A DNA stretch of 64,000 nt, from contig JBBHKE010000831.1 in NCBI GenBank assembly GCA_037447655.1, positions 145,929-209,928 of the forward strand, read 5' to 3'. Positions within the stretch are counted from its first letter, which is position 1, and each line of letters starts with the position of its first letter. The translations under genes and the position numbers were made by a program. Below, one piece after another: positions 1 through 64,000 of the stretch. Under the pieces are notes generated by a model. The model had not been told where the DNA came from and did no database searches. It saw only the letters and a list, made by a program, of their open reading frames with translations. The stretch comes from Zygnema cylindricum. Taxonomy: Eukaryota; Streptophyta; Zygnematophyceae; Zygnematales; Zygnemataceae.

Positions 1-924
1 CTCCAAAGGTTTTTAGAGGTGAAGGATAGCCTCGAGCGTTTAATGTTTGATGATGACTATAGGCAGTGGATGGGTAAGCCTGCATACAAGGTTGAGGGGA
101 CTAAGATCAAAGGCCACATTTTGAGCCCGGGATTTTGGATAAGAGTGAAAGAAGCTGTGACACTTTCAAAGCCTGTGGTACAATTGATGAGGGAGTGTGA
201 CAAAGGGGCCCCAAATGTGGGGAAGGTATATTATGGTTTTCACATGATTGGTCAATACTTAAATAATATATCGACCAATGGAGGAGAAGGAAACTCCAAA
301 GGAGTGCACATTTTGGAGGAGTTAAAAGAATCTTGGTTGGCTAGATGGGGGATGGCATATAGCCCCATACATGCAGCCGGCTTCGTACTTGATCCTGAGT
401 ACCAAAGTTCTGAATATGGGCAAGAGACCGATGTAATCGTCATGGAAGGCTTCCACACTATCCTTCAGAGGATGTTACCGCGTGTGGCAGACCAGACTGC
501 GACCTACATTGAGTTAACCAAGTATAGGGGTTTTGAGGGTGTATTTGGGAGGGAGGTAACATTAGCTTGTGCTAAGATGATGTCAGGGTGGAAGTGGTGG
601 CAGCGGTTTGGGGCTGTCACGCCTATCTTGCAGAGGGTAGCAACTAGGGTCCTTGCCCAATGCTCGGTTGCCAGCTCATGTGAGAGGAATTGGTCAACCT
701 ATGACCATATTCACTCTAAAAAACGGAATAGACTGACGACTAAGAGGGCCAATGACCTGGTTTGGGTATTTAGCAATCTGAGGTTAGCACACCAAACCAG
801 GGATGTTAGCTATGAGGAGGCTATCATAGCATGGGAGGAAGAGGAAGGGGGGGTAGAGGGAGAGGAAGGGGGTGTAGTTGAAGAGGAGTCAGACCAAAAT
901 ATGGATGAGTTAGATTTAGAGTAG
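1..924 (+). CDS. hAT-family transposase, C-terminal part (cut by window edge)
   Basis: The frame is open from base 1 to the TAG at 922-924, so the protein begins before the window; the GTG at 19 is not a convincing start. The last third carries the hAT dimerisation region: the stretch SSCERNWSTYDHIHSKKRNR followed by a DLVWVFSNLRL-like segment is diagnostic of plant hAT transposases. The middle part resembles the RNase H-like catalytic region, including a late WW near residue 192. The tail is acidic (long E/G-rich run), common in these proteins. Such enzymes cut and paste DNA flanked by short inverted repeats and make 8-bp target duplications. No terminal inverted repeat was found downstream. 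The frame is intact as far as visible, so it may be a recently active copy or a domesticated gene; the missing N-terminal BED finger region cannot be judged. Confidence 0.85.
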   Translation, partial: LQRFLEVKDSLERLMFDDDYRQWMGKPAYKVEGTKIKGHILSPGFWIRVKEAVTLSKPVVQLMRECDKGAPNVGKVYYGFHMIGQYLNNISTNGGEGNSKGVHILEELKESWLARWGMAYSPIHAAGFVLDPEYQSSEYGQETDVIVMEGFHTILQRMLPRVADQTATYIELTKYRGFEGVFGREVTLACAKMMSGWKWWQRFGAVTPILQRVATRVLAQCSVASSCERNWSTYDHIHSKKRNRLTTKRANDLVWVFSNLRLAHQTRDVSYEEAIIAWEEEEGGVEGEEGGVVEEESDQNMDELDLE

Positions 925-1149
925 AGAGGTTAATGTTGTAGCTCCATTCACGGTCGTTAATGACTTGACCAAGTTTTTATGTGTAAACTATGCCATTTCA
1001 CTCACATGAATACAAAAACGGTTATTTTTGCTTGAATTATAATTTTTTCTTTTTTCAATGTTAAAATCTTGTAACATGGCCATTTTTTGCTTCAATTGTC
1101 GATTTTAAAATATTATATGTGAGCATGTTGTAATGGAGCCATGATGTAA

Positions 1150-1460
1150 TGCTGAACTAGCGACAAGGCAGACTAGTCGCAGATTGCTGACCAGCGAAGA
1201 GGCAGCCTAGTCGCTGACTGGTGACCAGCGAAGAGGCAGCCTAGTCGCTGATTGCTGACCAGCAACGAGGCAGCCTAGTCGCTGACTGCTGACCAGCAAC
1301 GAGGCAGCCTAGTCGCTGACTGCTGACCAGCGAAGAGGCAGCCTAGTCGCTGATTGCTGACCAGCGACGAGGCAACCTAGTCGTTGACTGCTGACCTGCG
1401 AAGAGGCAGCCTAGTCGCTGACTACTGTCCAGCGACGAGGCAGCCTAGTCGCTGACCTTT
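1150..1460. repeat. 34-bp minisatellite, about nine units
   Basis: GGCAGCCTAGTCGCTGA recurs at 34-bp spacing (for example at 1201, 1235 and 1269), with units ending in GACCAGCGA(A/C)GA. It begins about 230 bp after the hAT stop codon. Units differ by a few substitutions. The stretch 925-1149 before it is AT-rich and shows no gene. Confidence 0.9.
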
Positions 1461-1724
1461 GGTTCACTGTTTCAGCGACCAGGAAGTGTGGTCCGTGGTT
1501 GTTGATGAGGCACCGACGACACTGGTAAAGTTTGGAGCATAGAAATATCGATTAATACTTTAATAGTTTAAAATGTCGTATTGTATTTTAATTCTGATTT
1601 TTTTTTTGAGTTTTCGTATTTTTATTATATAATAAGTCAAAGCTGGTCAACGCATTTTAAAAAATATGAAATTTTGAATAATGCGCACATGCATTTTTTT
1701 TCAAAGTTTTTTACCGTGCGCATA

Positions 1725-2830
1725 CTACGAATGAAACCTCTATGCTAATCGGGCATCCGGAGCACAAGGTGTTGCTTAAGAGAATATGTTAAAAACTGGA
1801 ATGAAATATGTTGTTCTTCCGCCTACTGCCACTTTTGGTCCTTACGCAATAACTGGTTCAAAGGCTAGGCGTGACTAGTGAACTCGGGGATAAATCTTTG
1901 ATAGTAGTTGGCCAGTCCTAGAAAGGTGCGGAGTGCCGAGACATCTTGCGGAGGAGGAAGGGCATCAAAGGCTGCCACCTTGACATATGGGGACCCACTG
2001 TCTCGGGGGTCACTTTATGTCCCAAGTAAATGATTTTCGGCACCCGAAAAATACCCTTGCCCGGGTGACATTTCAAGTCTTCTGCTTGGAGGGCCCGGAG
2101 GACAACCTGTATATTCTCCAAGTGCTCCTCGAATGTCTCAAAGAAGATAATCACGTCATCAATATAACACATTGCACAGTCGATTCTTCGGAGAGCTTCG
2201 TCTATTGCTCGTTGGAATTTCGCTGGTGCATTCTTTAGCCCGAACGGCATGTAGAGCCACTCATACCACCTGGACCCAGCCCAAAATGCCGCCCTCTCCC
2301 GGTGCTTGATTTCCATCGGGATTTGGTGGAACCCATTCTTCATATCCAGCGTGGAATAGACTGTGGCCTTGGCAAGAGAGTCCAAGATCTCTTCCGGGGT
2401 GGGCATCAGGTATAAGTCAAGTATAGTTGTTGTGTTGAGCATCTGATAGTCTCTGCACATCCGAAAATGTATATTTTTTCTAGACAAGTCCTTCTTCGGC
2501 GGGAGAACTGTTAGGGAAGCAAACCCATGGAGTCTTGTACTCTCTTGCACCAATCCTACTTCTACCATGGTTTGTACCTTTGGCGTGATGATTTTTTTTT
2601 CCTTGAAACTGAGTGGGTATTGTTTCTGCCAAACAATTGCCATCTCATATATCAAGTCGATCTGAAAAGGGGTTTCTTTGTAAACGCCAACATTGGTGTT
2701 CGACCATGAGAACACTTGCCAAGGTCTAATCCATCTTCTCTGGTTCCACCGCCGCCCATGCTTCCGGCGGTCTACCCCAGCGGGAGATGTTGAATTCCAA
2801 CCCTACCTGTAGATCTACTCCCCCCCCCTT
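1725..2830 (-). pseudogene. Ty3/gypsy reverse transcriptase and start of RNase H, degenerate
   Basis: A long open segment at 2715-1918 shows Ty3/gypsy RT motifs in order: RMCRDYQMLN, YSTLDMKNGFHQIP, MPFGLKNAPAKFQR, and the catalytic YIDD (codons at 2155-2166), then YLGHKVTPETVG. Near 1980 the frame shifts: in another frame the match continues with DVSALRTFLGLANYYQRFIP, then the connection to RNase H (LLRKDQKWQ). A TAG at 1823-1825 sits where family members have Trp. Similarity fades near 1725, so most of RNase H and the integrase are missing. Upstream on the same strand lie the methyltransferase and protease pieces, so this is the pol 3' half of one element. RT makes cDNA from element RNA; this copy cannot. 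Confidence 0.85.
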
Positions 2831-2926
2831 TTGTTAGGACATTACAGCTGACAACTTCCGCTAAGTTATCATTTTTTGAGCCGCTGCTCCCCCCTACTAA
2901 GCAAATTTTTGGATCCTGTGTCATGC

Positions 2927-3577
2927 TTAAATGTAAAATTGTTGGGTAAATTTTGAGTTCCTACTTGCCTCTCTCCTTCCCTCAAGCTGCAATGTGGTCT
3001 GCATCGCTAGTGATTTTGGAGTTTGAAAGTAGCTAGTCTGAGACTGAGGTGACTGAAGACTGGAAACTGGCAAAGAATGTTGTAAGACCCACGTAATAAC
3101 ATTCAAATCCATACTTTGCCTAATTAAACTACATCTTTGGAGGTCTGAAATACGTGGTGCAGCCATGGTTCTAGGTTAGTATCCCATGGATTGTTCGCGT
3201 TTTTCAATGTTTGGTGATTTGTAGATGCCGCCGTGCTATGGAATATCCACTCCAGAGCTCTTTTCCGGTAATCGTGGCTGTGAGGGAAAGAAACCTGTGT
3301 GGGAAGTGTTTTTTGTGAGGCCCATGGTTTATTGCAAAGGAGAACGATGACCGGTCAGCAGTGGTCACGAGGTGGCCATTCGCCACTTTTCCATAATTTG
3401 TTGGAATGTTATTTGGGGGTCTTGGAAGTGTGTGGCTAAGAGTTGCTTGAGAACTGAGAGTGAGACCATGTTGGTCCAATAAGCATTAACTCTGTGCACC
3501 CTGGATCCGATCTGTGCTGCGTCGAAAACTAATGGTGCCCCTAAAATCTGTGTAATCTGATTCCAACTGCTAGCCAC
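2927..3577 (-). pseudogene. DNA cytosine-5 methyltransferase domain, C-terminal half (motifs VIII-X), retroelement-borne
   Basis: On the minus strand, 3577-3365 reads VFDAAQIGSRVHR followed by YWTNM. This is the motif VIII region of C5 methyltransferases of DNMT3/DRM type, where (V/I)DA, (S/A)xHR and (F/Y)W(G/T)N are conserved. After a stop at 3365 and a frame change, 3200-3080 reads KREQSMGY, then SLIRQSMDLNVITWVL. This fits motifs IX/X, ER..(L/M)G(F/Y) followed by R..L(L/I)G.(S/A)..V..(I/V)..L. Several stops and frame changes show it is dead. The N-terminal half lies at 9996-10440, separated by the copia-1 insertion, with the five bases GCCAC repeated at both junctions. The active enzyme would methylate cytosine in DNA using S-adenosylmethionine. 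Assignment is by motif order, not by a search. Confidence 0.7.
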
Positions 3578-4624
3578 TGAAACTCTGAGACCTCCATAAG
3601 TCTTAAGAGTGGACAGCTTCTAAGAAGCCTCTAGGATAATCCTGACCCCTTTGTGTTTAAGCAAAAATAACTGCCACCCTGGCAGACAAATACTCTGACT
3701 ACCTTCACCCCTGTGAAAGCAAGATTCCCCTGAGTCGATAGCAAAAAGAATCTCTGAATTTGCTCCCGTGAGCTGTAAGTTATGGAGGGTCAAAGTTGAC
3801 CTTTTGTACAGAAGCTCTCTGGGAGAGAGGGTCCTATCTTCTAATTTTTCTAAGTCCTATCTCTCTCACAGACTCTATCTACTGATGTACGGAACCAATC
3901 AAGATTACTGTTCCGTACACAAAAGTACAGCTGCCGGTGTACTTTATGTACGGACATTGTACGACATGGCCTAAATGTCCACACGTGGAATATCCGGATT
4001 CGCTCCTTTAATCCTCGGAGATGCCGCGCTCCAATGTTACATCGCCACGTGTCATCTGGTGTGGCGATGCCCACAAACCGCCGAATTCTCCATCCGCGAT
4101 CTCGGCGCTAATTCCGGCCGTTCGATTAAACTCGCATTTGATTGTAGCCGTAATAAATACATGCGCGGTATTTGTTTCGCTTACGAAATCAATGCGCGGT
4201 ATTGATTTTTTATCTGTACAGCAATTCGTACTTTTACACTACCATATCTATGTATCCCGTTAACAGTTATAGTTAAATGACTTATTTCACGTTTACATGT
4301 TTAAATCATTATCGTACTATATGCTATGTAACACTACTTCTAGACTAAACGGCTAAGGCTGCCGGCTATCTACTCTCTGATGGCCGGCAGGTACCAGGAT
4401 CAAATTCGTCGCCGACACATATCTTTTAGTAATTAATCCCTAGACTAATATAAATTTCCCGTAAACCTGCAGATAGCCTAGGTAGCCATGGCTCTAGCTT
4501 CCTCTCCAATTTCTCAGTGACTGCGACAAGTTTGAGAGTTGGAGAGAGAAGTTAGAGGTAGACTGCCTCGGCTTCTTTATTTCTATTCAGATCTAGAAAA
4601 TACTTAAAACCATTAATTTCTACA
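3578..4624 (-). repeat. copia-1 3' LTR
   Basis: Direct repeat partner of 8950-9995. On the plus strand it begins TGAAACTCTGAGACC and ends CATTAATTTCTACA. It lies downstream of the RNase H end in element orientation, so it is the 3' LTR. The element-strand terminus TGTAG follows the polypurine tract. Confidence 0.95.
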
Positions 4625-4637
4625 CTCCCCTTATTTT
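4625..4637 (-). other. copia-1 polypurine tract
   Basis: On the element strand the bases directly before the 3' LTR read AAAATAAGGGGAG. This purine run, placed between the stop codon of pol and the LTR, is the expected primer site for plus-strand DNA synthesis. Confidence 0.75.
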
Positions 4638-5321
4638 CTAGTCAATCTTTAATTTCAGACCACACTTCTTCCTGCAGAAAATTAGCTTAGGGGAAGGCAC
4701 AGATTTGGTCATCATATCTGCTACCATCTCACTATCTGGTCGGTACTCTAAACTGATTATTTTATTTTCTACTTTCTCTCTAACAAAGCTGAGTCTAATG
4801 TCCATGTGTTTAGCTTTAAAATGATGTTTAGGATTGGCAGAAATAGCGATTGCTGCTTGATTATCACAAAATATTTTCTGCCCACCACTCTTAAGATGAC
4901 CAAGTTCACCAAGTAAAGACTTGACCCACATCAATTCTTTTATAGCAGAGCAAGAGGCCATATACTCAGCCTCCATGGTGGACTGAGCAATAACCTTTTG
5001 CTGTTTGCTACTCCAACAGCAAGCCCCATCACTCACATATAATACATATCCAGAAGTGCATCTCCTCATCGGAGCATCACCATAACTAGCATCACTCCAA
5101 GTAGTGATGTCAGTATTCTCCCCACCCAAATGCAACCATATATCCCTAGTTCCTATCAAGTATCTAAGAACTCTCTTAGCTGCCTCCTAATCCTTCTTAG
5201 TGGGAGCATTTAGACTTCTACTCAGCACTTCTACAGCTGCAGCTAAATCCGGCCGGGTACAATTTATAAAATAGATTAGACTTCCCACTACTTGCCTGTA
5301 AGGAATAGTCTGCATGAACTT
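4638..5321 (-). pseudogene. copia-1 RNase H region
   Basis: The frame ending at 4638 carries copia RNase H landmarks: TWSDASYGD near its start, QSTMEAEYMA, FCDNQAAIAIS and ADMMTKSVPSPK near the C-terminus. The expected YRQVVGSLIYF...RPDLAAAV linker to RT lies just upstream but is broken by a TAG at 5187-5189 in a position where related elements have Trp (KKD-stop-EAAKR). RNase H removes RNA from the RNA:DNA hybrid during element replication. Confidence 0.88.
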
Positions 5322-6248
5322 CTATTCTTCAGGAGATAATTCCTCGTCTAAAACTATGACTCCTTCTTCTTCACTCCCCTCACTTCCCTTCTTCAATTCC
5401 ATTGGAGTTGTACAACTATTAGCTTTATCCATTTGAAATTTTTCAAGCATGTTCCCTATTGCTTCCTTTTGAGTCAATCTTATAATTTTTCTTTTTCGGT
5501 CTCTCTCTACTTGAATTCCCAAAATATATTTTGCTTCCCCCATATCATTCATTTCAAATCTCCCCTTAAGATCGGTTTTCAGTTTATTAATTTTTTCCAT
5601 TGATTTACTTAAAACAAGCAAATCATCAACATAAATTGCAATAAATATAAAACCTTCCTTATCTTCGAAAACATAGATTGAGTGATCTGAGCTGATCCGG
5701 ATATATCCCAGACCGGTAAGAAACTCATCAATCTTCTTATTCCACTGTCGAGGCGCTTGTTTCAAACCATAAAGAGATTTAATCAGCCGGCATACCTTAC
5801 TCTCCTCTCCTTCTTCCACAAACCCTTCGGGTTGTCGCATGAAGATCTCCTCTTCCAATTCTCCATGCAAAAAGGCTGTTTTGATGTCCATCTGGTGCAC
5901 TTCCATGTCTTCCGCCGCTGCTAAACTGAGAAGTATGCGGACGGAGGGAAATCTGACCACCGGGGCAAAGGTTTCCTCGTAGTCAATTCCTTCCTTTTGT
6001 GTAAATCCCTTTGCCACTAATCTGGCCTTGTAGCGCTCGATTGTGTTATCTGGGTTCAGTTTTAGTTTGAAAACCCACTTACAACCGATTGGTTTTCGGT
6101 TAGGTGGACAGTCCACCAGCTCCCAAGTATCGGCTGCCATGATTGAAGCCATCTCCTCATTGATGGCTGTCTTCCATCGGTTTCTTTCTGGACAAGTCAT
6201 CGCCTCTCCATAAGTTTGAGGTTCATCTTGATGAGATAGTTTTGTCAC
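5322..6248 (-). pseudogene. copia-1 reverse transcriptase
   Basis: An open segment of about 308 codons holds all Ty1/copia RT blocks: KPIGCKWVFKLK, RYKARLVAKGFTQKEGIDY, VHQMDIKTAFLHGELEEEI, YGLKQAPRQWN, the catalytic YVDD in FIAIYVDDLLVLS, and GEAKYILGIQVERDR. The segment itself is uninterrupted, but stops at both edges disconnect it from integrase and RNase H. Confidence 0.92.
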
Positions 6249-7400
6249 CTTGTTATTAACCTGTTTTTCTTGCAGTCTTTTACTACTTCTCCTTCCCCCT
6301 TCAAAATCTGAGGCCGGAATAGATGGTTCTCGTGGATTCTTTCAAACAAACTCGGTTTCTCCCCTATCCCTTGATTTCGAATCAATTTCCACCACGTCTT
6401 CCGCTTCGGGTAGAGTTGTCACTGGAGTTTCCACATCCGAGTCCTTTTCAGTCTGATTTGTACCTGCAAGAATGTCATCGTCTCTAAAACCTGGATAGTT
6501 AGGAAGCTCAAAGTCATCAGAATTTTCTGACTCAAATCTGATTTTTACTGATTTTGTATATTTGAAAGGGTCCACAGACTTTCCTTCATCCATAACTACT
6601 AGATGCTTTACTAAGATTATATCTTCTCTTTTTACATCATAAACTCTATATCCTTTAACATCCTCATCATATCCTAATAAGTATCCCGGTTTTCCTTTAG
6701 GATCTAGCTTCCAATTAGACCGATCTGTATCTAGACTGAATACTTGACTGCCGAAAACTTTAAATGAGATAAGTCTGGTTTCCGTTTTGTCCATCTCTCA
6801 TAAGGTGTTTGATCTTTTATAGCTGAAGTAAGAACTCTATTTTTGAGGTAATAAGCACAGTTCATTGCTTCTGCCCAAAACTTTTTTCCTATCTTCTTAT
6901 CCGACAAGTGTTCTATTTAACCTTTCAGCTACCCCATTCTGTTCCGGATTTTCTGGAACTGTCTTTTGGTGTTGAACCCCATCTTCCCTCAAAAAATCCT
7001 CAAACTGGTTAGAAGTATACTCTCCACAATTGTCACTCCTTACTCTCTTGATTGGAGTTTCATGGAGTTTTTCGCTCCATGCTTTATATTGTCTAAATCA
7101 ATCCTCAGCTTCTGACTTGTTTTTCAAAAAATACACCCGGGAATACGGAGACCAATCATCTGTTATAGTCATCATAAATCTCTTCCCCCCCGGTGAGGGC
7201 ACTCTAGCCGGTCCCCAAATATCTGTGTGTACTAGATCGAGAAGTTTTTCTCCCTTGTAGGTGGTTGTTTTAGGAAAGGGTAATCTGTGTGCTTTATCTT
7301 GAGCACACCCACTACAATCACTTATATCATCACTCTCACTGAACTGAATCCCTTCCACCACTCCCATCTTTTTCATCTCTCTTAACTTATCTAGATTCAC
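6249..7400 (-). pseudogene. copia-1 integrase, broken
   Basis: From 7400 down, the HHCC-like zinc region ends in CSGCAQDKAHRLPF. It is followed by LVHTDIWGPARVPS with the first catalytic Asp and a second Asp in TITDDWSPYSRVYF. After an in-frame TGA the frame continues with RVRSDNCGEYTSNQFEDFL and PEQNGVAERLNR, which carries the catalytic Glu, and then hits another stop. The C-terminal part at 6794-6342 reads FKVFGSQVFSLD and LLGYDEDVKGYRVYD, followed by an acidic linker. Integrase would insert element cDNA; this copy is inactive. Confidence 0.88.
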
Positions 7401-8044
7401 ATGCCCAAGCCTCTATGCCACATCATAATATCATGAACACCAGCATAATAAAATTTCTTCGTTTCATTACTTAAGATCAGCCTTAACATCCCATGGCTAC
7501 CTTTCTCAGCAATGAAATAGACATTCTCCTCAAAACTAGCAGTAAAGACTCCTTCTCTAATGCTAGTGAAAAAACCCTTATCATCTAATACAGATGTAGG
7601 GATAAGGTTTTTGTTCAGCTCCGAAATAAACAATACATCGGAGAATGTTAATATGTATGTCTTTCCTTCTACTAACACTTTCAGATCTACCGATCCTACA
7701 AGAGTAGTGGTGACTATCCTCCCATCCTCGTACTCTATCTCTACGGTGGGAATCTTTCTTATCTTAGTGAACAGGTGCCTATCCTTACACATGTGCATTG
7801 AGGCACCTGAATCTATAATCCAGCGTGCTTCACCTTTCAATCCACCGTAAGCACATTTCTGCCTTCGTGGAATTTCAACCTCAGTTTTTGCCTCCAACTC
7901 CTCATCCAAAAAGAGCTCATCGTCCTCATCCTCGGATTCCGCCTCAAGTACCTGTGTGACAAGGGCCTTTTTCTTTCCTCTCGTGGTACCACCGGTCTGC
8001 CCCTCGTTTAACCGAAGCTCGGTTAGCTTAGTGCACTCTGCCAT
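7397..8044 (-). pseudogene. copia-1 aspartic protease
   Basis: The segment contains WIIDSGASMHM, the copia protease active-site block (D-S-G-A), then the typical DLKVLVEGKTYILTFSDVLF stretch and LNKNLIPTS. It runs to the start of the integrase zinc region (WHRGLG), where a one-base shift near 7410 ends the frame. The protease would cleave the Gag-Pol polyprotein. Confidence 0.88.
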
Positions 8045-8969
8045 ATAGTGCCCGGTTTCTTACAAAAATGACATAAACCTTTGGGAGCCCTTGGTTCGAA
8101 CTCGTCAGCCTGTTTTTTTTGCTCCCTACCCCCATAGTTTCCGACTGGTTTTCGGGAATCCTTGTTCCTCCAATCGGTCGCTGTTGCCAAGGCTTGGCCA
8201 CTCTTTCCTCCCCTTCGGATCTCAATCGTATTCTCTCGAACAAGAATCATCCCTACCACTGAGTTTCATATGCACCTTGAGTCTGGCAAGTCCTGCACAC
8301 GGTTGACTATGTTCTCGAACTCATCAGATAACTTCATCAGTAAACAGTTAACCTTTTCTTTTTCACTAAAAACTTTTCCCGCACTCTCTAGCTCCATGAA
8401 GAGTGTAGCAAGCTCATTGCAAAAATCCAACATATTTCCCCCTTTGTATACATACTCCTTAACTTTCTGATCAGCCAACTGTTGTTGCTGAATCGTACCA
8501 CTTCGGTACATCTCTATGAGATCCATCCAAAGATCGGATGCCCTCTGTACTTGCAAATGAGGACATGCAAGTCTTTGAGTGAGATGGCGTAGAATGAAGT
8601 GCTTTGCCGCCATATTGTTGAAGTCCCAGGTTTCAGTATCGTTCTCCTCGTTCCTTGAAATAGGTGACATGAATGCTAAACTAGTTGCTATTGGTGTGGC
8701 CGCCTTCTTCTCCTTTCTTTTGTCCACCACCTCTCCTTCCTTTGTTTCCTCTGTTGAAGGTGATCCTCTTTCCTGGTGAATCTGCTTCCTTTAAACCCTG
8801 GAGGAATTCCAAGACTTGATGGACGCCCCAATCGTCCACTCATTATCCCCCAAAACCTTTTTTCGCATAGAACTCCTATCATCATACTTTCCCAGTATAT
8901 GAAGACAGTTCCATTAAAGATTGGTACCCTGGAGGGTGGGCCCATAACCTGAAACTCTGAGACCTCCAT
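8045..8969 (-). pseudogene. copia-1 Gag, with start codon inside the 5' LTR
   Basis: The most upstream ATG lies at 8969-8967, about 18 bases inside the 5' LTR. The frame crosses the LTR end and the primer binding site, giving an N-terminus MEVSEFQVMGPP followed by VPIFNGTVFIYW, a typical copia Gag opening. A frameshift near 8730 leads to the UBN2-like middle part (FILRHLTQRLA, LWMDLIEMYRSGT, YVYKGGNMLDFC). Near 8050 a zinc knuckle CHFCKKPG is broken by a missing base; in the shifted frame the expected H and C follow (CX2CX4HX4C). Gag packages element RNA. Confidence 0.85.
8935..8949 (-). other. copia-1 primer binding site, anticodon-arm type
   Basis: Directly after the 5' LTR the element strand reads GGTTATGGGCCCACC. 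The complement, GGTGGGCCCATAACC, is the anticodon stem-loop sequence of plant initiator Met tRNA (CAT anticodon in the CCCATAACC context), rather than the tRNA 3' end used by most plant copia elements (PBS starting TGGTATCAGAGC). The match to the tRNA is from memory of the tRNA sequence. Drosophila copia is known to prime from this internal tRNA region. Confidence 0.8.
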
Positions 8970-9995
8970 AAGTCCTCAGAGTGGACAACTTCCAAGAAGC
9001 CTCTAGGATGATCCTGACCCCTTTGTGTTTAAGCAAAAATAACTGCCACCCTGAGAGACAAATACTCTGACCACCTTCACCCTTGTGAAGGCAAGACTCC
9101 CCTGAGTTGATAGCAAAAAGAATCTCTGAATTTGCTCCCCTGAGCAGTAAGTTATGGAGGGTCAAAATTGACCTTTTGTACAGAAGCTCTCTAGGAGAGA
9201 GGGTCCTATCTTCTAATTTTTCTAAGTCTTATCTCTCTCACAGACTCTATCTACTGATGTACGGAACCAATCAGGTTACTGTTACGTACGCAAAAGTACA
9301 GCTACCGGTGTACTTTATGTACAGACATTGTACGACATGGCCTAAATGTCCACACGTGGAATATCTGGATTCGCTCCTTTAATCCTTGGAGATGCCGCGC
9401 TCCAATGTTACATCGCCACTTGTCATCCGATGTGGCGATGCCCACAAACTGCCGAATTCTCCATCCGCGATCTCGGCGCTAATTCCGACCGTCCGATTAA
9501 ACTCGCATTTGATCGTAGCCGTAATAAATACATGCGCCGTATTTGTTTCGCTTACGAAATCAATGCGCGGTATCGATTTCTTATCCGTACCGCAATTCGT
9601 ACTTTTACTCTACCATATCAATTTATCCAGTTAACAGTTATAGTTAAATGACTTATCCTACGTGTACGTGTTTAAATCATTATCGTACTATATGCTTTGT
9701 AACACTACCTCTAGACTTAACGGCTAAGGCTGCCGGCTATCTACTCTCTGATGGCCGGCAGGTACCAGGATCAAATTCGTCGCCGACACATATCTTTTAG
9801 TAATTAATCCCTAGACTAATATAAATTTCCCGTAAACCTGAGGATAGCCTAGGTAGCCATGGCTCTAGCTTCCTCTTTAATTTCTCAGTGACTGCGACAA
9901 GTTTAAGAGTTGGAGAGAGAAGTTAGAGGTAGACTGCCTCGGCTTCTTTATTTCTATTCAGACCTAGAAAATACTTAAAACCATTAATTTCTACA
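8950..9995 (-). repeat. copia-1 5' LTR
   Basis: Direct repeat partner of 3578-4624, lying upstream of gag on the minus strand. In plus orientation it starts TGAAACTCTGAGACC and ends CATTAATTTCTACA. The first 18 or so bases at its inner end encode the Gag N-terminus. Confidence 0.95.
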
Positions 9996-10440
9996 GCCAC
10001 ATGTTTTTTTTGTTATCACTTGGGTGAACATTTTCTAAGACATACCCCACCGACTTGTCTTGAAGCTTCTGTATTCCGGTGATCATCCGAATCATCTAGA
10101 AGAAGGTTCTGCTTCAGCTGCCTTGGTTTCCTTTTCCTTGTCCTGCTATGGTGTATCCTTGAGAAGGCCATCCGGCTACAACCAAATCTACCCTCCCCAG
10201 ACTTTCTAAATGAGAGGTCATAATCTGGTATACATTCTGGGGAAGTTTTCGTAAGCGTTAAAAAATGAGGTCACTAGTATTTGTTGGGGATACAGTTGGT
10301 GGAGCTGGTGTAGGCGGTGCTCACTGACAACTTAAGCTTCTGATGCTATTTCTACGGCCGCATAGTCCTCCACTAGGTATCTTGCCTTTAACACTGCTTC
10401 CAAATTGGAACTGATTCCAAAAAAAAGAAGATAAGATTCA
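9996..10440 (-). pseudogene. DNA cytosine-5 methyltransferase domain, N-terminal half (motifs I, IV, VI), retroelement-borne
   Basis: Minus-strand reading from 10440 gives motif I (FFGISSNLEAVLKA, GIS at about 10418-10410), then EHRLHQLHQLYPQQ. After a one-base frame change comes motif IV, LGRVDLVVAGWPSQGYTIAG. Further on, motif VI is VGYVLENVHPSDN, with ENV at 10036-10028. The order and spacing match a single-domain C5 methyltransferase (S-adenosylmethionine loop, catalytic loop, ENV). The catalytic PCQ is PSQ here (Ser codon at 10164-10162). There is a stop after motif I and frame changes around motifs IV-VI, so it is dead. The next domain upstream on the strand is the retropepsin-like protease. 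Confidence 0.8.
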
Positions 10441-10797
10441 GAGTCCTGACTGGGGAACCATCAATGACACTATTTGTCTATTGAATTTTTTATCGTCGGT
10501 TGGGACATTAAAGGGTTTGACCAAAGGTACTTTGTTTTTTTTGTTATAATTGTTGCAAATCTTTGGTTCACCTCCCGCCGAAGTGTGGCCATTTGTGATA
10601 ATCTTTTGTGGTATTCTGCTTCCCACCAGTTGGAAATGGGGAATTGCTAGATTGTGTCGACGATATCGGTTGAACTAGCAAATAGCTCTGAAGGGGTTGA
10701 GGTGGCATACACAGGGTAGCATCTAGACACCGGGACATTACTCCTTCCCCTATTTCACAATTCTAAGGGAACCACAACCTTGGTCCCCTCAAGATCC
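10441..10797 (-). pseudogene. linker between protease and methyltransferase in the gypsy element
   Basis: The 62-codon minus-strand frame at 10626-10438 runs directly towards methyltransferase motif I and ends in a stop just before it. It has basic patches (NNYNKKNK) and no recognised domain. It is taken as part of the same polyprotein because of position and strand only. Confidence 0.4.
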
Positions 10798-11394
10798 TCA
10801 AGGTCCCGAACAGTGAACGGTTCTTTCCAAATACTCAGCCCCATATTCAACCGTGTCCATGTAGCCATCCCCATCATAGAGCTGGTTTCGGATTTGTTGG
10901 CCTGCGTCATCAGAGAATTCGATTACCATGACCATATTAACCCCGTAGACTGGTTGGCTTCCACGGCTAACCGTGCTTTGGCAAATGTCGCTCGGACAAA
11001 TTTCAGGACGAAGTTCCTCGATCATCTCTTGTAAAGTTGAGGTGGTGATTAGGTTAGGTAGAGCCCTGGTATCAACCACAGAATCATGATAGCCTCCGTA
11101 TCCGTTGAGTTTGAAATTTCCGGTTCGATTGAGAATGACGACCACTGATAACGCCTTGTAATCCCTATCTACAATAGAGGTCTTAGGTTCCGAAGAAGGA
11201 AAGATTGTTCCGGTCGGATTTGCTAAAGCCACTCTCTCTCTTCCCATATAGATTTCCTTCCTTAAAGCCTGATTAAGGATATCTTCAAGCAGATTAATGG
11301 GTGGCAGATTATGGGATGAAGCCAGAGTTTTCACGTGAGTGAGAACGTAGGGCATAAGGTGCCTGACTAACATTACCGTTAGTTCAGAGGACAT
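10798..11394 (-). pseudogene. gypsy-type retropepsin (aspartic protease) region
   Basis: This open segment of about 198 codons contains VVDTRALPNLITTSTLQEM. That matches the retropepsin pattern D-T-G-A-x-x-N-(L/I) with the Gly changed to Arg (DTRA codons 11073-11062), preceded by a short hydrophobic strand (KLNGYGGYHDSVV). A later hydrophobic stretch (NMVMVIEFSDD) fits the second sheet. The substitution at the invariant Gly would inactivate it. It sits between gag-like sequence and the methyltransferase, so the order is protease, methyltransferase, RT. The call rests on one motif plus context. Confidence 0.6.
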
Positions 11395-11486
11395 TTTTAG
11401 GCAGATTATGGGATGAAGCCAAAGTTTTCACGTGAGTACGTAGGGCATAAGGTGCCTGACTAATATTACCATTGGTTCAGAGGACA
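11303..11486. repeat. tandem duplication, about 90 bp
   Basis: GCAGATTATGGGATGAAGCC through GTTCAGAGGACA occurs at 11303-11392 and again at 11401-11486 with a few changes and a 4-base deletion. Both copies encode an (M/V)LVRHLMPYVLT-like stretch on the minus strand, so Gag/protease sequence is partly doubled here. Confidence 0.9.
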
Positions 11487-11922
11487 AAGGTTGAGCCCAG
11501 GCGATGGAATTAGTTCTTCCGGATTTCCGTGCTCCTCCCACACTTTTGTTATCGGAATTTGCTGTCGGAGGTGTGCCGAGAGGGTTGTCATCCGGTTGTT
11601 GAGCCACGTATCTCTCAAACCACTCTAGTTTGCTTTGCTTTCCTAGGACCTCTTTTTCCAACTGTTTTTGCTTATCGGCTTGAAAATTTTCGAAACCCGA
11701 AAGTTGTTTCTTTTGAGAGGGTGGAGGCGGTTGTGCTGCTTTTAGGCCGAGACTGACATTACTGTTCAGAAGTATTGCTAGGGGAGTAAAGGATAATGGT
11801 TTTGTCACTTTCCTGTTATGTTCTTTTTGGTCCATTTTATGTTTATCTTTCTTTTCCTCCGAGGTGGAATTACATAGCTGCCCACGATTGTCACCCACTC
11901 TCACATTCCAGGCTCCAAACAT
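11428..11922 (-). pseudogene. gypsy element Gag, C-terminal segment next to the copia-2 insertion
   Basis: A minus-strand frame of about 164 codons ends in the duplicated RHLMPYVLT stretch leading to the protease region. It is charged and glutamine-rich (QADKQKQLEKEVLGKQ), consistent with the variable Gag/linker part. Its upstream continuation resumes at 18066, on the other side of copia-2, whose target duplication AAAGG is present at both edges (11923-11927 and 18066-18070). Confidence 0.55.
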
Positions 11923-11927
11923 AAAGG

Positions 11928-12942
11928 TGTTGATCTGTGGATACTACACCCACTGAAGATGAAGATTATACAGGAGTAGTCATCACAGAGTTAAAATCAG
12001 CAAGAAGCATTCACAAATGATCAGAAAAATATATAACTTTGGAACACAGCCTAAGACAATTTAGGCAACCAAATGGCCTACAAATATGCCAAAATGCAAA
12101 GAATACAAAGAGGAACACAAGTGCAAATTTACACAGAAATCTGCAAACAGATCTGAGAAATCCTCTCAGTCAAAGATATCAAAATGCTAAATCATAATTT
12201 GATACAACAAGTTCCTAACTTATGAAATGGTTAAGTCCTACTCTTATACCTAAAAGATCTAACCTTCTTAAAGCTAATAGCCACTCACTAACCTAACCAA
12301 GGTAAGAAGGCATATCAGCCATGCATCCGTAATATCTACCTGATCTAAGGAGGATACCTGAATATGTCAAGGTATGTCATACATAATGAATCTGAACTGA
12401 GTGCTTAATCAAACAAGAACACGCCTATGTACAAAGCAAGGATATGTAACGTCACACTATAATCTACAAAACATGTCGGATAATCATAGACGTGGTCACG
12501 GTTACTTAGCGTCCGTCAGTAGCAAATCTCTGCCGTCCATCTTTCACAAGTTTCATCCCAAATGAAACTTTGTGTGACACCTCGGTCTTCCGTAATCTAC
12601 AAAACACGTCGGATAATCATAGACGTGGTCACGGTTAATCAGCGTATGTCAGTAGCAATTCTCCACCGTCTATCTTTTACAAGTTTCATCCAAGATGAAA
12701 CTTTGTGTGACACCTCGGTCTTCCGGTGAATCTGAGTCGTAGAACCGAGTCTATCGAAGTGTCTCATCTCTGTTTGCTGACGCGTGTCCCGCTAATGTGA
12801 TACACAGTGTACTCTCTCGCTGTTCAGTGTCACACTAATTCTGGTACATATTGAACCAGGCTTCCACAAAATAAACCAAGTACCCAGAAGACACTCCCCT
12901 CACATAGGAGGCTTAGTGAGGACTAAAGCTTTCAAAACAACA
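11928..12942 (-). repeat. copia-2 3' LTR (with internal 132-bp duplication)
   Basis: Partner of 17184-18065. The block from TAATCTACAAAACA to CACCTCGGTCTTCCG is present twice in tandem (about 12461-12592 and 12593-12724) but only once in the other LTR, so the duplication arose after insertion. Confidence 0.93.
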
Positions 12943-12960
12943 CTCCCCTAAAGCTTTAGA
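12943..12960 (-). other. copia-2 polypurine tract region
   Basis: On the element strand the bases before the 3' LTR read AAAGCTTTAGGGGAG, ending in a G-rich purine run like that of copia-1 (AAGGGGAG). Confidence 0.65.
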
Positions 12961-12965
12961 CTTTA

Positions 12966-13490
12966 CTAGCCACTATGACCATATGCCTCTCTACAGAATT
13001 TTAATTTTGGTGCAGGCAAGGGTTTTGTCATCATATCTGCTAGCATTTCCTCATCGGGTAAGTAGTTAAGCTTCAGAATTCTAGCCATCACCTTTTCTCT
13101 CAGAAAGTGTAATTTAATATCAATATGCATACTTTTGAAGTGATGACTTCCATAAGAAAAAATAACCATAACAGCTTGATTGTCACACCATAGGACTTCA
13201 GGACTTGACTGCATTAATTTCAGTTCTTGTAAAAGAAATTTTAACGAAAGAAGTTCTTTAACAGCTGAGCTGGCTGCCATATATTCAACTTCCATGGTTG
13301 ATTGAGCAGTCACCTTTTGAAGCTTGTTGGTCCAACAGCAAGTACCATCACCAATCTTCAAAATAAATCCAGTGGTAGAGCGTCTGCTTGGCATGTCACC
13401 ATAACTCGTATTGCTCCAGCTGATAATTTTCACTTCATCTCTTCTGAGAGTAAGTTTGATATCCCGTGTTCCTGCAAGGTATCTGAGAAC
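12966..13490 (-). pseudogene. copia-2 RNase H
   Basis: The frame at 13433-12966 has SWSNTSYGDMPSRRSTTGF, AQSTMEVEYMAASSAVKEL, WCDNQAVMVI and ADMMTKPLPAPKLKFC, the RNase H series of Ty1/copia, and ends about 20 bases before the LTR. It is not in frame with the RT segment upstream. Confidence 0.9.
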
Positions 13491-14471
13491 TCATTTTGCT
13501 GCCTCCCAATCTGATCTTTTCGGGTTCTGAAGGCTTTGGCTTAGAGCTCCAACTGCCGCTGCAATGTCAGGACGCGTGCTGTTCATGAAATAGATAAGAC
13601 TCCGAACAACTTGTCTGTAAGGAATTTTGGACATGAACTCTGACTCCCCTAGTTCAATGTCATCCTCGAGTGACATTCCTCCATCTGTCTTCTTTCCTTC
13701 CATTTTTTGCCTAAACTCCATAGGGGTGGCACTCCCCTTTGCATCTGCCATGCCAAATCTTTCCAGTATATTACCAATGGCCTTTCTCTGAGTGAGATAA
13801 ATAACCTTCTGATTCCTATCTCTCTCTACCTGAATGCCTAGGATATACTTCGCCTCGCCTAAATCCTTCATTTCAAACTTGGCATTTAGAGATGCTTTTA
13901 TCTTATTTATCTCATTTACAGACTTACTGATAAGCAGCAGGTCATCTACATACACTGCTACATAGATCACACCATCCTCTCCTTCTATGACGTAAACGCA
14001 GTGATCTGAGCTGATCCTTGTGAAACTTAGACTGGTAATAAACTCATCTAATTTCAGATTCCACTGACGTGGAACCTGTTTTAATCCATACAGTGATTTC
14101 AACAGTTTATAGACTAGATTTTCCTTTCCTTTTTTTGCATACCATTCAAGTTGTTTCATATAAATTACTTCCTCTAAATCTCCATGCAAGAAAGCAGTTT
14201 TAACATCCATTTGATGCAACTCCCTATTCTCTATTGCAGCTAAAGACAACAAGACTCTAACAGTGGGAAACGTGACAGTAGGAGAAAAGGTTTCCTCGTA
14301 GTCTATTCCTTCTTTTTGACTAAAGTATTTTGCAACCAGACGAGCTTTATACCTTTCAATAGTGTTATCTGGGTTGAGCTTCACTTTGAAGACCCACTTA
14401 CACCCAATGGCTTTCTGATCCAGTGGAAGCTCCACAAGATCCCACGTCTGAGCTTCTATAATCGACCTCAT
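13491..14471 (-). pseudogene. copia-2 reverse transcriptase
   Basis: A 326-codon open segment includes KAIGCKWVFKVKLNPDN, KEGIDYEETFSPTV, HQMDVKTAFLHGDLEE, YGLKQVPRQWN, VAVYVDDLLLIS (catalytic YVDD), GEAKYILGIQVERDR, then YRQVVRSLIYFMNSTRPDIA. A stop or frame change upstream separates it from integrase. Sequence is close to copia-1 RT, so the two families share a lineage. Confidence 0.92.
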
Positions 14472-15410
14472 CTCATCATTTGCAGCTGCTATCTAGTGAT
14501 CCTTTTCAGGAACAGAAAATGCTTCCTGAATGGTAAGAGTCTCCCCGGTGCTTGGAGAAAAAGCATATTGAACATGTTCTCCCCTCCAGCGAGAACTTTG
14601 TCTTCTTCCCTCCTGGAAAATTTGAGGGTGGAACTGTTGGATCTTGACTTCGATTTTGGGGTCGAGGAAGATTAGTGCCAGCTGTTCTTTGCTGTTCAGT
14701 TGCTGAAGGTATTCCAGTATTTTGCACTCCAAGAGAAGAAGAAGTTGTAGGTGTAGATGAGTGAAACGGGATCTGATCCAAAATGACATATTCCTGCAGT
14801 TTTTCTTTCTTCTCACTTTCATCCATACTAAATACATCTATGGATTCACTCTCATCTTTCACCAGAATATTTCTGGCAATCTGAATGGTATGTTTTTAAG
14901 GACAATATACTCTGTATCCTACAGATTCATCATCATATCCTATGAAGATTCCAGGTTTGGACTTTGGGGTTAGTTTCCAGTTTGGTAAATTATCTAGTAC
15001 AAAGCATTTACTACCAAACACGCTGAAGTGACTAACATCTGGTTTTCTACCTCTCCACACTTGATAAGGTGTTTTTCCTTGAACAGATGTAGTTTCTAAT
15101 CTGTTCCTAATATATGTTGCAGTTTGATAAGCTTCAGCCCAAAACTTAATATCTACTCCTTTATGAACCATCATAGATTTAACACTCTCAGTTAGAGTTC
15201 TATTCAACCTTTGTGAGACTCCATTCTGCTCAGGAGTATATGGAACAGTAAACTGATGAGAGATATCATTTTCTTTTAAATAAGCAACAAATTCATTGGA
15301 AGTATATTCACCTCCATTATCAGATCTTAGAGAAAGAATTGATCTGCCGTGAAGCTTTTCTGCCCAAATCCGAAAATGTTAAAAGTGGGTGAAGACCTCC
15401 TTTTTCTCCT
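14472..15410 (-). pseudogene. copia-2 integrase C-terminal half and linker
   Basis: At 15207-14896 the frame reads MNRTLTESVKSMMVHKG, FWAEAYQTATYIRNRLET, then VFGSKCFVLD and GIFIGYDDESVGYRVY, the distal part of copia integrase. The 14862-14493 segment is an acidic, proline-rich linker with competing frames. Stops separate all pieces. Confidence 0.85.
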
Positions 15411-15862
15411 TCATAAAATAGATCCGGCTGAATTTGGAAAATTCATCTGTGAATGTAACAAAGTATTTGTTCCCAGCCAGAGATGGTATTTTGGAGGGTC
15501 CCCACACATCTGATGAATAAGCTTTAAGAGATTAGTTGCTTTAAAATCTGCAGTTTGAGGTAAAGGAAGTTTATGAAGCTTACCCAGAGCACAACAATCA
15601 AAAATATTTGAATGTTGGTGACCAAGTTTAACTCCTACCATATCATTCTTTACCATCTTTTTGAGCCTGTCGTTATGAACATGACTCAATCTTTTATGCC
15701 ACAAAACATTATCACATAAGACACTGGAGTAAGCAAAGGAAGTTGTATTCACCAGGTCTATCCGGTACAAGTTTATGCCACAAAACATTATCACATAAGA
15801 CACTGGAGTAAGCAAAGGAAGTTGTATTCACCAGGTCTATCCGGTACAAGTTGTTAGGGCCT
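15411..15862 (-). pseudogene. copia-2 integrase zinc-binding part, with local duplication
   Basis: The frame contains LWHKRLSHVHNDRLKKMV and CCALGKLHKLPLPQT, the HHCC region before the integrase core. A segment of about 75 bp (CAAAACATTATCACATAAGA to TATCCGGTACAAG) is tandemly repeated at about 15703-15851, so the upstream edge of this frame is doubled. Confidence 0.82.
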
Positions 15863-16258
15863 CTAGTTCACATTACAGCTACCCCTTCCCTCTTTGCTGA
15901 CTATTTTCTTTCCCCTTCCCTCTTTGCTGACTATTTTCTTTCCTTGCTTCTGAAGTATTTCAAAGCCGCCTCTACTTTTTGCAACTGATGTAGAAAACAA
16001 ATTCTTTTTAAACTGAGGGACATACAACACATCATAGAGAGTTCTACTAACTGCCTTGCCATCTATCTCACACATAAGGATGACAGTCCGTTGGGCTTTT
16101 GCTTCAATTGTGGCTCCACAAAAATAGTAGATCTGTCCAGTGGGGATAGGTTGCAGATTTGTGAAAGAGGCCTTGTTCAGCACATATGAGAAGAGCTTCC
16201 GGAGTCCATGATCCATCCGTGGTCTTTGTCTCCCTCCATCAGTTTCGCAAGAGCGCAT
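15863..16258 (-). pseudogene. copia-2 protease, frameshifted
   Basis: Near 16235-16178 one frame reads DHGWIMDSGSSSHMC, the protease active-site block (DSGS), and stops. A second frame continues with VILMCEIDGKAVSRTLYDVL and FKKNLFSTS. A short repeat (KKIVSKEGRG twice) comes from a tandem duplication at about 15885-15945. Confidence 0.85.
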
Positions 16259-17180
16259 AACTATTTGTCGTCAGTTTTTGGAAAACTGACATTATCCGGC
16301 ACATTTTCCTTGTTGACCGACTCCGGATGCGGTGTGTCAGCTGAAAATGCCTCAGTTTTCGAAGGGGGTGGCGGTGGTGTAAAAGGTGGCTTTTGTGGTG
16401 TGTAGATCCTTTTTGGCCTCCATCCATTTCTGAACACACCAGTCTCACAAGCTTTGAGAAACTTAGGACCCGGTTTGTACAGATGTCTTTGATTGTAACA
16501 ATAGACACACTTGTTGTAAGATTGAGAACCATGATAACCCTGAGATCTGTTTCCTTGATACTGAACATTAAAAGCTCTAGAAGACATTATTGGATTAAGA
16601 GCTATAAATGTTGAATCTTCCTCTAGCACTAGTTCTATAGCTGTTGCTAGATTCCAGACTGACTTATCCAATTTTTTAAACTTGCTGAGGCTTCTTTATA
16701 TTCTTCAAGAAGTCCTCGCATAAGAATCATAGTCTGATGGTAAGGGGAGAAGTTCCCCCCTGAATATGCATTCTCTGTTAGTAAAAGCCGAAGTCCATTA
16801 CAAAATTCTGCCATACTACCACCTGTATACCTATATTCCCAAATGTTTACAGCTGTAATAATCTCATGCTTAGCATTAGCTTTTAGGTAGATGGTTTTCA
16901 GGGAAGTCCAAATTTGTGACGCCTTTTTCATCTTAATATATGACATAAGCAAATCCTCTGAAATCATTAACTTTAACAGATGCAAAGCCTGCTGATTTTT
17001 CCCACCATAGGATGCATCAGTTTCAGCAAGACTGTCATAAACTACATCAAACAGTTTAACTTGAGTAAAATAGGACTCAACCAAATCAAACCAAAAAAGG
17101 TATTTCCTTCCATCAAAAACTGGTATCTGTGAGGGCGGGCTCACACCTGTTGTTCTGTGGATACTATACCCCGCCCTCAC
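16259..17180 (-). pseudogene. copia-2 Gag
   Basis: The frame from 17180 begins within LTR/PBS sequence and reads TTGVSPPSQIPVFDG, then YLFWFDLVESYF, followed by UBN2-like sequence (LKLMISEDLLMSYIKM, IWTSLKTIYLKANAK, YRYTGGSMAEFCNGL). The overlapping frame 16671-16261 carries a zinc-knuckle remnant CVYCYNQRHLYKPG with a Cys further on, then a proline-rich tail. As in copia-1 and copia-3 the Gag N-terminus crosses the primer binding site. Confidence 0.85.
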
Positions 17181-17183
17181 ACC

Positions 17184-18065
17184 TGTTGTTCTGTGGATAC
17201 TACACCCACTGAAGATGAAGATTATACAGGAGTAGTCATCACAGAGTTAAAACAAGCAAGAAGCATTCACAAATGATCAGAAAAACATACAACTTTGGAA
17301 CACAGCCAAAGACAATTTAGGCAACCAAATGGCCTACAAATCTGCCACAATGCAGAGAATACAAAGAGGAACACAAGTGCAAATTTACACAGAAATCTGC
17401 AAACAGATCTGAGAAATACTCTCAGTCAAAGATATCAAAATGCTAAAGCATCATTTGATACAACAAGTTCCTAACTTCTGAAATGGTTAAGTCCTACTCT
17501 TATGCCTAAAAGATCTAACCTTATCAAAGCTAATAGCCACTCACTAACCTAACCAAGGTAAGAAGGCATATCAGCCATGCATCTACAATATCTACCTGAG
17601 CTAAAGAGGATACCTGAATATGTCAAGGTATGTCATACAGGATGAATCTGAACTGAGTGCTTTATCAAACAAGAACACGCCTATGTACAAAACAGGGATA
17701 TGTTACGTCACACCGTAATCTACAAAACACGTCGGATAATCATAGACGTGGTCACGGTTAATCAGTGTCCGTCAGTAGCAAATCTCCGTCGTCCATCTTT
17801 CAGAAGTTTCATCCAAGATGAAACTTTGTGTGACACCACAGTCTTCCGGTGAATCTGAGTCGTAGAACCGAGTCTATCGGAGTGTCTCATCTCAGTTTGC
17901 TGGCGCGTGTCCCGCTAATGTGATACACAGTGTACTCTCTCGCTGTTCACTGTCACACTAATTCTGGTACATACTGAACTAGGCTTCCACAAAATAGACT
18001 AAGTACATAGAAGACACTCCCCTCACATAGGAGGCTTAGTGAGGACTAAAGCTTTCAAAACAACA
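17184..18065 (-). repeat. copia-2 5' LTR
   Basis: Partner of 11928-12942. Its inner border is blurred by a 35-bp tandem repeat (TGTTGTTCTGTGGATACTA starts at both 17149 and 17184), so the LTR could be counted from 17149. The decayed primer site GGTGTGAGCCCGCCC lies on the element strand at 17148-17134; it resembles the copia-1 site with three transitions and one missing base. Confidence 0.9.
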
Positions 18066-19134
18066 AAAGGTGCGTGCGTGGTGAGCCTTTGGAGGTTCCA
18101 TTTCTCACTCTATAATTTCATCATCATCCCCAATCGCCGTGGTTTCTTGTTCTTGTTCCGCTAACTTTTGTAATAACTCTTGTTTCTTCCATTCGAGTTT
18201 TAGAGTTGCCGTCAAAGCAAGGGTTTGGGAGGAGGATCCTAAACGCATGACTACTGATTCCACTGGGTCCGAGAGGAGGATCCTAAGCATAGGGCTGCCA
18301 ATTCTGTATCCATAGGGGAGAATTTTTGAATCTGCTGTTGGATAAATAACTCCGGGGTAAGCCTTGCCTGACCTAATGGGGCTCTTTTTGGTTCTTCCAT
18401 GGTCAGACGTCCCCATGGGTAAAGTAGCTGGAGGGGAAGAGGATTTATTGTAGTTTCTCCTCCACCAGTGAATAAATGATACTGCATCATTTCTTTTAGA
18501 ACCCCATTCTTGCGGAAACATTGCCCCTCATTGTGCCTCATGAAACCACAAGCTTCACATTTGGAGCCTTCGGTGGTGTATTGCTCCTCAACTCATTGGA
18601 TATCTGAGCACCATCAAATTTTTGAAAGTTTGATTTGTCTCAGCTTGGATTGAGACATCTTGGCAGTTTTGGACCGGGGAGTAGGTTTGTATGTCTTCTT
18701 ATTGACAGGTGTTTTATCTCCTCCTCCACCTTCTTGTCCGCGTTTCTGCAGTTTTTGGGTTTGCTGCGCTTGTTTTTTTCAAATTTGGTTTTCTTGATTA
18801 TCAATTCAGGTTTGAGTTTCCTCGGACATTGTTTCCACACGTGACCGATTTACTAGCAATTTAGACGGTTGTAGAGAAATACTTTTTCGTCTGCCCCCCT
18901 TGCAGGTTCGACCCTTTTTTCCGCCACTTGCTTCTTTTTAAGCTTTCGCAAAGCTTGCAGTTCATCAAATATTTCCTGATGCAATGATGTTTCTCCGGCG
19001 AACCCTGCAAAGTTAGCTTTGGCTTTACCAGTAACAGCTTTTTCTCGAGCCAAGCTGTGGACGAAATGGTCATATAATTTCATAGCCAATAGAGAAATGT
19101 CTTTTGCCAAGGGATTAATCTCATGAATGGCCAA
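18066..19134 (-). pseudogene. gypsy element Gag with CCHC zinc knuckle
   Basis: Minus-strand codons at 18559-18518 encode CEACGFMRHNEGQC, an exact CX2CX4HX4C zinc knuckle, the nucleic-acid binding motif of Gag nucleocapsid. Downstream (18521-18105) are a basic/proline stretch and a Glu/Gln-rich end. Upstream, 19134-18853 is a helical charged segment (LQALRKLKKKQVAEKR). The pieces are in different frames, so the region is decayed. The copia-2 insertion lies at its 3' end. Confidence 0.65.
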
Positions 19135-21879
19135 ACCGGCAATCTAATTATCTAGAGCAGTTTGCCCTGTTAGCCCAAACGAATTATAATATTTTGTTGC
19201 CGTAGTTGGAAGAATTATAATATTTTGTTGCCGTAGTTGGAAGGTTAATAATTGACAGTTTGGTTTTCTGAAACAGGCTGGAGAGTCGATTAAAGAGAGT
19301 CGATGCTGTTTTATTTTTCAAACACCGTAAGTTAGTGAATTTTTTGATGGCAATTTTTTTTCTTCAGTGTATAGAGTCTCCATATGTCCAAAAGAATGGT
19401 ACAAGGGGTAGGATTTGCGACCATTCGAGTCGCAGCCCGGGCGGCCTGAATTGCTTGCAGCTGGTTGACATAAGTTCGTCTTTGTGCATCTAACTTCATG
19501 CCATCTGTGAAGGTAGCAATGACAAGTGTGGCAGCAGTGGCAGCCAAGTCGGCTTCCGCTTGCATAACCGCCGCATCGAGGGCTAAGTCTGAAATTTTGA
19601 TGCGATGAGCCAACAAGAGGGGTTGTCACTTTTTGTAGTCTACCAAAACACCACCAAAGAGGTAATTCACCATTATCAGAAAAAGGGTGGTCTCGAAGTC
19701 ATCCGGACTGCCTCCTCCCCTATATTTGTTGATCTTGGATTGGGTGCAAGATTTCCACAACAATTCAAAATAAAAAAAAAAACGATCTCCGAGCTATTCC
19801 TTGTTAAAATCTAAATGTCCCCCATTTTTTTTTTTGCAAGATTTTTGAATTGTGGAAAGAATGGCTTGGTAGGACTTACAAATGAGCAGGTGAGATGACT
19901 TTTAGATCCTCGTCTTCGGGACCGAAATTGCCTTTTTTTCGGTAGAAGGTACAGCCATACGCTAAGTGGATCCCCCTCCCTACTGAGGAAGTTTTTGCTG
20001 CTGAAAATGTGGTAGGAGGGTCGTAGTTTCCAGCTGGTGTGGTCCTTGATCCCCTTAGTTCGAACAGTGTCCAACTACGTCGACTTGTTTTGACGAGTAG
20101 AATATGGAGGTCGGGCCTGTTAGGCAGAGTACCCCAGAAGGACGAAGACGAAGGAGAGGGTGGGGGCTTTTGCGTGGGATACGGTGTATGCCCCCTAGGA
20201 GTACGTCTCGATAGGGATGAAGGTGGAGGTTTTGAGCTTGAAGATGGGGAACGACAGTGAGGTGGAAAATATGCAGGAATAGAGGTTTCTAGGAGGGCGG
20301 ATGTTATAGGGGATCTAACCACCAATCCGAAGTGTGTTGTGGAAATGTCTTTCGGGTCGATTGGAGGTCATAATGACTGGGAGAAAAGAAGTGGAGGGGG
20401 AGAAAAGGGATAATCAGGGGATTGGGTGGGAGGTGAAGAAGGAGGAATGGACAATCTTAAGGGAATGTGAACCCTTTCGTCCAGTCGTGATTCTAAGAAA
20501 ACTTCCACGGCGTAGGAAACTTCAACCGAGACAAAAGTGGGCACTTCCTGAGGAGATGCAGGAAATTCAGGAAGAAGATCAGCACCCAAACATTTTCCAT
20601 TAGGTTCAGTAATTCCCCCCCCTTCCCGTTGAAGAGGAGTATCCCGGCTAGTTTTTCGAAAGAAGAATGTCTGGTTACATCTTGAGATAATAGTGGTTTC
20701 TTGAATTGGTGCTCTAAAATGCGGCCCTGTCCTTGGAGAAGTGGGACTCAACCCGCGGAGAAGCCCATTTGACCTACGCCGAGCTTCTCGAATAAAATTC
20801 AATTCATATTCCCATAAATTTTGCCTTTCCACCTCTAAAGCCTCCTAATCTACATTGACGGGTCCGGCCCCCGCCATAGCTTGGCCTTGAGATTTCAAAA
20901 ATATTTCGCCTTTCCACCTCTAAGGCCAACTAATCTACAGTGACGGGTTCACCTTTTGCCATAGCTTGGCCCTGAGATTTCAAAATGTTTACCAGTTTTT
21001 GAGTCTTACTGACTACCCTGGTCAAATCAGCTATTCCCATACCTAGAATTTTTGGGTCGTCAAGTCTAGTCCGCCACAACCTTTCCGACGAATCATCTGT
21101 TCTTATACCCGGAACCTCTGGATCGGTAGGTCTAGTCTGCCACAACCCTTTCGAAGGTCGAATGGTTGGTGTTGATTGAAGAGGCCTTTTAGGTGTGACT
21201 GTTGGGGGAGGAGGGAACATTTCCTCCTTAACAATCGGTGTAAACCTCCCTTTACCGTCGCGGTGGAAAAACCTCTTCCCCTTCCGGGACTCCTAAGGGC
21301 TCTTCTTGCTGGTGTCTTTTCCAGCCCGAGGCCGAGAAGTTGTTCCTTCTCGCGATAGCCTACTGGTAGTGGTCAAAGGGCGTGAAGCAGGTACCCTCCA
21401 GGGTCGTTCTGATATAGAATGAGAAGAATTGCTTTTTGAGGAATTGCTCAAAATCTCCACTACCCCTCTCACCGGCTGAACTACCCGAGCGCGATCTGTG
21501 CGGGCTACCCTCTGAACTAACTCTTTAATCACCTTCAACGCATGCAGATTATGAAGGGCAAAGAGCTCCTTTCGACTTGGCCGACGAGGATCTACTAAAA
21601 TCTCAAGATCTATCGGGATTTCAGCCTCGAGAACCTTAGACCGGGTATGGAAACCAACTTCTGGGAAATGACCCGAGAATGGTTTTTTATAAGCTAACCC
21701 TTTCCTACGAGCATTATGAGATGACTTTTTCTTCTCCTTGGCTGGGCCCTGGCGGCCTCGGCCAATGATGGGAACTGCTTAGAAGTCCGGCTAGGGGGAG
21801 GTGGAAGAGCGGGTGCCCAAGGTGGTTCCTTAGCCGGAGAATCAAAAACAAACGCCACTGGGACAAATTCCTCAGACAT
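19135..21879 (-). pseudogene. gypsy element Gag, N-terminal region, fragmented
   Basis: A series of minus-strand open segments (19616-19332, 20325-19876, 20832-20368, 21220-20930, 21538-21293, 21879-21694) runs in one direction with the proline- and serine-rich composition of a Gag N-terminus. The first starts MSEEFVPVAFVFDSP. One segment (19616-19332) is Ala-rich and helical. No domain is recognised. They are assigned to the element by strand, adjacency and the zinc knuckle downstream. Short tandem duplications occur at about 19164-19246 and 20817-20990. Confidence 0.45.
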
Positions 21880-23389
21880 ATGAGACCATTCTTCCTGTAC
21901 GAACGTTTTCTGCCTTCCTTGCTCTCCGGATCCGATATCCGGTGTTCCTTTCTTTTAGACTCCTCCCCTTTTTATCGAGTGATGGATATCGGGAGGTGGA
22001 ACTGACTTGAAATGGAACCCTAACTCAGATCAAGAAAGTAATGTACCAAAAACTAAAGCTCCTATCACTTCTAATCCGAGGAGACAGGTTGTTGTTTGAG
22101 TACTAAGCTTATCCGCCAAGAGTCTACCAATTGCTACTCTAAAGCCCTCTATTGTCCCAAAGGTAACAGCAGTCTACTCCGATGCCAACAGGGCCGGAGC
22201 CAAGAAGAACCACCAACCAGTACACAAATAGACTTCCTCGCCGAAATATAGGAAATAAAAGAATATGTTGTTTCAGATTTAACAATATCACCTTGCCCCA
22301 GAAAAAAGAATAAAAGACGAAATTATGAATTATAGTAAAGCACGCTCAACCTACCCGGAGATAAATGATAACCAAAGAAGAGACAAAATCTCTCCGCGGA
22401 GGTATCGGAAACCAATAAGTTTCTCGTTCACCCCTCGGATTCCCCGAAACAGAACCGACCAAACTCTTCCGAGTTTGAAACAGAGAAATGCTCAAATCGC
22501 CCAAAAAGAAGGATAATGCCCACTACCCAACTGAACTACCATTTCCACGAGAGACAATTCAAACCAGAGATGGCAACAGAGTCACAAACAACAAGGAAAA
22601 ATGTCTCCAAAAGAAGGTTTGCTAGAATTTTTAGGATTTTTTAGGAGACAACTGTCTCCTTTGGCCCCAAGTGCCTTATACAACAAATTTCGTCCAGTTT
22701 CAGGTCCACAAGGTCAAGGCAATGCACGTAGCCAATGAGCGGATAGCAAAGGTTACCAGGATGACATAAGACAAAAGAAAACGTACTACACTCAGAGGTA
22801 AAAAGTTATGCGCCCAGCTGCGGCTAGATCCGCGGTCGAAAGTTTAAGGCAATGCACGTAGCCAATGAGCGGAGAGCAAAAGTTACCAGGATGACATAAG
22901 ACAAAGAAAACGTACTACACTCAGAGGTAAAAAGTTATGCGCCCAGCTGCGGCTAGATCCGCGGTCGGAAGTTTAAATCGGATCCACTATTCTGAGCCAA
23001 GGTACTTAGATGATGGGGGAACACCAACCTTTGATCTAGAGTAATTAATGGACCAAAAGTCAGTTGGATCAGAACCAAATTCCTACTGACATCTAACACA
23101 CAATCTAGATTACAATCCCAAAGGTTACGGGAAACTCCACAATGTACCCCCTTACTAGGGCTACCTGGAACTGACTCTCTTTAACGAAACTGTAATCTTT
23201 GAAGCGGAATAACTTTGTCGTCCGGCCGCTATTAGGCGTGAACTAAAGTGCGTCTCGCTCCGTTTTGCATATACTAGAATCTGGTCCGGTTTGTTACACC
23301 TCAATATCCGTACACTGGTGACCGTACAGGGTGAAAAAGGGTCCAAAAATCTTGGGCAAAGGTAAGTGTGTCGATAATGCACACGGGCT
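21880..23389. other. stretch without recognised gene, upstream of the gypsy gag
   Basis: No credible coding region. It should hold the 5' leader and LTR of the gypsy element, but no repeat partner was found on the left side of the window and no clear tRNA primer site was seen. It contains the 130-bp tandem duplication listed separately. Confidence 0.5.
22717..22975. repeat. tandem duplication, about 130 bp
   Basis: The block AAGGCAATGCACGTAGCCAA through CGCGGTC(G)GAAGTTT occurs at 22717-22846 and 22847-22975 with very few differences, so it is recent. Confidence 0.93.
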
Positions 23390-23721
23390 TGACAATGCTT
23401 ATTAAAGCGTGGCTCCTCAGGCTATGATCTATATGCTATCCTAAATCTACTCATAGCTATCCTAAATCTACTCATCAGTATGTCTTTCATAGGGGGTGGT
23501 TTCAACCCTTTTGCGTTTCAACTAAGAGTATTACCATCACCTGCTCCACAAAGTAATGGCACTTTGACCATCCATGGAGCTGTCAACCAATTGCAAAACT
23601 TTAAACCTAGGGAAAACAACTAGAATTCCATAAAATTGGGAGGAAGCATCGTCGACCAAAAAAAAGTTGTAACGAGTGAGTGACGTTTATAAGAATGATT
23701 ATTTCAAAGAAATTCCTATGT

Positions 23722-24087
23722 TTAGCTTTTTCTTCTCCCTCTTCTTGTAATCCTTGTCTTCCTCTCTTTTCTTTGAATCTTTTTTTCACTTTTAACTCCC
23801 TTTCTTTCTTTTATCCCTTTCTTTTGTTCTCCCTTTTCTTTTTTTTCCAATGCTTCTTCATCAACCTCATATTCCAATTCTTTTTCCAGTTGCCTTTCCA
23901 CATCTACCTCCACTTTCACCTTCATACTGTCTTCTACTTCCTGTCCCACTTCCACTTCCTCTTCTTCTTCCACTTTTTTTTCCATTGCCTCTTTCGCTTG
24001 TACTTCTACATCCTCTCCCACGTTTATTTCCAATTCATCTTTTTCTTCCACTTTTTGATCCATTTCGTCTCTCGGTTCCACCTCCAC
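23722..24087 (-). CDS. E/K-rich coiled-coil reading frame in the left foldback arm
   Basis: The minus-strand frame gives about 121 residues dominated by Glu, Lys and Val (blocks such as EVEVGQEVEDSMKVKVEV), predicted helical and highly charged, ending in a basic RKERKTRITRRGRRKS tail. The corresponding part of the right arm (about 38.88-39.25 kb, plus strand) is recognisable but broken. No family is recognised; composition bias alone could create such a frame from a purine-rich repeat. Confidence 0.3.
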   Translation of the reverse strand: MEVEPRDEMDQKVEEKDELEINVGEDVEVQAKEAMEKKVEEEEEVEVGQEVEDSMKVKVEVDVERQLEKELEYEVDEEALEKKEKGEQKKGIKERKGVKSEKKIQRKERKTRITRRGRRKS

Positions 24088-24369
24088 TTTTTCCTGGTAT
24101 GCAATTCCTCCAACGCCTTCTTCTAGTTCTCCTTCTTCAACTTCATTTCATTCTTCTCTTTCGGTTTTTATCTTTTTTATCATCCGCTTATCCTTTCTAT
24201 TCCGCTTCTTTTTTCTTTTTTTCTCCCTATTTTCTTCTTCCTCACCCTTTACTTCCTTTGTACCGCTAACTCTTCTCCTTTCCATTTACTATTTCTTGCT
24301 TCTTCTTCTCCTTCTCATAATCCTATTCCTTTGATCGTCTTTTTCTTTGAGAGCTAAAATTCCGAAGGT

Positions 24370-25228
24370 TAGAGAGTCCTAGGGTGGGAGAGTGCATATT
24401 ATTGAGAGAGGGAGAGGGCGGATTTTGGAGAGGTTTTATTTTTGTGAGAGGGGTAGGAAGATGGCAGATTTTTGAGGGAGGGAGAGGGCAAATTTTAGAG
24501 AGAGGGAGAGGGCATATTTGTAGGAGAGAGGGAGAGGGGGACGACAGATTTTTGAGAGGGAGAGTGCATATTTTGGAGAGTGGGAGAGGCCAAATCTTTG
24601 TGAGAGGGATAAGAAGATGGCAAATTTTTGAGGGAGGGAGAGAGCAAAGTTTGGAGAGAGGAAAAGGGGGACAATCGTTTTTTGAGAGAGAGGGTAGAGA
24701 GGGAGGGAGAGGGAAAGGCAAGAGAGCAGATTTTAGAAAGTGGGAGAGTGATATGGTAGATTTTTGAGGGAGAGAAAGGGAGAGGAGTGTGAGGGGAATA
24801 GGGGGAGAGAGAGGAAGAAGACAGATTTTTGAGGGAGGGAGAGGGCAAATTTTGGAGAGAGGGAGAGGCCAAGTTTTGGAGAGCGGGAGAGGGGGACGGC
24901 AGTTTTTTGACTGGGAGAGGGCACATTTGGTAGAGAGGGAGAGAGAGGGGAAGAGAGCAAATTTTAGAAAAGGAGAGAGGGATATGGTAGATTTTTGAAA
25001 GAGGGTGAGGGAGAGGGAGAGGGAGTGTGAGGGGAATAGGGGGAGGGAGAGGAAGAAGACAAATTTTTGAGGGAGGGAGAGGGTAGATTTTGGAGAGAGG
25101 GAGAGGGCAGATTTTGGAGAGAGGAAGAGGGGGGCGACAATTTTCTGAGAGGGAGAGGGCAGGTTTTGTAGCGAGGGCGAAGGCTGATTTTGGAGAGAAA
25201 GAGGGGCATATTTTTGTAGTGATAGGAA
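24370..25228. repeat. purine-rich tandem repeat, left foldback arm (outer)
   Basis: Repeating blocks of GAGAGGGAGAGGGCAGATTTT type at roughly 30-bp intervals with much variation. The repeat resumes at 31108 after copia-3. Both strands carry low-complexity open frames that are not taken as genes. Confidence 0.9.
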
Positions 25229-25777
25229 TATTGTTTTTAGTGCGATTCCGGGCGATCATTTCGTGCAGCGTCTAGTACGATTTCATCGGTACTTCGAAAT
25301 CGTATCGCCACATCATCATTTACAGTGGAACACCAAATCATGTGTCAGACAGACGTGTAGACGTTCCCACGATGTATTATTGCTTGTTGGCTTGTACACG
25401 TGGCATCTGGTCATTTGACCGCCACTTAGTTGCCTTTGTTTGCATTAGAATAAATAGCATAGGACAAGCAGCAAGAGCTATCACTCACAGACAAATTAGG
25501 CTTGGCAGCTTTCAGCATTCAGAATCAGTGTATTACTGGACATTGTCCCTTTTGATTACAATTGTATTCCTTCTATCATAATGGAATCTACTTTCTGAAC
25601 GGCTATCTATTCTATGCCTTGCTACATGTGAATGCTATCACTCTCTCACTTCAAACTTGTCTTTTCTACCTTTGTGATTTATTGAGTTCGTCGCTTCTGC
25701 GAATCTTGTTAACAGATCTGGTATACGTGGTCCTAGGAACTCTCCTAGTTACCCGAAATGTCTGATCAAGGTCAACA
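25229..25777 (+). repeat. copia-3 5' LTR
   Basis: Begins TATTGTTTTTAGTGCG and ends GATCAAGGTCAACA. A TATA-like AATAAATAGCATA lies near 25450. The ATG at 25758, 20 bases before the LTR end, is in frame with gag. Confidence 0.95.
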
Positions 25778-28700
25778 GGTCATGGGCCCGCTAGGCGCCC
25801 TTGATAAGTTCGAAGGTTCAAATTATTAGTTATCGAGATGTAGGGCCGAGGCCGCCCTTGAGGAGAGGAACTGCTTGGGAATCGTTACTCGAGCAGAGAC
25901 GCGTCCAATTCCTGCGGACGCAAACAGTGTGAAAGATGATGAGACAAAGGCGATGAAAGATTGGGACATGCGGGAGATCTGAGCCAAAAATTGCTTGATT
26001 CGTGGGCTGGCAGACAATCAACTGAGAAATGTGACGAGACTCAAAACTTCTGCAGAGATTTGGGAATCCCTAGAGGCGACACACAAACTCTCAGGCATGA
26101 CAGCAAGAATCAAACTTGGTAAGACACTCATGACGACTGTCTACCAAGATGGCACATCTATGGAGGCTTACACCTCCCACTATGCCAACCTCTTGGCTGA
26201 AGCCGACGCTGTTGGCTTTACACTCCCCATTGACACCAAAATCACCCTTCTCATGCTTTCTCTCCCAATCGAGTATAAACCCATACTCACTTGGTTGGAT
26301 CAGAAAGAAGTATCCACATGGAAGTGGAACGAAGTTGTCGAGGCACTCCTGAAGGATGAGTTTAACACAAAAATCATGACGAATCGCGATATGAACTCCG
26401 AAGGCTCCGCATTTGCGTCTGGGAGCAGAACAAACAATAGAGACAAAAGGGGCAGTCAGAACCGCGACAAGAAGGATGATAGAAAGTGTTTTTACTGTGA
26501 CAAAGCAGGTCACTTCATCTCAGTTTGCAGGAAATATGCACAAGACAAGCAAAATGGAAAAGTGGATGAGTCTAAACTGAAAAGGGGGAGAGGGAAAGGG
26601 AAGGAGATAGTGAGCTCACAGGCGATGATGGCATCGTCCCTTGCAGTCGGCTCCAACGATTAGATGATAGACACAGGCGCATCGGAGCACATGAGCTATC
26701 GACGCGAGTGGTTCACTAACTTCAAGCAAACAACTCCATCTCGCATTTTCATGGGGGACAATCACTCCACACTCGCAACAGGATCTGGAGACATAGAGAT
26801 AGAGGCGTTAGTAGACGGAAAGCTAACATTTCGGACAATCAAAAATGTTTTGTACGTTCCAAATTTTAAGAGGAATCTCTACTCTATCCCTCAAGCGGAG
26901 GATAGCGGCATCATACCAGTATGGCAAAAAGGAGGAAAGATAAAATTGATGCGGGAGGGACTAACAATCGCAGAGGGCGAACGCATGGCAGATCGAACAT
27001 ACCGTCTCAAGTGCAGTCCGAGGTTGAAATCGATCGCACTCGCCGCAAGATCCACGCTCCAGACCACAAACTCATCAACAGCTGCAGAGGAGGACACAAG
27101 GACCAACACCAATGAAAAAGTGATCACTGAAACTAAGATTCAAAATCTATCAAACCAATTTTTGTGGCACTGCAGACTTGGTCACTTGCACACGGAGGGG
27201 ATGAGGAAAATGGTCAAAGGGAACATTGCACATGGGATCGGCCTATCATCCGTGAAAGACTCACCTGAACCATGTCACGGTTGCGAGATGGGAAAATCCC
27301 ATCGACTCCCATTCCCACAAGCAGGTGCACAGAGAGCTAGCCGACCACTCGAGGTTGTGCACTCCGACGTTTGGGGACCCGCGAAAGTCCCATCCTGCAG
27401 CGGCAAAAAGTACATGGTTACATTCATTGATGACTTCACCAGGATGACACACATGTTCTTACTCACTCACAAAAGCGAAGTGTTTACTCACTTCAAAGCA
27501 TACAAGGCAGCAGTGGAGAAGAAACACGGCACATCAATCACGTGCTTACGAAGTGACAGAGGTGGAGAGTACCTTTCAAATGAATTTAAGGATTTCCTCA
27601 CAGCCGAGGGAATCGAACACCGCATGACGGCACCAGCAACACCCGAACAGAACGGTGTCGCAGAGAGAATGAACCGTACACTTCTCGAGATGACGAGAAG
27701 CATGATGGTAGTCCACAATACTAAGCCACAGTATTGGGGGGAAGCCATGAACACCGCGGCGTACCTGCGCAACAGATGTCCCACCCGAGCATTGAGCAAC
27801 TCCACACCTTTTGAACAGTGGCACGGGTTCAGGCCGAACCTCTCCCACCTGAAAGTGTTCGGGAGCAGAGCCTACGTGTTTAACCACAACAACAAAGGAG
27901 GAAAACTGGCACCAAAGGCAATTGAGGGGACATTCCTGGGGTACGACGAGCACAGCAAAGCATACAGAGTGCTAAACAACAACACTAAGACAATCATCAT
28001 CAGCAGAGATGTAAGATTCGGCGAAAAACCACAGTTTGACAGCAGTGGGAGTAAACGAGGAGGTGAGACATTCACCTTTGATGAACAGGTGAAACCGATG
28101 TCCCTCAACCCATCGAACATTCCGCCAAGAGATGTTGATTCAGAGGAGGAGGACACAGATGATCACCCTCCAGAACCGAAGACTCCCGAAAAGGTGCAAT
28201 CACAACCAGGAGCAGAGTCAGAAGGTGACCCCGCCACACCTGCAGAGGAGATCACTGCATCAACAAAGAGAGATGAAGTTGAGAAAGCAGCGGAAGCAGT
28301 GGTGGAAAAGGGGAAGAAGAAAAACTCGACAACAACCCCAATTGATAGACCGAGCCGGGTCAGAAACCCACCTAACAAGTTTGGTGAGTGGTTGGAGACG
28401 TCAAAGGCTCCCAGGAAAAAGTTTGCTGGGATGGCACAGGTTGAGGAACCATCGAACCTCAAAAGCGCTCTTGCAGGTGAAGACTCCGACAAGTGGAAAG
28501 CTGCCGCCAATGAGGAGATGGCCTCCATTCTCAAGAATGGCACATGGACATTAGAGGACCTGCCAGATGGGAGAAAACCAATCGGGAGTAAGTGGACTTT
28601 TAAGATAAAAAGAAACCCAGACGGAACAATTGAACGTTACAAAGCAAGGTTGGTCGCTAAGGGGTACACTCAGAAGGAGGGCATAGACTACAAGGAGACA

Positions 28701-30089
28701 TTCGCACCGGTCGTGAAATTTACCTCAGTACGGGCACTCCTTGCCCTCGCCGCCATCCTCGACTTGGAAGTTGAACAGATGGATGTAAAAACTGCCTTCC
28801 TCCACGGAGAGCTCGAGGAGGAACTTTACATGACCCAGCCGGAAGGGTATGAGGACCCGATGAACCCCCATAAGGTTTGCAAACTCTCAAAGGCCCTTTA
28901 CGGCCTTAAGCAATCTCCCAGATTATGGAACATTAAGATAGATGAATATCTGCAAGGAGAGGGATTTGTAAAGATTCAGTCAGATCACTCAGTGTACTAC
29001 CACCCAGAGAGCAAGATAATCATAGCAATCTATGTAGACGATCTGATGATACTAGGAAAAACAAAAGAGGAGATAGCAAAAGTTAAATAGATGTTATCGC
29101 AAGCCTTCGAGATGAAAGATCTAGGTGAGCTTAAATATGTACTTGGCATTGAAGTGGTCAGAGATAGAGAGAACAGAGCGATTCATCTCAGTCAAAGAAA
29201 GTACATAGGGGAGCTTCTTACCAGATTTCGACTTCAAGATGCAAACGGCATCTCCTCACCTCTAGAGCAAGGGGAGAAATTTACCGAAGATCTAGAGATT
29301 CAGGATGAGCCAGTTGAGGCTCCATACCGTGAAGCAGTGGGAGCACTCATCTATGCGATGAATTGCACCCGTCCGGACATCGCCGCCGCCATTGGAATCC
29401 TCAGCCGATTCCTAAACAAGCCAGGGAAACAACACTGGTCAGCAGCAAAAAGAGTACTCAGATACCTCAAGGAGACAATCGACTACACTCTAACCCTTGG
29501 AGGGACTCAGGAAAGCATCAAAATTCATGCATTCACAGACTCTGACTGGGGAGGGGATGTTTCAAGCAGAAAATCAACCACAGGTTACCTGGTAAACATT
29601 GGCGATGGAAGCGTTAGCTGGAGCAGTAAACTCCAGAAAACAGTGGCATTATCAACCATGGAGGCGGAGTACATGGCGGCCGCCGCCACAGTGAAGGAGG
29701 TCTTATGGCTCAGGGCATTTCTGAACGAGCTAGGGTTCACACAGAAAACTAAGACCACTATTTATACGGACAGCCAGAGTTGTTTGGCTCTGATCAAAAA
29801 TCCTATAAATCATCCTAAGGCCAAGCACATTGATATGCGGTACCATTTCATTAGGGACACTTCAATTGCTGAGGCCGTGGTATTCGAATACATGCCAGGC
29901 AAGGAGAATGCAGCCGACATGCTAACAAAGGCTATTGGAAAAGAAAAATTGCTACTCTGTGCAGGAAAATCAGGACTCTCTAAGGCGAAAGGAGTAATCC
30001 CTAAGGAGGAAGGAGAGGAACCTAATCTCAACGCATCAAAGGAAAGCAAGAAAAGGAAAATAAGAGGAGTAGGAGGCGCAAGCGCCTAA
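25758..30089 (+). pseudogene. copia-3 Gag-Pol polyprotein, one frame with four nonsense codons
   Basis: A single frame from ATG 25758 (inside the LTR) to TAA after 30087 encodes, in order: Gag with FEGSNY near the start, UBN2-like middle and zinc knuckle CFYCDKAGHFISVC; protease MIDTGASEHMS; integrase with HCRLGHLHTEGM, CHGCEMGKSHRLPF, VVHSDVWGPAKVPS, LRSDRGGEYLSNEF and TPEQNGVAERMNR; RT with YGLKQSPRLWN and catalytic YVDD in AIYVDDLMIL; RNase H with FTDSDWGGDVSSRKSTTGY, STMEAEYMAAAATVKEV and YTDSQSCLALI. Stops are TAG 25827, TGA 25980, TAG 26661 and TAG 29088. Three sit where relatives have Trp, one where Gln is expected. There is no frameshift, so decay was by point mutation only. The C-terminus is basic (SKKRKIRGVGG). 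Confidence 0.93.
25778..25792 (+). other. copia-3 primer binding site, anticodon-arm type
   Basis: GGTCATGGGCCCGCT follows the LTR directly. It differs from the copia-1 site by transitions and keeps the TGGGCCC core complementary to the initiator tRNA anticodon arm. It is translated as part of Gag (VMGP). Confidence 0.65.
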
Positions 30090-30558
30090 AGTACTTGAAG
30101 TTTTTTCCGAACCTGGTCCTTTGGCAGGACCACTGTCGCTCTGCAGCGACGCGAGTGGAGGACGACTCTCCAACATTGGATTTCGATGTACGAGGCTGCA
30201 TCTGCACGTTGGCAGCCGCCGCATACACTTTGGAATTTCTCGATCGAATCAGAGCGTCACAGGTGTTCCGTTAATTTGAAACGGTCCTGAATTTAAACGT
30301 GGCATTTTATTTACGCCACAGGTGTCAAAGCTAATTTTAACCAGTCCTGTAAGGACGACATTTTGGAAGCAACGGCGAAACTTACACATTTTTTTAAGTG
30401 ACGTCAATCCAACAAACATTACAGGTGTACGGCGGAGATTTTATTTGTTCGCCATCGAAGTATTCCGAAGTGGACCGCGGATAACTTCTACGAATGTTCG
30501 CAGTCAAACCAAGTCTCAGTCAACGGAAGCTACATATCGCCGCAGAATCGAGTGGGAG
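30090..30558 (+). other. copia-3 3' untranslated internal region and polypurine tract
   Basis: About 470 bases between the pol stop and the 3' LTR. ACAGGTGT occurs three times (near 30258, 30318 and 30421), giving loose internal repeats. The last bases, GAGTGGGAG, are a purine run just before the LTR and fit the polypurine tract. Confidence 0.7.
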
Positions 30559-31107
30559 TATTGTTTTTAGTGCGATTCCGGGCGATCATTTCGTGCAGCG
30601 TCTAGTACGATTTCATCGGTACTTCGAAATCGTATCGCCACATCATCATTTACAGTGGAACACCAAATCATGTGTCAGACAGACGTGTAGACGTTCCCAC
30701 GATGTATTATTGCTTGTTGGCTTGTACACGTGGCATCTGGTCATTTGACCGCCACTTAGTTGCCTTTGTTTGCATTAGAATAAATAGCATAGGACAAGCA
30801 GCAAGAGCTATCACTCACAGACAAATTAGGCTTGGCAGCTTTCAGCATTCAGAATCAGTGTATTACTGGACATTGTCCCTTTTGATTACAATTGTATTCC
30901 TTCTATCATAATGGAATCTACTTTCTGAACGGCTATCTATTCTATGCCTTGCTACATGTGAATGCTATCACTCTCTCACTTCAAACTTGTCTTTTCTACC
31001 TTCGTGATTTATTGAGTTCGTCGCTTCTGCGAATCTTGTTAACTGATCTGGTATACGTGGTCCTAGGAACTCTCCTAGTTACCCGAAATGTCTGATCAAG
31101 GTCAACA
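30559..31107 (+). repeat. copia-3 3' LTR
   Basis: Partner of 25229-25777; the two visible differences are C for T at about 31003 and T for A at about 31047. Confidence 0.95.
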
Positions 31108-31680
31108 AGGAAGATTTCAAATTTTGAAAGGAAGGAGAGGGAAAATTTTGGAGAGAGGGAGAGAGCAAATTTTGGAGAGAGGGAGAGGGAGATGCTAGTT
31201 TTTTGAAAGGGAGAGGGCAAATTTTGTAGCGAGGGAGAAGGTAGATTTTGGAGAGAGGAAGAGGGCATATTTTTGTGAGACGGATAGAAAGATGGCAGAT
31301 ATTTTATGGAATGAGAGGGCAGATTTTTGATAGAGGGAGAAGGAGAGGAAGGATTTTGGAGAGTGGGAGAGGGGGAAGACAGTTTTTTAAGAGGGAGAGA
31401 GCAAATTTTGTAGAGAGGGAGAGGGATAGGAAAATGGTAGATTTTTGAGGGAGGGAGAGGATAGATTTTGGAGAGAGGGAGAGAGAGGGAAAGGGAGACG
31501 GCAAATTATAGAAAGGGATAGAGAGATATGACAGATTTTTTAGAGAGGGAGATGGAGATGGAGTGTGAGGGGAATATCGAGAGGGAGTTGAAGAAATCAA
31601 ATTTTTGAGAGAGGGAGAGGGGAAATTTTGGAGAGAGGGAGAGGGAGAAGGAGAGTGAGAGGAATAGAAAGATGGCGATG
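31108..31680. repeat. purine-rich tandem repeat, left foldback arm (inner)
   Basis: Continuation of the GAGAGGGAGAGGG...GATTTTTGAGAG repeat interrupted by copia-3; starts with the AGGAA target duplication. Confidence 0.88.
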
Positions 31681-31759
31681 AAAAAGACATTTTTTTTTCC
31701 ATTCCACGATTATTTGAATGAATAAAAAAAACATGATAAAAAATAGAAAATTTGAGATG

Positions 31760-32660
31760 TATATGTTTTTTTTGTAGATGGAGGATGTTCTACCCAAAAA
31801 GGTTGGGATGTAGGAGCCGGTACCTTGAACAAAACGTGTGCAACCACAAAACCAAGGGGCCCAAACGGTAGTAAACGAGTCGGGAAACAAAAAACACAAA
31901 AGGTGGAACCAAAAACAATAAATAACATGGTGGATAGTCAAGTGCCCAATGAACGAGAAGAGGATAATCGAACCGCACAAATCTTCCGAATATTTACGAG
32001 TGGTGGACTGATAATGAAACGTTGAAGATGATTTCGTTGAAAAAACAAGAGATCCAAAAAGAAAGAACGAACGGTTTAAAAGTCGTTCATTGATCTGCCG
32101 AAGAAAAATGGAAATTCATTAGTACCCACCTACAAGAGCAAAGAGTTAAAAAACATTTTAGACGTTCTTGGCAAAAATGGGATAATATACAAAGAAAATA
32201 TAAAAAGGTAAAAGACTATTCCCGTCAGTGGATGATATCAAATTCGACCGACCGAAGGTTGCCAGCTCGTTTCGTAAAACGATTTTATGCGGCGATGGGC
32301 GAAGTTGTGGGTAAAAACCATAACATTGCACCGCCTCATGTGCGAGACATATATATAGTAATCTCAAACAAATCCACCTCTTTCTAAGGTAATGAGAGTG
32401 CGAAAAAAAATATTTAGCTGGACAATCTGATGACAACAATAGTGGAAAGCGGAAGAAAACAAAAACAGACTCGACTAAAGCACGCGCATTACATCTTTAA
32501 GCTTTTCAAAAAGTAGGTGGAAAAATACAAGTGACACTGAAAAAAAATGAAGAAACAATGAACAAGTTTGGAGAAATATTGGTGGCGAATTGGGAGAAAC
32601 AAGAACAACGCATGAAAACGAGAACGAAGGGAGACAACAATTGATTGAGGCCATTTGGAT
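31760..32660 (+). pseudogene. trihelix/Myb-SANT-like DNA-binding protein, left-arm copy
   Basis: In one frame, 31998-32349 reads EWWTDNETLKMISLKKQEI, then (after one TGA) SAEEKWKFISTHLQEQ, SWQKWDNIQRKYKKVKDYS and RRLPARFVKRFYAAMGEV. This is the spaced-Trp pattern of trihelix (GT-factor) or Myb/SANT-like domains: W..(E/N)(E/T)xL..(I/L)..K, KW..(I/V)...L, KW.N..(R/K)YK(K/R)(V/I)K. Further on in a second open piece a Lys-rich patch (SGKRKKTKTDSTKAR) precedes a helical tail (KNEETMNKFGEILVANWEKQ). Stops interrupt both pieces. Such domains occur in plant transcription factors and as ORF1 of PIF/Harbinger transposons. It lies inside a foldback arm with an inverted partner at 35.7-36.5 kb. Confidence 0.6.
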
Positions 32661-33169
32661 GTTTGCCGAGAAAAAAAATTGTGAAAAGGCAATATATCCA
32701 ATGAAAATTGATATGATAAAGTACGTTATTTTATCATTGATACCTTTTTTTTTAGTTTGCAATGTGTATATAATGATTTTTGATGTTTCGTTGTTTGTTT
32801 TCAAGTTATCGTTTCTAAATTCGTTGTAAATTTTTTTCATTATTCTTTCCACTACTCGTGTTTTTCAAATGGTTTTGGTTTCATTTGAAAATGTGCATTG
32901 ATTTTTTTCTCTTTGTTTTTATTGCTGTTGATAACGACAAAGTGTTTCGTCAAGGTCAACGTTTTTTTTCAAGAGAGTCAAATTTCATTATGTTTTCAGA
33001 GTTTTTTAGAATTAGTTTTGTTTTTTAGGGGTTTGAAATATTTTTTTCGTAATGTCACCAGCTATGGGATGGAAATGAACATATAACTTTAGAAAAAACA
33101 GCGAAAATAAGTCGTCAAAATATTTCAAAAGCTTGTAGTCAAAACCTTATTTGAAAATTTTGTCGTCTC

Positions 33170-35490
33170 TCTTTTTTTTTTTCAAAATTATGCCCTCTTT
33201 CTCTCCCTTTCTCAAAAATATGTCTTTTTCCTCTCCCTCTCTTTAAAGTCTACCCTCTTCCTCTCACCTTTTCAAAAATGCGCCCTCTCTCTTTCGCTCT
33301 CCTTCCCTCTACCAAATATTTGTCATCTTCTACAATCTGGCCTTTTCCTTTCACCTTTTCAAAAATTTACCCTCTTAATTTCCCTCTCCCTCCCTTTCCC
33401 AAAAATTTGCTATCTCCCTCTCCCTCTCTCTAAAACTTGCTCTCTCTCTCTATCTCTCCCTCCCTCTCTCTCAAGAATCACTCAAGTTCTTCTCACCCTT
33501 TCAAAAATTTACCCTTTTCCTTTCCTCTCACTCCCTCTCTCAAACAATTGCCATCTCTCTCTTCCTCTCTCTAAAATATGCCTTCTCCCTTTCTCTTTTC
33601 CTCTCTCACTGAAAATTGTGCCGTCTCCCTTTATCAAAAATCAACCCTCTTCCTCTCATCTTTTCAAAAATCTGGCCTCCATTTCCATCTCCCTTCCTAT
33701 CGCAATAATATGTCATCCCCTTTTCATTCTCTCCAAAATCAACCCTATCTCTTTCTCTCTCCCTCCCTCTCTCAAAATTTTACCGTCTCTCTCTCTAAAA
33801 AATCAGCCCTCGTACTCTCACCCTTTCTAAAATTTGCCATCTCCCTTTCCCTCTCCTTTTTTCTTTCAAAAATCTGCCATCTCCCTCTCCCTCTCTCTAA
33901 ATTCTACCCTCTCCCTTACCTACTTTTTCCCTCTTTTAAAAATCTGTCGTCTTCCTCTTTTTTTTTCAAAAGTATGCCTTTTCTCTCTCTCTCTCAAATA
34001 TATGTTTTCTTTCTCTCCCTCTCTCCAAAGTGTTCCCAATCTCTCAATCAAAAATTTGCCTTCTCTTTTTCTTACTCCTTCCCTCTCTCAAAAATCTATC
34101 GTCTCCAACTCTATCTCTCAACAATTTGTCATATCCCTCTTTTTCTCTCTAAAATTCCCACTTCTTTTTTCTCTCAAAAATGTGCTGTCTCCTTTTCCCT
34201 CTCTCTAAAATCTGCCCTCTCCCTTTCCTATTTTTTCCTTTTTTCAAAATTTTGTCGTCTCCCTCTCTCTTTCAAAATTATGCCCTTTCTCTCCCCCGCT
34301 ATCAAAAAATTGCCCTCTCTCTTTCCCACCTCTCTACCTCTCTCAAAAAGATGACGTCTCTCCCTCCCTCTCATAAAGCCTGCCTTCTTCTTTTCCCACT
34401 CTTATCCTCTAGCAAAATTTTGACGTTTTCCTCTCCCTCTTTCAAAATTATGCCCTATTTTTCTCCCCCTCTCAAAACATGCTTTCTTCTTTTCCCTCTC
34501 TTGAAATTATACTTTATCCCTCAATCAAAAATTTGCCCTCTCCTTTTCCCTCTTCCTCCCTCTTTCAAAAATGTGTCATTTCCCTCTCCCTCTCTCAAAA
34601 ATCTGCCCTCTTCTTCTCCCTCCCTCAAAAATATCTGCTTTTTCTCTTTCCCTCTTCCTATAGTCTACCTTAGCCCTCTCTCATGAATGAGCTTTACCCT
34701 CTCATCAAAAAGCTGTGAAAATGGATTGGATGATTGAGAATTGTAAGGTTTTAGAGAGTAATCAGGTTTTATTGAGAGGATGGGTGGTAAAAGACAAAAT
34801 AGAAATTAGAATTTAAGATTTTTGTAAGGGTTAACACCCACTACTTGTTATAGTTTGACGAAATTTTTGACTTATTAATTAATATCGCTAGGTTTTTCCT
34901 AATCATTCCTATGATTTATGTAAGGTTGATCATTTTTTTTGGCCTCTTTATTATCCGCATTGACTTTATGGATTGCTTTTCCATGTAGTTCGATACCTTC
35001 TCTATGTTTTCACATGAATACCCTGCCTATATTTTGGAGAGGGGAGGGAGAGGGTGGATGTTTGAGCGGGAGAGGGAGAGTAAATAGAAGAAAGAAAGGG
35101 GGAGGAAAAGGGAATATTTTTGAGACGAAAATATTTTGAAAGAGGGAAAGAGTAGGAAAGGGAGAGGACAAATTTTAGAGAGAGGGAGAGGGAAACGATA
35201 GATTTTTGAGAGAGGGAAGAGTGGGAAAGGGAGAGAGCACAAGTTTAGACAAAGGAGAGGGAGACGACAAATTTTTGAAAGAGGGGAGGAGTGGGAAAAG
35301 GAGAGGGCAAAATTGAAAGAGAGGGAGAGGGAAAATGAGAGGGCAAATTTTAGAAAAGGTAATAGGAAGAGGGTTGATTTTTTAGAAAGAGAGGTAGCAA
35401 AATTTTTAGAGACGGAGGTAGAGAGAAAAGGATAGGGCAGATTTTCAAAAAAGGGGGAGGGAGGTGGCAGATTTTTGAAAGAATGAGGGA
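33170..35490. repeat. central spacer of the foldback: pyrimidine then purine tandem repeats
   Basis: 33170-34690 is a CCCTCTCCCTCTCTCAAAA-type pyrimidine repeat; 35030-35490 is its purine counterpart. The unique stretch between (about 34700-35020) shows no gene. Long open frames here are Ser/Leu/Pro low-complexity artefacts of the repeat. Confidence 0.88.
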
Positions 35491-35689
35491 GAGAGATTAT
35501 ATGTTTATTTCTATCACATTACTAAAAAAATATATCAAATCCCTAAAAATATAAACTAATCATAAAAAACCCTAAAAGCACAATGAAATTGGACCCTCGA
35601 GAAAAGAGTTGACCCTAACAAAAACACTCTTGACCTCATCAACAACAATAAAAACAGAAAAAAAAATAAAAAAATCTAATACACATTTT

Positions 35690-36460
35690 CAAATAAAACC
35701 AAAATCATTTCAACAAATTAAGATTAGTTGAAAGAATAATGAAAAAATCGGAAAACGAATTTAGAAAAGATAACTCGAAAACCAACAACGAAACATCAAA
35801 AATTGTTAAATACACATTGCAAACTAAAAGAAAAGGTATCAATGACAAAAAAACGTACGTTATCATATCAATTTTTATTAGAAGTATTGCCTCCAACACG
35901 ATTAATTTTCTCGTGAAGCATCGAAAAGGCCTCAATCAATATTTGTCTCTTTTTGTTATTTTTTCCTATTCAACGTTCTTAATTCTCCCAGTTTGCCACC
36001 AATATTTCTCTAAACCTGTTTATTGTTTCTCTATTTTCTCTAGGGTCACCTATACTTTTGCACCTATTTTTTGAAAAGCTTTGAGATCTAATGCATGCGC
36101 TTTATATGAGTTTGTTTTTTTTTCACCAGTTTATAAAGCGTTTGTCTTTTGCTCATGGATCTCTTCATCTTCCAACGAAATCATCTTCAACGTTTCGTTT
36201 TTAGTGCACAGATAGTAAATATTCGAACTGATTGTTGCAGTTTGCTTGTTTTCTTGTTGTTCATGAGGCATTTAACTATCACCGTGTTATTTGTTATTTT
36301 TGGTTTCCACCTTTCTTGTTCCTAGTTTATCGAATCTTTTAATTCTATTTGGTCCCTTGGTTTTCTGGTTGCTCGCATTTTGAAGTTACAGACTCCTATA
36401 TCCAAGTTATTTTTGGTACAACCTCCTCCATCTACAAAAAAAATATACACAAATCATTTT
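35690..36460 (-). pseudogene. trihelix-like region, inverted right-arm copy with internal deletion
   Basis: The minus strand matches 31750-32880. It keeps AAACGTTGAAGATGATTTCG (encoding ETLKMIS) and the downstream segment with KIDMIT(K)YV(F/I)LSLIPF, but about 400 bp including the second and third helices of the DNA-binding part is missing. Many stops. Confidence 0.6.
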
Positions 36461-36519
36461 TATTATTTTTGATAATGTTTTTTTATTCATTCGAATAATT
36501 GTGGAACAAAAAAAATATA

Positions 36520-38570
36520 TCTTCTACCTTGCCATATTTTTATTCCTGTCACTCTCTTTCTCCCTCTCCCACTCCAAAATGTGGCCTCTCAATCCCTCGA
36601 AAACATGCCCTCTCCCATTCAAAAAACTGTCGTCCCCCTCTCACTCTCTCCAATATATGCCATCTCTCTCTCTCTAAATTTTGCCCTATCCTTTTCTCAA
36701 AAATCTCGTCTTTTTCCCTCTCCCTCTATTTCTCTCACTTTTTCTTACTCTAATTCCCTCAAAAATATGCCATATTTTTTTTTTTTTAAATGTCCTCTTC
36801 CTCCCTCTCCCTATCTAAAAAATCGGCCCTCTCTCTATCAAAAAATGATTGTGCCCCTCTCCCTCTCTCCAAAATCTGCCCTCGCCCTCTCCAAAATTTG
36901 CCTTCTCCCTCTTTCAAAAATTTAACATTTTGTTATCTCTCTCAGAAAAACATGCCCTCTTTCTCTCCAGAAAATTTGCCTTATCCCTCTCAAAAGACTA
37001 TCATCATTCTCTTTTTTTTTCCAACATCAATTGTCTCCCTCTCCCTCTCTCCAAAATTAACTCTCTCCCTCCCTCGAAAATCTGCCATCTTCCTATCCGT
37101 GTCACAAAAATATTCCCGTTCGCTCTCTCTAAAATTTCCCCTCCCTGGCTACAAAATCTGCCCTCTCCCTCTCAAAAATGTGCCGTGCGCCTCTCTCTCT
37201 TTCCAAAATCTACCCTCTCCCTCTCGCCAAAATCTGCCCTCTCCCTTCCTCAAAAATATACCATCTTGCTATACCTCTCACAAAAATATGCCCTTTTTCT
37301 CTCTCCAAAATCTTCCCTTTCCTTCTCAAAAAACTGTCGCCGCCACCCTCTGTCTTTTTTCAAACTCTACCCGCTTTCACTCCCTCTTTCCAAAATTTAC
37401 CCTTTCCCTCCTTCAAAAATTTGTAATCTTCCCATCTTTCTCACAAAAACATACACTACCTCTCTCCAAAATTTGCCCTCTCATTTTCTCAAAATCTTGC
37501 CATTCTCCTATACCGCTCACAAAAATATGCCTTCTTCCATTCTCTAAAATTTGCCCTCTCCCTCACTACAATATGCCCTCTCCCTTTCAAAAAATTGACG
37601 TCCCTCTCTCTCTCTCTCAAAAATATACTCTTTTCCTTTCACAAAAATGTGCCCTTTCTCTTTCTACAAAGTCTACTCTCTCCCTTTTAGAAAACTACCA
37701 TCACTTTCTGCCTCTCTCCAAAATCTACCCTCTCCCTCTTTCCAAAATTTGTCCTCTACCACTCAAAAATTTGTCGTATTCGTCTCCCTCTCCCTACTCT
37801 TTTCACACTCCTCTTTCTCCCTCACTCAAAAATCTGCCATATCTTTTTTGTATTTCTTAAATTTGCCCTCTCTTTTCTTTTTTCTCTCCCTCTCTACTAT
37901 ATCTGCCCTCTCTCACTGAAAAAACAATTGTCCTTTTTTTCCTCTCTTCAATATCTACCCTCTCCCCTCAAATATGTGCCATCTTTTTATCCCTTTCATA
38001 AAAATATGCTCTCTCCCACTCAAAAATATGCCCTCTCCCTCTCAAAAATTTGTCGTGCCCCTTTCTCTCTACCCTAAAAATTTGCCTTCTCCGTCTCATT
38101 CTGTCTAAAAAATTGCCCTCTTTCTCTCATTTTCTCCAAAATTCGCCCTCTCTTTCTCTCTAAAATTTGTCTTCTTTCTATTCTTCCTTTTTCTCTCACT
38201 CTCATTCTCCCTTTCTCTTTTTCCAAAATCTGCCCTCTCCCTCTCTCAAAAATATGTCCTCTTCTTTTCCCACTCCCTCCCTCTATCTAAAATTTGTCGT
38301 CTCCTTCTCCCTCTTTTAGAAATATACCATGTTTTTTTCAAAAATATGCCCTTTCCCTCTCTCAAAATTTTGTCGTCTCATTCTCTCAAAGATTTGCCCT
38401 CTCTCTCCTTCAAAAATCTTTTTTTTTCCTCTCCTTCTCCCTATTCCCCTCACACTCCTCTTTTGCCTCTCTCTGTCTCCTTCTCTCAAAATCTGAGTTT
38501 TTTTACCTCTCCCCCTTTCCCTCACCCCTCCCCCCTTCCCTCACCCCTCCCCCCTTCTCTCACTCTCTTA
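36520..38570. repeat. pyrimidine-rich tandem repeat, right foldback arm
   Basis: Variable repeats of CTCTCCCTCTC(T)CAAAAATCTGCC, the reverse complement of the left-arm repeats at 24370-25228 and 31108-31680, but about 600 bp longer. Confidence 0.9.
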
Positions 38571-38599
38571 CTCTCGGAAAATTTTGCTATGACGGAAGA

Positions 38600-40270
38600 A
38601 GACGAGCAAAAAAAGAAGATTATGAGAAAGAGAAGAAGAATTAGAAGTTAGAAATGAGAAATGGAAAAGAGACGAGTAAGCAGTACATGGGAATTAATAG
38701 GTGAAGAAGAAGCAAAGAGGAAAGAAAAAAGAAAAAACATGAATATAGGAAGGAAAAGAGAAAGAAGAAGCGGAAGAGAAAGGATAAAAAACAGATAAAA
38801 AAGATAAAATCCGATAGAAATGAAGGAGAAGAAGTTGAATAAGGAGAACTAGAAGAAGGCGTTGGAGGAATTGCATACCAGGAAAAAGTGGAGGTGGAAT
38901 GGTGAGACAAAATGGATCAATAAGTGGAAAAGAAAGATGAAGTGGAAAAAAACGTGGAAAAAGTTGTAGAAGTTCAAGCAAAAAAGGAAGTGAAAAAAGA
39001 AATGGAAAAAAAGTGGAAGAGGAAGTGGGAAAAGAAGAAGAAGATAACATGAAGGTAAAAGTGGAGGTAGATGTGGAAAGGCACATAGAAGAAAAATAAG
39101 AATATAAAGTTGAGGAAGAAATAGTAGAGGAAAAAAAAAACAAAAAAAAAGAAAGGGATTAAAGAAGTAGGAGAGGGAGTTAAAAGTGAAGCAAAGAAAT
39201 GAAAAGAAGATTAAAAAAAAATAGGAAGAAGAGGAAGGAGGTGAATAAAAACAAAGAGAAAAAATGAAAAAGAGAGGAAGAAGAAAAATGAGAAGAATGA
39301 ATGAAAGAAAAAGGAATGAAAGAAAAAAAAGAGTAACAAAAGGTGAGAATGAGATGAAAAACTTTCTTTTAATATCGACCCTTTTCTGCTACCTCTCCCT
39401 CTTCCCCCCACTCTCTCTCTTTTGCTCTCAAAAATTTGCCTCTCTCAAAATTTTGCCGTCTCTCTCTTTTTTTCTTTCCCTCTAAAATCTGGCCTCTCCC
39501 TCTTTCAAAAATGTGGCATCTCTTTCCCTCTCGCAAAATTATGCACTCACTCTCTCTCAAAAATATGGACATTCTCTCTCAAAAATGTGTTGCCCCCTTC
39601 TCCCTCTCTCAAAAATATGCCCTCTTTCTCTCCCTCTATCTAAAAATTGCCCTCTCTTTCTCTCTAAAATTTACCCTCCCTACTTCAAAAATCTGCCATA
39701 TCCCTCTCCCTCTCTCAAAAATATCCCCTCTCCCTCCCTCAAAAATATCCCCTCTCCCTCTCTCAAAAATATCCCCTCTCCCTCCCTCAAAAATATCCCC
39801 TCTCCCTCTTTCAAAAAAACGCCTCTTTCTTTTATAATTTCCTTTCTCCCTCTCTCTCTCCCAAATTTTAGTCGTCTCCCTCTCCCTCTCTTAAAAATAT
39901 GTCCTCTCTCTCTCAAAAAAGTGCCCTTTTCATCTCCCTCTCTCTAAAATTTGCCCTCTCCCTCTCTTTCTTTCAAAATATGCCTTTTCCCTTTTTTTTA
40001 AATATGCCCTCTCCCTCTCATAATTTTGTCGTCTTCCTCTTTCAAAAATCTACCTTTTTCGTCTACCTTTTTTCTTTCCCTCTCTCTCTTGCTCTCGTAA
40101 TGTGCCCTCTCCCTCTCTCAAAATTCTACTTTCTCGCTCGCTTAAAAATTTGCCTTTTTTCTCTACCTCTCTTTCTTTCCCTCTCTCTCTTGCTCTCGAA
40201 GATTTTTCCTATAAAAGAAGAGGACAAAAAGGGAGAGGGATACAAAAAAAGAAGAAAAAAAGCTAAAAAT
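38600..40270. repeat. outer part of the right foldback arm
   Basis: 38640-39340 is purine-rich and matches the reverse complement of the E/K-rich frame region at 23720-24330, including GAAAAAGTGGAGGTGGAA at 38880. 39360-40200 is a further pyrimidine repeat (AAAATATCCCCTCTCCCTC repeated four times at 39719-39800) absent from the left arm. Confidence 0.8.
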
Positions 40271-40935
40271 AAGAAGTTTCTTTGAAATAAACATTCTTAT
40301 AAACATCACCTCTTACAACTTTTTTTTGGTCGACGATGCCTTCTCCTTCTAATTTTATAAAGGATTCTAACTGTTTCCCCCAAGTTCAAAGTTTTGCCAT
40401 TGGTTGACAGCTCCATGGATGGTCGAAGTGCCATTACTTTGTGGAACAAGTGATGGTTATAATAATAATTAATAATACTTATTAATTACAAGTATTATCA
40501 TAATTTTGGTTGAAAGGCAAAAGGGTTGAAACCACCTCCTATGAAAGACATACTCGTGGGTAGATTTAGGGTTTTTGGGTTTTTTTAGACCACATTTAGG
40601 ATAACTTGCATATGAGGCCATAGCTTAAGGAGCCACGCTTAAATAAGCATCAAAGGGCTTTTTTAGGCATGTTTTCCTATTTGAAATATTTATGTGATAC
40701 AAACAAATTTGTGAAGATGGCGGGAACTCTATCTTTGTTTTCTAGTTTGAAATTTAAAATGGAGTTGAAAGATTCCTTTCCAATTTGAATTTGTATTCAA
40801 TTTAAATTTGTTAGGTAAAATCCGTACTTCTTTTGGAAGGCAGGCAAAAACCGTACTTTTTTTAGGCAAAGATTTTTAGGTCACCTTATCCAAAGGGACG
40901 TGACTTTGGCGACGTGTGAAAATTTTAATCGTACA

Positions 40936-41150
40936 CACCGTGAATCGTAATTAGTGTTAATAGATTTTTAGCCACTGAAAACATCATTTCTCCGTACACA
41001 TTTGTCCAATTTTCAATTTAAAACCGCCATTCGTAAGCTGAGAATGTTATCTTTCAATCGCAACCGTCAGATCCACATTTCGACAGGTGTGTACGGAGAA
41101 ATTTTGTTTGAAGAGGAAAAAAATATGAACTCTAGTTACGATTCACGGTG
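40936..41150. mobile_element. palindromic TA-type MITE, copy A
   Basis: Starts CACCGTGAATCGTAATTAGTG and ends with the inverted CTAGTTACGATTCACGGTG. It has an interior CTCCGTACACATTTGTCC / GACAGGTGTGTACGGAG pair. About 215 bp, one of a family in this window. Confidence 0.8.
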
Positions 41151-41157
41151 GAAGGTA

Positions 41158-41697
41158 CACCGCGAATCGTTATTAGTGTCAAAGTTTAAATAGTGTTGAA
41201 GAAAATTTACCGTACTTGATGCTAATTAAGAATTTGATTTTTTTCAAAAAAAAGGTATATTCTAATTTCGGCGTTAATACTAATTTGGGAACAGCCAAAA
41301 ATGGAATATTTTCCGTACGATTGTATACATTAGTACATGTATCCGTACAAAATATTAGAAATCGTACGCCGTCACGAATTTAAAATATCCGTACATGCCA
41401 TACTAGTTTACGTGTCAAACCAATCCCGTTTTTTTGAGCGCACGTTCCTATGCGTGCGCGTCTGATTTAAATATTATTTGTAAATTTTCACTTGAAAAGG
41501 TACATTTATGTACAAATTGACATCGACCGTACACCACACTATTTATATTTTATTGTACTTTCGGGCTTTACGCTATTTTGTACGGTACCTTAATTAACGT
41601 CAAGGAAAAATTAAAATCGTGTATCCTATTTGAAAAAAAAAAACAAAATTTTAAGAACCCAAATTAGAGTTATTGACACTAATAACGATTCGCGGTG
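41158..41697. mobile_element. TA-flanked 540-bp element sharing the MITE ends, copy B
   Basis: CACCGCGAATCGTTATTAGT at the left and its exact inverse ACTAATAACGATTCGCGGTG at the right, flanked by TA at 41156-41157 and 41698-41699. The interior is unlike the 215-bp copies and shows no open frame of note. Confidence 0.75.
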
Positions 41698-42995
41698 TAC
41701 TATAGTTCATCTTTTGTCGTAACCTATCGTATGTTTTCCGTACAGTTGATGAAGTTGAGTAAAAAGTTCCGCTCTAAAAAGTTTTAAGAATCCAGTTTTG
41801 ACGTTTTTTGCAAAATGAATTTAATTTTTGCACTTGCGAAAGATACGCAGATGGCAAAGGTTCAGTTATAACGTATATGGGACCAAATTATGGTCCACGG
41901 AAACTGACACTAGTTAGGGTTTTCACTTTCCAGTTCTGAATCTGTACGGTATACATTTAAAAATTTCCGCCGCTATTTTAAATTTGTCGAAACGTAAAGT
42001 ACGTACTATTCGGGTAAAGCTCGAATATTAACTCGGTTTAATTAATTCAGTGCGTATAATACGAAATACTTGTATTTTCCGGCGATGCTTCAATACTATT
42101 TCTTCCTGAATGCAAAAAGCGGCGAATTCAAGAAGTGTCGTATCTGTTACGGATTGTCGCTTTGGGTGGTAGAATAATACAAAAAATATTTTTTTAAGGG
42201 TATTTTAGGGTTTTTTAGGCTTGGCGTTTTTTAACATTTTGCTTTTTAATGAGAGCCGCCGATTTTTCTGTTCGCCGATTTTTTGCCAGTTAACGTAAAA
42301 ACTAAAAAGTGTGTCCAGGTGCAGAAAAGACAAAAAAAGATATTTCCACGTGTCTGTTATCTGTTTCGTTTGCCAGATAATGGCGAAAGAACGCGTGTCA
42401 GAAAATTGTCGGTTTCTTCTAGTAGTCATAAAGTCTCTCAAGTTTTGTGCTATACGTATACTCGTGGACACGTGGCCTAAAAATCGCTGACGAAGATAAG
42501 AAATTCCTGCTCCTTCGCATAAGATATTTTCGTATTTGACATTTTTGTCCTTTTCAACAGGTGTCACCCTCTGACAATTTTCTCTCAACCGTCACGTCAC
42601 GCTGATTGTGCACGTAGGCGACAAGATTCCTGTAGCGAATGCCGACAGAAACGACAAAAATGTAAGAAATACAGCGAAAATTGTCAGCTTTGATTCGGCA
42701 AATCCAGCTGGACAAATGACGGTCGACGTTTAGTATAATTTTCAGCCGGCAAGTCAAGGCCGGCTAAATACAGTACAGGTCACCGAAGAAAAATAGAAAT
42801 TCCTGCCACGTGTTCATTAAAGGGGTCAAAGTAAGACGGCTGTTGCGGAAAATATATTCTTGTCGTTTATAAGTCTGCTTTGACGAAAAAGCTTGACTCA
42901 AATTTTCGGCACAGGAATTGAAAAGTGGATAAAACTCACAACCGCACCCGTATTTAAACTTAGACAATTTCTGATTGGCTTAAATTAATCGGCTA

Positions 42996-43216
42996 CACCG
43001 TGTGTCGCTATTAGGGTTAATATTTTTTTCGCCACATAAAACATATTTTTCTCCGTACACTTTTGTCGGGTTGTAGATCGGACGGTTGCGACTGAAAGGT
43101 AGGATTCTCAGCTTCCGATTGGCGGTCTTAAATTGAAAATCGGACAAGTGTGTACGGAAAAAAAATGTTTTAAGCGGCAAAAAAAAAAATATTAACCCTA
43201 ATAGCGATACACGGTA
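42996..43216. mobile_element. palindromic TA-type MITE, copy C
   Basis: CACCGTGTGTCGCTATTAGG at the left, CCTAATAGCGATACACGGT at the right, TA on both sides. The interior has the shared CTTCCGATTGGCGG block. Confidence 0.85.
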
Positions 43217-43721
43217 TACCGTACATTTTAGTGGACCATGCCGTACATTTTGTGTTTCTGTGTGTGCGCTTAACAGAAGTCCATCTAAAAGTGTACGAAA
43301 TACGAAATACGTAAAATACGTAAAAATATGTATGTATATAAAAAGTACGAAGTAGAGTGTGGACCTGAGCATGCATTGAACCCCGCCTTCTGACTTTCAG
43401 GGATGGCTGATTGTACGGACAGAAATATCTTATTTTGCAGCTGTCAAAAGAATGAGGTCAGATGGCTGGACAATCTCACGGCTGTACCGTTCCTCTTCGT
43501 GCTTTGTCTCTGACACGTAGGCATCAAATACTGGTGACACGTGTCAAATTTTTTTATTGCAAAGTCTCGATACTATTGGTTGTAGAAGAATCTGCCTGCA
43601 AGTTCTGATACGCGTCGCTGATATTTAAAATACCTAAAGACGACAAAAAGTACGGTACTGTACTGTAGCTCTGAGAAAGTCCATGTGGAAGATCCGCATC
43701 CGCTTTGACCATGAGACGAAT

Positions 43722-43937
43722 CACCGTGAATCGTTAATAGTGTTCATGTTTTTTACGCCGCTTAAAATATCTTTTCTCCGTACACACTTGTCGGATTTTG
43801 GATCTGACGGTCCCGATTGAAAGGTAGGATTCTCAGCTTCCGATTGGCAGTTTCAAATTGAGAATCGGACAAGTGTGTACGGGAAAAGATGTTTTAAGTG
43901 GCAAAAAAATAATTAATACTAATAGCGATTCACGGTG
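43722..43937. mobile_element. palindromic TA-type MITE, copy D
   Basis: CACCGTGAATCGTTAATAGT to ACTAATAGCGATTCACGGTG, with the shared CTCCGTACACACTTGTCGG interior and its inverse at 43868-43884. Confidence 0.85.
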
Positions 43938-44180
43938 TTATGTAAGGGTATTTTCGCATGTGGTAAAGTTACAGTTATTTCGTGTCGTTTTCCTTCATAA
44001 CTTAGAAAAAAACGAGAAAATCCGCAGCCGTACCAAAAAATTGAAATTAGCACCGTACAAGTTACATTACAGTGAAACTTTAGACGTACGTAAGTTTGTC
44101 GACTAGCGCGATGCAATTTGTCGTTTAGCGCATTTCGACCCATTTTCGCGTCCTTTCATCACACGTTCAAACTTTACGTC

Positions 44181-44202
44181 AAATCACCTCGCGAGGTGAT
44201 TT
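44181..44202. other. perfect 22-bp palindrome
   Basis: AAATCACCTCG followed by its exact reverse complement, no spacer. No gene lies beside it; it could be a dimer binding site or chance. Confidence 0.9.
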
Positions 44203-45264
44203 TAAATATAGTCCAAAAAGGAGAGCGAATAGGAAGATGTTGTCGCACATGTCAGATTTTTTGACAATTTTTGTCCGCGGAGTACCAAAAAAAAAACCCA
44301 CTGCACGTTTCCAACCTATGCGTGACTTTTTTCCGTGCGCTTTTTTCCGTACAGGGCCCGTGGAGGGGGGTTTCGACCAACTGACGCCATTTCGCAAAAG
44401 CGAAGATGGTGAAAGCGCCTCTCTTTCTCTCCCTCTCCACCTAACGCGTCTATCTCACAATTCTTGCAATGAAAAAAGGCAAGAAAGGTATCAAATGAAA
44501 GATCTATGAAAAATATTTGTTTTGGCTGTCTTTTAGCTTAATTTGATGGCAAGTAGAGTGAGAACGGACGAAAAAACAAAATCGGGAAACCATGGCGGAA
44601 TGTTTTGGAATTAGTGACGTCGACGCTATCATAAGTACGCGTGACGTCAAAATGTCACAAACCCTAAACATCTACAATGTCACAAGTAGGTAGACGTCTA
44701 CAACCGTCTCTATTTTGTAAACGTCATCGATTGTCGCGAGTTTTGTACTCGTGTACAATCGTCACAAATTACACCCACGTCTACATCCGTCACAATTTAA
44801 AGTTACGATTTCATTTCTTTACATACGAATGCTCTGAAAATTGTACGGAGAATCTTCGCTAAAAAACAAAGTAACAAGACTAAGTTTCGGTTACATGCGA
44901 AAATACCCTAAGGCTGTTCTTTTCTTTTTTTCACTATGGTTTTTTTTCTCGATCGCGGGATTTTATCGAGCGCAAAGCAGTGAACTGTGAACAAGAGGTC
45001 AAAAAAAGTAAAAAACACTACCGTACTAAAAGTTCGTATAATACGAGAAATACAGTTAGTCACAGACAAAAAGCTAAAGTGGGAGCTACAGTATTTTCGC
45101 CTTTCTTGTGAGCAAAAGTACAGGAGGCGCAAATTTCGAGATCCGGACCGTTGAAAAATGCCGCTGTTCGTAAGGAGATTGAAGTTATGTGGCGAAAAAA
45201 GACAAAGCCGTACGATTCAATGACCTTAGACGGTGGAAATGAATTAATCTGTTAGGGAGTCATG

Positions 45265-45293
45265 GCGTGACAGCCCGGCGTAGCCTGTCACGC
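45265..45293. other. small perfect hairpin
   Basis: GCGTGACAG and CTGTCACGC form a 9-bp stem around an 11-base loop. There is no T run after it and no gene before it, so it is not called a terminator. Confidence 0.6.
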
Positions 45294-45708
45294 TTAGCTT
45301 GTACGCGAGACAGCCTTTAGGATCATGACACGTTTATCCAAGAAATCCTTTCAACGAAATCTTTTTTTTATGCGATTGACCTATTTAATATACGGCAAAC
45401 TATTCGTCCACGTGTCATAATCACCTGCGATAATCTCGAAACTTGACATTTTGTCTTTTACGTCCCCTGCCCTAAATCTGCTTTCGAACATCGAAAACTG
45501 TACAAAACATACATAAGGTAATAGAAGGCAAAAAATAGCAAAAATATATATAAAGTGCGATATTATTATATCTTCCTAAACCATATCTTATATCCACGGA
45601 ATACCTCGCTACAGACAAAAAATCCTGCCAGCTGTTTAAATTAGGAAACGTCGAAAAATGGTACAATCTGAACAAATCTCGGACAGGAGAAAAACAGGAA
45701 CAAAATAC

Positions 45709-46165
45709 CATAGTTCAAAAGTAGGCGTTTTTTGGTAGGCCTTTTGTAGGCCGCCTTTAGCGTAAGTTGTGTTACGGGCTTTCCATGTGATCTTCTTAGA
45801 TCGCTACTTTCATCAGCGACCGTCCGATCGTCCGAATCTGACGATAGTCCTATTGTAAGTTGTGTTATGGGCTTTTCATGTAATCTTCTTAGATCGTCAC
45901 TTTCATCAAATACCGTCAGATCGTCCAGATCTGACGGCTCAAATAAAAGGTCGCTCAAAACTCACAGAAAAAGATTTTTTTGTCCATTTTTTTTTTCAAA
46001 TTTAGACATGACGTTTAATTCTCTATCGATCCATGTGCAACTCAACCGTGTTACTATTTTATTTCATTTTGGGGCCAATACAATATGGGTCTTAAGGCCA
46101 TATTGTATGTTTTGCATACAATAGGCATATTGTATGGGCGTACGGTCACCTACTTTTGAACTATG
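45709..46165. mobile_element. CATAGTTC-type MITE, copy 1 (hAT-like, 8-bp target duplication)
   Basis: Ends CATAGTTCAAAAGTAGG and CCTACTTTTGAACTATG are perfect inverses. The flanks are CAAAATAC at 45701-45708 and CAAAATAC at 46166-46173, an exact 8-bp target duplication, the size made by hAT transposases. The interior contains two copies of a GTAAGTTGTGTTA(C/T)GGGCTTT...CTGACG block. Confidence 0.92.
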
Positions 46166-48368
46166 CAAAATACCCTAAAAAATCCTAAAAAACCCTGAAA
46201 AACCCTGAAAAACCCTAAAAATCGGTACACGACAAGGATGGTACAAACTTCTTAATATTCACACGTGTAGCATTTTCTGTTTCTGAAAGGGGATTTTTAA
46301 ACTGCTTCTTCATGCAGACAACACGTGTGCACCAAATATAGGGATTCCGTACGCCACTCAAAACTTCACTCGTTTCGGAAGGTTAGATTCGAATTTTCGA
46401 ACCGGCAGACGACAGGCTTCAAAAAAAGTACGATTCTTTTAAAAAATTCCTGCACGTATGAAAAATTATGAATTCCGCACGGAAAAAAAAAAAGACCTAA
46501 AGGTCGCGTCCACAAATAAGTACCTTTGCGGTGTCAGCTACAGTAAATCAGGAGGTATTTAAACGGTGTCTTGTACGGAATGTGCCATTCCGTACGTTAG
46601 CTGCTCGTTGTTTTGTAAAAAAGTACAGAATAAGTGTCGGATAACCGCGTCAACACTAAAAAGAGCATTCAGATTTGATTCGCAAAAAATAAAGGCTGTG
46701 GGAAATCGCGCGATCGATTTCGCACGTGTTAAAAAAAGATACTGTGGAGATTTGGCCCCGATTTTCGACAGTTTTTAACTTTTAACCCTAATTCAAGCTC
46801 TTAAAATGATCATTAAAATATATAATATTTAAAAAAACTATCGTTTTTCCGAAACTTTTCGGCCACTTCGATGCCCTTTTTTCAATTCTCTATCGATTTA
46901 TTGTGATTTACTTTATTTTTTAGACTTCGTATAATATGAGTTTTGTGTATATTACTATATTGTAACCATAGTTGTTCACGGCGATTAGTGCGAACGTACC
47001 GTACGTGACGAATTATACGTAACAAACGCATTGAACCTTTTGATCAAATCGCAAAAAATCGTTAATGAATTTCCTTCCGTACTATTCCGTACATAAAAAA
47101 AAACAAAAAACTATTACATATAACGCAGTTTGCAAGTTTTTCCCGTTAAATGAGCGGTAAAAAATGAACTCTTTAAAGTTTTATCACATTTTTACTGGTA
47201 ATGAAATGTCTTCACAAAGTGGTAGTCCTGACGTAAATCTTCGTGTTTGCTACGCAGTACAAATTAACGAACCCGGATTCGAATGCCGCGGAGGTAACAG
47301 TTTTAGCAAATTCGTCTCTGTTCCATGGCGTCTACTTTCAAAAAAAATTGAAGAAGACGCCCGTACAAATTTCTAACTGAACGCGCGAAATTATTGTGAC
47401 GTTCAACGTCTCTTTTCGAAAATGTCCGTACATTTTTGATTATATAACGTACAACTTCCGTGGTATTTCTGTTCAGTTCACTGAACAGAAAGTACCAATA
47501 AGTGCGACGCATATTTCCCGTTTTGTTCCGTACATATCCGTAAAAAAATGTACAGTTACAGTGATTAGTTTACAGGTTTCCGTTAAATTTCAGTCTCAGT
47601 TTACAGTACACGTTTTTTTACGATTTTTTCAAAAGTCACGAATTATACGTTTCAATCGCAAAAAAGGAAAAAATCGCGCGATTTGAACAACTATGATTGT
47701 AACCACAAAACAATATAGTATGCATCCTATATGGGTTTAATAATATACGGCAATATAAAACCGTTTATCAAGGAGGTTTAGAATATTTTGTGCCTCCATT
47801 TCTATCGCCTGCCCGAAAAAAATATATATATATAATCGCGACACGTAGAACTTACGAACCCTAGCCCTAACCCTAATCTGCAAACGTAAGTCAATTCTAA
47901 AATCTCCACGTGGCTCCCGACAATATAATTTTTAAGTTATATTTTTCACACCTGAAAAAAAAATCGTAACCTGAATGTTTTGTCTCGCAACTCTTCCGAT
48001 TGGCCAAATCTGTTTACACTTGCCGCTGTGGTCAGAAAATGATTAAATTTGGTTCTTCACATGTACGTTTTTGTGGTTCTGTAAAAATAAATTGTGAAAG
48101 AACTGTACTTGTACGGAGTCGTTTGTCGTATTATATGAAATTTCTGGTAAAACAATTTCCGTGAATATTTCACAGTACTGTAAACTCTCCTCCGACAATT
48201 TTGTTTCTTCCACCGTCTGCATTCTCATTTGCTATGTATCCATTTTTGGACGTTTGTTAAAAATTTGCTGCGCCATGTTTGACTTTTCGTACTTTTCGTA
48301 CTTTTTTGACCAAAGATGAAAGGTTTGTATTTTGTGGAATATATCCGCGCGCAAATTTCCATGTGCTA

Positions 48369-48585
48369 CACCGTGTATCGCTATTAGCGCTGATAATTTC
48401 TTCGCCACTTAAAACATTTTTTCTCCGTACACGCTTGTAGGATTTTCAAATTTAAGACCGCCAATAGGAAGCTGAGAATCTTACCTTTCAGTCGCAACCG
48501 TCAGATCCACAATCCGACAAGTGTGTACGGAGAAAACACGTTTTAAGTGGCAAAAAAATATTAACCCTAAAAGCGATACACGGTG
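48369..48585. mobile_element. palindromic TA-type MITE, copy E
   Basis: CACCGTGTATCGCTATTAG to CTAAAAGCGATACACGGTG, flanked by TA at 48367-48368 and 48586-48587. The central part is in the opposite orientation to copies C and D. Confidence 0.88.
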
Positions 48586-49086
48586 TACTGTACTGTACTG
48601 TACCGACATATTTTTGCATTCAATATACTGCAGCTTGCAACTACTGTACTAACACGTGTCGCTCTAGCTGTAACATGGAATTTTGTCTTCTTTAGCAGTT
48701 TTCAATGTTTCTGTTAGACCTCAGAAACGCCAAAATGGAATTTAGCTCTACCTCCAGATTTAATATTTCAGCAGTTCTTGACGCTGTTTTATTGTTTTTT
48801 TGTCGCTTTGCTTATGGAGGAGGGAGGTGCAATAGTTGTACGATTTCTAATTACAAATCGCCACGTGGCTTTTGGATGACTAAAAAATCTGTCCACGCTG
48901 CTTTAAAAAATGAAAGCTTTTAAGTTTTTAAGTTCCGTCTACCGTACAGTAGAGAATAACAGTTTTTTGTTGACATTGCCCGCTCACGTGCAGCGTGACA
49001 GCTGGCACACCGACATTTTTTATATATTTTTTAATGCGTTTGAAATGGACGTTTTGCTGTTGCGGCACTTCCTCCGTTATAAATGG

Positions 49087-49097
49087 GTTATAAAAGG
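49087..49097 (+). promoter_or_regulatory. possible TATA box
   Basis: GTTATAAAAGG sits in GC-richer surroundings (GAGCCCGCG follows), with a CT-rich stretch about 30 bases downstream (TCTCCGTTGTCTTCTCTTCTCC) resembling a plant transcription start region. No gene was recognised downstream before the next MITE. Confidence 0.25.
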
Positions 49098-49310
49098 AGC
49101 CCGCGATATCTATATCTCCGTTGTCTTCTCTTCTCCGAAAAGGACAAAGCGATTTTCGGCGAAGAATCTTCTTCGATAAATCCGTACTATTTTGGCGTTC
49201 CGTACAATCTAATAATGTCGGTTCGTTACACACGATGGAAAACGGGCTTAAGTGACCTAAAAATTGTTAGAAAAAAAATAAAAAATAAATATAAAAAAAT
49301 AAAAAAATTA

Positions 49311-49318
<8 letters not shown>

Positions 49319-49363
<45 letters not shown>
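49319..49363. repeat. (AT)n microsatellite
   Basis: About 45 bases of alternating TA. CATAGTTC-type MITE copy 2 sits directly after it and another short TA run follows that element. Confidence 0.97.
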
Positions 49364-49365
<2 letters not shown>

Positions 49366-49669
49366 TAGTTCAAAAGTAGGCGTTTTTATGGTAGGCCTTT
49401 GGTCGGCGCCTTTACCGTAAGTTGTGTTACGGGCTTTTCATGTAATCTTCTTACATCGCTACTTTGATCAGCGACCGTCCGATCGTTCAAATCTGACGGT
49501 ATAAACATATTTTTCTGGTTCGAATGTTTTAATTGGGCCAAATTTTGGTCTGAATGCTTTAATTGGTCCGAATAGGTCCGAATACAATATGGGTCATAAG
49601 GTCATATTGTATGTTTTGCATACAATAGGCATATTGTATGGGCCTACTTTCACCTACTTTTGAACTATG
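49364..49669. mobile_element. CATAGTTC-type MITE, copy 2
   Basis: Same 17-bp perfect inverted ends as copy 1, 306 bp long, inserted in the AT microsatellite; ATATATAT flanks both sides, consistent with an 8-bp target duplication but not informative in this context. It shares CAATATGGGTC(A/T)TAAGG and GCATACAATAGGCATATTG blocks with copy 1. Confidence 0.9.
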
Positions 49670-51779
49670 ATATATATATATATATATTTTTTTTTTAATT
49701 AAAAATTGTCGCAGGATTTTCAGCTTTTCAGCCAAAAAAAATCGGAATTTACAACAGCTTCCAAATATATGTGACAATGTACGGATAATTGTACGAACAC
49801 GAATGACGCTTTCCATTTTTTTTCAATTTTGTCTTTTTCTGACTACGACCGTCGGTCCAAAAAACAATCTTAGAGTCATGTTCCACCAATACATCCACGT
49901 GTCAAAAGGGATTTCGTCCTGAGACGACAATCTTCGGTCCAGAAAACAATAAAATTTAAGACCGACGACTCATTCTCCACCGTTCGATGCACGTGTGAAC
50001 CACAAGGACTCTTTTTGTCTTTTTATCGACGCCAGCCACATATTATTTAATGTGTTCCCGTGAATTTGTCGTCATTATTTATGACAAAGCCGGGATCTTA
50101 TGATCCAATTAATTCGAGAAAAAAAGGAGTCTATGAGGACAAAATAATATTGCGTCTAAAGATCGCACTAAACGTATCAGTCCGCACTATAATATATTTC
50201 GCACGTGCGACGTTTAAAGCTATCGCACGTTAAAACAGAGTCGCCAACCAAATCAACCGATTGTCAAAGTGAATAAGCCATAGATATCTCCGTACAGTGT
50301 ATCTGTACAATGTATCCGTACATAAAACATGTACGCATTTTACGAAAAGTGTAAAAATAGAAAAAAAAAACGATTTTTTGCAAAAAGTCGAAAATTCGAA
50401 CGAATGAGACATTTAGCTAAAAAAAAAAATTCAGTCGCGAGAAATAACAAATAATTTCATTTAAGGAGAAAAGACAATAACAAATAAATCATAATAACGA
50501 GAAAAAAACAATATTTTCAATAAATAGCGACGATGAAAATCTGAAAGAAACAGTAAAATCAAAAATGGACGACAAATTGGCCACAAGCAGACAAATTTGT
50601 AAAACGCGAGACGGTCCATATCCGTACACGTGTGAGATACAATAAAATCATCACATCCGTACAGATTCTTTGTATTGACAAAAGTTAAATCCTCGCAACT
50701 TGTCTTCCATACGCTGTCTGCTAATACGACAAAATATGCCAGCTTCCTGTCGTCTTCCCAAAGCGCGGAATCGCTAAAAGACAAAATATGGCAAAGTCTG
50801 TACCAGCTAAACAAGTCCGGATGAGGACAAAGTCCATAAAACGACAATATTATGTACAAAATACGGATTTTCTCTGCAACTTGAAAGGACTGTGACAGGC
50901 TGGGCTGCATTAAATGCACATATGTACGAAAAACTAAAAAAACGTACGAAAAAGGTACAGAAATATGTGCCAAGAGGTATGTATCGTACGGAATGATTTC
51001 GCGGGAGGCGTTCGTCAGTCCTACTAAGAAGGAACGCGACGCACTAAACGACAAAAAAGGAAGACGAGAAATCTGTACTACAATGTGAAAGTTTTCTGTA
51101 CGGATCCCACGTTCGCCCGAAAGTACGGAATTTAGCTTGTACGAAATATTGTACGGAATATTGTCGGCGGAGGCTACTTAAAGACGGCGAGAAAGGGCAA
51201 AAATTTGAAAATTTGAAATTTTCGTCCCGTCGTATTAAAATTGGGATTACTTTTTTTTTCACTTTTTTTACTTTTTGACACTTTATGAAACTTTTTTTCA
51301 CTTTTTCGATTCAGATTTACTTTTTTTGACACATTTATTTTTTGACTTTTACTTTTTTTTTTTTATTGTATTTTTATATACATATATATACATATAATTT
51401 TTTTTTTGCCATTTCTGCTTCTCTTTATTTAACGATATTTTACTTCTTTTTGACAATTTTTACTATTTTGACACTTTTTTATTTTTTTAAGTTTCGATCG
51501 GAAATTGAATTTATATGAAAAAAATTATAGAATTGGAAGTGAATTTCTAGTGAAAAAAAAAATCGTTTTCAGTTCCTATTTGAATTTCTATTTTTTTGTT
51601 TTTTTTTAAGCTTAAATTTACAATTAAGACAGTGGGTTTTTTTTTTTTTTTTTTTTTTTTTTTTCTCTTCTGTAAATAAAGTTTTGGGAAAAAAAAAAAA
51701 AGCAAAAATGGAGTCGAATTTTAAAAATCGAATTTTGGCCCTCGTCGTCATAATAAGGTGTGTAAAGGGGTAGAAAGAA

Positions 51780-52570
51780 CTCTTAGCTCTCTCCCTCTCT
51801 CCCTCAATCCCTCTATCCCTCTACCCCTCTCCACATTTCCCCCTCTCCCGGTATCCCGTCTCCCTCTCCCTCTCCCTCCCCCTCTCCCCCTCCCTCTCCC
51901 TCTCCCTCTCCCTCTCCCTCTCCCTCTCCCTCTCCCTCTCCCTCTCCCTCTCCCTCTCCTCTGTTCTCCCTCTCCCTCCCCCTCTCCCTCTCCCTCACCC
52001 TCTCCCTCTCCCTCTCCCTCTCCCTCTCCTCTGTTCTCCCTCTCCCTCCCCCTCTCCCTCTCCTCTGTTCTCCCTCTCCCTCCCCCTCTCCCTCCCCCTC
52101 TCCCTCTCCCTTTCCCTCTCCCTCTCCCTCTCCCTCTCCCTCTCCCTCTCCCTTTCCCTCTCCCTCTCATCTCCCTCTCCCTCTCCTTTAAGTTATCTCT
52201 CACCTTCTCTCTTACCTCTCTTACCTCTCTTACCTCTCTTACCTCTCTTACCTCTCTTACCTCTCTTACCTCTCTTACCTCTCTTCTCCCTCTGTCCCCA
52301 TTTTCTATTTTCCTTCCCTTTCAGTTTTGCTTTCGTCCTCTCTCCTTTAACCGTTTAAATCCATCCTCTCTCTCTCTCCCTCACACTCTCATCCCTCCTT
52401 TTTCCTACTGTTTTCCCTTCTCTCTCTCTCGCTGCCTCTCTCCCTCCACTGTGTTTCCTCTCTCCACCGCTCATTAACTGTTTTTTTCCTCTCTGCCTCA
52501 CTCCCTCTGTCCTCCCCCTCTCCCTCTGTTCCTCTCTCCCTCTCTCCCTCCCCCCCCCTCTCTCTTCCAG
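51780..52570. repeat. pyrimidine microsatellite, (CCCTCT)n and (TACCTCTCT)n
   Basis: 51780-52190 is mostly CCCTCT hexamers, 52200-52285 about nine 9-bp TACCTCTCT units, then irregular CT. It ends in CTCTCTTCCAG at 52570, a good 3' splice site, so part may be an intron of the gene downstream. Confidence 0.92.
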
Positions 52571-53478
52571 TTGTTTACAGCTTTCCCAAATATGTTCGGC
52601 TCAACGTTCTCCTCCTCCCCAACTCTCTCACTCTCCTCGCTCCCCCCCCTCCTCGCCGCTTCCCTCCACCCCCTTCTCCCCGCTCCCCCCCTTCTCGCCG
52701 CTTCCCTCCACCCCCTTCTCCCCGCTCCCCCCCTCCTCGCCGCTTCCCTCCACCCCCTTCTCCCCGCTCCCCCCCTTCTCGCCGCTTCCCTCCACCCCCT
52801 TCTCCCCGCTCCCCCCCTTCTCGCCGCTTCCCTCCACCCCCTTCTCCCCGCTCCCCCCCTTCTCGCCGCTTCCCTCCACCCCCTTCTCCCCGCTCCCCCC
52901 CTTCTCGCCGCTTCCCTCCACCCCCTTCTCCCCCCCCACCATCCAAAAAAACAAACCCACCTCCTCCCAAATTGTTAAATTCACCCCCACCCAATTTACT
53001 AAATCCACCTCCGTCTCCTCCCCCTCCAACAGTTTCCTTCAATCCTCCTCCCTCTCCCTCTCCTCCCTCACCTCCCCCACCCTCTCCTCCCCCTTCCTCT
53101 CCCGCTCCTCCTTCCCCTCCTCCCTCTCCCCCCCCTTCCTCTCTCTCTCCTCCCCCTCCCTCTCCCCCCCCCTCCCCCCCCACGCCCTCCTCTCCCTCTC
53201 CTCCCTCCTCCCCACCCTCTTCCTCACCCTCCTCTCCCTCTCCTCCCTCCCCCCCTCCCTCTTCATTTCCCCCTCTCTTCCCCCCTTCCTCTTCATTCCC
53301 CCCTCCCTCCACCCCTCCCTCCACCCCTCCCCCCGCTTCTCCCCCTCTCCCTCCCCCCCCCGGGCCTGTGTGTGGGGGGGTGGGCGTTTGCTGCTCCAGC
53401 GCCATTCCCGAGGTGCCACGTGGCAGCTCCTGGATGGGCTCCTCCTGGTGGTCCTCTCTCCTGGCGCACGGATCCAAA
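52571..53478 (+). other. proline-rich open region, possible 5' exon of the GH5 gene
   Basis: A frame open from 52573 to 53508 encodes about 300 residues rich in Pro and Ser. First come seven copies of a 14-residue unit with [13 protein letters not shown], then SPPPP-like extensin runs, then a short normal-looking end ([24 protein letters not shown]) before a good donor (AAA|GTAAGT at 53479). The end is in phase with the exon at 54098. It is preceded by a 3' splice site at 52570. If used, it would give the enzyme a hydroxyproline-rich wall-anchoring segment. The reverse strand is equally open because of composition, so coding status is uncertain. Confidence 0.35.
52647..52940. repeat. 42-bp minisatellite, seven units
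   Basis: CTCGCCGCTTCCCTCCACCC followed by CCTTCTCCCCGCTCCCCCC repeats at 42-bp spacing. Units are almost identical (CCT/CTT variation), and the length is a multiple of three. Confidence 0.95.
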
Positions 53479-53762
53479 GTAAGTTTTATTTGTTATTTTA
53501 TTATTTGACTTTTTTTTTTTTGTTTGTTTGTTTGGGTTTTTTTTCGGGGATTTTTTTGATTTTTTTTGTGTTTTTTTTTGGGGGTTTTGTGGTTTTTTTT
53601 TGGGGGTTTTGTGGTATTTTTTCGGGGTTTTGTGATTTTCTTTTGGGGTTTTGTGGTTTTCTTTTGGGGTTTTGTGGTTTTCTTTTGGGGTTTTGTGATT
53701 TTCTTTTGGGGTTTTTGGGCTCCTCCTGGTGGTCCTCCCTGCTTGCTCATGGCTCCAAAGTG

Positions 53763-53866
<104 letters not shown>

Positions 53867-54097
53867 GGGGTTTTTGCTTTCTTTCGGTTTTACCGTTTTT
53901 AGACAGTTTAAACGGTTTCCATTTTCCGTTTTTTCCTTCTTTTTCTGCCATGTGTCACCAGATCCAAATCCGAGAGTCCCTTCAACCCTTTTCTGGGTCT
54001 TTTCGAGCTCATTTTTAACCGTTTTTTCACCCGTGTTTAGGTCGTTTTAACAGTTTTTTAATTCTCCATCCGTTTTTACTGTGCCACGTGTCATCAG

Positions 54098-56002
54098 ATC
54101 CAGATCCGAGAGCCCAATTGGAACACTTGGTGGGCCCCACTGGATGGAGTGAACTGGGTGGGGAGAGTGGTGGCCTCCTCTCAAACACAACCCCCCCTGG
54201 ACGTCTACCTCACAGTTATTAGAGTGACCGATAAACAGGTATAATGTGAAGTTGTTTTGTCGTTTATGGGTCTCTCTCTCTTTCTCTCTCCTTCTCCCTC
54301 TTTTTCTCTCTTTTTTGCTCTCTCTCTCCCTCTCCCTCTCCCCCTGGATGTCTACCTCACCGTTATTAGATAATGTGAAGTTGTTTTGTCGTTTATGGGT
54401 CTCTCTCTCTTTCTCTCTCCTTCTCCCTCTTTTTCTCTCTTTTTCGCTCTCTCTCTACCTCACCGTTATTAGAGTGACCGATAAACAGGTATAATGTGAA
54501 GTTGTTTTGTCGTTTTTGGGTGCCTCTCTCTCTCTCTCTCTCCCTCTCTCTTTTTCATTCTCTCTCTCTCGGTTCCTCCTCTCTCATGAAAACTTCAAAA
54601 AAAAGACTCACTCTTCCCTCTCCCTCCCTCTCCCTCCCCCCCCCAGTTCCAACTCCGCACCCCCAACAACACCTACCTCTTCCTCTCTCTCCCCCCCACC
54701 CCCGGCGCCATCCCCTTCCTCGCCTGTACCTCCAACTCCTCCGACCCTTCGTCCTTTTTCTCCTCCGAACCTGTCCCGAACCGAAATTTTAGCGTTTTTT
54801 TTAAAGCGATAAATGGGGTTTATATGAGTGGGACCGGAGAGGGTTTATGGTTTTGGACAAAAACCCCAAATTCTTGGGAAAAACACGATATTTTGGAAGT
54901 ATCCCAAATTCCAAAAATTCGAGGACCGAATATCGGGTCGTGGTTGATTACGGAACGGTGGATGGTTCCGGATTTATATGCGAAGGGGAATTTGAGCAGT
55001 TGGAACGACGGGACGGGGGTAAGAGGGAGGGGGGAGAGGGAGAGGGAGGGAGAGGGAGGGAGAGGGAGTTGGGTTTTTTTTGTGGGGTTTTTGGGTTTTT
55101 TTGAGGGTTTTTGTGTTGATAATGGAAGGGTGGATGGTTCCGGATTTATATGCAGGGGAGGGGAGGGGAGGGAGAGAAGAGGGGGAGGGGATGGAGAGGA
55201 GAGGGGGAGGAGAGGGGGAGAGGAGTGAGAGGGAAGTGGGTTTCTTTTTCGGAATTTTCTTTTCCTGAATCTTCGATTTGAGATGTAAAAACATGTCAAT
55301 ATTTGTTATGTCAAAAATTGCATATTTTTTTTCCCATTATTGTATACATCTGAATTTTATTTTAATTCAAATGTCTTTTTTTTGTTTTTTTGTCTTATTC
55401 AGGTTCAGTTTCAATCGGTGACAACCAATCATTGGGTGACACTTGGAGGATCCGCTTCCCAACAGGTCTTTTTTTTTTTTTCATTCAGTTTTCCTTTTTG
55501 TTTTTTTTTTTTTTATTTCCTTGTTTCCCCATTTTTTTTTTTTTTTTTAAGTCGTGTTTTCTTGGTCGATCTGAACTTATGGTGCAAGAAAACTCGATTT
55601 TATTCAGAAAAAAATGCCCTTTTATTTTCATTTTTTTTTTTTCAGTTTTTTCTGGCTTCATTTTTTTTATTTTTGTTTTTTTATTGTATTTTTCTTTTTC
55701 GGGCAGATTCTTTGCAACAAAAGTTCGAATCCGAGCACAAACGAAACTTTTGCGATTCTTCGAACTGCCGGAAAAAACGGACAATTTCAGGTACATATTT
55801 TAAAAATAAAAGAAAAGAAAATGAACAAAAAGAGGGAGAGAGCGAGAAGGAGAGGAAGGGAGAAAAGTAAAAAAAAAAAGAAAACAATCATGTAGGCTAT
55901 AAATTTCGAATATTTTCTTTTTTCTTTTTTCTGATCATCGTTTTTATTATTGTTTTTTTTTCTCAATACGGGTGAAATTTCAAGTTTTGTAACCCATCAA
56001 AC

Positions 56003-56042
<40 letters not shown>

Positions 56043-58830
56043 CTTTTTGAAGTTCAAAGCTTCCAATTTTTTACTTTGGAGTATTCAAAATGGAAATGGA
56101 CTTTTGATAAACGCAGACGCCGCTAATAACGGAACTCAGGTCCGTTCTCTCTCTCCCTCTCCCTCTCCCTCTCCCTCCCTCTCCCCTCCCTCTCCCTCTC
56201 CCTCTCCCTCACAACTTAAAAAAAAGCCAATTTATCTCTTCTTTTAACCTCACATATCATTCTCCCCACCCTTTTTTTCCCTCCTCTTTTCCCTCTTTTT
56301 CCTCCCACTCCCTTTTTTTTTTTTTTTCTTTCCAGGGTTTTGAAAATTTTGACCTCTTTTTTCTCCCAAATTCTCAAAATAAAGTATTAATTCGATCTCC
56401 CAACGGTAAATTTTTTCGATCTTGGGCCGACGGAAATCTGACGGCCGACGTCGATCCGAAAAATTTGAACCTCTCAGATTCTGCCACGTGGACAGGATCC
56501 TCGGCCTTTTTTGTCAACAAAGTAGGTTATTTAAGAAAAAAAAAAGAGAGAGAGAGAGACAGAAAACAGAAGGTTTTGTCCTGTAGTGTTTTTTTTTTTT
56601 TTTGAATTTTTGGGTATGGATTTGATGAAATTTTGGACAAAATTCAGCAATGCTCCTCTCTCTTTTTTGTCGATAAAGTTTGTGAGACAAACAAAAAAAA
56701 AACAACTTTTTTATCTTGTAATGGTTTCGTGTCTTTTTCCTTCAGTTGTTTTTTGTTTCTTTTGTTTCTTTTTGGGATCAATTTGAGTATAATTCAGAGC
56801 AAATTTCAATGCTCTTTTTTTTTTTTTTTCCAAATCTTTTTCTTTCATGCCTTCGATATCTTTTTTTATTCTTTTATTTTTCTTTTTTTTTTCTTTTTTT
56901 TTTTTTTTTTTTTTTTTTGGTTTTTAGTTTTTTGAAGTCTTCGATTCTTATCTTTTTGTTTTTTTTTTTTGTTTTTTCAGGTTTTTTCGGTCAACGGCGA
57001 ATGGCAGCTCTCCTACGAATTAGGATCGGATGTGGCGAATCAGACGATGACAGCTCATCATTCGTCTTTTCTGACCGAATCCGATTTTCAAAATCTTGCC
57101 GACGATGACGTCAACGCCGTCCGAATCCCGATCGGCTGGTGGCTAAAAGACGATGAACGTTTAAACTCTCCGTTTAAAACCGATTATACCTCCTTACTCG
57201 ACTGGGCTTTTCAAATGGCGACAAAATATAAAATTAGAATATGGATTAGTATTCACGGAGCCCCGGGATCCCAAAGTGGGTGGGGAAATACCGGAACTCG
57301 GAGTGGTTTTATCGAATTTTCTCGCCCGGAAAACCTTCAAAAATCGCTCGATTTAATTCGATGGCTTTGTAATCGATACGTTTCAAATTCCCAATTTCTC
57401 GGTATCAGTCTTTTAAACGAACCGGTTTCTTGGGGAGTTCCTAGAGTAGTTCTCCAACGATATTATTCGGATGCGTACGATATCGTGAGATCTTATTCTC
57501 AATGTTTGTTTGTTTCGATGGAGTCGAGGGTGGGAGGGAGTGAGTGGAGCGATACTTATTGGTTAAATTTTGATGATGCCCATACAAATTTGATTTTAGA
57601 AACTCATCAATACGACGTATTTACGAACCTCGCGGGATATACGGTCGATCAGGAAATCGAATTTGTGAATACGAATCGATTGAATCAAATTATGTCGCTA
57701 CAATCGGTGAGTTAAAAAGAAAAAGACCCTAAAAAAGAATATGGGTTAAATTACATTTTTTATTGCTACAATCGGTTGAATTAAATCGAAACATCGTATG
57801 AACGAATGTGTTTTTATTATTATTAGTATTATTATTAGCATTATTATTAGTGTTATTATTAGTATTATTGTTAGTATTATTATTATTATTATTATGATCA
57901 TAGTTTTACTCAAAAATAAAGGTTTGAAAAAATGAATTCGTATGTGGGAATTGAGGAAATCACATTTTATTAACACACAGTGAGTTAAAGACTGAAAAGT
58001 GTACAAAGGTTTTTTGTAGTAGTATTAATATTATTTAAGCTGTGAAAAATTTCGATTTGTTTTTATTGCTCTCAAAAACAAAGGTTTTGACAATTTGTAA
58101 AAATTATCGATTAAATAGTAACCACATTTATATAACCCATTTGTACCTATTTTCCAGCGTCTCGGCTGAATCGTTTTAGCCGGAGAGTTTCGAATGAGAT
58201 TTCCCCTCCTTTTTCCCCTCCTTCCCCCCTCCTTTTTCCCCCCTCCTTTTTCCCCCCTCTTCCCCTCCTTTTCCCCTCCTCTTCCCCTCCTTTTTTCCCC
58301 CTTTTCCCCTATTTTATTAATGACATTCTTATACCCCATTTGTACCCATTTTCCAGCGCCCTGGTCGAACCGTATTGGTCGGAGAATTTTCGAATGCGAT
58401 GTACGCCTCCGCGACGCCCGAGGAGCAAATAAAATGGTCTTTGGCGCAAATAAAAATGCTCTCTAATGCCCATAATGGGTGGTTCTTTTGGTCCTTAAAA
58501 TTACAAAGAAAGGGTACGTTTTTGTTTGTTTTTTTTTTGTTTTTTTTGGTATAAAATAGACCGAGTGAATACTAAGAAGCTACATCAAAACAATTGTACT
58601 AAGTACATATATATACATTTTTTTTTACCTTAAAATAAAAGCGTGTGTGTCTATTGTATAGTTATACAATTTCATTTTCTTTAATTCTTCTTTTATCTTA
58701 TTTATTTACTTGAATTTGTTTTAAATTATTTTGTTTTATTTTTCTTTCAGGATATAATCATTGGAAATGGTACGAAAGTCGAGCGAACGGATGGCTTCCA
58801 AAAAATCCGGCAACCGGAACTTGGTATTAA
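54098..58830 (+). CDS. GH5 glucan 1,3-beta-glucosidase-like enzyme with beta-trefoil N-terminus, nine exons seen
   Basis: Exons joined in phase: 54098-54238, 54647-55018, 55403-55465, 55707-55790, 56053-56139, 56336-56521, 56981-57706, 58357-58513 and 58751-58830 (TAA), 631 codons, all introns GT...AG. Plant enzymes of this type have KVRGVNLGGWLV near the start, then a fascin-like beta-trefoil, then the GH5 barrel. Here IRGPNIGSWLITERWMVPD (exon 2), VQFQSVTTNHWV (exon 3), repeated trefoil strands (exons 4-6), then VRIPIGWW, ISIHGAPGSQSG, LLNEPVSWG with the acid/base Glu (57419-57421) and VLVGEFSNA with the nucleophile Glu (58384-58386). Both catalytic residues are present. It should hydrolyse beta-1,3-glucan in the wall or apoplast. 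An extra 130-odd residues precede the GSWL block. The first exon and signal peptide were not identified. An AATAAA-like signal lies near 58884. Confidence 0.88.
54344..54488 (+). repeat. two extra copies of the exon end YLTVIR(VTDKQ) inside the next intron
   Basis: The end of exon 54098-54238 plus its donor and the following TAATGTGAAGTTGTTTTGTCG recur at 54344-54400 (truncated) and 54456-54520 (complete, donor GT at 54489). The last copy could act as an alternative donor. Confidence 0.85.
58133..58198 (+). pseudogene. decayed duplicate of the start of the penultimate GH5 exon
   Basis: CCCATTTGTACCTATTTTCC followed by AG and the coding start is repeated from 58338 onward, where the true exon begins at 58357. 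The duplicate keeps the splice acceptor and the GEF codons around the catalytic Glu but has a TGA early. A CCCCTCCTTTTT tract separates the copies. Confidence 0.85.
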
Positions 58831-59837
58831 GTTAATTAAAAAATTAATTGTTTACTTTTTTTAATGTATTCATATATAAACTAATAATAAATTTGAAGTT
58901 AATTTTTGTTTTCATGAATTCTTGAAAAAAAAGGGAAAAAAAATTAGACGAATCTTTGTATAAACTCGTTTATATTTTTCTCCTATAAAATCCTTAAAAT
59001 ATTTATAAATAGATAGTGTTAATTTTGAATGGTAAATTTAATATATTTAAGTTAATTGGAGATTATTGTTAAAATATTTTTGTAGAAGATAAAAAGAATG
59101 TTTAATTTTAGGTTAAATTTTTGTCAACTTAAAAATTAGGAAATATGCAAAATAGTATTTAACTATTTACTCGAATATCAATAGATAGAAAAAAAAAGTA
59201 AACAATAGTAGAGTAAATAATGAGTTGACGATTCAGCTTTCTAAGTTTTTTTTTTTTTCTCTTTCCTTTTCGGTCTCTTGTAGTCATTTTTTCAACCAAA
59301 ATTTGGGAGAAATAAAGTAGAAAAAAAAAAAAAAAACGGACAAGGAAAAAAAAGACAAAAAAAAAAGAGGAAAACTAGAAAAGACAAAAAAATACAAAGG
59401 ACAAAAAGGACATTTTGGTTATAATTATAATTATGGTTAATATTATTTTTTGGTATAGAAATAGTTTTTAAAACGAGATTTAACTATCAGCGGGAATAAT
59501 TAATAAATTTTGTAAATTGAGAGAAAAAAAAAAGTAAATATTATTTTTAACTTCAAAAAAAATCCGTGCGATTTTTGAGTTCATTTATTTAAAATTTTGA
59601 AATCATTTTTTGGCTTATGATGTCCCTTTCCAAAAAAAAAAATCTCTCTAATGATGTCATTTTTTTTTTATTTTTTTTTTGCTCAATTGTTTGTCAAATT
59701 GTTGTTTTTTGTATGTTATTTTGTTTTGCATTTTTTTTTGTTTTTTTTTTTCGATGTAAAGAAAAATATTTATTTTAAATCGAAAATGCGTATCACTAAA
59801 TAAAAACTAAATAAAAATAGTGAGGTAATTAATAGTG
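58831..59837. other. AT-rich intergenic stretch after the GH5 gene
   Basis: 3' untranslated and intergenic sequence with A and T runs and no credible reading frame. Confidence 0.7.
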
Positions 59838-60125
59838 TGCCAATTATTAGAGTTTAACCCTTTTGGTCGCCCAAATAAAACATGTAAACAGGTTTTTATC
59901 GTGCACACCTTGTACGATTTTCGGTTGAAGGCTCTCAATCGGAAGACGAGAATCTTGACTTTCAATCGCAACCGTCGAATTTACAATCCGACAACTGTGC
60001 GCAGAGAAAAGGCGCGAAAAAAACATCAACAGAAAAAAAATCACTTATTATTATTATTGATTTATTTATTTATTTATTTTTATTATTATTATTATTTAAC
60101 ATATATTACTTATACTCGGTGTACT
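59838..60125. mobile_element. degenerate palindromic TA-type MITE, copy G
   Basis: TTATTAGAGTTTAACCC, a CGCCCAAATAAAACATG stretch, CAATCGCAACCGTCGAATTT and ACAATCCGACAACTGTG align with copy E. The right end (ACTCGGTGTAC at about 60115) is pushed out by a TTA/TTTA microsatellite. 60126-60654 following it has no recognised gene; a TTCGTAATTTTAAATTTGTT repeat lies at 60185-60265. Confidence 0.65.
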
Positions 60126-60654
60126 GCACGTTTTCTCAAACGTACTTTCAAACGTTTTGATTACATAACATTTTGTAATTTTAAATTTGTTCGTTCGTAA
60201 TTTTAAATTTGTTCCTTCGTAATTTTAAATTTGTTCCTTCGTAATTTTAAATTTGTTCGTTCGTAAATTAACGATTGTCTCTTAGTTTGAAAGCACCGGA
60301 AAAACTGATAATATCAACAATAATAAATAATAATAATTTAATCCAAGTACTTTGTTTTCGCACGTAAGACCTTAAAAAAAAAAAAAAAAAAAAACGAAAT
60401 AAAAAGAAAAAAAATGGCAATTCCCGATTAGAAGTCAACAAAACTCTCCGTTCAAATTATATAATTATTAAAAAAAGGCAAATAAACCGAGTCGAGTTCT
60501 AACCCTACCAGATCGATCTCAACCCCGCCGATTTTTTACCTTATCAAATCGAGAAATATCGGTCCAAAATCCAACGCTACCGAATCGAAATGAACGAATT
60601 CGTGCGAAATCTATCGAATAGAGTGGAACCTGGTCGAGTTCCACCCCATCTTTT

Positions 60655-61883
60655 GTGTCCTCACTTTTTGCATTCGATGATCGCCTTATGGATGTCCTCC
60701 ACACTTTGTTGGGCCGTGGAGCTTTTGATCGCGAGTCTAGGCCTCCGGCACGCATCCAAGCCTCTCTTCCTTTCTCGGTTGGCGGTTTGGGTTTACTCTC
60801 GACGGCGCGTGTTGCTCCAGCCGCCTATTTGGGGAGTTGGTGCCTTGTTGCTTCCACTACTGTCTCTCGTTTTCTGGCCGGGGACACTCCTATTCTTGCG
60901 GCCGTGGTTCCCCGTGTTTCGGATGGTGAGCTCGCTTTCCAGCGGTCCCTTTTGGATGCATCACGTTCTCTTAATCCGGCTGCTATCGAGGACATGCCGA
61001 TTTTTTCCACTCTTGTTACGACATCAGTCGCGCATGTTCAGGAATCCATTTCTGATAGGGTTGTCGCCGCTATTAAATCCGAGCTTCTTGAGGCGCTTCC
61101 TTCCGATTCTTTGCGTGCACGTTTTCTGTCTTGTGGCGGACCTAGCTCTGGAGCTTGGCTATTGGCTGTCCCTATCTTATCCACTCTTCATTTCACCCCG
61201 GCTCAGTTCACCACGGCCCTTAGGTTCCGGCTTGGCCTCCCTCACCCACCTTTGCTTGGCTCACTTGTTTGCTCTTGTGGCCACGTTCTCGAGCCCGACG
61301 GGGTCCATTTGCTCCGTTGCTCCCACGGAGGCGAGTTCATTGAGGCGCACGACACGATTCGAGACACCATCGCTACTATTGCTTCAGAGGGGGGTTTTTC
61401 TGTTCGTCGTGAGGTCTCTCGCAATATTCTTTCGCGTCGGATTGACCTTGTATTACTTGATGGTGCGCGTCGTACATTTGGTGACATTGTTTGGCGAACT
61501 CTACTTCAACAACAGTCGTCAACCAAGCGGCTCGGCATGTGGGAGTGGCCGCCCGTGACGCGGCTAAAAGGAAGGAGCGTGATTATGCCCGTCGCGACGC
61601 TATGGATGGCTTCATTCCGATGGCGGTCGAGATATTTGGTTGTTTAGGTGTGGCATTGGACGAGTTTTTCCGTACTTGTGGTCGGCGCTCCTTCGAGAGG
61701 CGAGGACCTGGGAGCCCTTTTGTTTCAGTCCTTACTTCTTTTTATCGTCAATGTTTTCCCGTGGCCCTACAACGGATGTTGGCTTCTATATTTCTTCGAT
61801 CATCTATTGCCGTTTATGGATCGGCGGCGTGTTCGGAACTTCCTCCTCGTGCTCCTCCGCAATTCGGGGACTTACGTGGTTGA
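60655..61883 (+). pseudogene. non-LTR retrotransposon ORF2 C-terminus, 5'-truncated and frameshifted
   Basis: The frame 60655-61490 begins with IQASLPFSVGGLGL and AYLGSW, the thumb/C-terminal region of LINE-type reverse transcriptases. It then has a zinc motif CSCGHVLEPDGVHLLRC with a following GGEFIEAHDTIRD, and RRIDLVLLDGARRTFGDIV. CxC...H...C followed by a spaced R-x-D and D-(I/V) resembles the restriction-like endonuclease end of early-branching non-LTR elements. At about 61489 one base is missing and the match continues in another frame (QAARHVGVAARDAAKRKERD) to 61883. The RT catalytic core is absent, so this is a 5'-truncated insertion. Confidence 0.6.
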
Positions 61884-62228
61884 TTTCCGTAGAATTTTAT
61901 TCTGTTGGGGTTTTGCTACGTGTTAGTTTTTTCCTTTGATGTTTGTTTGTTGGGTTTTGCTTTTTTGGGTGTTTTCGACTTCCCTACCATCCTTTCGTAT
62001 TTTCGTCGTTTTTGCCTTGATTTTCCTTTTTGTTTATTCCCTCGTTATGTTATTTTTCAGTTTTAGCAATGCTACTTCTTTTTGTTCCTATGGACTCAAA
62101 TGGTTTACCATCGCGCTTCTTAATAAAGTCGGCCATATATTGAAACAATGTCCTCCTTGTTATGTGCACCAAACAAGTGCGTTCTACAAAGGAAAAACAT
62201 TTGCACTACCCGCCACCTAGGATTTGCC
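61884..62228. other. 3' tail region of the non-LTR fragment
   Basis: T-rich sequence without a credible gene, running into a 19-base A tract at 62229, which could be the element's poly(A) end. Confidence 0.4.
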
Positions 62229-62643
62229 AAAAAAAAAAAAAAAAAAACAGGAACTACAAATTGGCGAACCGCAAAAGATATGTTTGGAAAAACCACGCAA
62301 ACATTCATTCGGTAAAACGACCAAAATAAGAACGTTTGACGAATCGCAAAGAATTCGTTAACAAAAATAGAAAAAAAAAATCACAAAAATTATGCATATC
62401 AAATTATCAATGACACGAAAACAAACAAACTTCTAGCAAGAAAAAAAAAAAAAAAAAACAGGAACTTCCAATTGGCGAACCGCAAAAGATCGGTTTGGAA
62501 AAACCACGCAAACATTCATTCGGTAAAACGACAAAAATAGGAACGTTTGACGAATCGCAAAGAATTCGTAAACAAAAATAGAAAAAAAAAATCACAAAAA
62601 TTATGCATATCAATGACATGAAAACAAACAAACTCCTAGCAAG
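62229..62643. repeat. two tandem units of about 205-211 bp, each led by an A tract
   Basis: A19-CAGGAACT(A/T)C(A/C)AATTGGCGAACC... to CTAGCAAG is repeated at 62229-62439 and 62440-62643 with few changes. Confidence 0.92.
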
Positions 62644-62667
62644 AAATCAAAAACCCAAAGGGAAGTA

Positions 62668-62884
62668 CACAGTGTATCGCTATTAGTGTTAATGTTTTTT
62701 TCGTCTCTTAAAACATATTTTCTCCGTACACACTTGTCGGATTGTGGATCTGACGGTTGCAATTGAAAGGTAAGATTCTCTGCTTCCGATTGTCTGTCTG
62801 AAGCTGAAAATAGGACAAGTGTGTACAGATAAAAGACGTTTCAAGTGGCAAAAAAAATGTTAACACTAATAGCGATACAAGGTG
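62668..62884. mobile_element. palindromic TA-type MITE, copy F
   Basis: CACAGTGTATCGCTATTAGTG to ACTAATAGCGATACAAGGTG with TA at 62666-62667 and 62885-62886. The interior CTCCGTACACACTTGTCGG and GACAAGTGTGTAC are shared with copy D. Confidence 0.88.
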
Positions 62885-63427
62885 TAGCTATTTTGATTAC
62901 AATTTTCCACCATAAAAAAATGTCTATTTACACAAATCTACAAAAACAAAATATCACCACATGAATACATACGAACATGATACATTTCCTTGCAAAACTA
63001 TTTCCATTGCAAAGTACTATTTTATTCTTTTCCGGTTTGTTTCCCACTTACATGGCCAACAAAAGAGAAACTGTCCTATTCCACACTAAATCTTGTACAA
63101 CTCTAACAAAGTATTCTTATGCACACTATCTAAACCTCTTTCCGAATTGTGCACAGCAAAACAACGAACTATTATTTTAATTTAAAAATATTTACAAATA
63201 TTTTCGAACTAATACCAATCCATAAACTTTTCGAATTGCCCGCCCTTCAAGCCTAAAACAAATAAAAAAAAAGGAAAAATGAATTCATCAATATCTCTCC
63301 TCCCACCCCTCCCTCTCCCCTTCACCTCATAACCTCAACTTCTTGCAAAAAATTTCACCGCGTTCCCTCTCCCTCACCCTCTCCCTCTCCCTCTCCCTCT
63401 CCTTGTGCCTCTCCCTCCCTCTCCTCC

Positions 63428-63628
63428 TTATTGTCGACACTTAGTCTCTCTCTCATATTCCTCGGGAAGTTCTTCAAGGGAGGACCACCAGGCCCTTCCC
63501 TCCATGGAGGCTCGGGACTTGGTCCAGAGCCTCTGTTGCCGAAGCTGCAGCAGATCTTCCGAGCCTGATTCGTCCGTCCGCCGCCACGCTCCCGAGACAG
63601 GCTCGGGATGCCAACAGTTCGCAAAGCT
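63428..63628 (-). CDS. possible terminal exon of an unknown minus-strand gene
   Basis: One minus-strand frame, open from about 63628 to a TAA at 63430-63428, gives about 66 residues of normal composition: SEDLLQLRQQRLW, then SMEGRAWWSSLEELPEEY, then ERETKCRQ. An AG lies just before the open part, so it could be a last exon. Two other frames are also open for parts of this stretch, and no family is recognised. 62887-63427 to its left shows no gene, only AT-rich sequence and a short CCCTCT run at 63363-63405. Confidence 0.25.
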   Translation of the reverse strand, partial: SFANCWHPEPVSGAWRRTDESGSEDLLQLRQQRLWTKSRASMEGRAWWSSLEELPEEYERETKCRQ

Positions 63629-63895
63629 CTACCGTCCGACGGCAAGATGGCGTCCGATCGGTTGTAGGTCGACAACAAGTACGGAACCAAGTATACGGCT
63701 AGCCTCCAGACTAGTCGTAAATTTGGATTCAGCGAATCGGGGATGAGGTGTACGAATGACTAGCCGTACGTTTGAATTCGGCGTACTTTTATCTTAAGCC
63801 TTCGCGCATGACGTAATGGTTGGCGCCTGAGGCGAATGTGCGGCTGCAAGGAAAAGGACAAAAAAATGAAGAAGGGAAATGACGTGAGTAGGGGT

Positions 63896-63914
63896 AATGA
63901 GAGGAGAGGAGAGG

Positions 63915-64000
<86 letters not shown>
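63896..64000. repeat. (GA)n microsatellite running off the window edge
   Basis: GAGAGGAGAGG leads into an uninterrupted GA dinucleotide run that reaches the last base. Confidence 0.98.

What the first reader, a model, noticed from the sequence alone, without database searches (positions are those of the whole stretch)
2927..10440. A DNA cytosine-5 methyltransferase carried inside a Ty3/gypsy-type retroelement
Seen: minus-strand motifs in the right order for a C5 methyltransferase. These are motif I (GISSNLEAVLKA), IV (DLVVAGWPSQGYTIAG), VI (YVLENVHPSDN), VIII (FDAAQIGSRVHR, YWTN) and IX/X (REQSMGY, SLIRQSMDLNV). The domain lies between a retropepsin-like segment and a gypsy RT on the same strand. 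The copia-1 insertion that splits it carries an exact GCCAC target duplication, proving the halves were once joined. Known: retrotransposon-borne C5 methyltransferases have been described in dinoflagellates and charophyte algae. Inference: such an enzyme could mark element cDNA or alter host silencing. The placement between protease and RT would be a distinctive architecture.
Basis: partly seen in the sequence, partly recalled or inferred. Interest (0 to 1): 0.9.

Follow-up and report, generated by a model that had tools for sequence, protein, structure and literature searches.

The report
Dead retrotransposon carrying a DNA methyltransferase
A worn-out jumping gene in what is probably a plant-lineage genome once carried its own DNA-methylating enzyme fused ahead of its reverse transcriptase, and unbroken relatives of it exist elsewhere, so an element carrying a tool that hosts normally use to silence such elements is real here, though not the first of its kind.

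Summary
The core observation is real. On the minus strand a C5 cytosine methyltransferase (MTase) lies directly ahead of a Ty3/gypsy reverse transcriptase (RT). Copia-1 (3578-9995, exact GCCAC duplication) splits it between positions matching residues 179 and 181 of an intact relative. That relative, P0056 (1494 aa, metagenome), reads MTase-RT-RNase H-integrase in one frame; P0058 reads MTase-RT; P0062 (Closterium) keeps part of the MTase ahead of RT. A profile of relatives' MTases scores 92, 77 and 35 bits on the window's pieces; the best of 20 shuffled windows scores 2.1. Between P0056 and P0058 the MTase is 77% identical, the linker 43%, RT 88%: constraint. The window copy is dead: catalytic Cys replaced by Ser, 5 stops and 5 frameshifts in 343 MTase codons, RNase H cut near 1730. 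The claimed retropepsin segment found no support. The enzyme class is nearest DNMT3A or HhaI; motif order is canonical, not DRM's. The kind is known (KnitGypsy-Dnmt3 in Klebsormidium, de Mendoza 2018). Possibly new: further carriers, one RT clade holding two domain orders (MTase-RT and RT-RNase H-MTase), and a PHD-like tail. That the enzyme methylates element cDNA is inferred.

The parts
10003..10521 (-). MTase part I (motifs I to VI), in two frames; motif IV reads PSQ instead of PCQ
   Evidence: tblastn with P0056, linked E 5.8e-26; frame-aware alignment to P0056 residues 8-179, 4 stops and 2 frameshifts over 171 codons; NCBIfam dcm E 1.5e-7
3056..3577 (-). MTase part II (motifs VIII to X)
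   Evidence: tblastn with P0056 E 5.9e-26; P0056 residues 181-355, 1 stop and 3 frameshifts over 172 codons; no match in Pfam or NCBIfam alone
2693..3076 (-). Linker between MTase and RT, poorly conserved
   Evidence: 33% identity to P0056 349-488, 3 stops, 2 frameshifts, 26 gap codons
1978..2727 (-). Ty3/gypsy reverse transcriptase, open frame, YIDD intact
   Evidence: PF00078 E 1.2e-24; 62% identity to P0056, E 8e-94; no stop or frameshift in 245 codons
1730..2077 (-). Start of RNase H, then homology ends; integrase and tail not found in the window
   Evidence: tblastn with P0056 714-829, E 4e-23; 3 stops and 1 frameshift over 115 codons
3578..9995 (-). Copia-1 inserted within the MTase; LTRs 3578-4624 and 8950-9995, 94.8% identical
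   Evidence: self-comparison and ends; Pol_BBD in frame 7397-8059
3573..3577 (.). GCCAC target duplication of copia-1, low-coordinate copy
   Evidence: read
9996..10000 (.). GCCAC target duplication of copia-1, high-coordinate copy
   Evidence: read
11928..18065 (-). Copia-2 inserted upstream in the same gypsy copy; LTRs about 94% identical
11923..11927 (.). AAAGG target duplication of copia-2, low-coordinate copy
18066..18070 (.). AAAGG target duplication of copia-2, high-coordinate copy
10798..11427 (-).
   Evidence: no Pfam match; no protease signal
18518..18559 (-). CCHC zinc knuckle motif, probably part of gag
   Evidence: pattern scan of six frames, the only one on the minus strand; the other match in the window is at 26487 on the plus strand

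Best explanation
The window holds a decayed copy of a Ty3/gypsy-type retroelement whose Pol carried a C5 cytosine methyltransferase fused ahead of the reverse transcriptase. Two copia elements later inserted into it, one inside the methyltransferase, and the copy is cut off within RNase H. In the intact relative P0056 the same unit is one open frame: MTase, RT, RNase H, integrase and a PHD-like tail. Shown: homology, order, splitting by the insertion, intact relatives, conservation of the enzyme between relatives, and death of this copy. Inferred: in a working element the enzyme is made as part of Pol, enters the particle, and methylates cytosines in the new cDNA after second-strand synthesis, so that cDNA or new insertion resembles the host's methylated DNA. 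I put the identity at about 0.95 and the cDNA-marking mechanism at about 0.4; the confidence below is for identity and architecture.
For: P0056 (61% identical in RT) and P0058 (66%) carry PF00145 and PF00078 in one protein. P0056 maps collinearly on the window, MTase I, MTase II, RT, RNase H, each E 4e-23 or better; the two MTase halves meet at P0056 residues 179 and 181. MTase profile 92, 77 and 35 bits against at most 2.1 in 20 shuffles. RT tree groups window, P0056 and P0058 at 100/99. MTase 246/318 identical between P0056 and P0058 against 45/105 in the linker (p 2e-10) and 178/202 in RT. PCQ, ENV and RVR kept in P0056, P0058 and P0120. For the mechanism: isolated SymbioDIRS-Dnmt3 domains methylate CG in yeast (PMC5890265).
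Against: No LTR pair of the gypsy copy was found in the window and integrase is missing from it, so this copy alone does not prove a complete LTR element. The protease is not shown. P0062's MTase is not reported by Pfam. For the mechanism: the only gypsy enzyme tested, KnitGypsy-Dnmt3, gave no methylation in yeast, called inconclusive by its authors; most retroelements do without such an enzyme.
Confidence: 0.93

Rival explanations
1. In living elements the domain no longer methylates DNA and is kept as a structural or nucleic-acid-binding part of Pol, or methylates RNA.
For: The position of the second Gly of motif I (FxGxG, recalled) is Asp in P0056 and P0058. The KnitGypsy-Dnmt3 enzyme gave no signal in yeast, called inconclusive.
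Against: PCQ, ENV and the RVR of motif VIII are kept in P0056, P0058 and P0120. DNMT3A also departs from FxGxG (FDGIA in the alignment). SymbioDIRS-Dnmt3 domains are active.
Confidence: 0.2
2. The enzyme restrains the element or helps its silencing (self-limitation good for host and element), rather than protecting cDNA.
For: Element stretches are CpG-poor (0.32 to 0.66 in 6 stretches) against 1.10 and 1.52 in two other stretches of the window, which fits methylated elements. Self-limitation is named as a possibility in PMC5890265.
Against: CpG depletion is as strong or stronger in the copia elements, which show no MTase, so it does not point to the element's own enzyme.
Confidence: 0.25
3. 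The MTase is a host gene or a chance run of motifs beside a gypsy fragment.
For: The window copy is broken and the second half has no family match of its own.
Against: Fused open frames in P0056 and P0058, collinear match, shuffled control.
Confidence: 0.02
4. The MTases of the MTase-RT and RT-RNase H-MTase elements were captured more than once, independently, instead of one capture followed by a move.
For: Two domain orders. On the RT tree the MTase label needs 2 changes against the PHD-labelled rows, and 28 of 500 shuffles do as well.
Against: All 7 carriers used lie in one 12-row RT clade (95/90); MTase and RT diverge at about the same pace between P0056 and P0120 (0.40 and 0.38) and between P0056 and P0062 (0.44 and 0.47).
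Confidence: 0.35

Closest known systems
KnitGypsy-Dnmt3, Klebsormidium nitens (PMC5890265)
   Same: C5 methyltransferase inside the Pol frame of a gypsy-type element of a streptophyte; canonical motif order; conserved between copies
   Different: Its sequence and the place of the enzyme within Pol were not seen (figures not held). The K. nitens RT proteins found here, P0064 and P0065, show no MTase and lie outside the window's clade. The window copy is dead.
SymbioDIRS-Dnmt3, Symbiodinium (PMC5890265)
   Same: Dnmt3-type methyltransferase sharing a frame with RT; two domain orders coexist there too
   Different: DIRS element with tyrosine recombinase. P0056 has a gypsy-type integrase; the recombinase was not looked for in the P0120 type.
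SymbioLINE-Dnmt (PMC5890265)
   Same: Retroelement carrying a cytosine methyltransferase
   Different: LINE with the enzyme in a separate ORF upstream of the RT ORF
Orchid Ty3/gypsy elements with an m6A RNA demethylase (PMC9289625, abstract and passages seen)
   Same: Plant gypsy element that captured a nucleic-acid-modifying enzyme
   Different: RNA demethylase in an additional ORF, a different enzyme family

Membership tests
C5 cytosine methyltransferase | Significant match to C5 MTase profiles | tested here: met
   Window part I: dcm E 1.5e-7, PF00145 E 3.5e-4, both below the curated cut-offs. Relatives P0056 and P0058: PF00145 E 7e-10 and 2e-11, above the cut-off.
C5 cytosine methyltransferase | Catalytic PC and ENV motifs | tested here: inconclusive
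   Met in P0056, P0058 and P0120. Window: ENV kept, PC is PS, so the copy is a member by descent, not an enzyme.
Ty3/gypsy retroelement | Gypsy-type RT and RNase H | tested here: met
   RT E 1.2e-24; RT and RNase H match P0056
Ty3/gypsy retroelement | LTRs, protease and integrase | tested here: inconclusive
   No LTR pair found; protease not shown; integrase present in P0056 but the window copy is cut before it
Dnmt3 class | Nearer to Dnmt3 than to other C5 MTases | tested here: inconclusive
   P0058: DNMT3A 2.5e-6, HhaI 1.8e-5. Four-row profile: HhaI 1.4e-9, DNMT3A 2.3e-9. No row of the two lists (47 and 57) is named DNMT1 or CMT. No tree with host enzymes.
DRM | Rearranged motif order | tested here: not met
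   Order I, IV, VI, VIII, IX, X in the window and in P0056, P0058 and P0120
KnitGypsy-Dnmt3 | DNMT within the Pol frame of a gypsy element | tested here: met
   P0056 and P0058; the window by collinear match
KnitGypsy-Dnmt3 | Groups with the K. nitens DNMT and RT sequences | not tested
   The published sequences were not at hand; P0064 and P0065 are other or partial K. nitens proteins

The most novel reading that the evidence does not exclude
One old capture of a DNA methyltransferase founded a clade of gypsy-like elements, reaching at least Closterium and the window's host. In it the enzyme has been kept under constraint, diverging at about RT's pace, was moved within Pol (ahead of RT in one branch, behind RNase H in another), and in at least one element (P0056) is joined to a PHD-like chromatin-reading tail: a mobile element with its own writer and reader of epigenetic marks.
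Probability: 0.35. Interest if true: 0.72.

Novelty: new member of a known kind. Interest (0 to 1): 0.55.

Why it matters
Hosts use cytosine methylation to silence mobile elements, so elements that carry the methylating enzyme put the tool of silencing in the parasite's hands. If the carriers form one old lineage with the enzyme under constraint, the open question of what the enzyme does for the element becomes testable: intact members can be compared with sisters lacking it, and the isolated domain assayed. A writer plus a PHD-like tail in one Pol would tie DNA marking to choice of insertion site.

Tried and rejected
Tried without result. Protein search with MTase part I: 0 of 136 candidates. 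Viral contigs with part of MTase II: 0 of 5 stretches; with the MTase alignment: 0 of 46 stretches. Prokaryote genomes with the same alignment: 0 of 47 stretches. These do not show absence, since only short patterns or words are scanned. Rfam: 0 matches at gathering thresholds. Protease profile: no signal; the two intended positive controls lacked the motif used to cut them and did not run, so that test is weak. Structure prediction was busy at all 7 tries.

Considered and rejected: a chance run of motifs; a host gene beside the element (fused relatives); a DRM enzyme (motif order). Considered and left weak: that the MTase decayed before the RT. RT has 0 of the 14 stops and frameshifts counted over MTase, RT and RNase H (p 0.0025 if uniform), but segments were chosen after seeing them, the linker with its 5 breaks was left out of that count, and the ratio of MTase to RT log-divergence, worked out by hand, is about 2 both for window against P0056 and for P0056 against P0058.
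Full report
What was claimed.

Check of the observation. Searches of the pieces support the enzyme. Part I (motifs I-VI) matches NCBIfam dcm at E 1.5e-7 (31.4 bits, curated cut-off 100.65) and Pfam DNA_methylase at E 2e-4 and 3.5e-4 (21.3 and 20.5 bits, cut-off 22). In PDB it finds HhaI and DNMT3A only weakly (best E 0.015 and 0.22). Part II (motifs VIII-X) has no match in Pfam or NCBIfam, and its single PDB row is an unrelated protein at E 0.39. The RT frame 1918-2802 is a certain RVT_1 (E 1.2e-24). The copia ends and duplications are exact: copia-1 3578-9995 with GCCAC, copia-2 11928-18065 with AAAGG.

Intact relatives. A search of the RT frame found 55 of 423 candidates. The same frame searched among longer proteins found 134 of 1504 candidates, of which the best 120 are listed. 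The best, P0056 (1494 aa, 61% identity over 86% of the query), carries RVT_1, RNase H, integrase and DNA_methylase; P0058 (685 aa, 66% over 66%) carries RVT_1 and DNA_methylase. P0056 maps back on the window collinearly as MTase I (two frames), MTase II, RT and RNase H. A frame-aware alignment places MTase I at P0056 residues 8-179 and MTase II at 181-355, so copia-1 sits between neighbouring codons of one domain. A profile of four relatives' MTases scores 92, 77 and 35 bits on the window, and the best of 20 dinucleotide-shuffled windows scores 2.1.

State of the copy. Against P0056 the MTase has 5 stops and 5 frameshifts over 343 aligned codons at 38-40% identity; against P0058, 6 and 6 over 330. 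Motif IV reads PSQ where P0056 has PCQ. RT has no stop or frameshift over 245 codons at 63% identity. The linker has 3 stops and 2 frameshifts over 120 codons, RNase H 3 and 1 over 115, and homology ends at 1730. No LTR pair of the gypsy copy was seen. Upstream there is one CCHC knuckle on the minus strand at 18559, probably gag. The 209-aa frame at 10798-11427 could not be shown to be a protease. The copy is a fossil, older than both copia insertions, whose LTR pairs are about 94-95% identical.

How far it extends. Of the 175 RT relatives held (55, the 120 listed), 6 match the MTase profile at E below 1e-3: P0056, P0058, P0062 (Closterium), P0120, P0109 and P0130. Four of these trained the profile, so they match by construction; P0109 and P0130 are independent finds. 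Pfam reports DNA_methylase in P0056 and P0058, just below its cut-off in P0120, and not in P0062; P0062's part matches the window at E 1.5e-7. In P0056, P0058 and P0062 the MTase is ahead of RT; in P0120, P0109 and P0130 it follows RNase H, and the last two end within it. An RT tree was built: of 176 sequences including the window, 107 passed a length cut and 71 were used (70 best-scoring, one further tagged row). It puts the window with P0056 and P0058 (100/99) and all 7 carriers, window included, inside one 12-row clade (95/90) that also holds P0057, P0059, P0061, P0106 and P0110, in which no MTase was detected. Some of that lack is uninformative: P0106 matches P0120 only up to residue 990 and P0110 only up to 664, before the MTase, and P0061 has the same RT as P0062 but a protein that starts after the MTase. 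Counted against the 4 PHD rows alone, the MTase label needs 2 changes and 28 of 500 shuffles do as well. The window and P0061 branches are flagged as long, so placement within the clade is unsure. The named K. nitens RTs, P0064 and P0065, fall outside this clade and show no MTase.

Constraint. Between P0056 and P0058 identity is 246/318 in the MTase, 45/105 in the linker and 178/202 in RT; MTase exceeds linker (p 2e-10) and is below RT (p 0.002). From P0056 to P0062 MTase and RT are 0.44 and 0.47 identical, to P0120 0.40 and 0.38. Only proteins were available, so Ka/Ks was not computed.

Class of enzyme. P0058's domain finds DNMT3A first (2.5e-6), then HhaI (1.8e-5); the four-row profile finds HhaI (1.4e-9) and DNMT3A (2.3e-9) about equally, with chains named DRM2 at 0.61; no row of the 47 and 57 listed is named DNMT1 or CMT. 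The motif order is canonical, so it is not a DRM. The published K. nitens enzymes were placed in a divergent Dnmt3 clade (PMC5890265, section read), which fits but was not tested here.

PHD-like tails. P0057, P0059, P0060 and P0063 end in a PHD finger by Pfam. P0056's tail was not found by a profile of those four at E up to 1, but it aligns with P0057's PHD and keeps the eight Cys and His positions of the C4HC3 pattern (pattern recalled). So P0056 may pair a methyltransferase with a histone reader. This lies outside the window, whose copy is cut before that point. PHD tails are known on gypsy-integrase-related Ginger1 transposases (PMC2836005, passages).

Mechanism. Shown: fusion, order, constraint in relatives, death here. 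From the literature: isolated SymbioDIRS-Dnmt3 domains methylate CG in yeast, while KnitGypsy-Dnmt3 gave no signal, called inconclusive. Inferred: an enzyme in Pol would sit with RT in the particle and methylate the finished cDNA, an idea raised for SymbioDIRS in that paper. CpG depletion in the six element stretches measured (0.32-0.66, against 1.10 and 1.52 in two other stretches) fits a host that methylates its elements, but copia elements without MTase show it too.

Literature. Nine searches ran; listings are capped at 20 or 40 rows. The one primary report of DNMTs in retrotransposons that I recognised in them is PMC5890265 (abstract, sections 6, 9, 10 and 11, and passages seen; figures not held). 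PMC12344493 (passages) mentions DNMT3 members embedded in LTR Copia and DIRS elements in streptophytes and dinoflagellates, citing it. In the listings and passages I saw no Closterium case, no two domain orders in one gypsy RT clade and no MTase plus PHD element; two orders are reported for SymbioDIRS. Most subscription papers are not held, so this is no proof of absence.

Host. The window is eukaryotic nuclear DNA with a GH5 glucanase gene fragment (PF00150 E 6e-12) and several retroelements. Green-lineage organisms named among the close RT relatives are Closterium and Klebsormidium, so a streptophyte is likely, but the species is not known.

Verdict. The main finding is right and now rests on intact relatives; the protease and an active role are not shown. 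It is a member of a kind described in 2018, with wider spread and variants that may be new.

Noticed in passing
P0120, P0109, P0130 (relatives, not in the window): RT-RNase H followed by the same type of MTase, with no integrase among the Pfam domains: a second domain order in the same RT clade.
   Followed up: partly
[quoted passage not shown]
   Followed up: partly
25225-30854: Copia-3 on the plus strand: the 300-base stretches 25225-25524 and 30555-30854 are reported 100% identical and long frames are open, so it is a young insertion.
   Followed up: no
1150-1456: Nine-copy tandem array of a 34-base unit just beyond the cut end of the gypsy copy.
   Followed up: no
23395-25216 and 37618-40650: Long inverted similarity (68-74% over several pieces) between two stretches some 12-15 kb apart, in purine- or pyrimidine-rich DNA.
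   Followed up: no
56936-57715: Fragment of a GH5 glucan 1,3-beta-glucosidase-like gene, probably with introns.
   Followed up: no
gypsy, copia-1, copia-2 and copia-3 stretches against 40500-50000 and 54600-57800: CpG observed/expected is 0.32-0.66 in the element stretches and 1.52 and 1.10 in the other two.
   Followed up: partly
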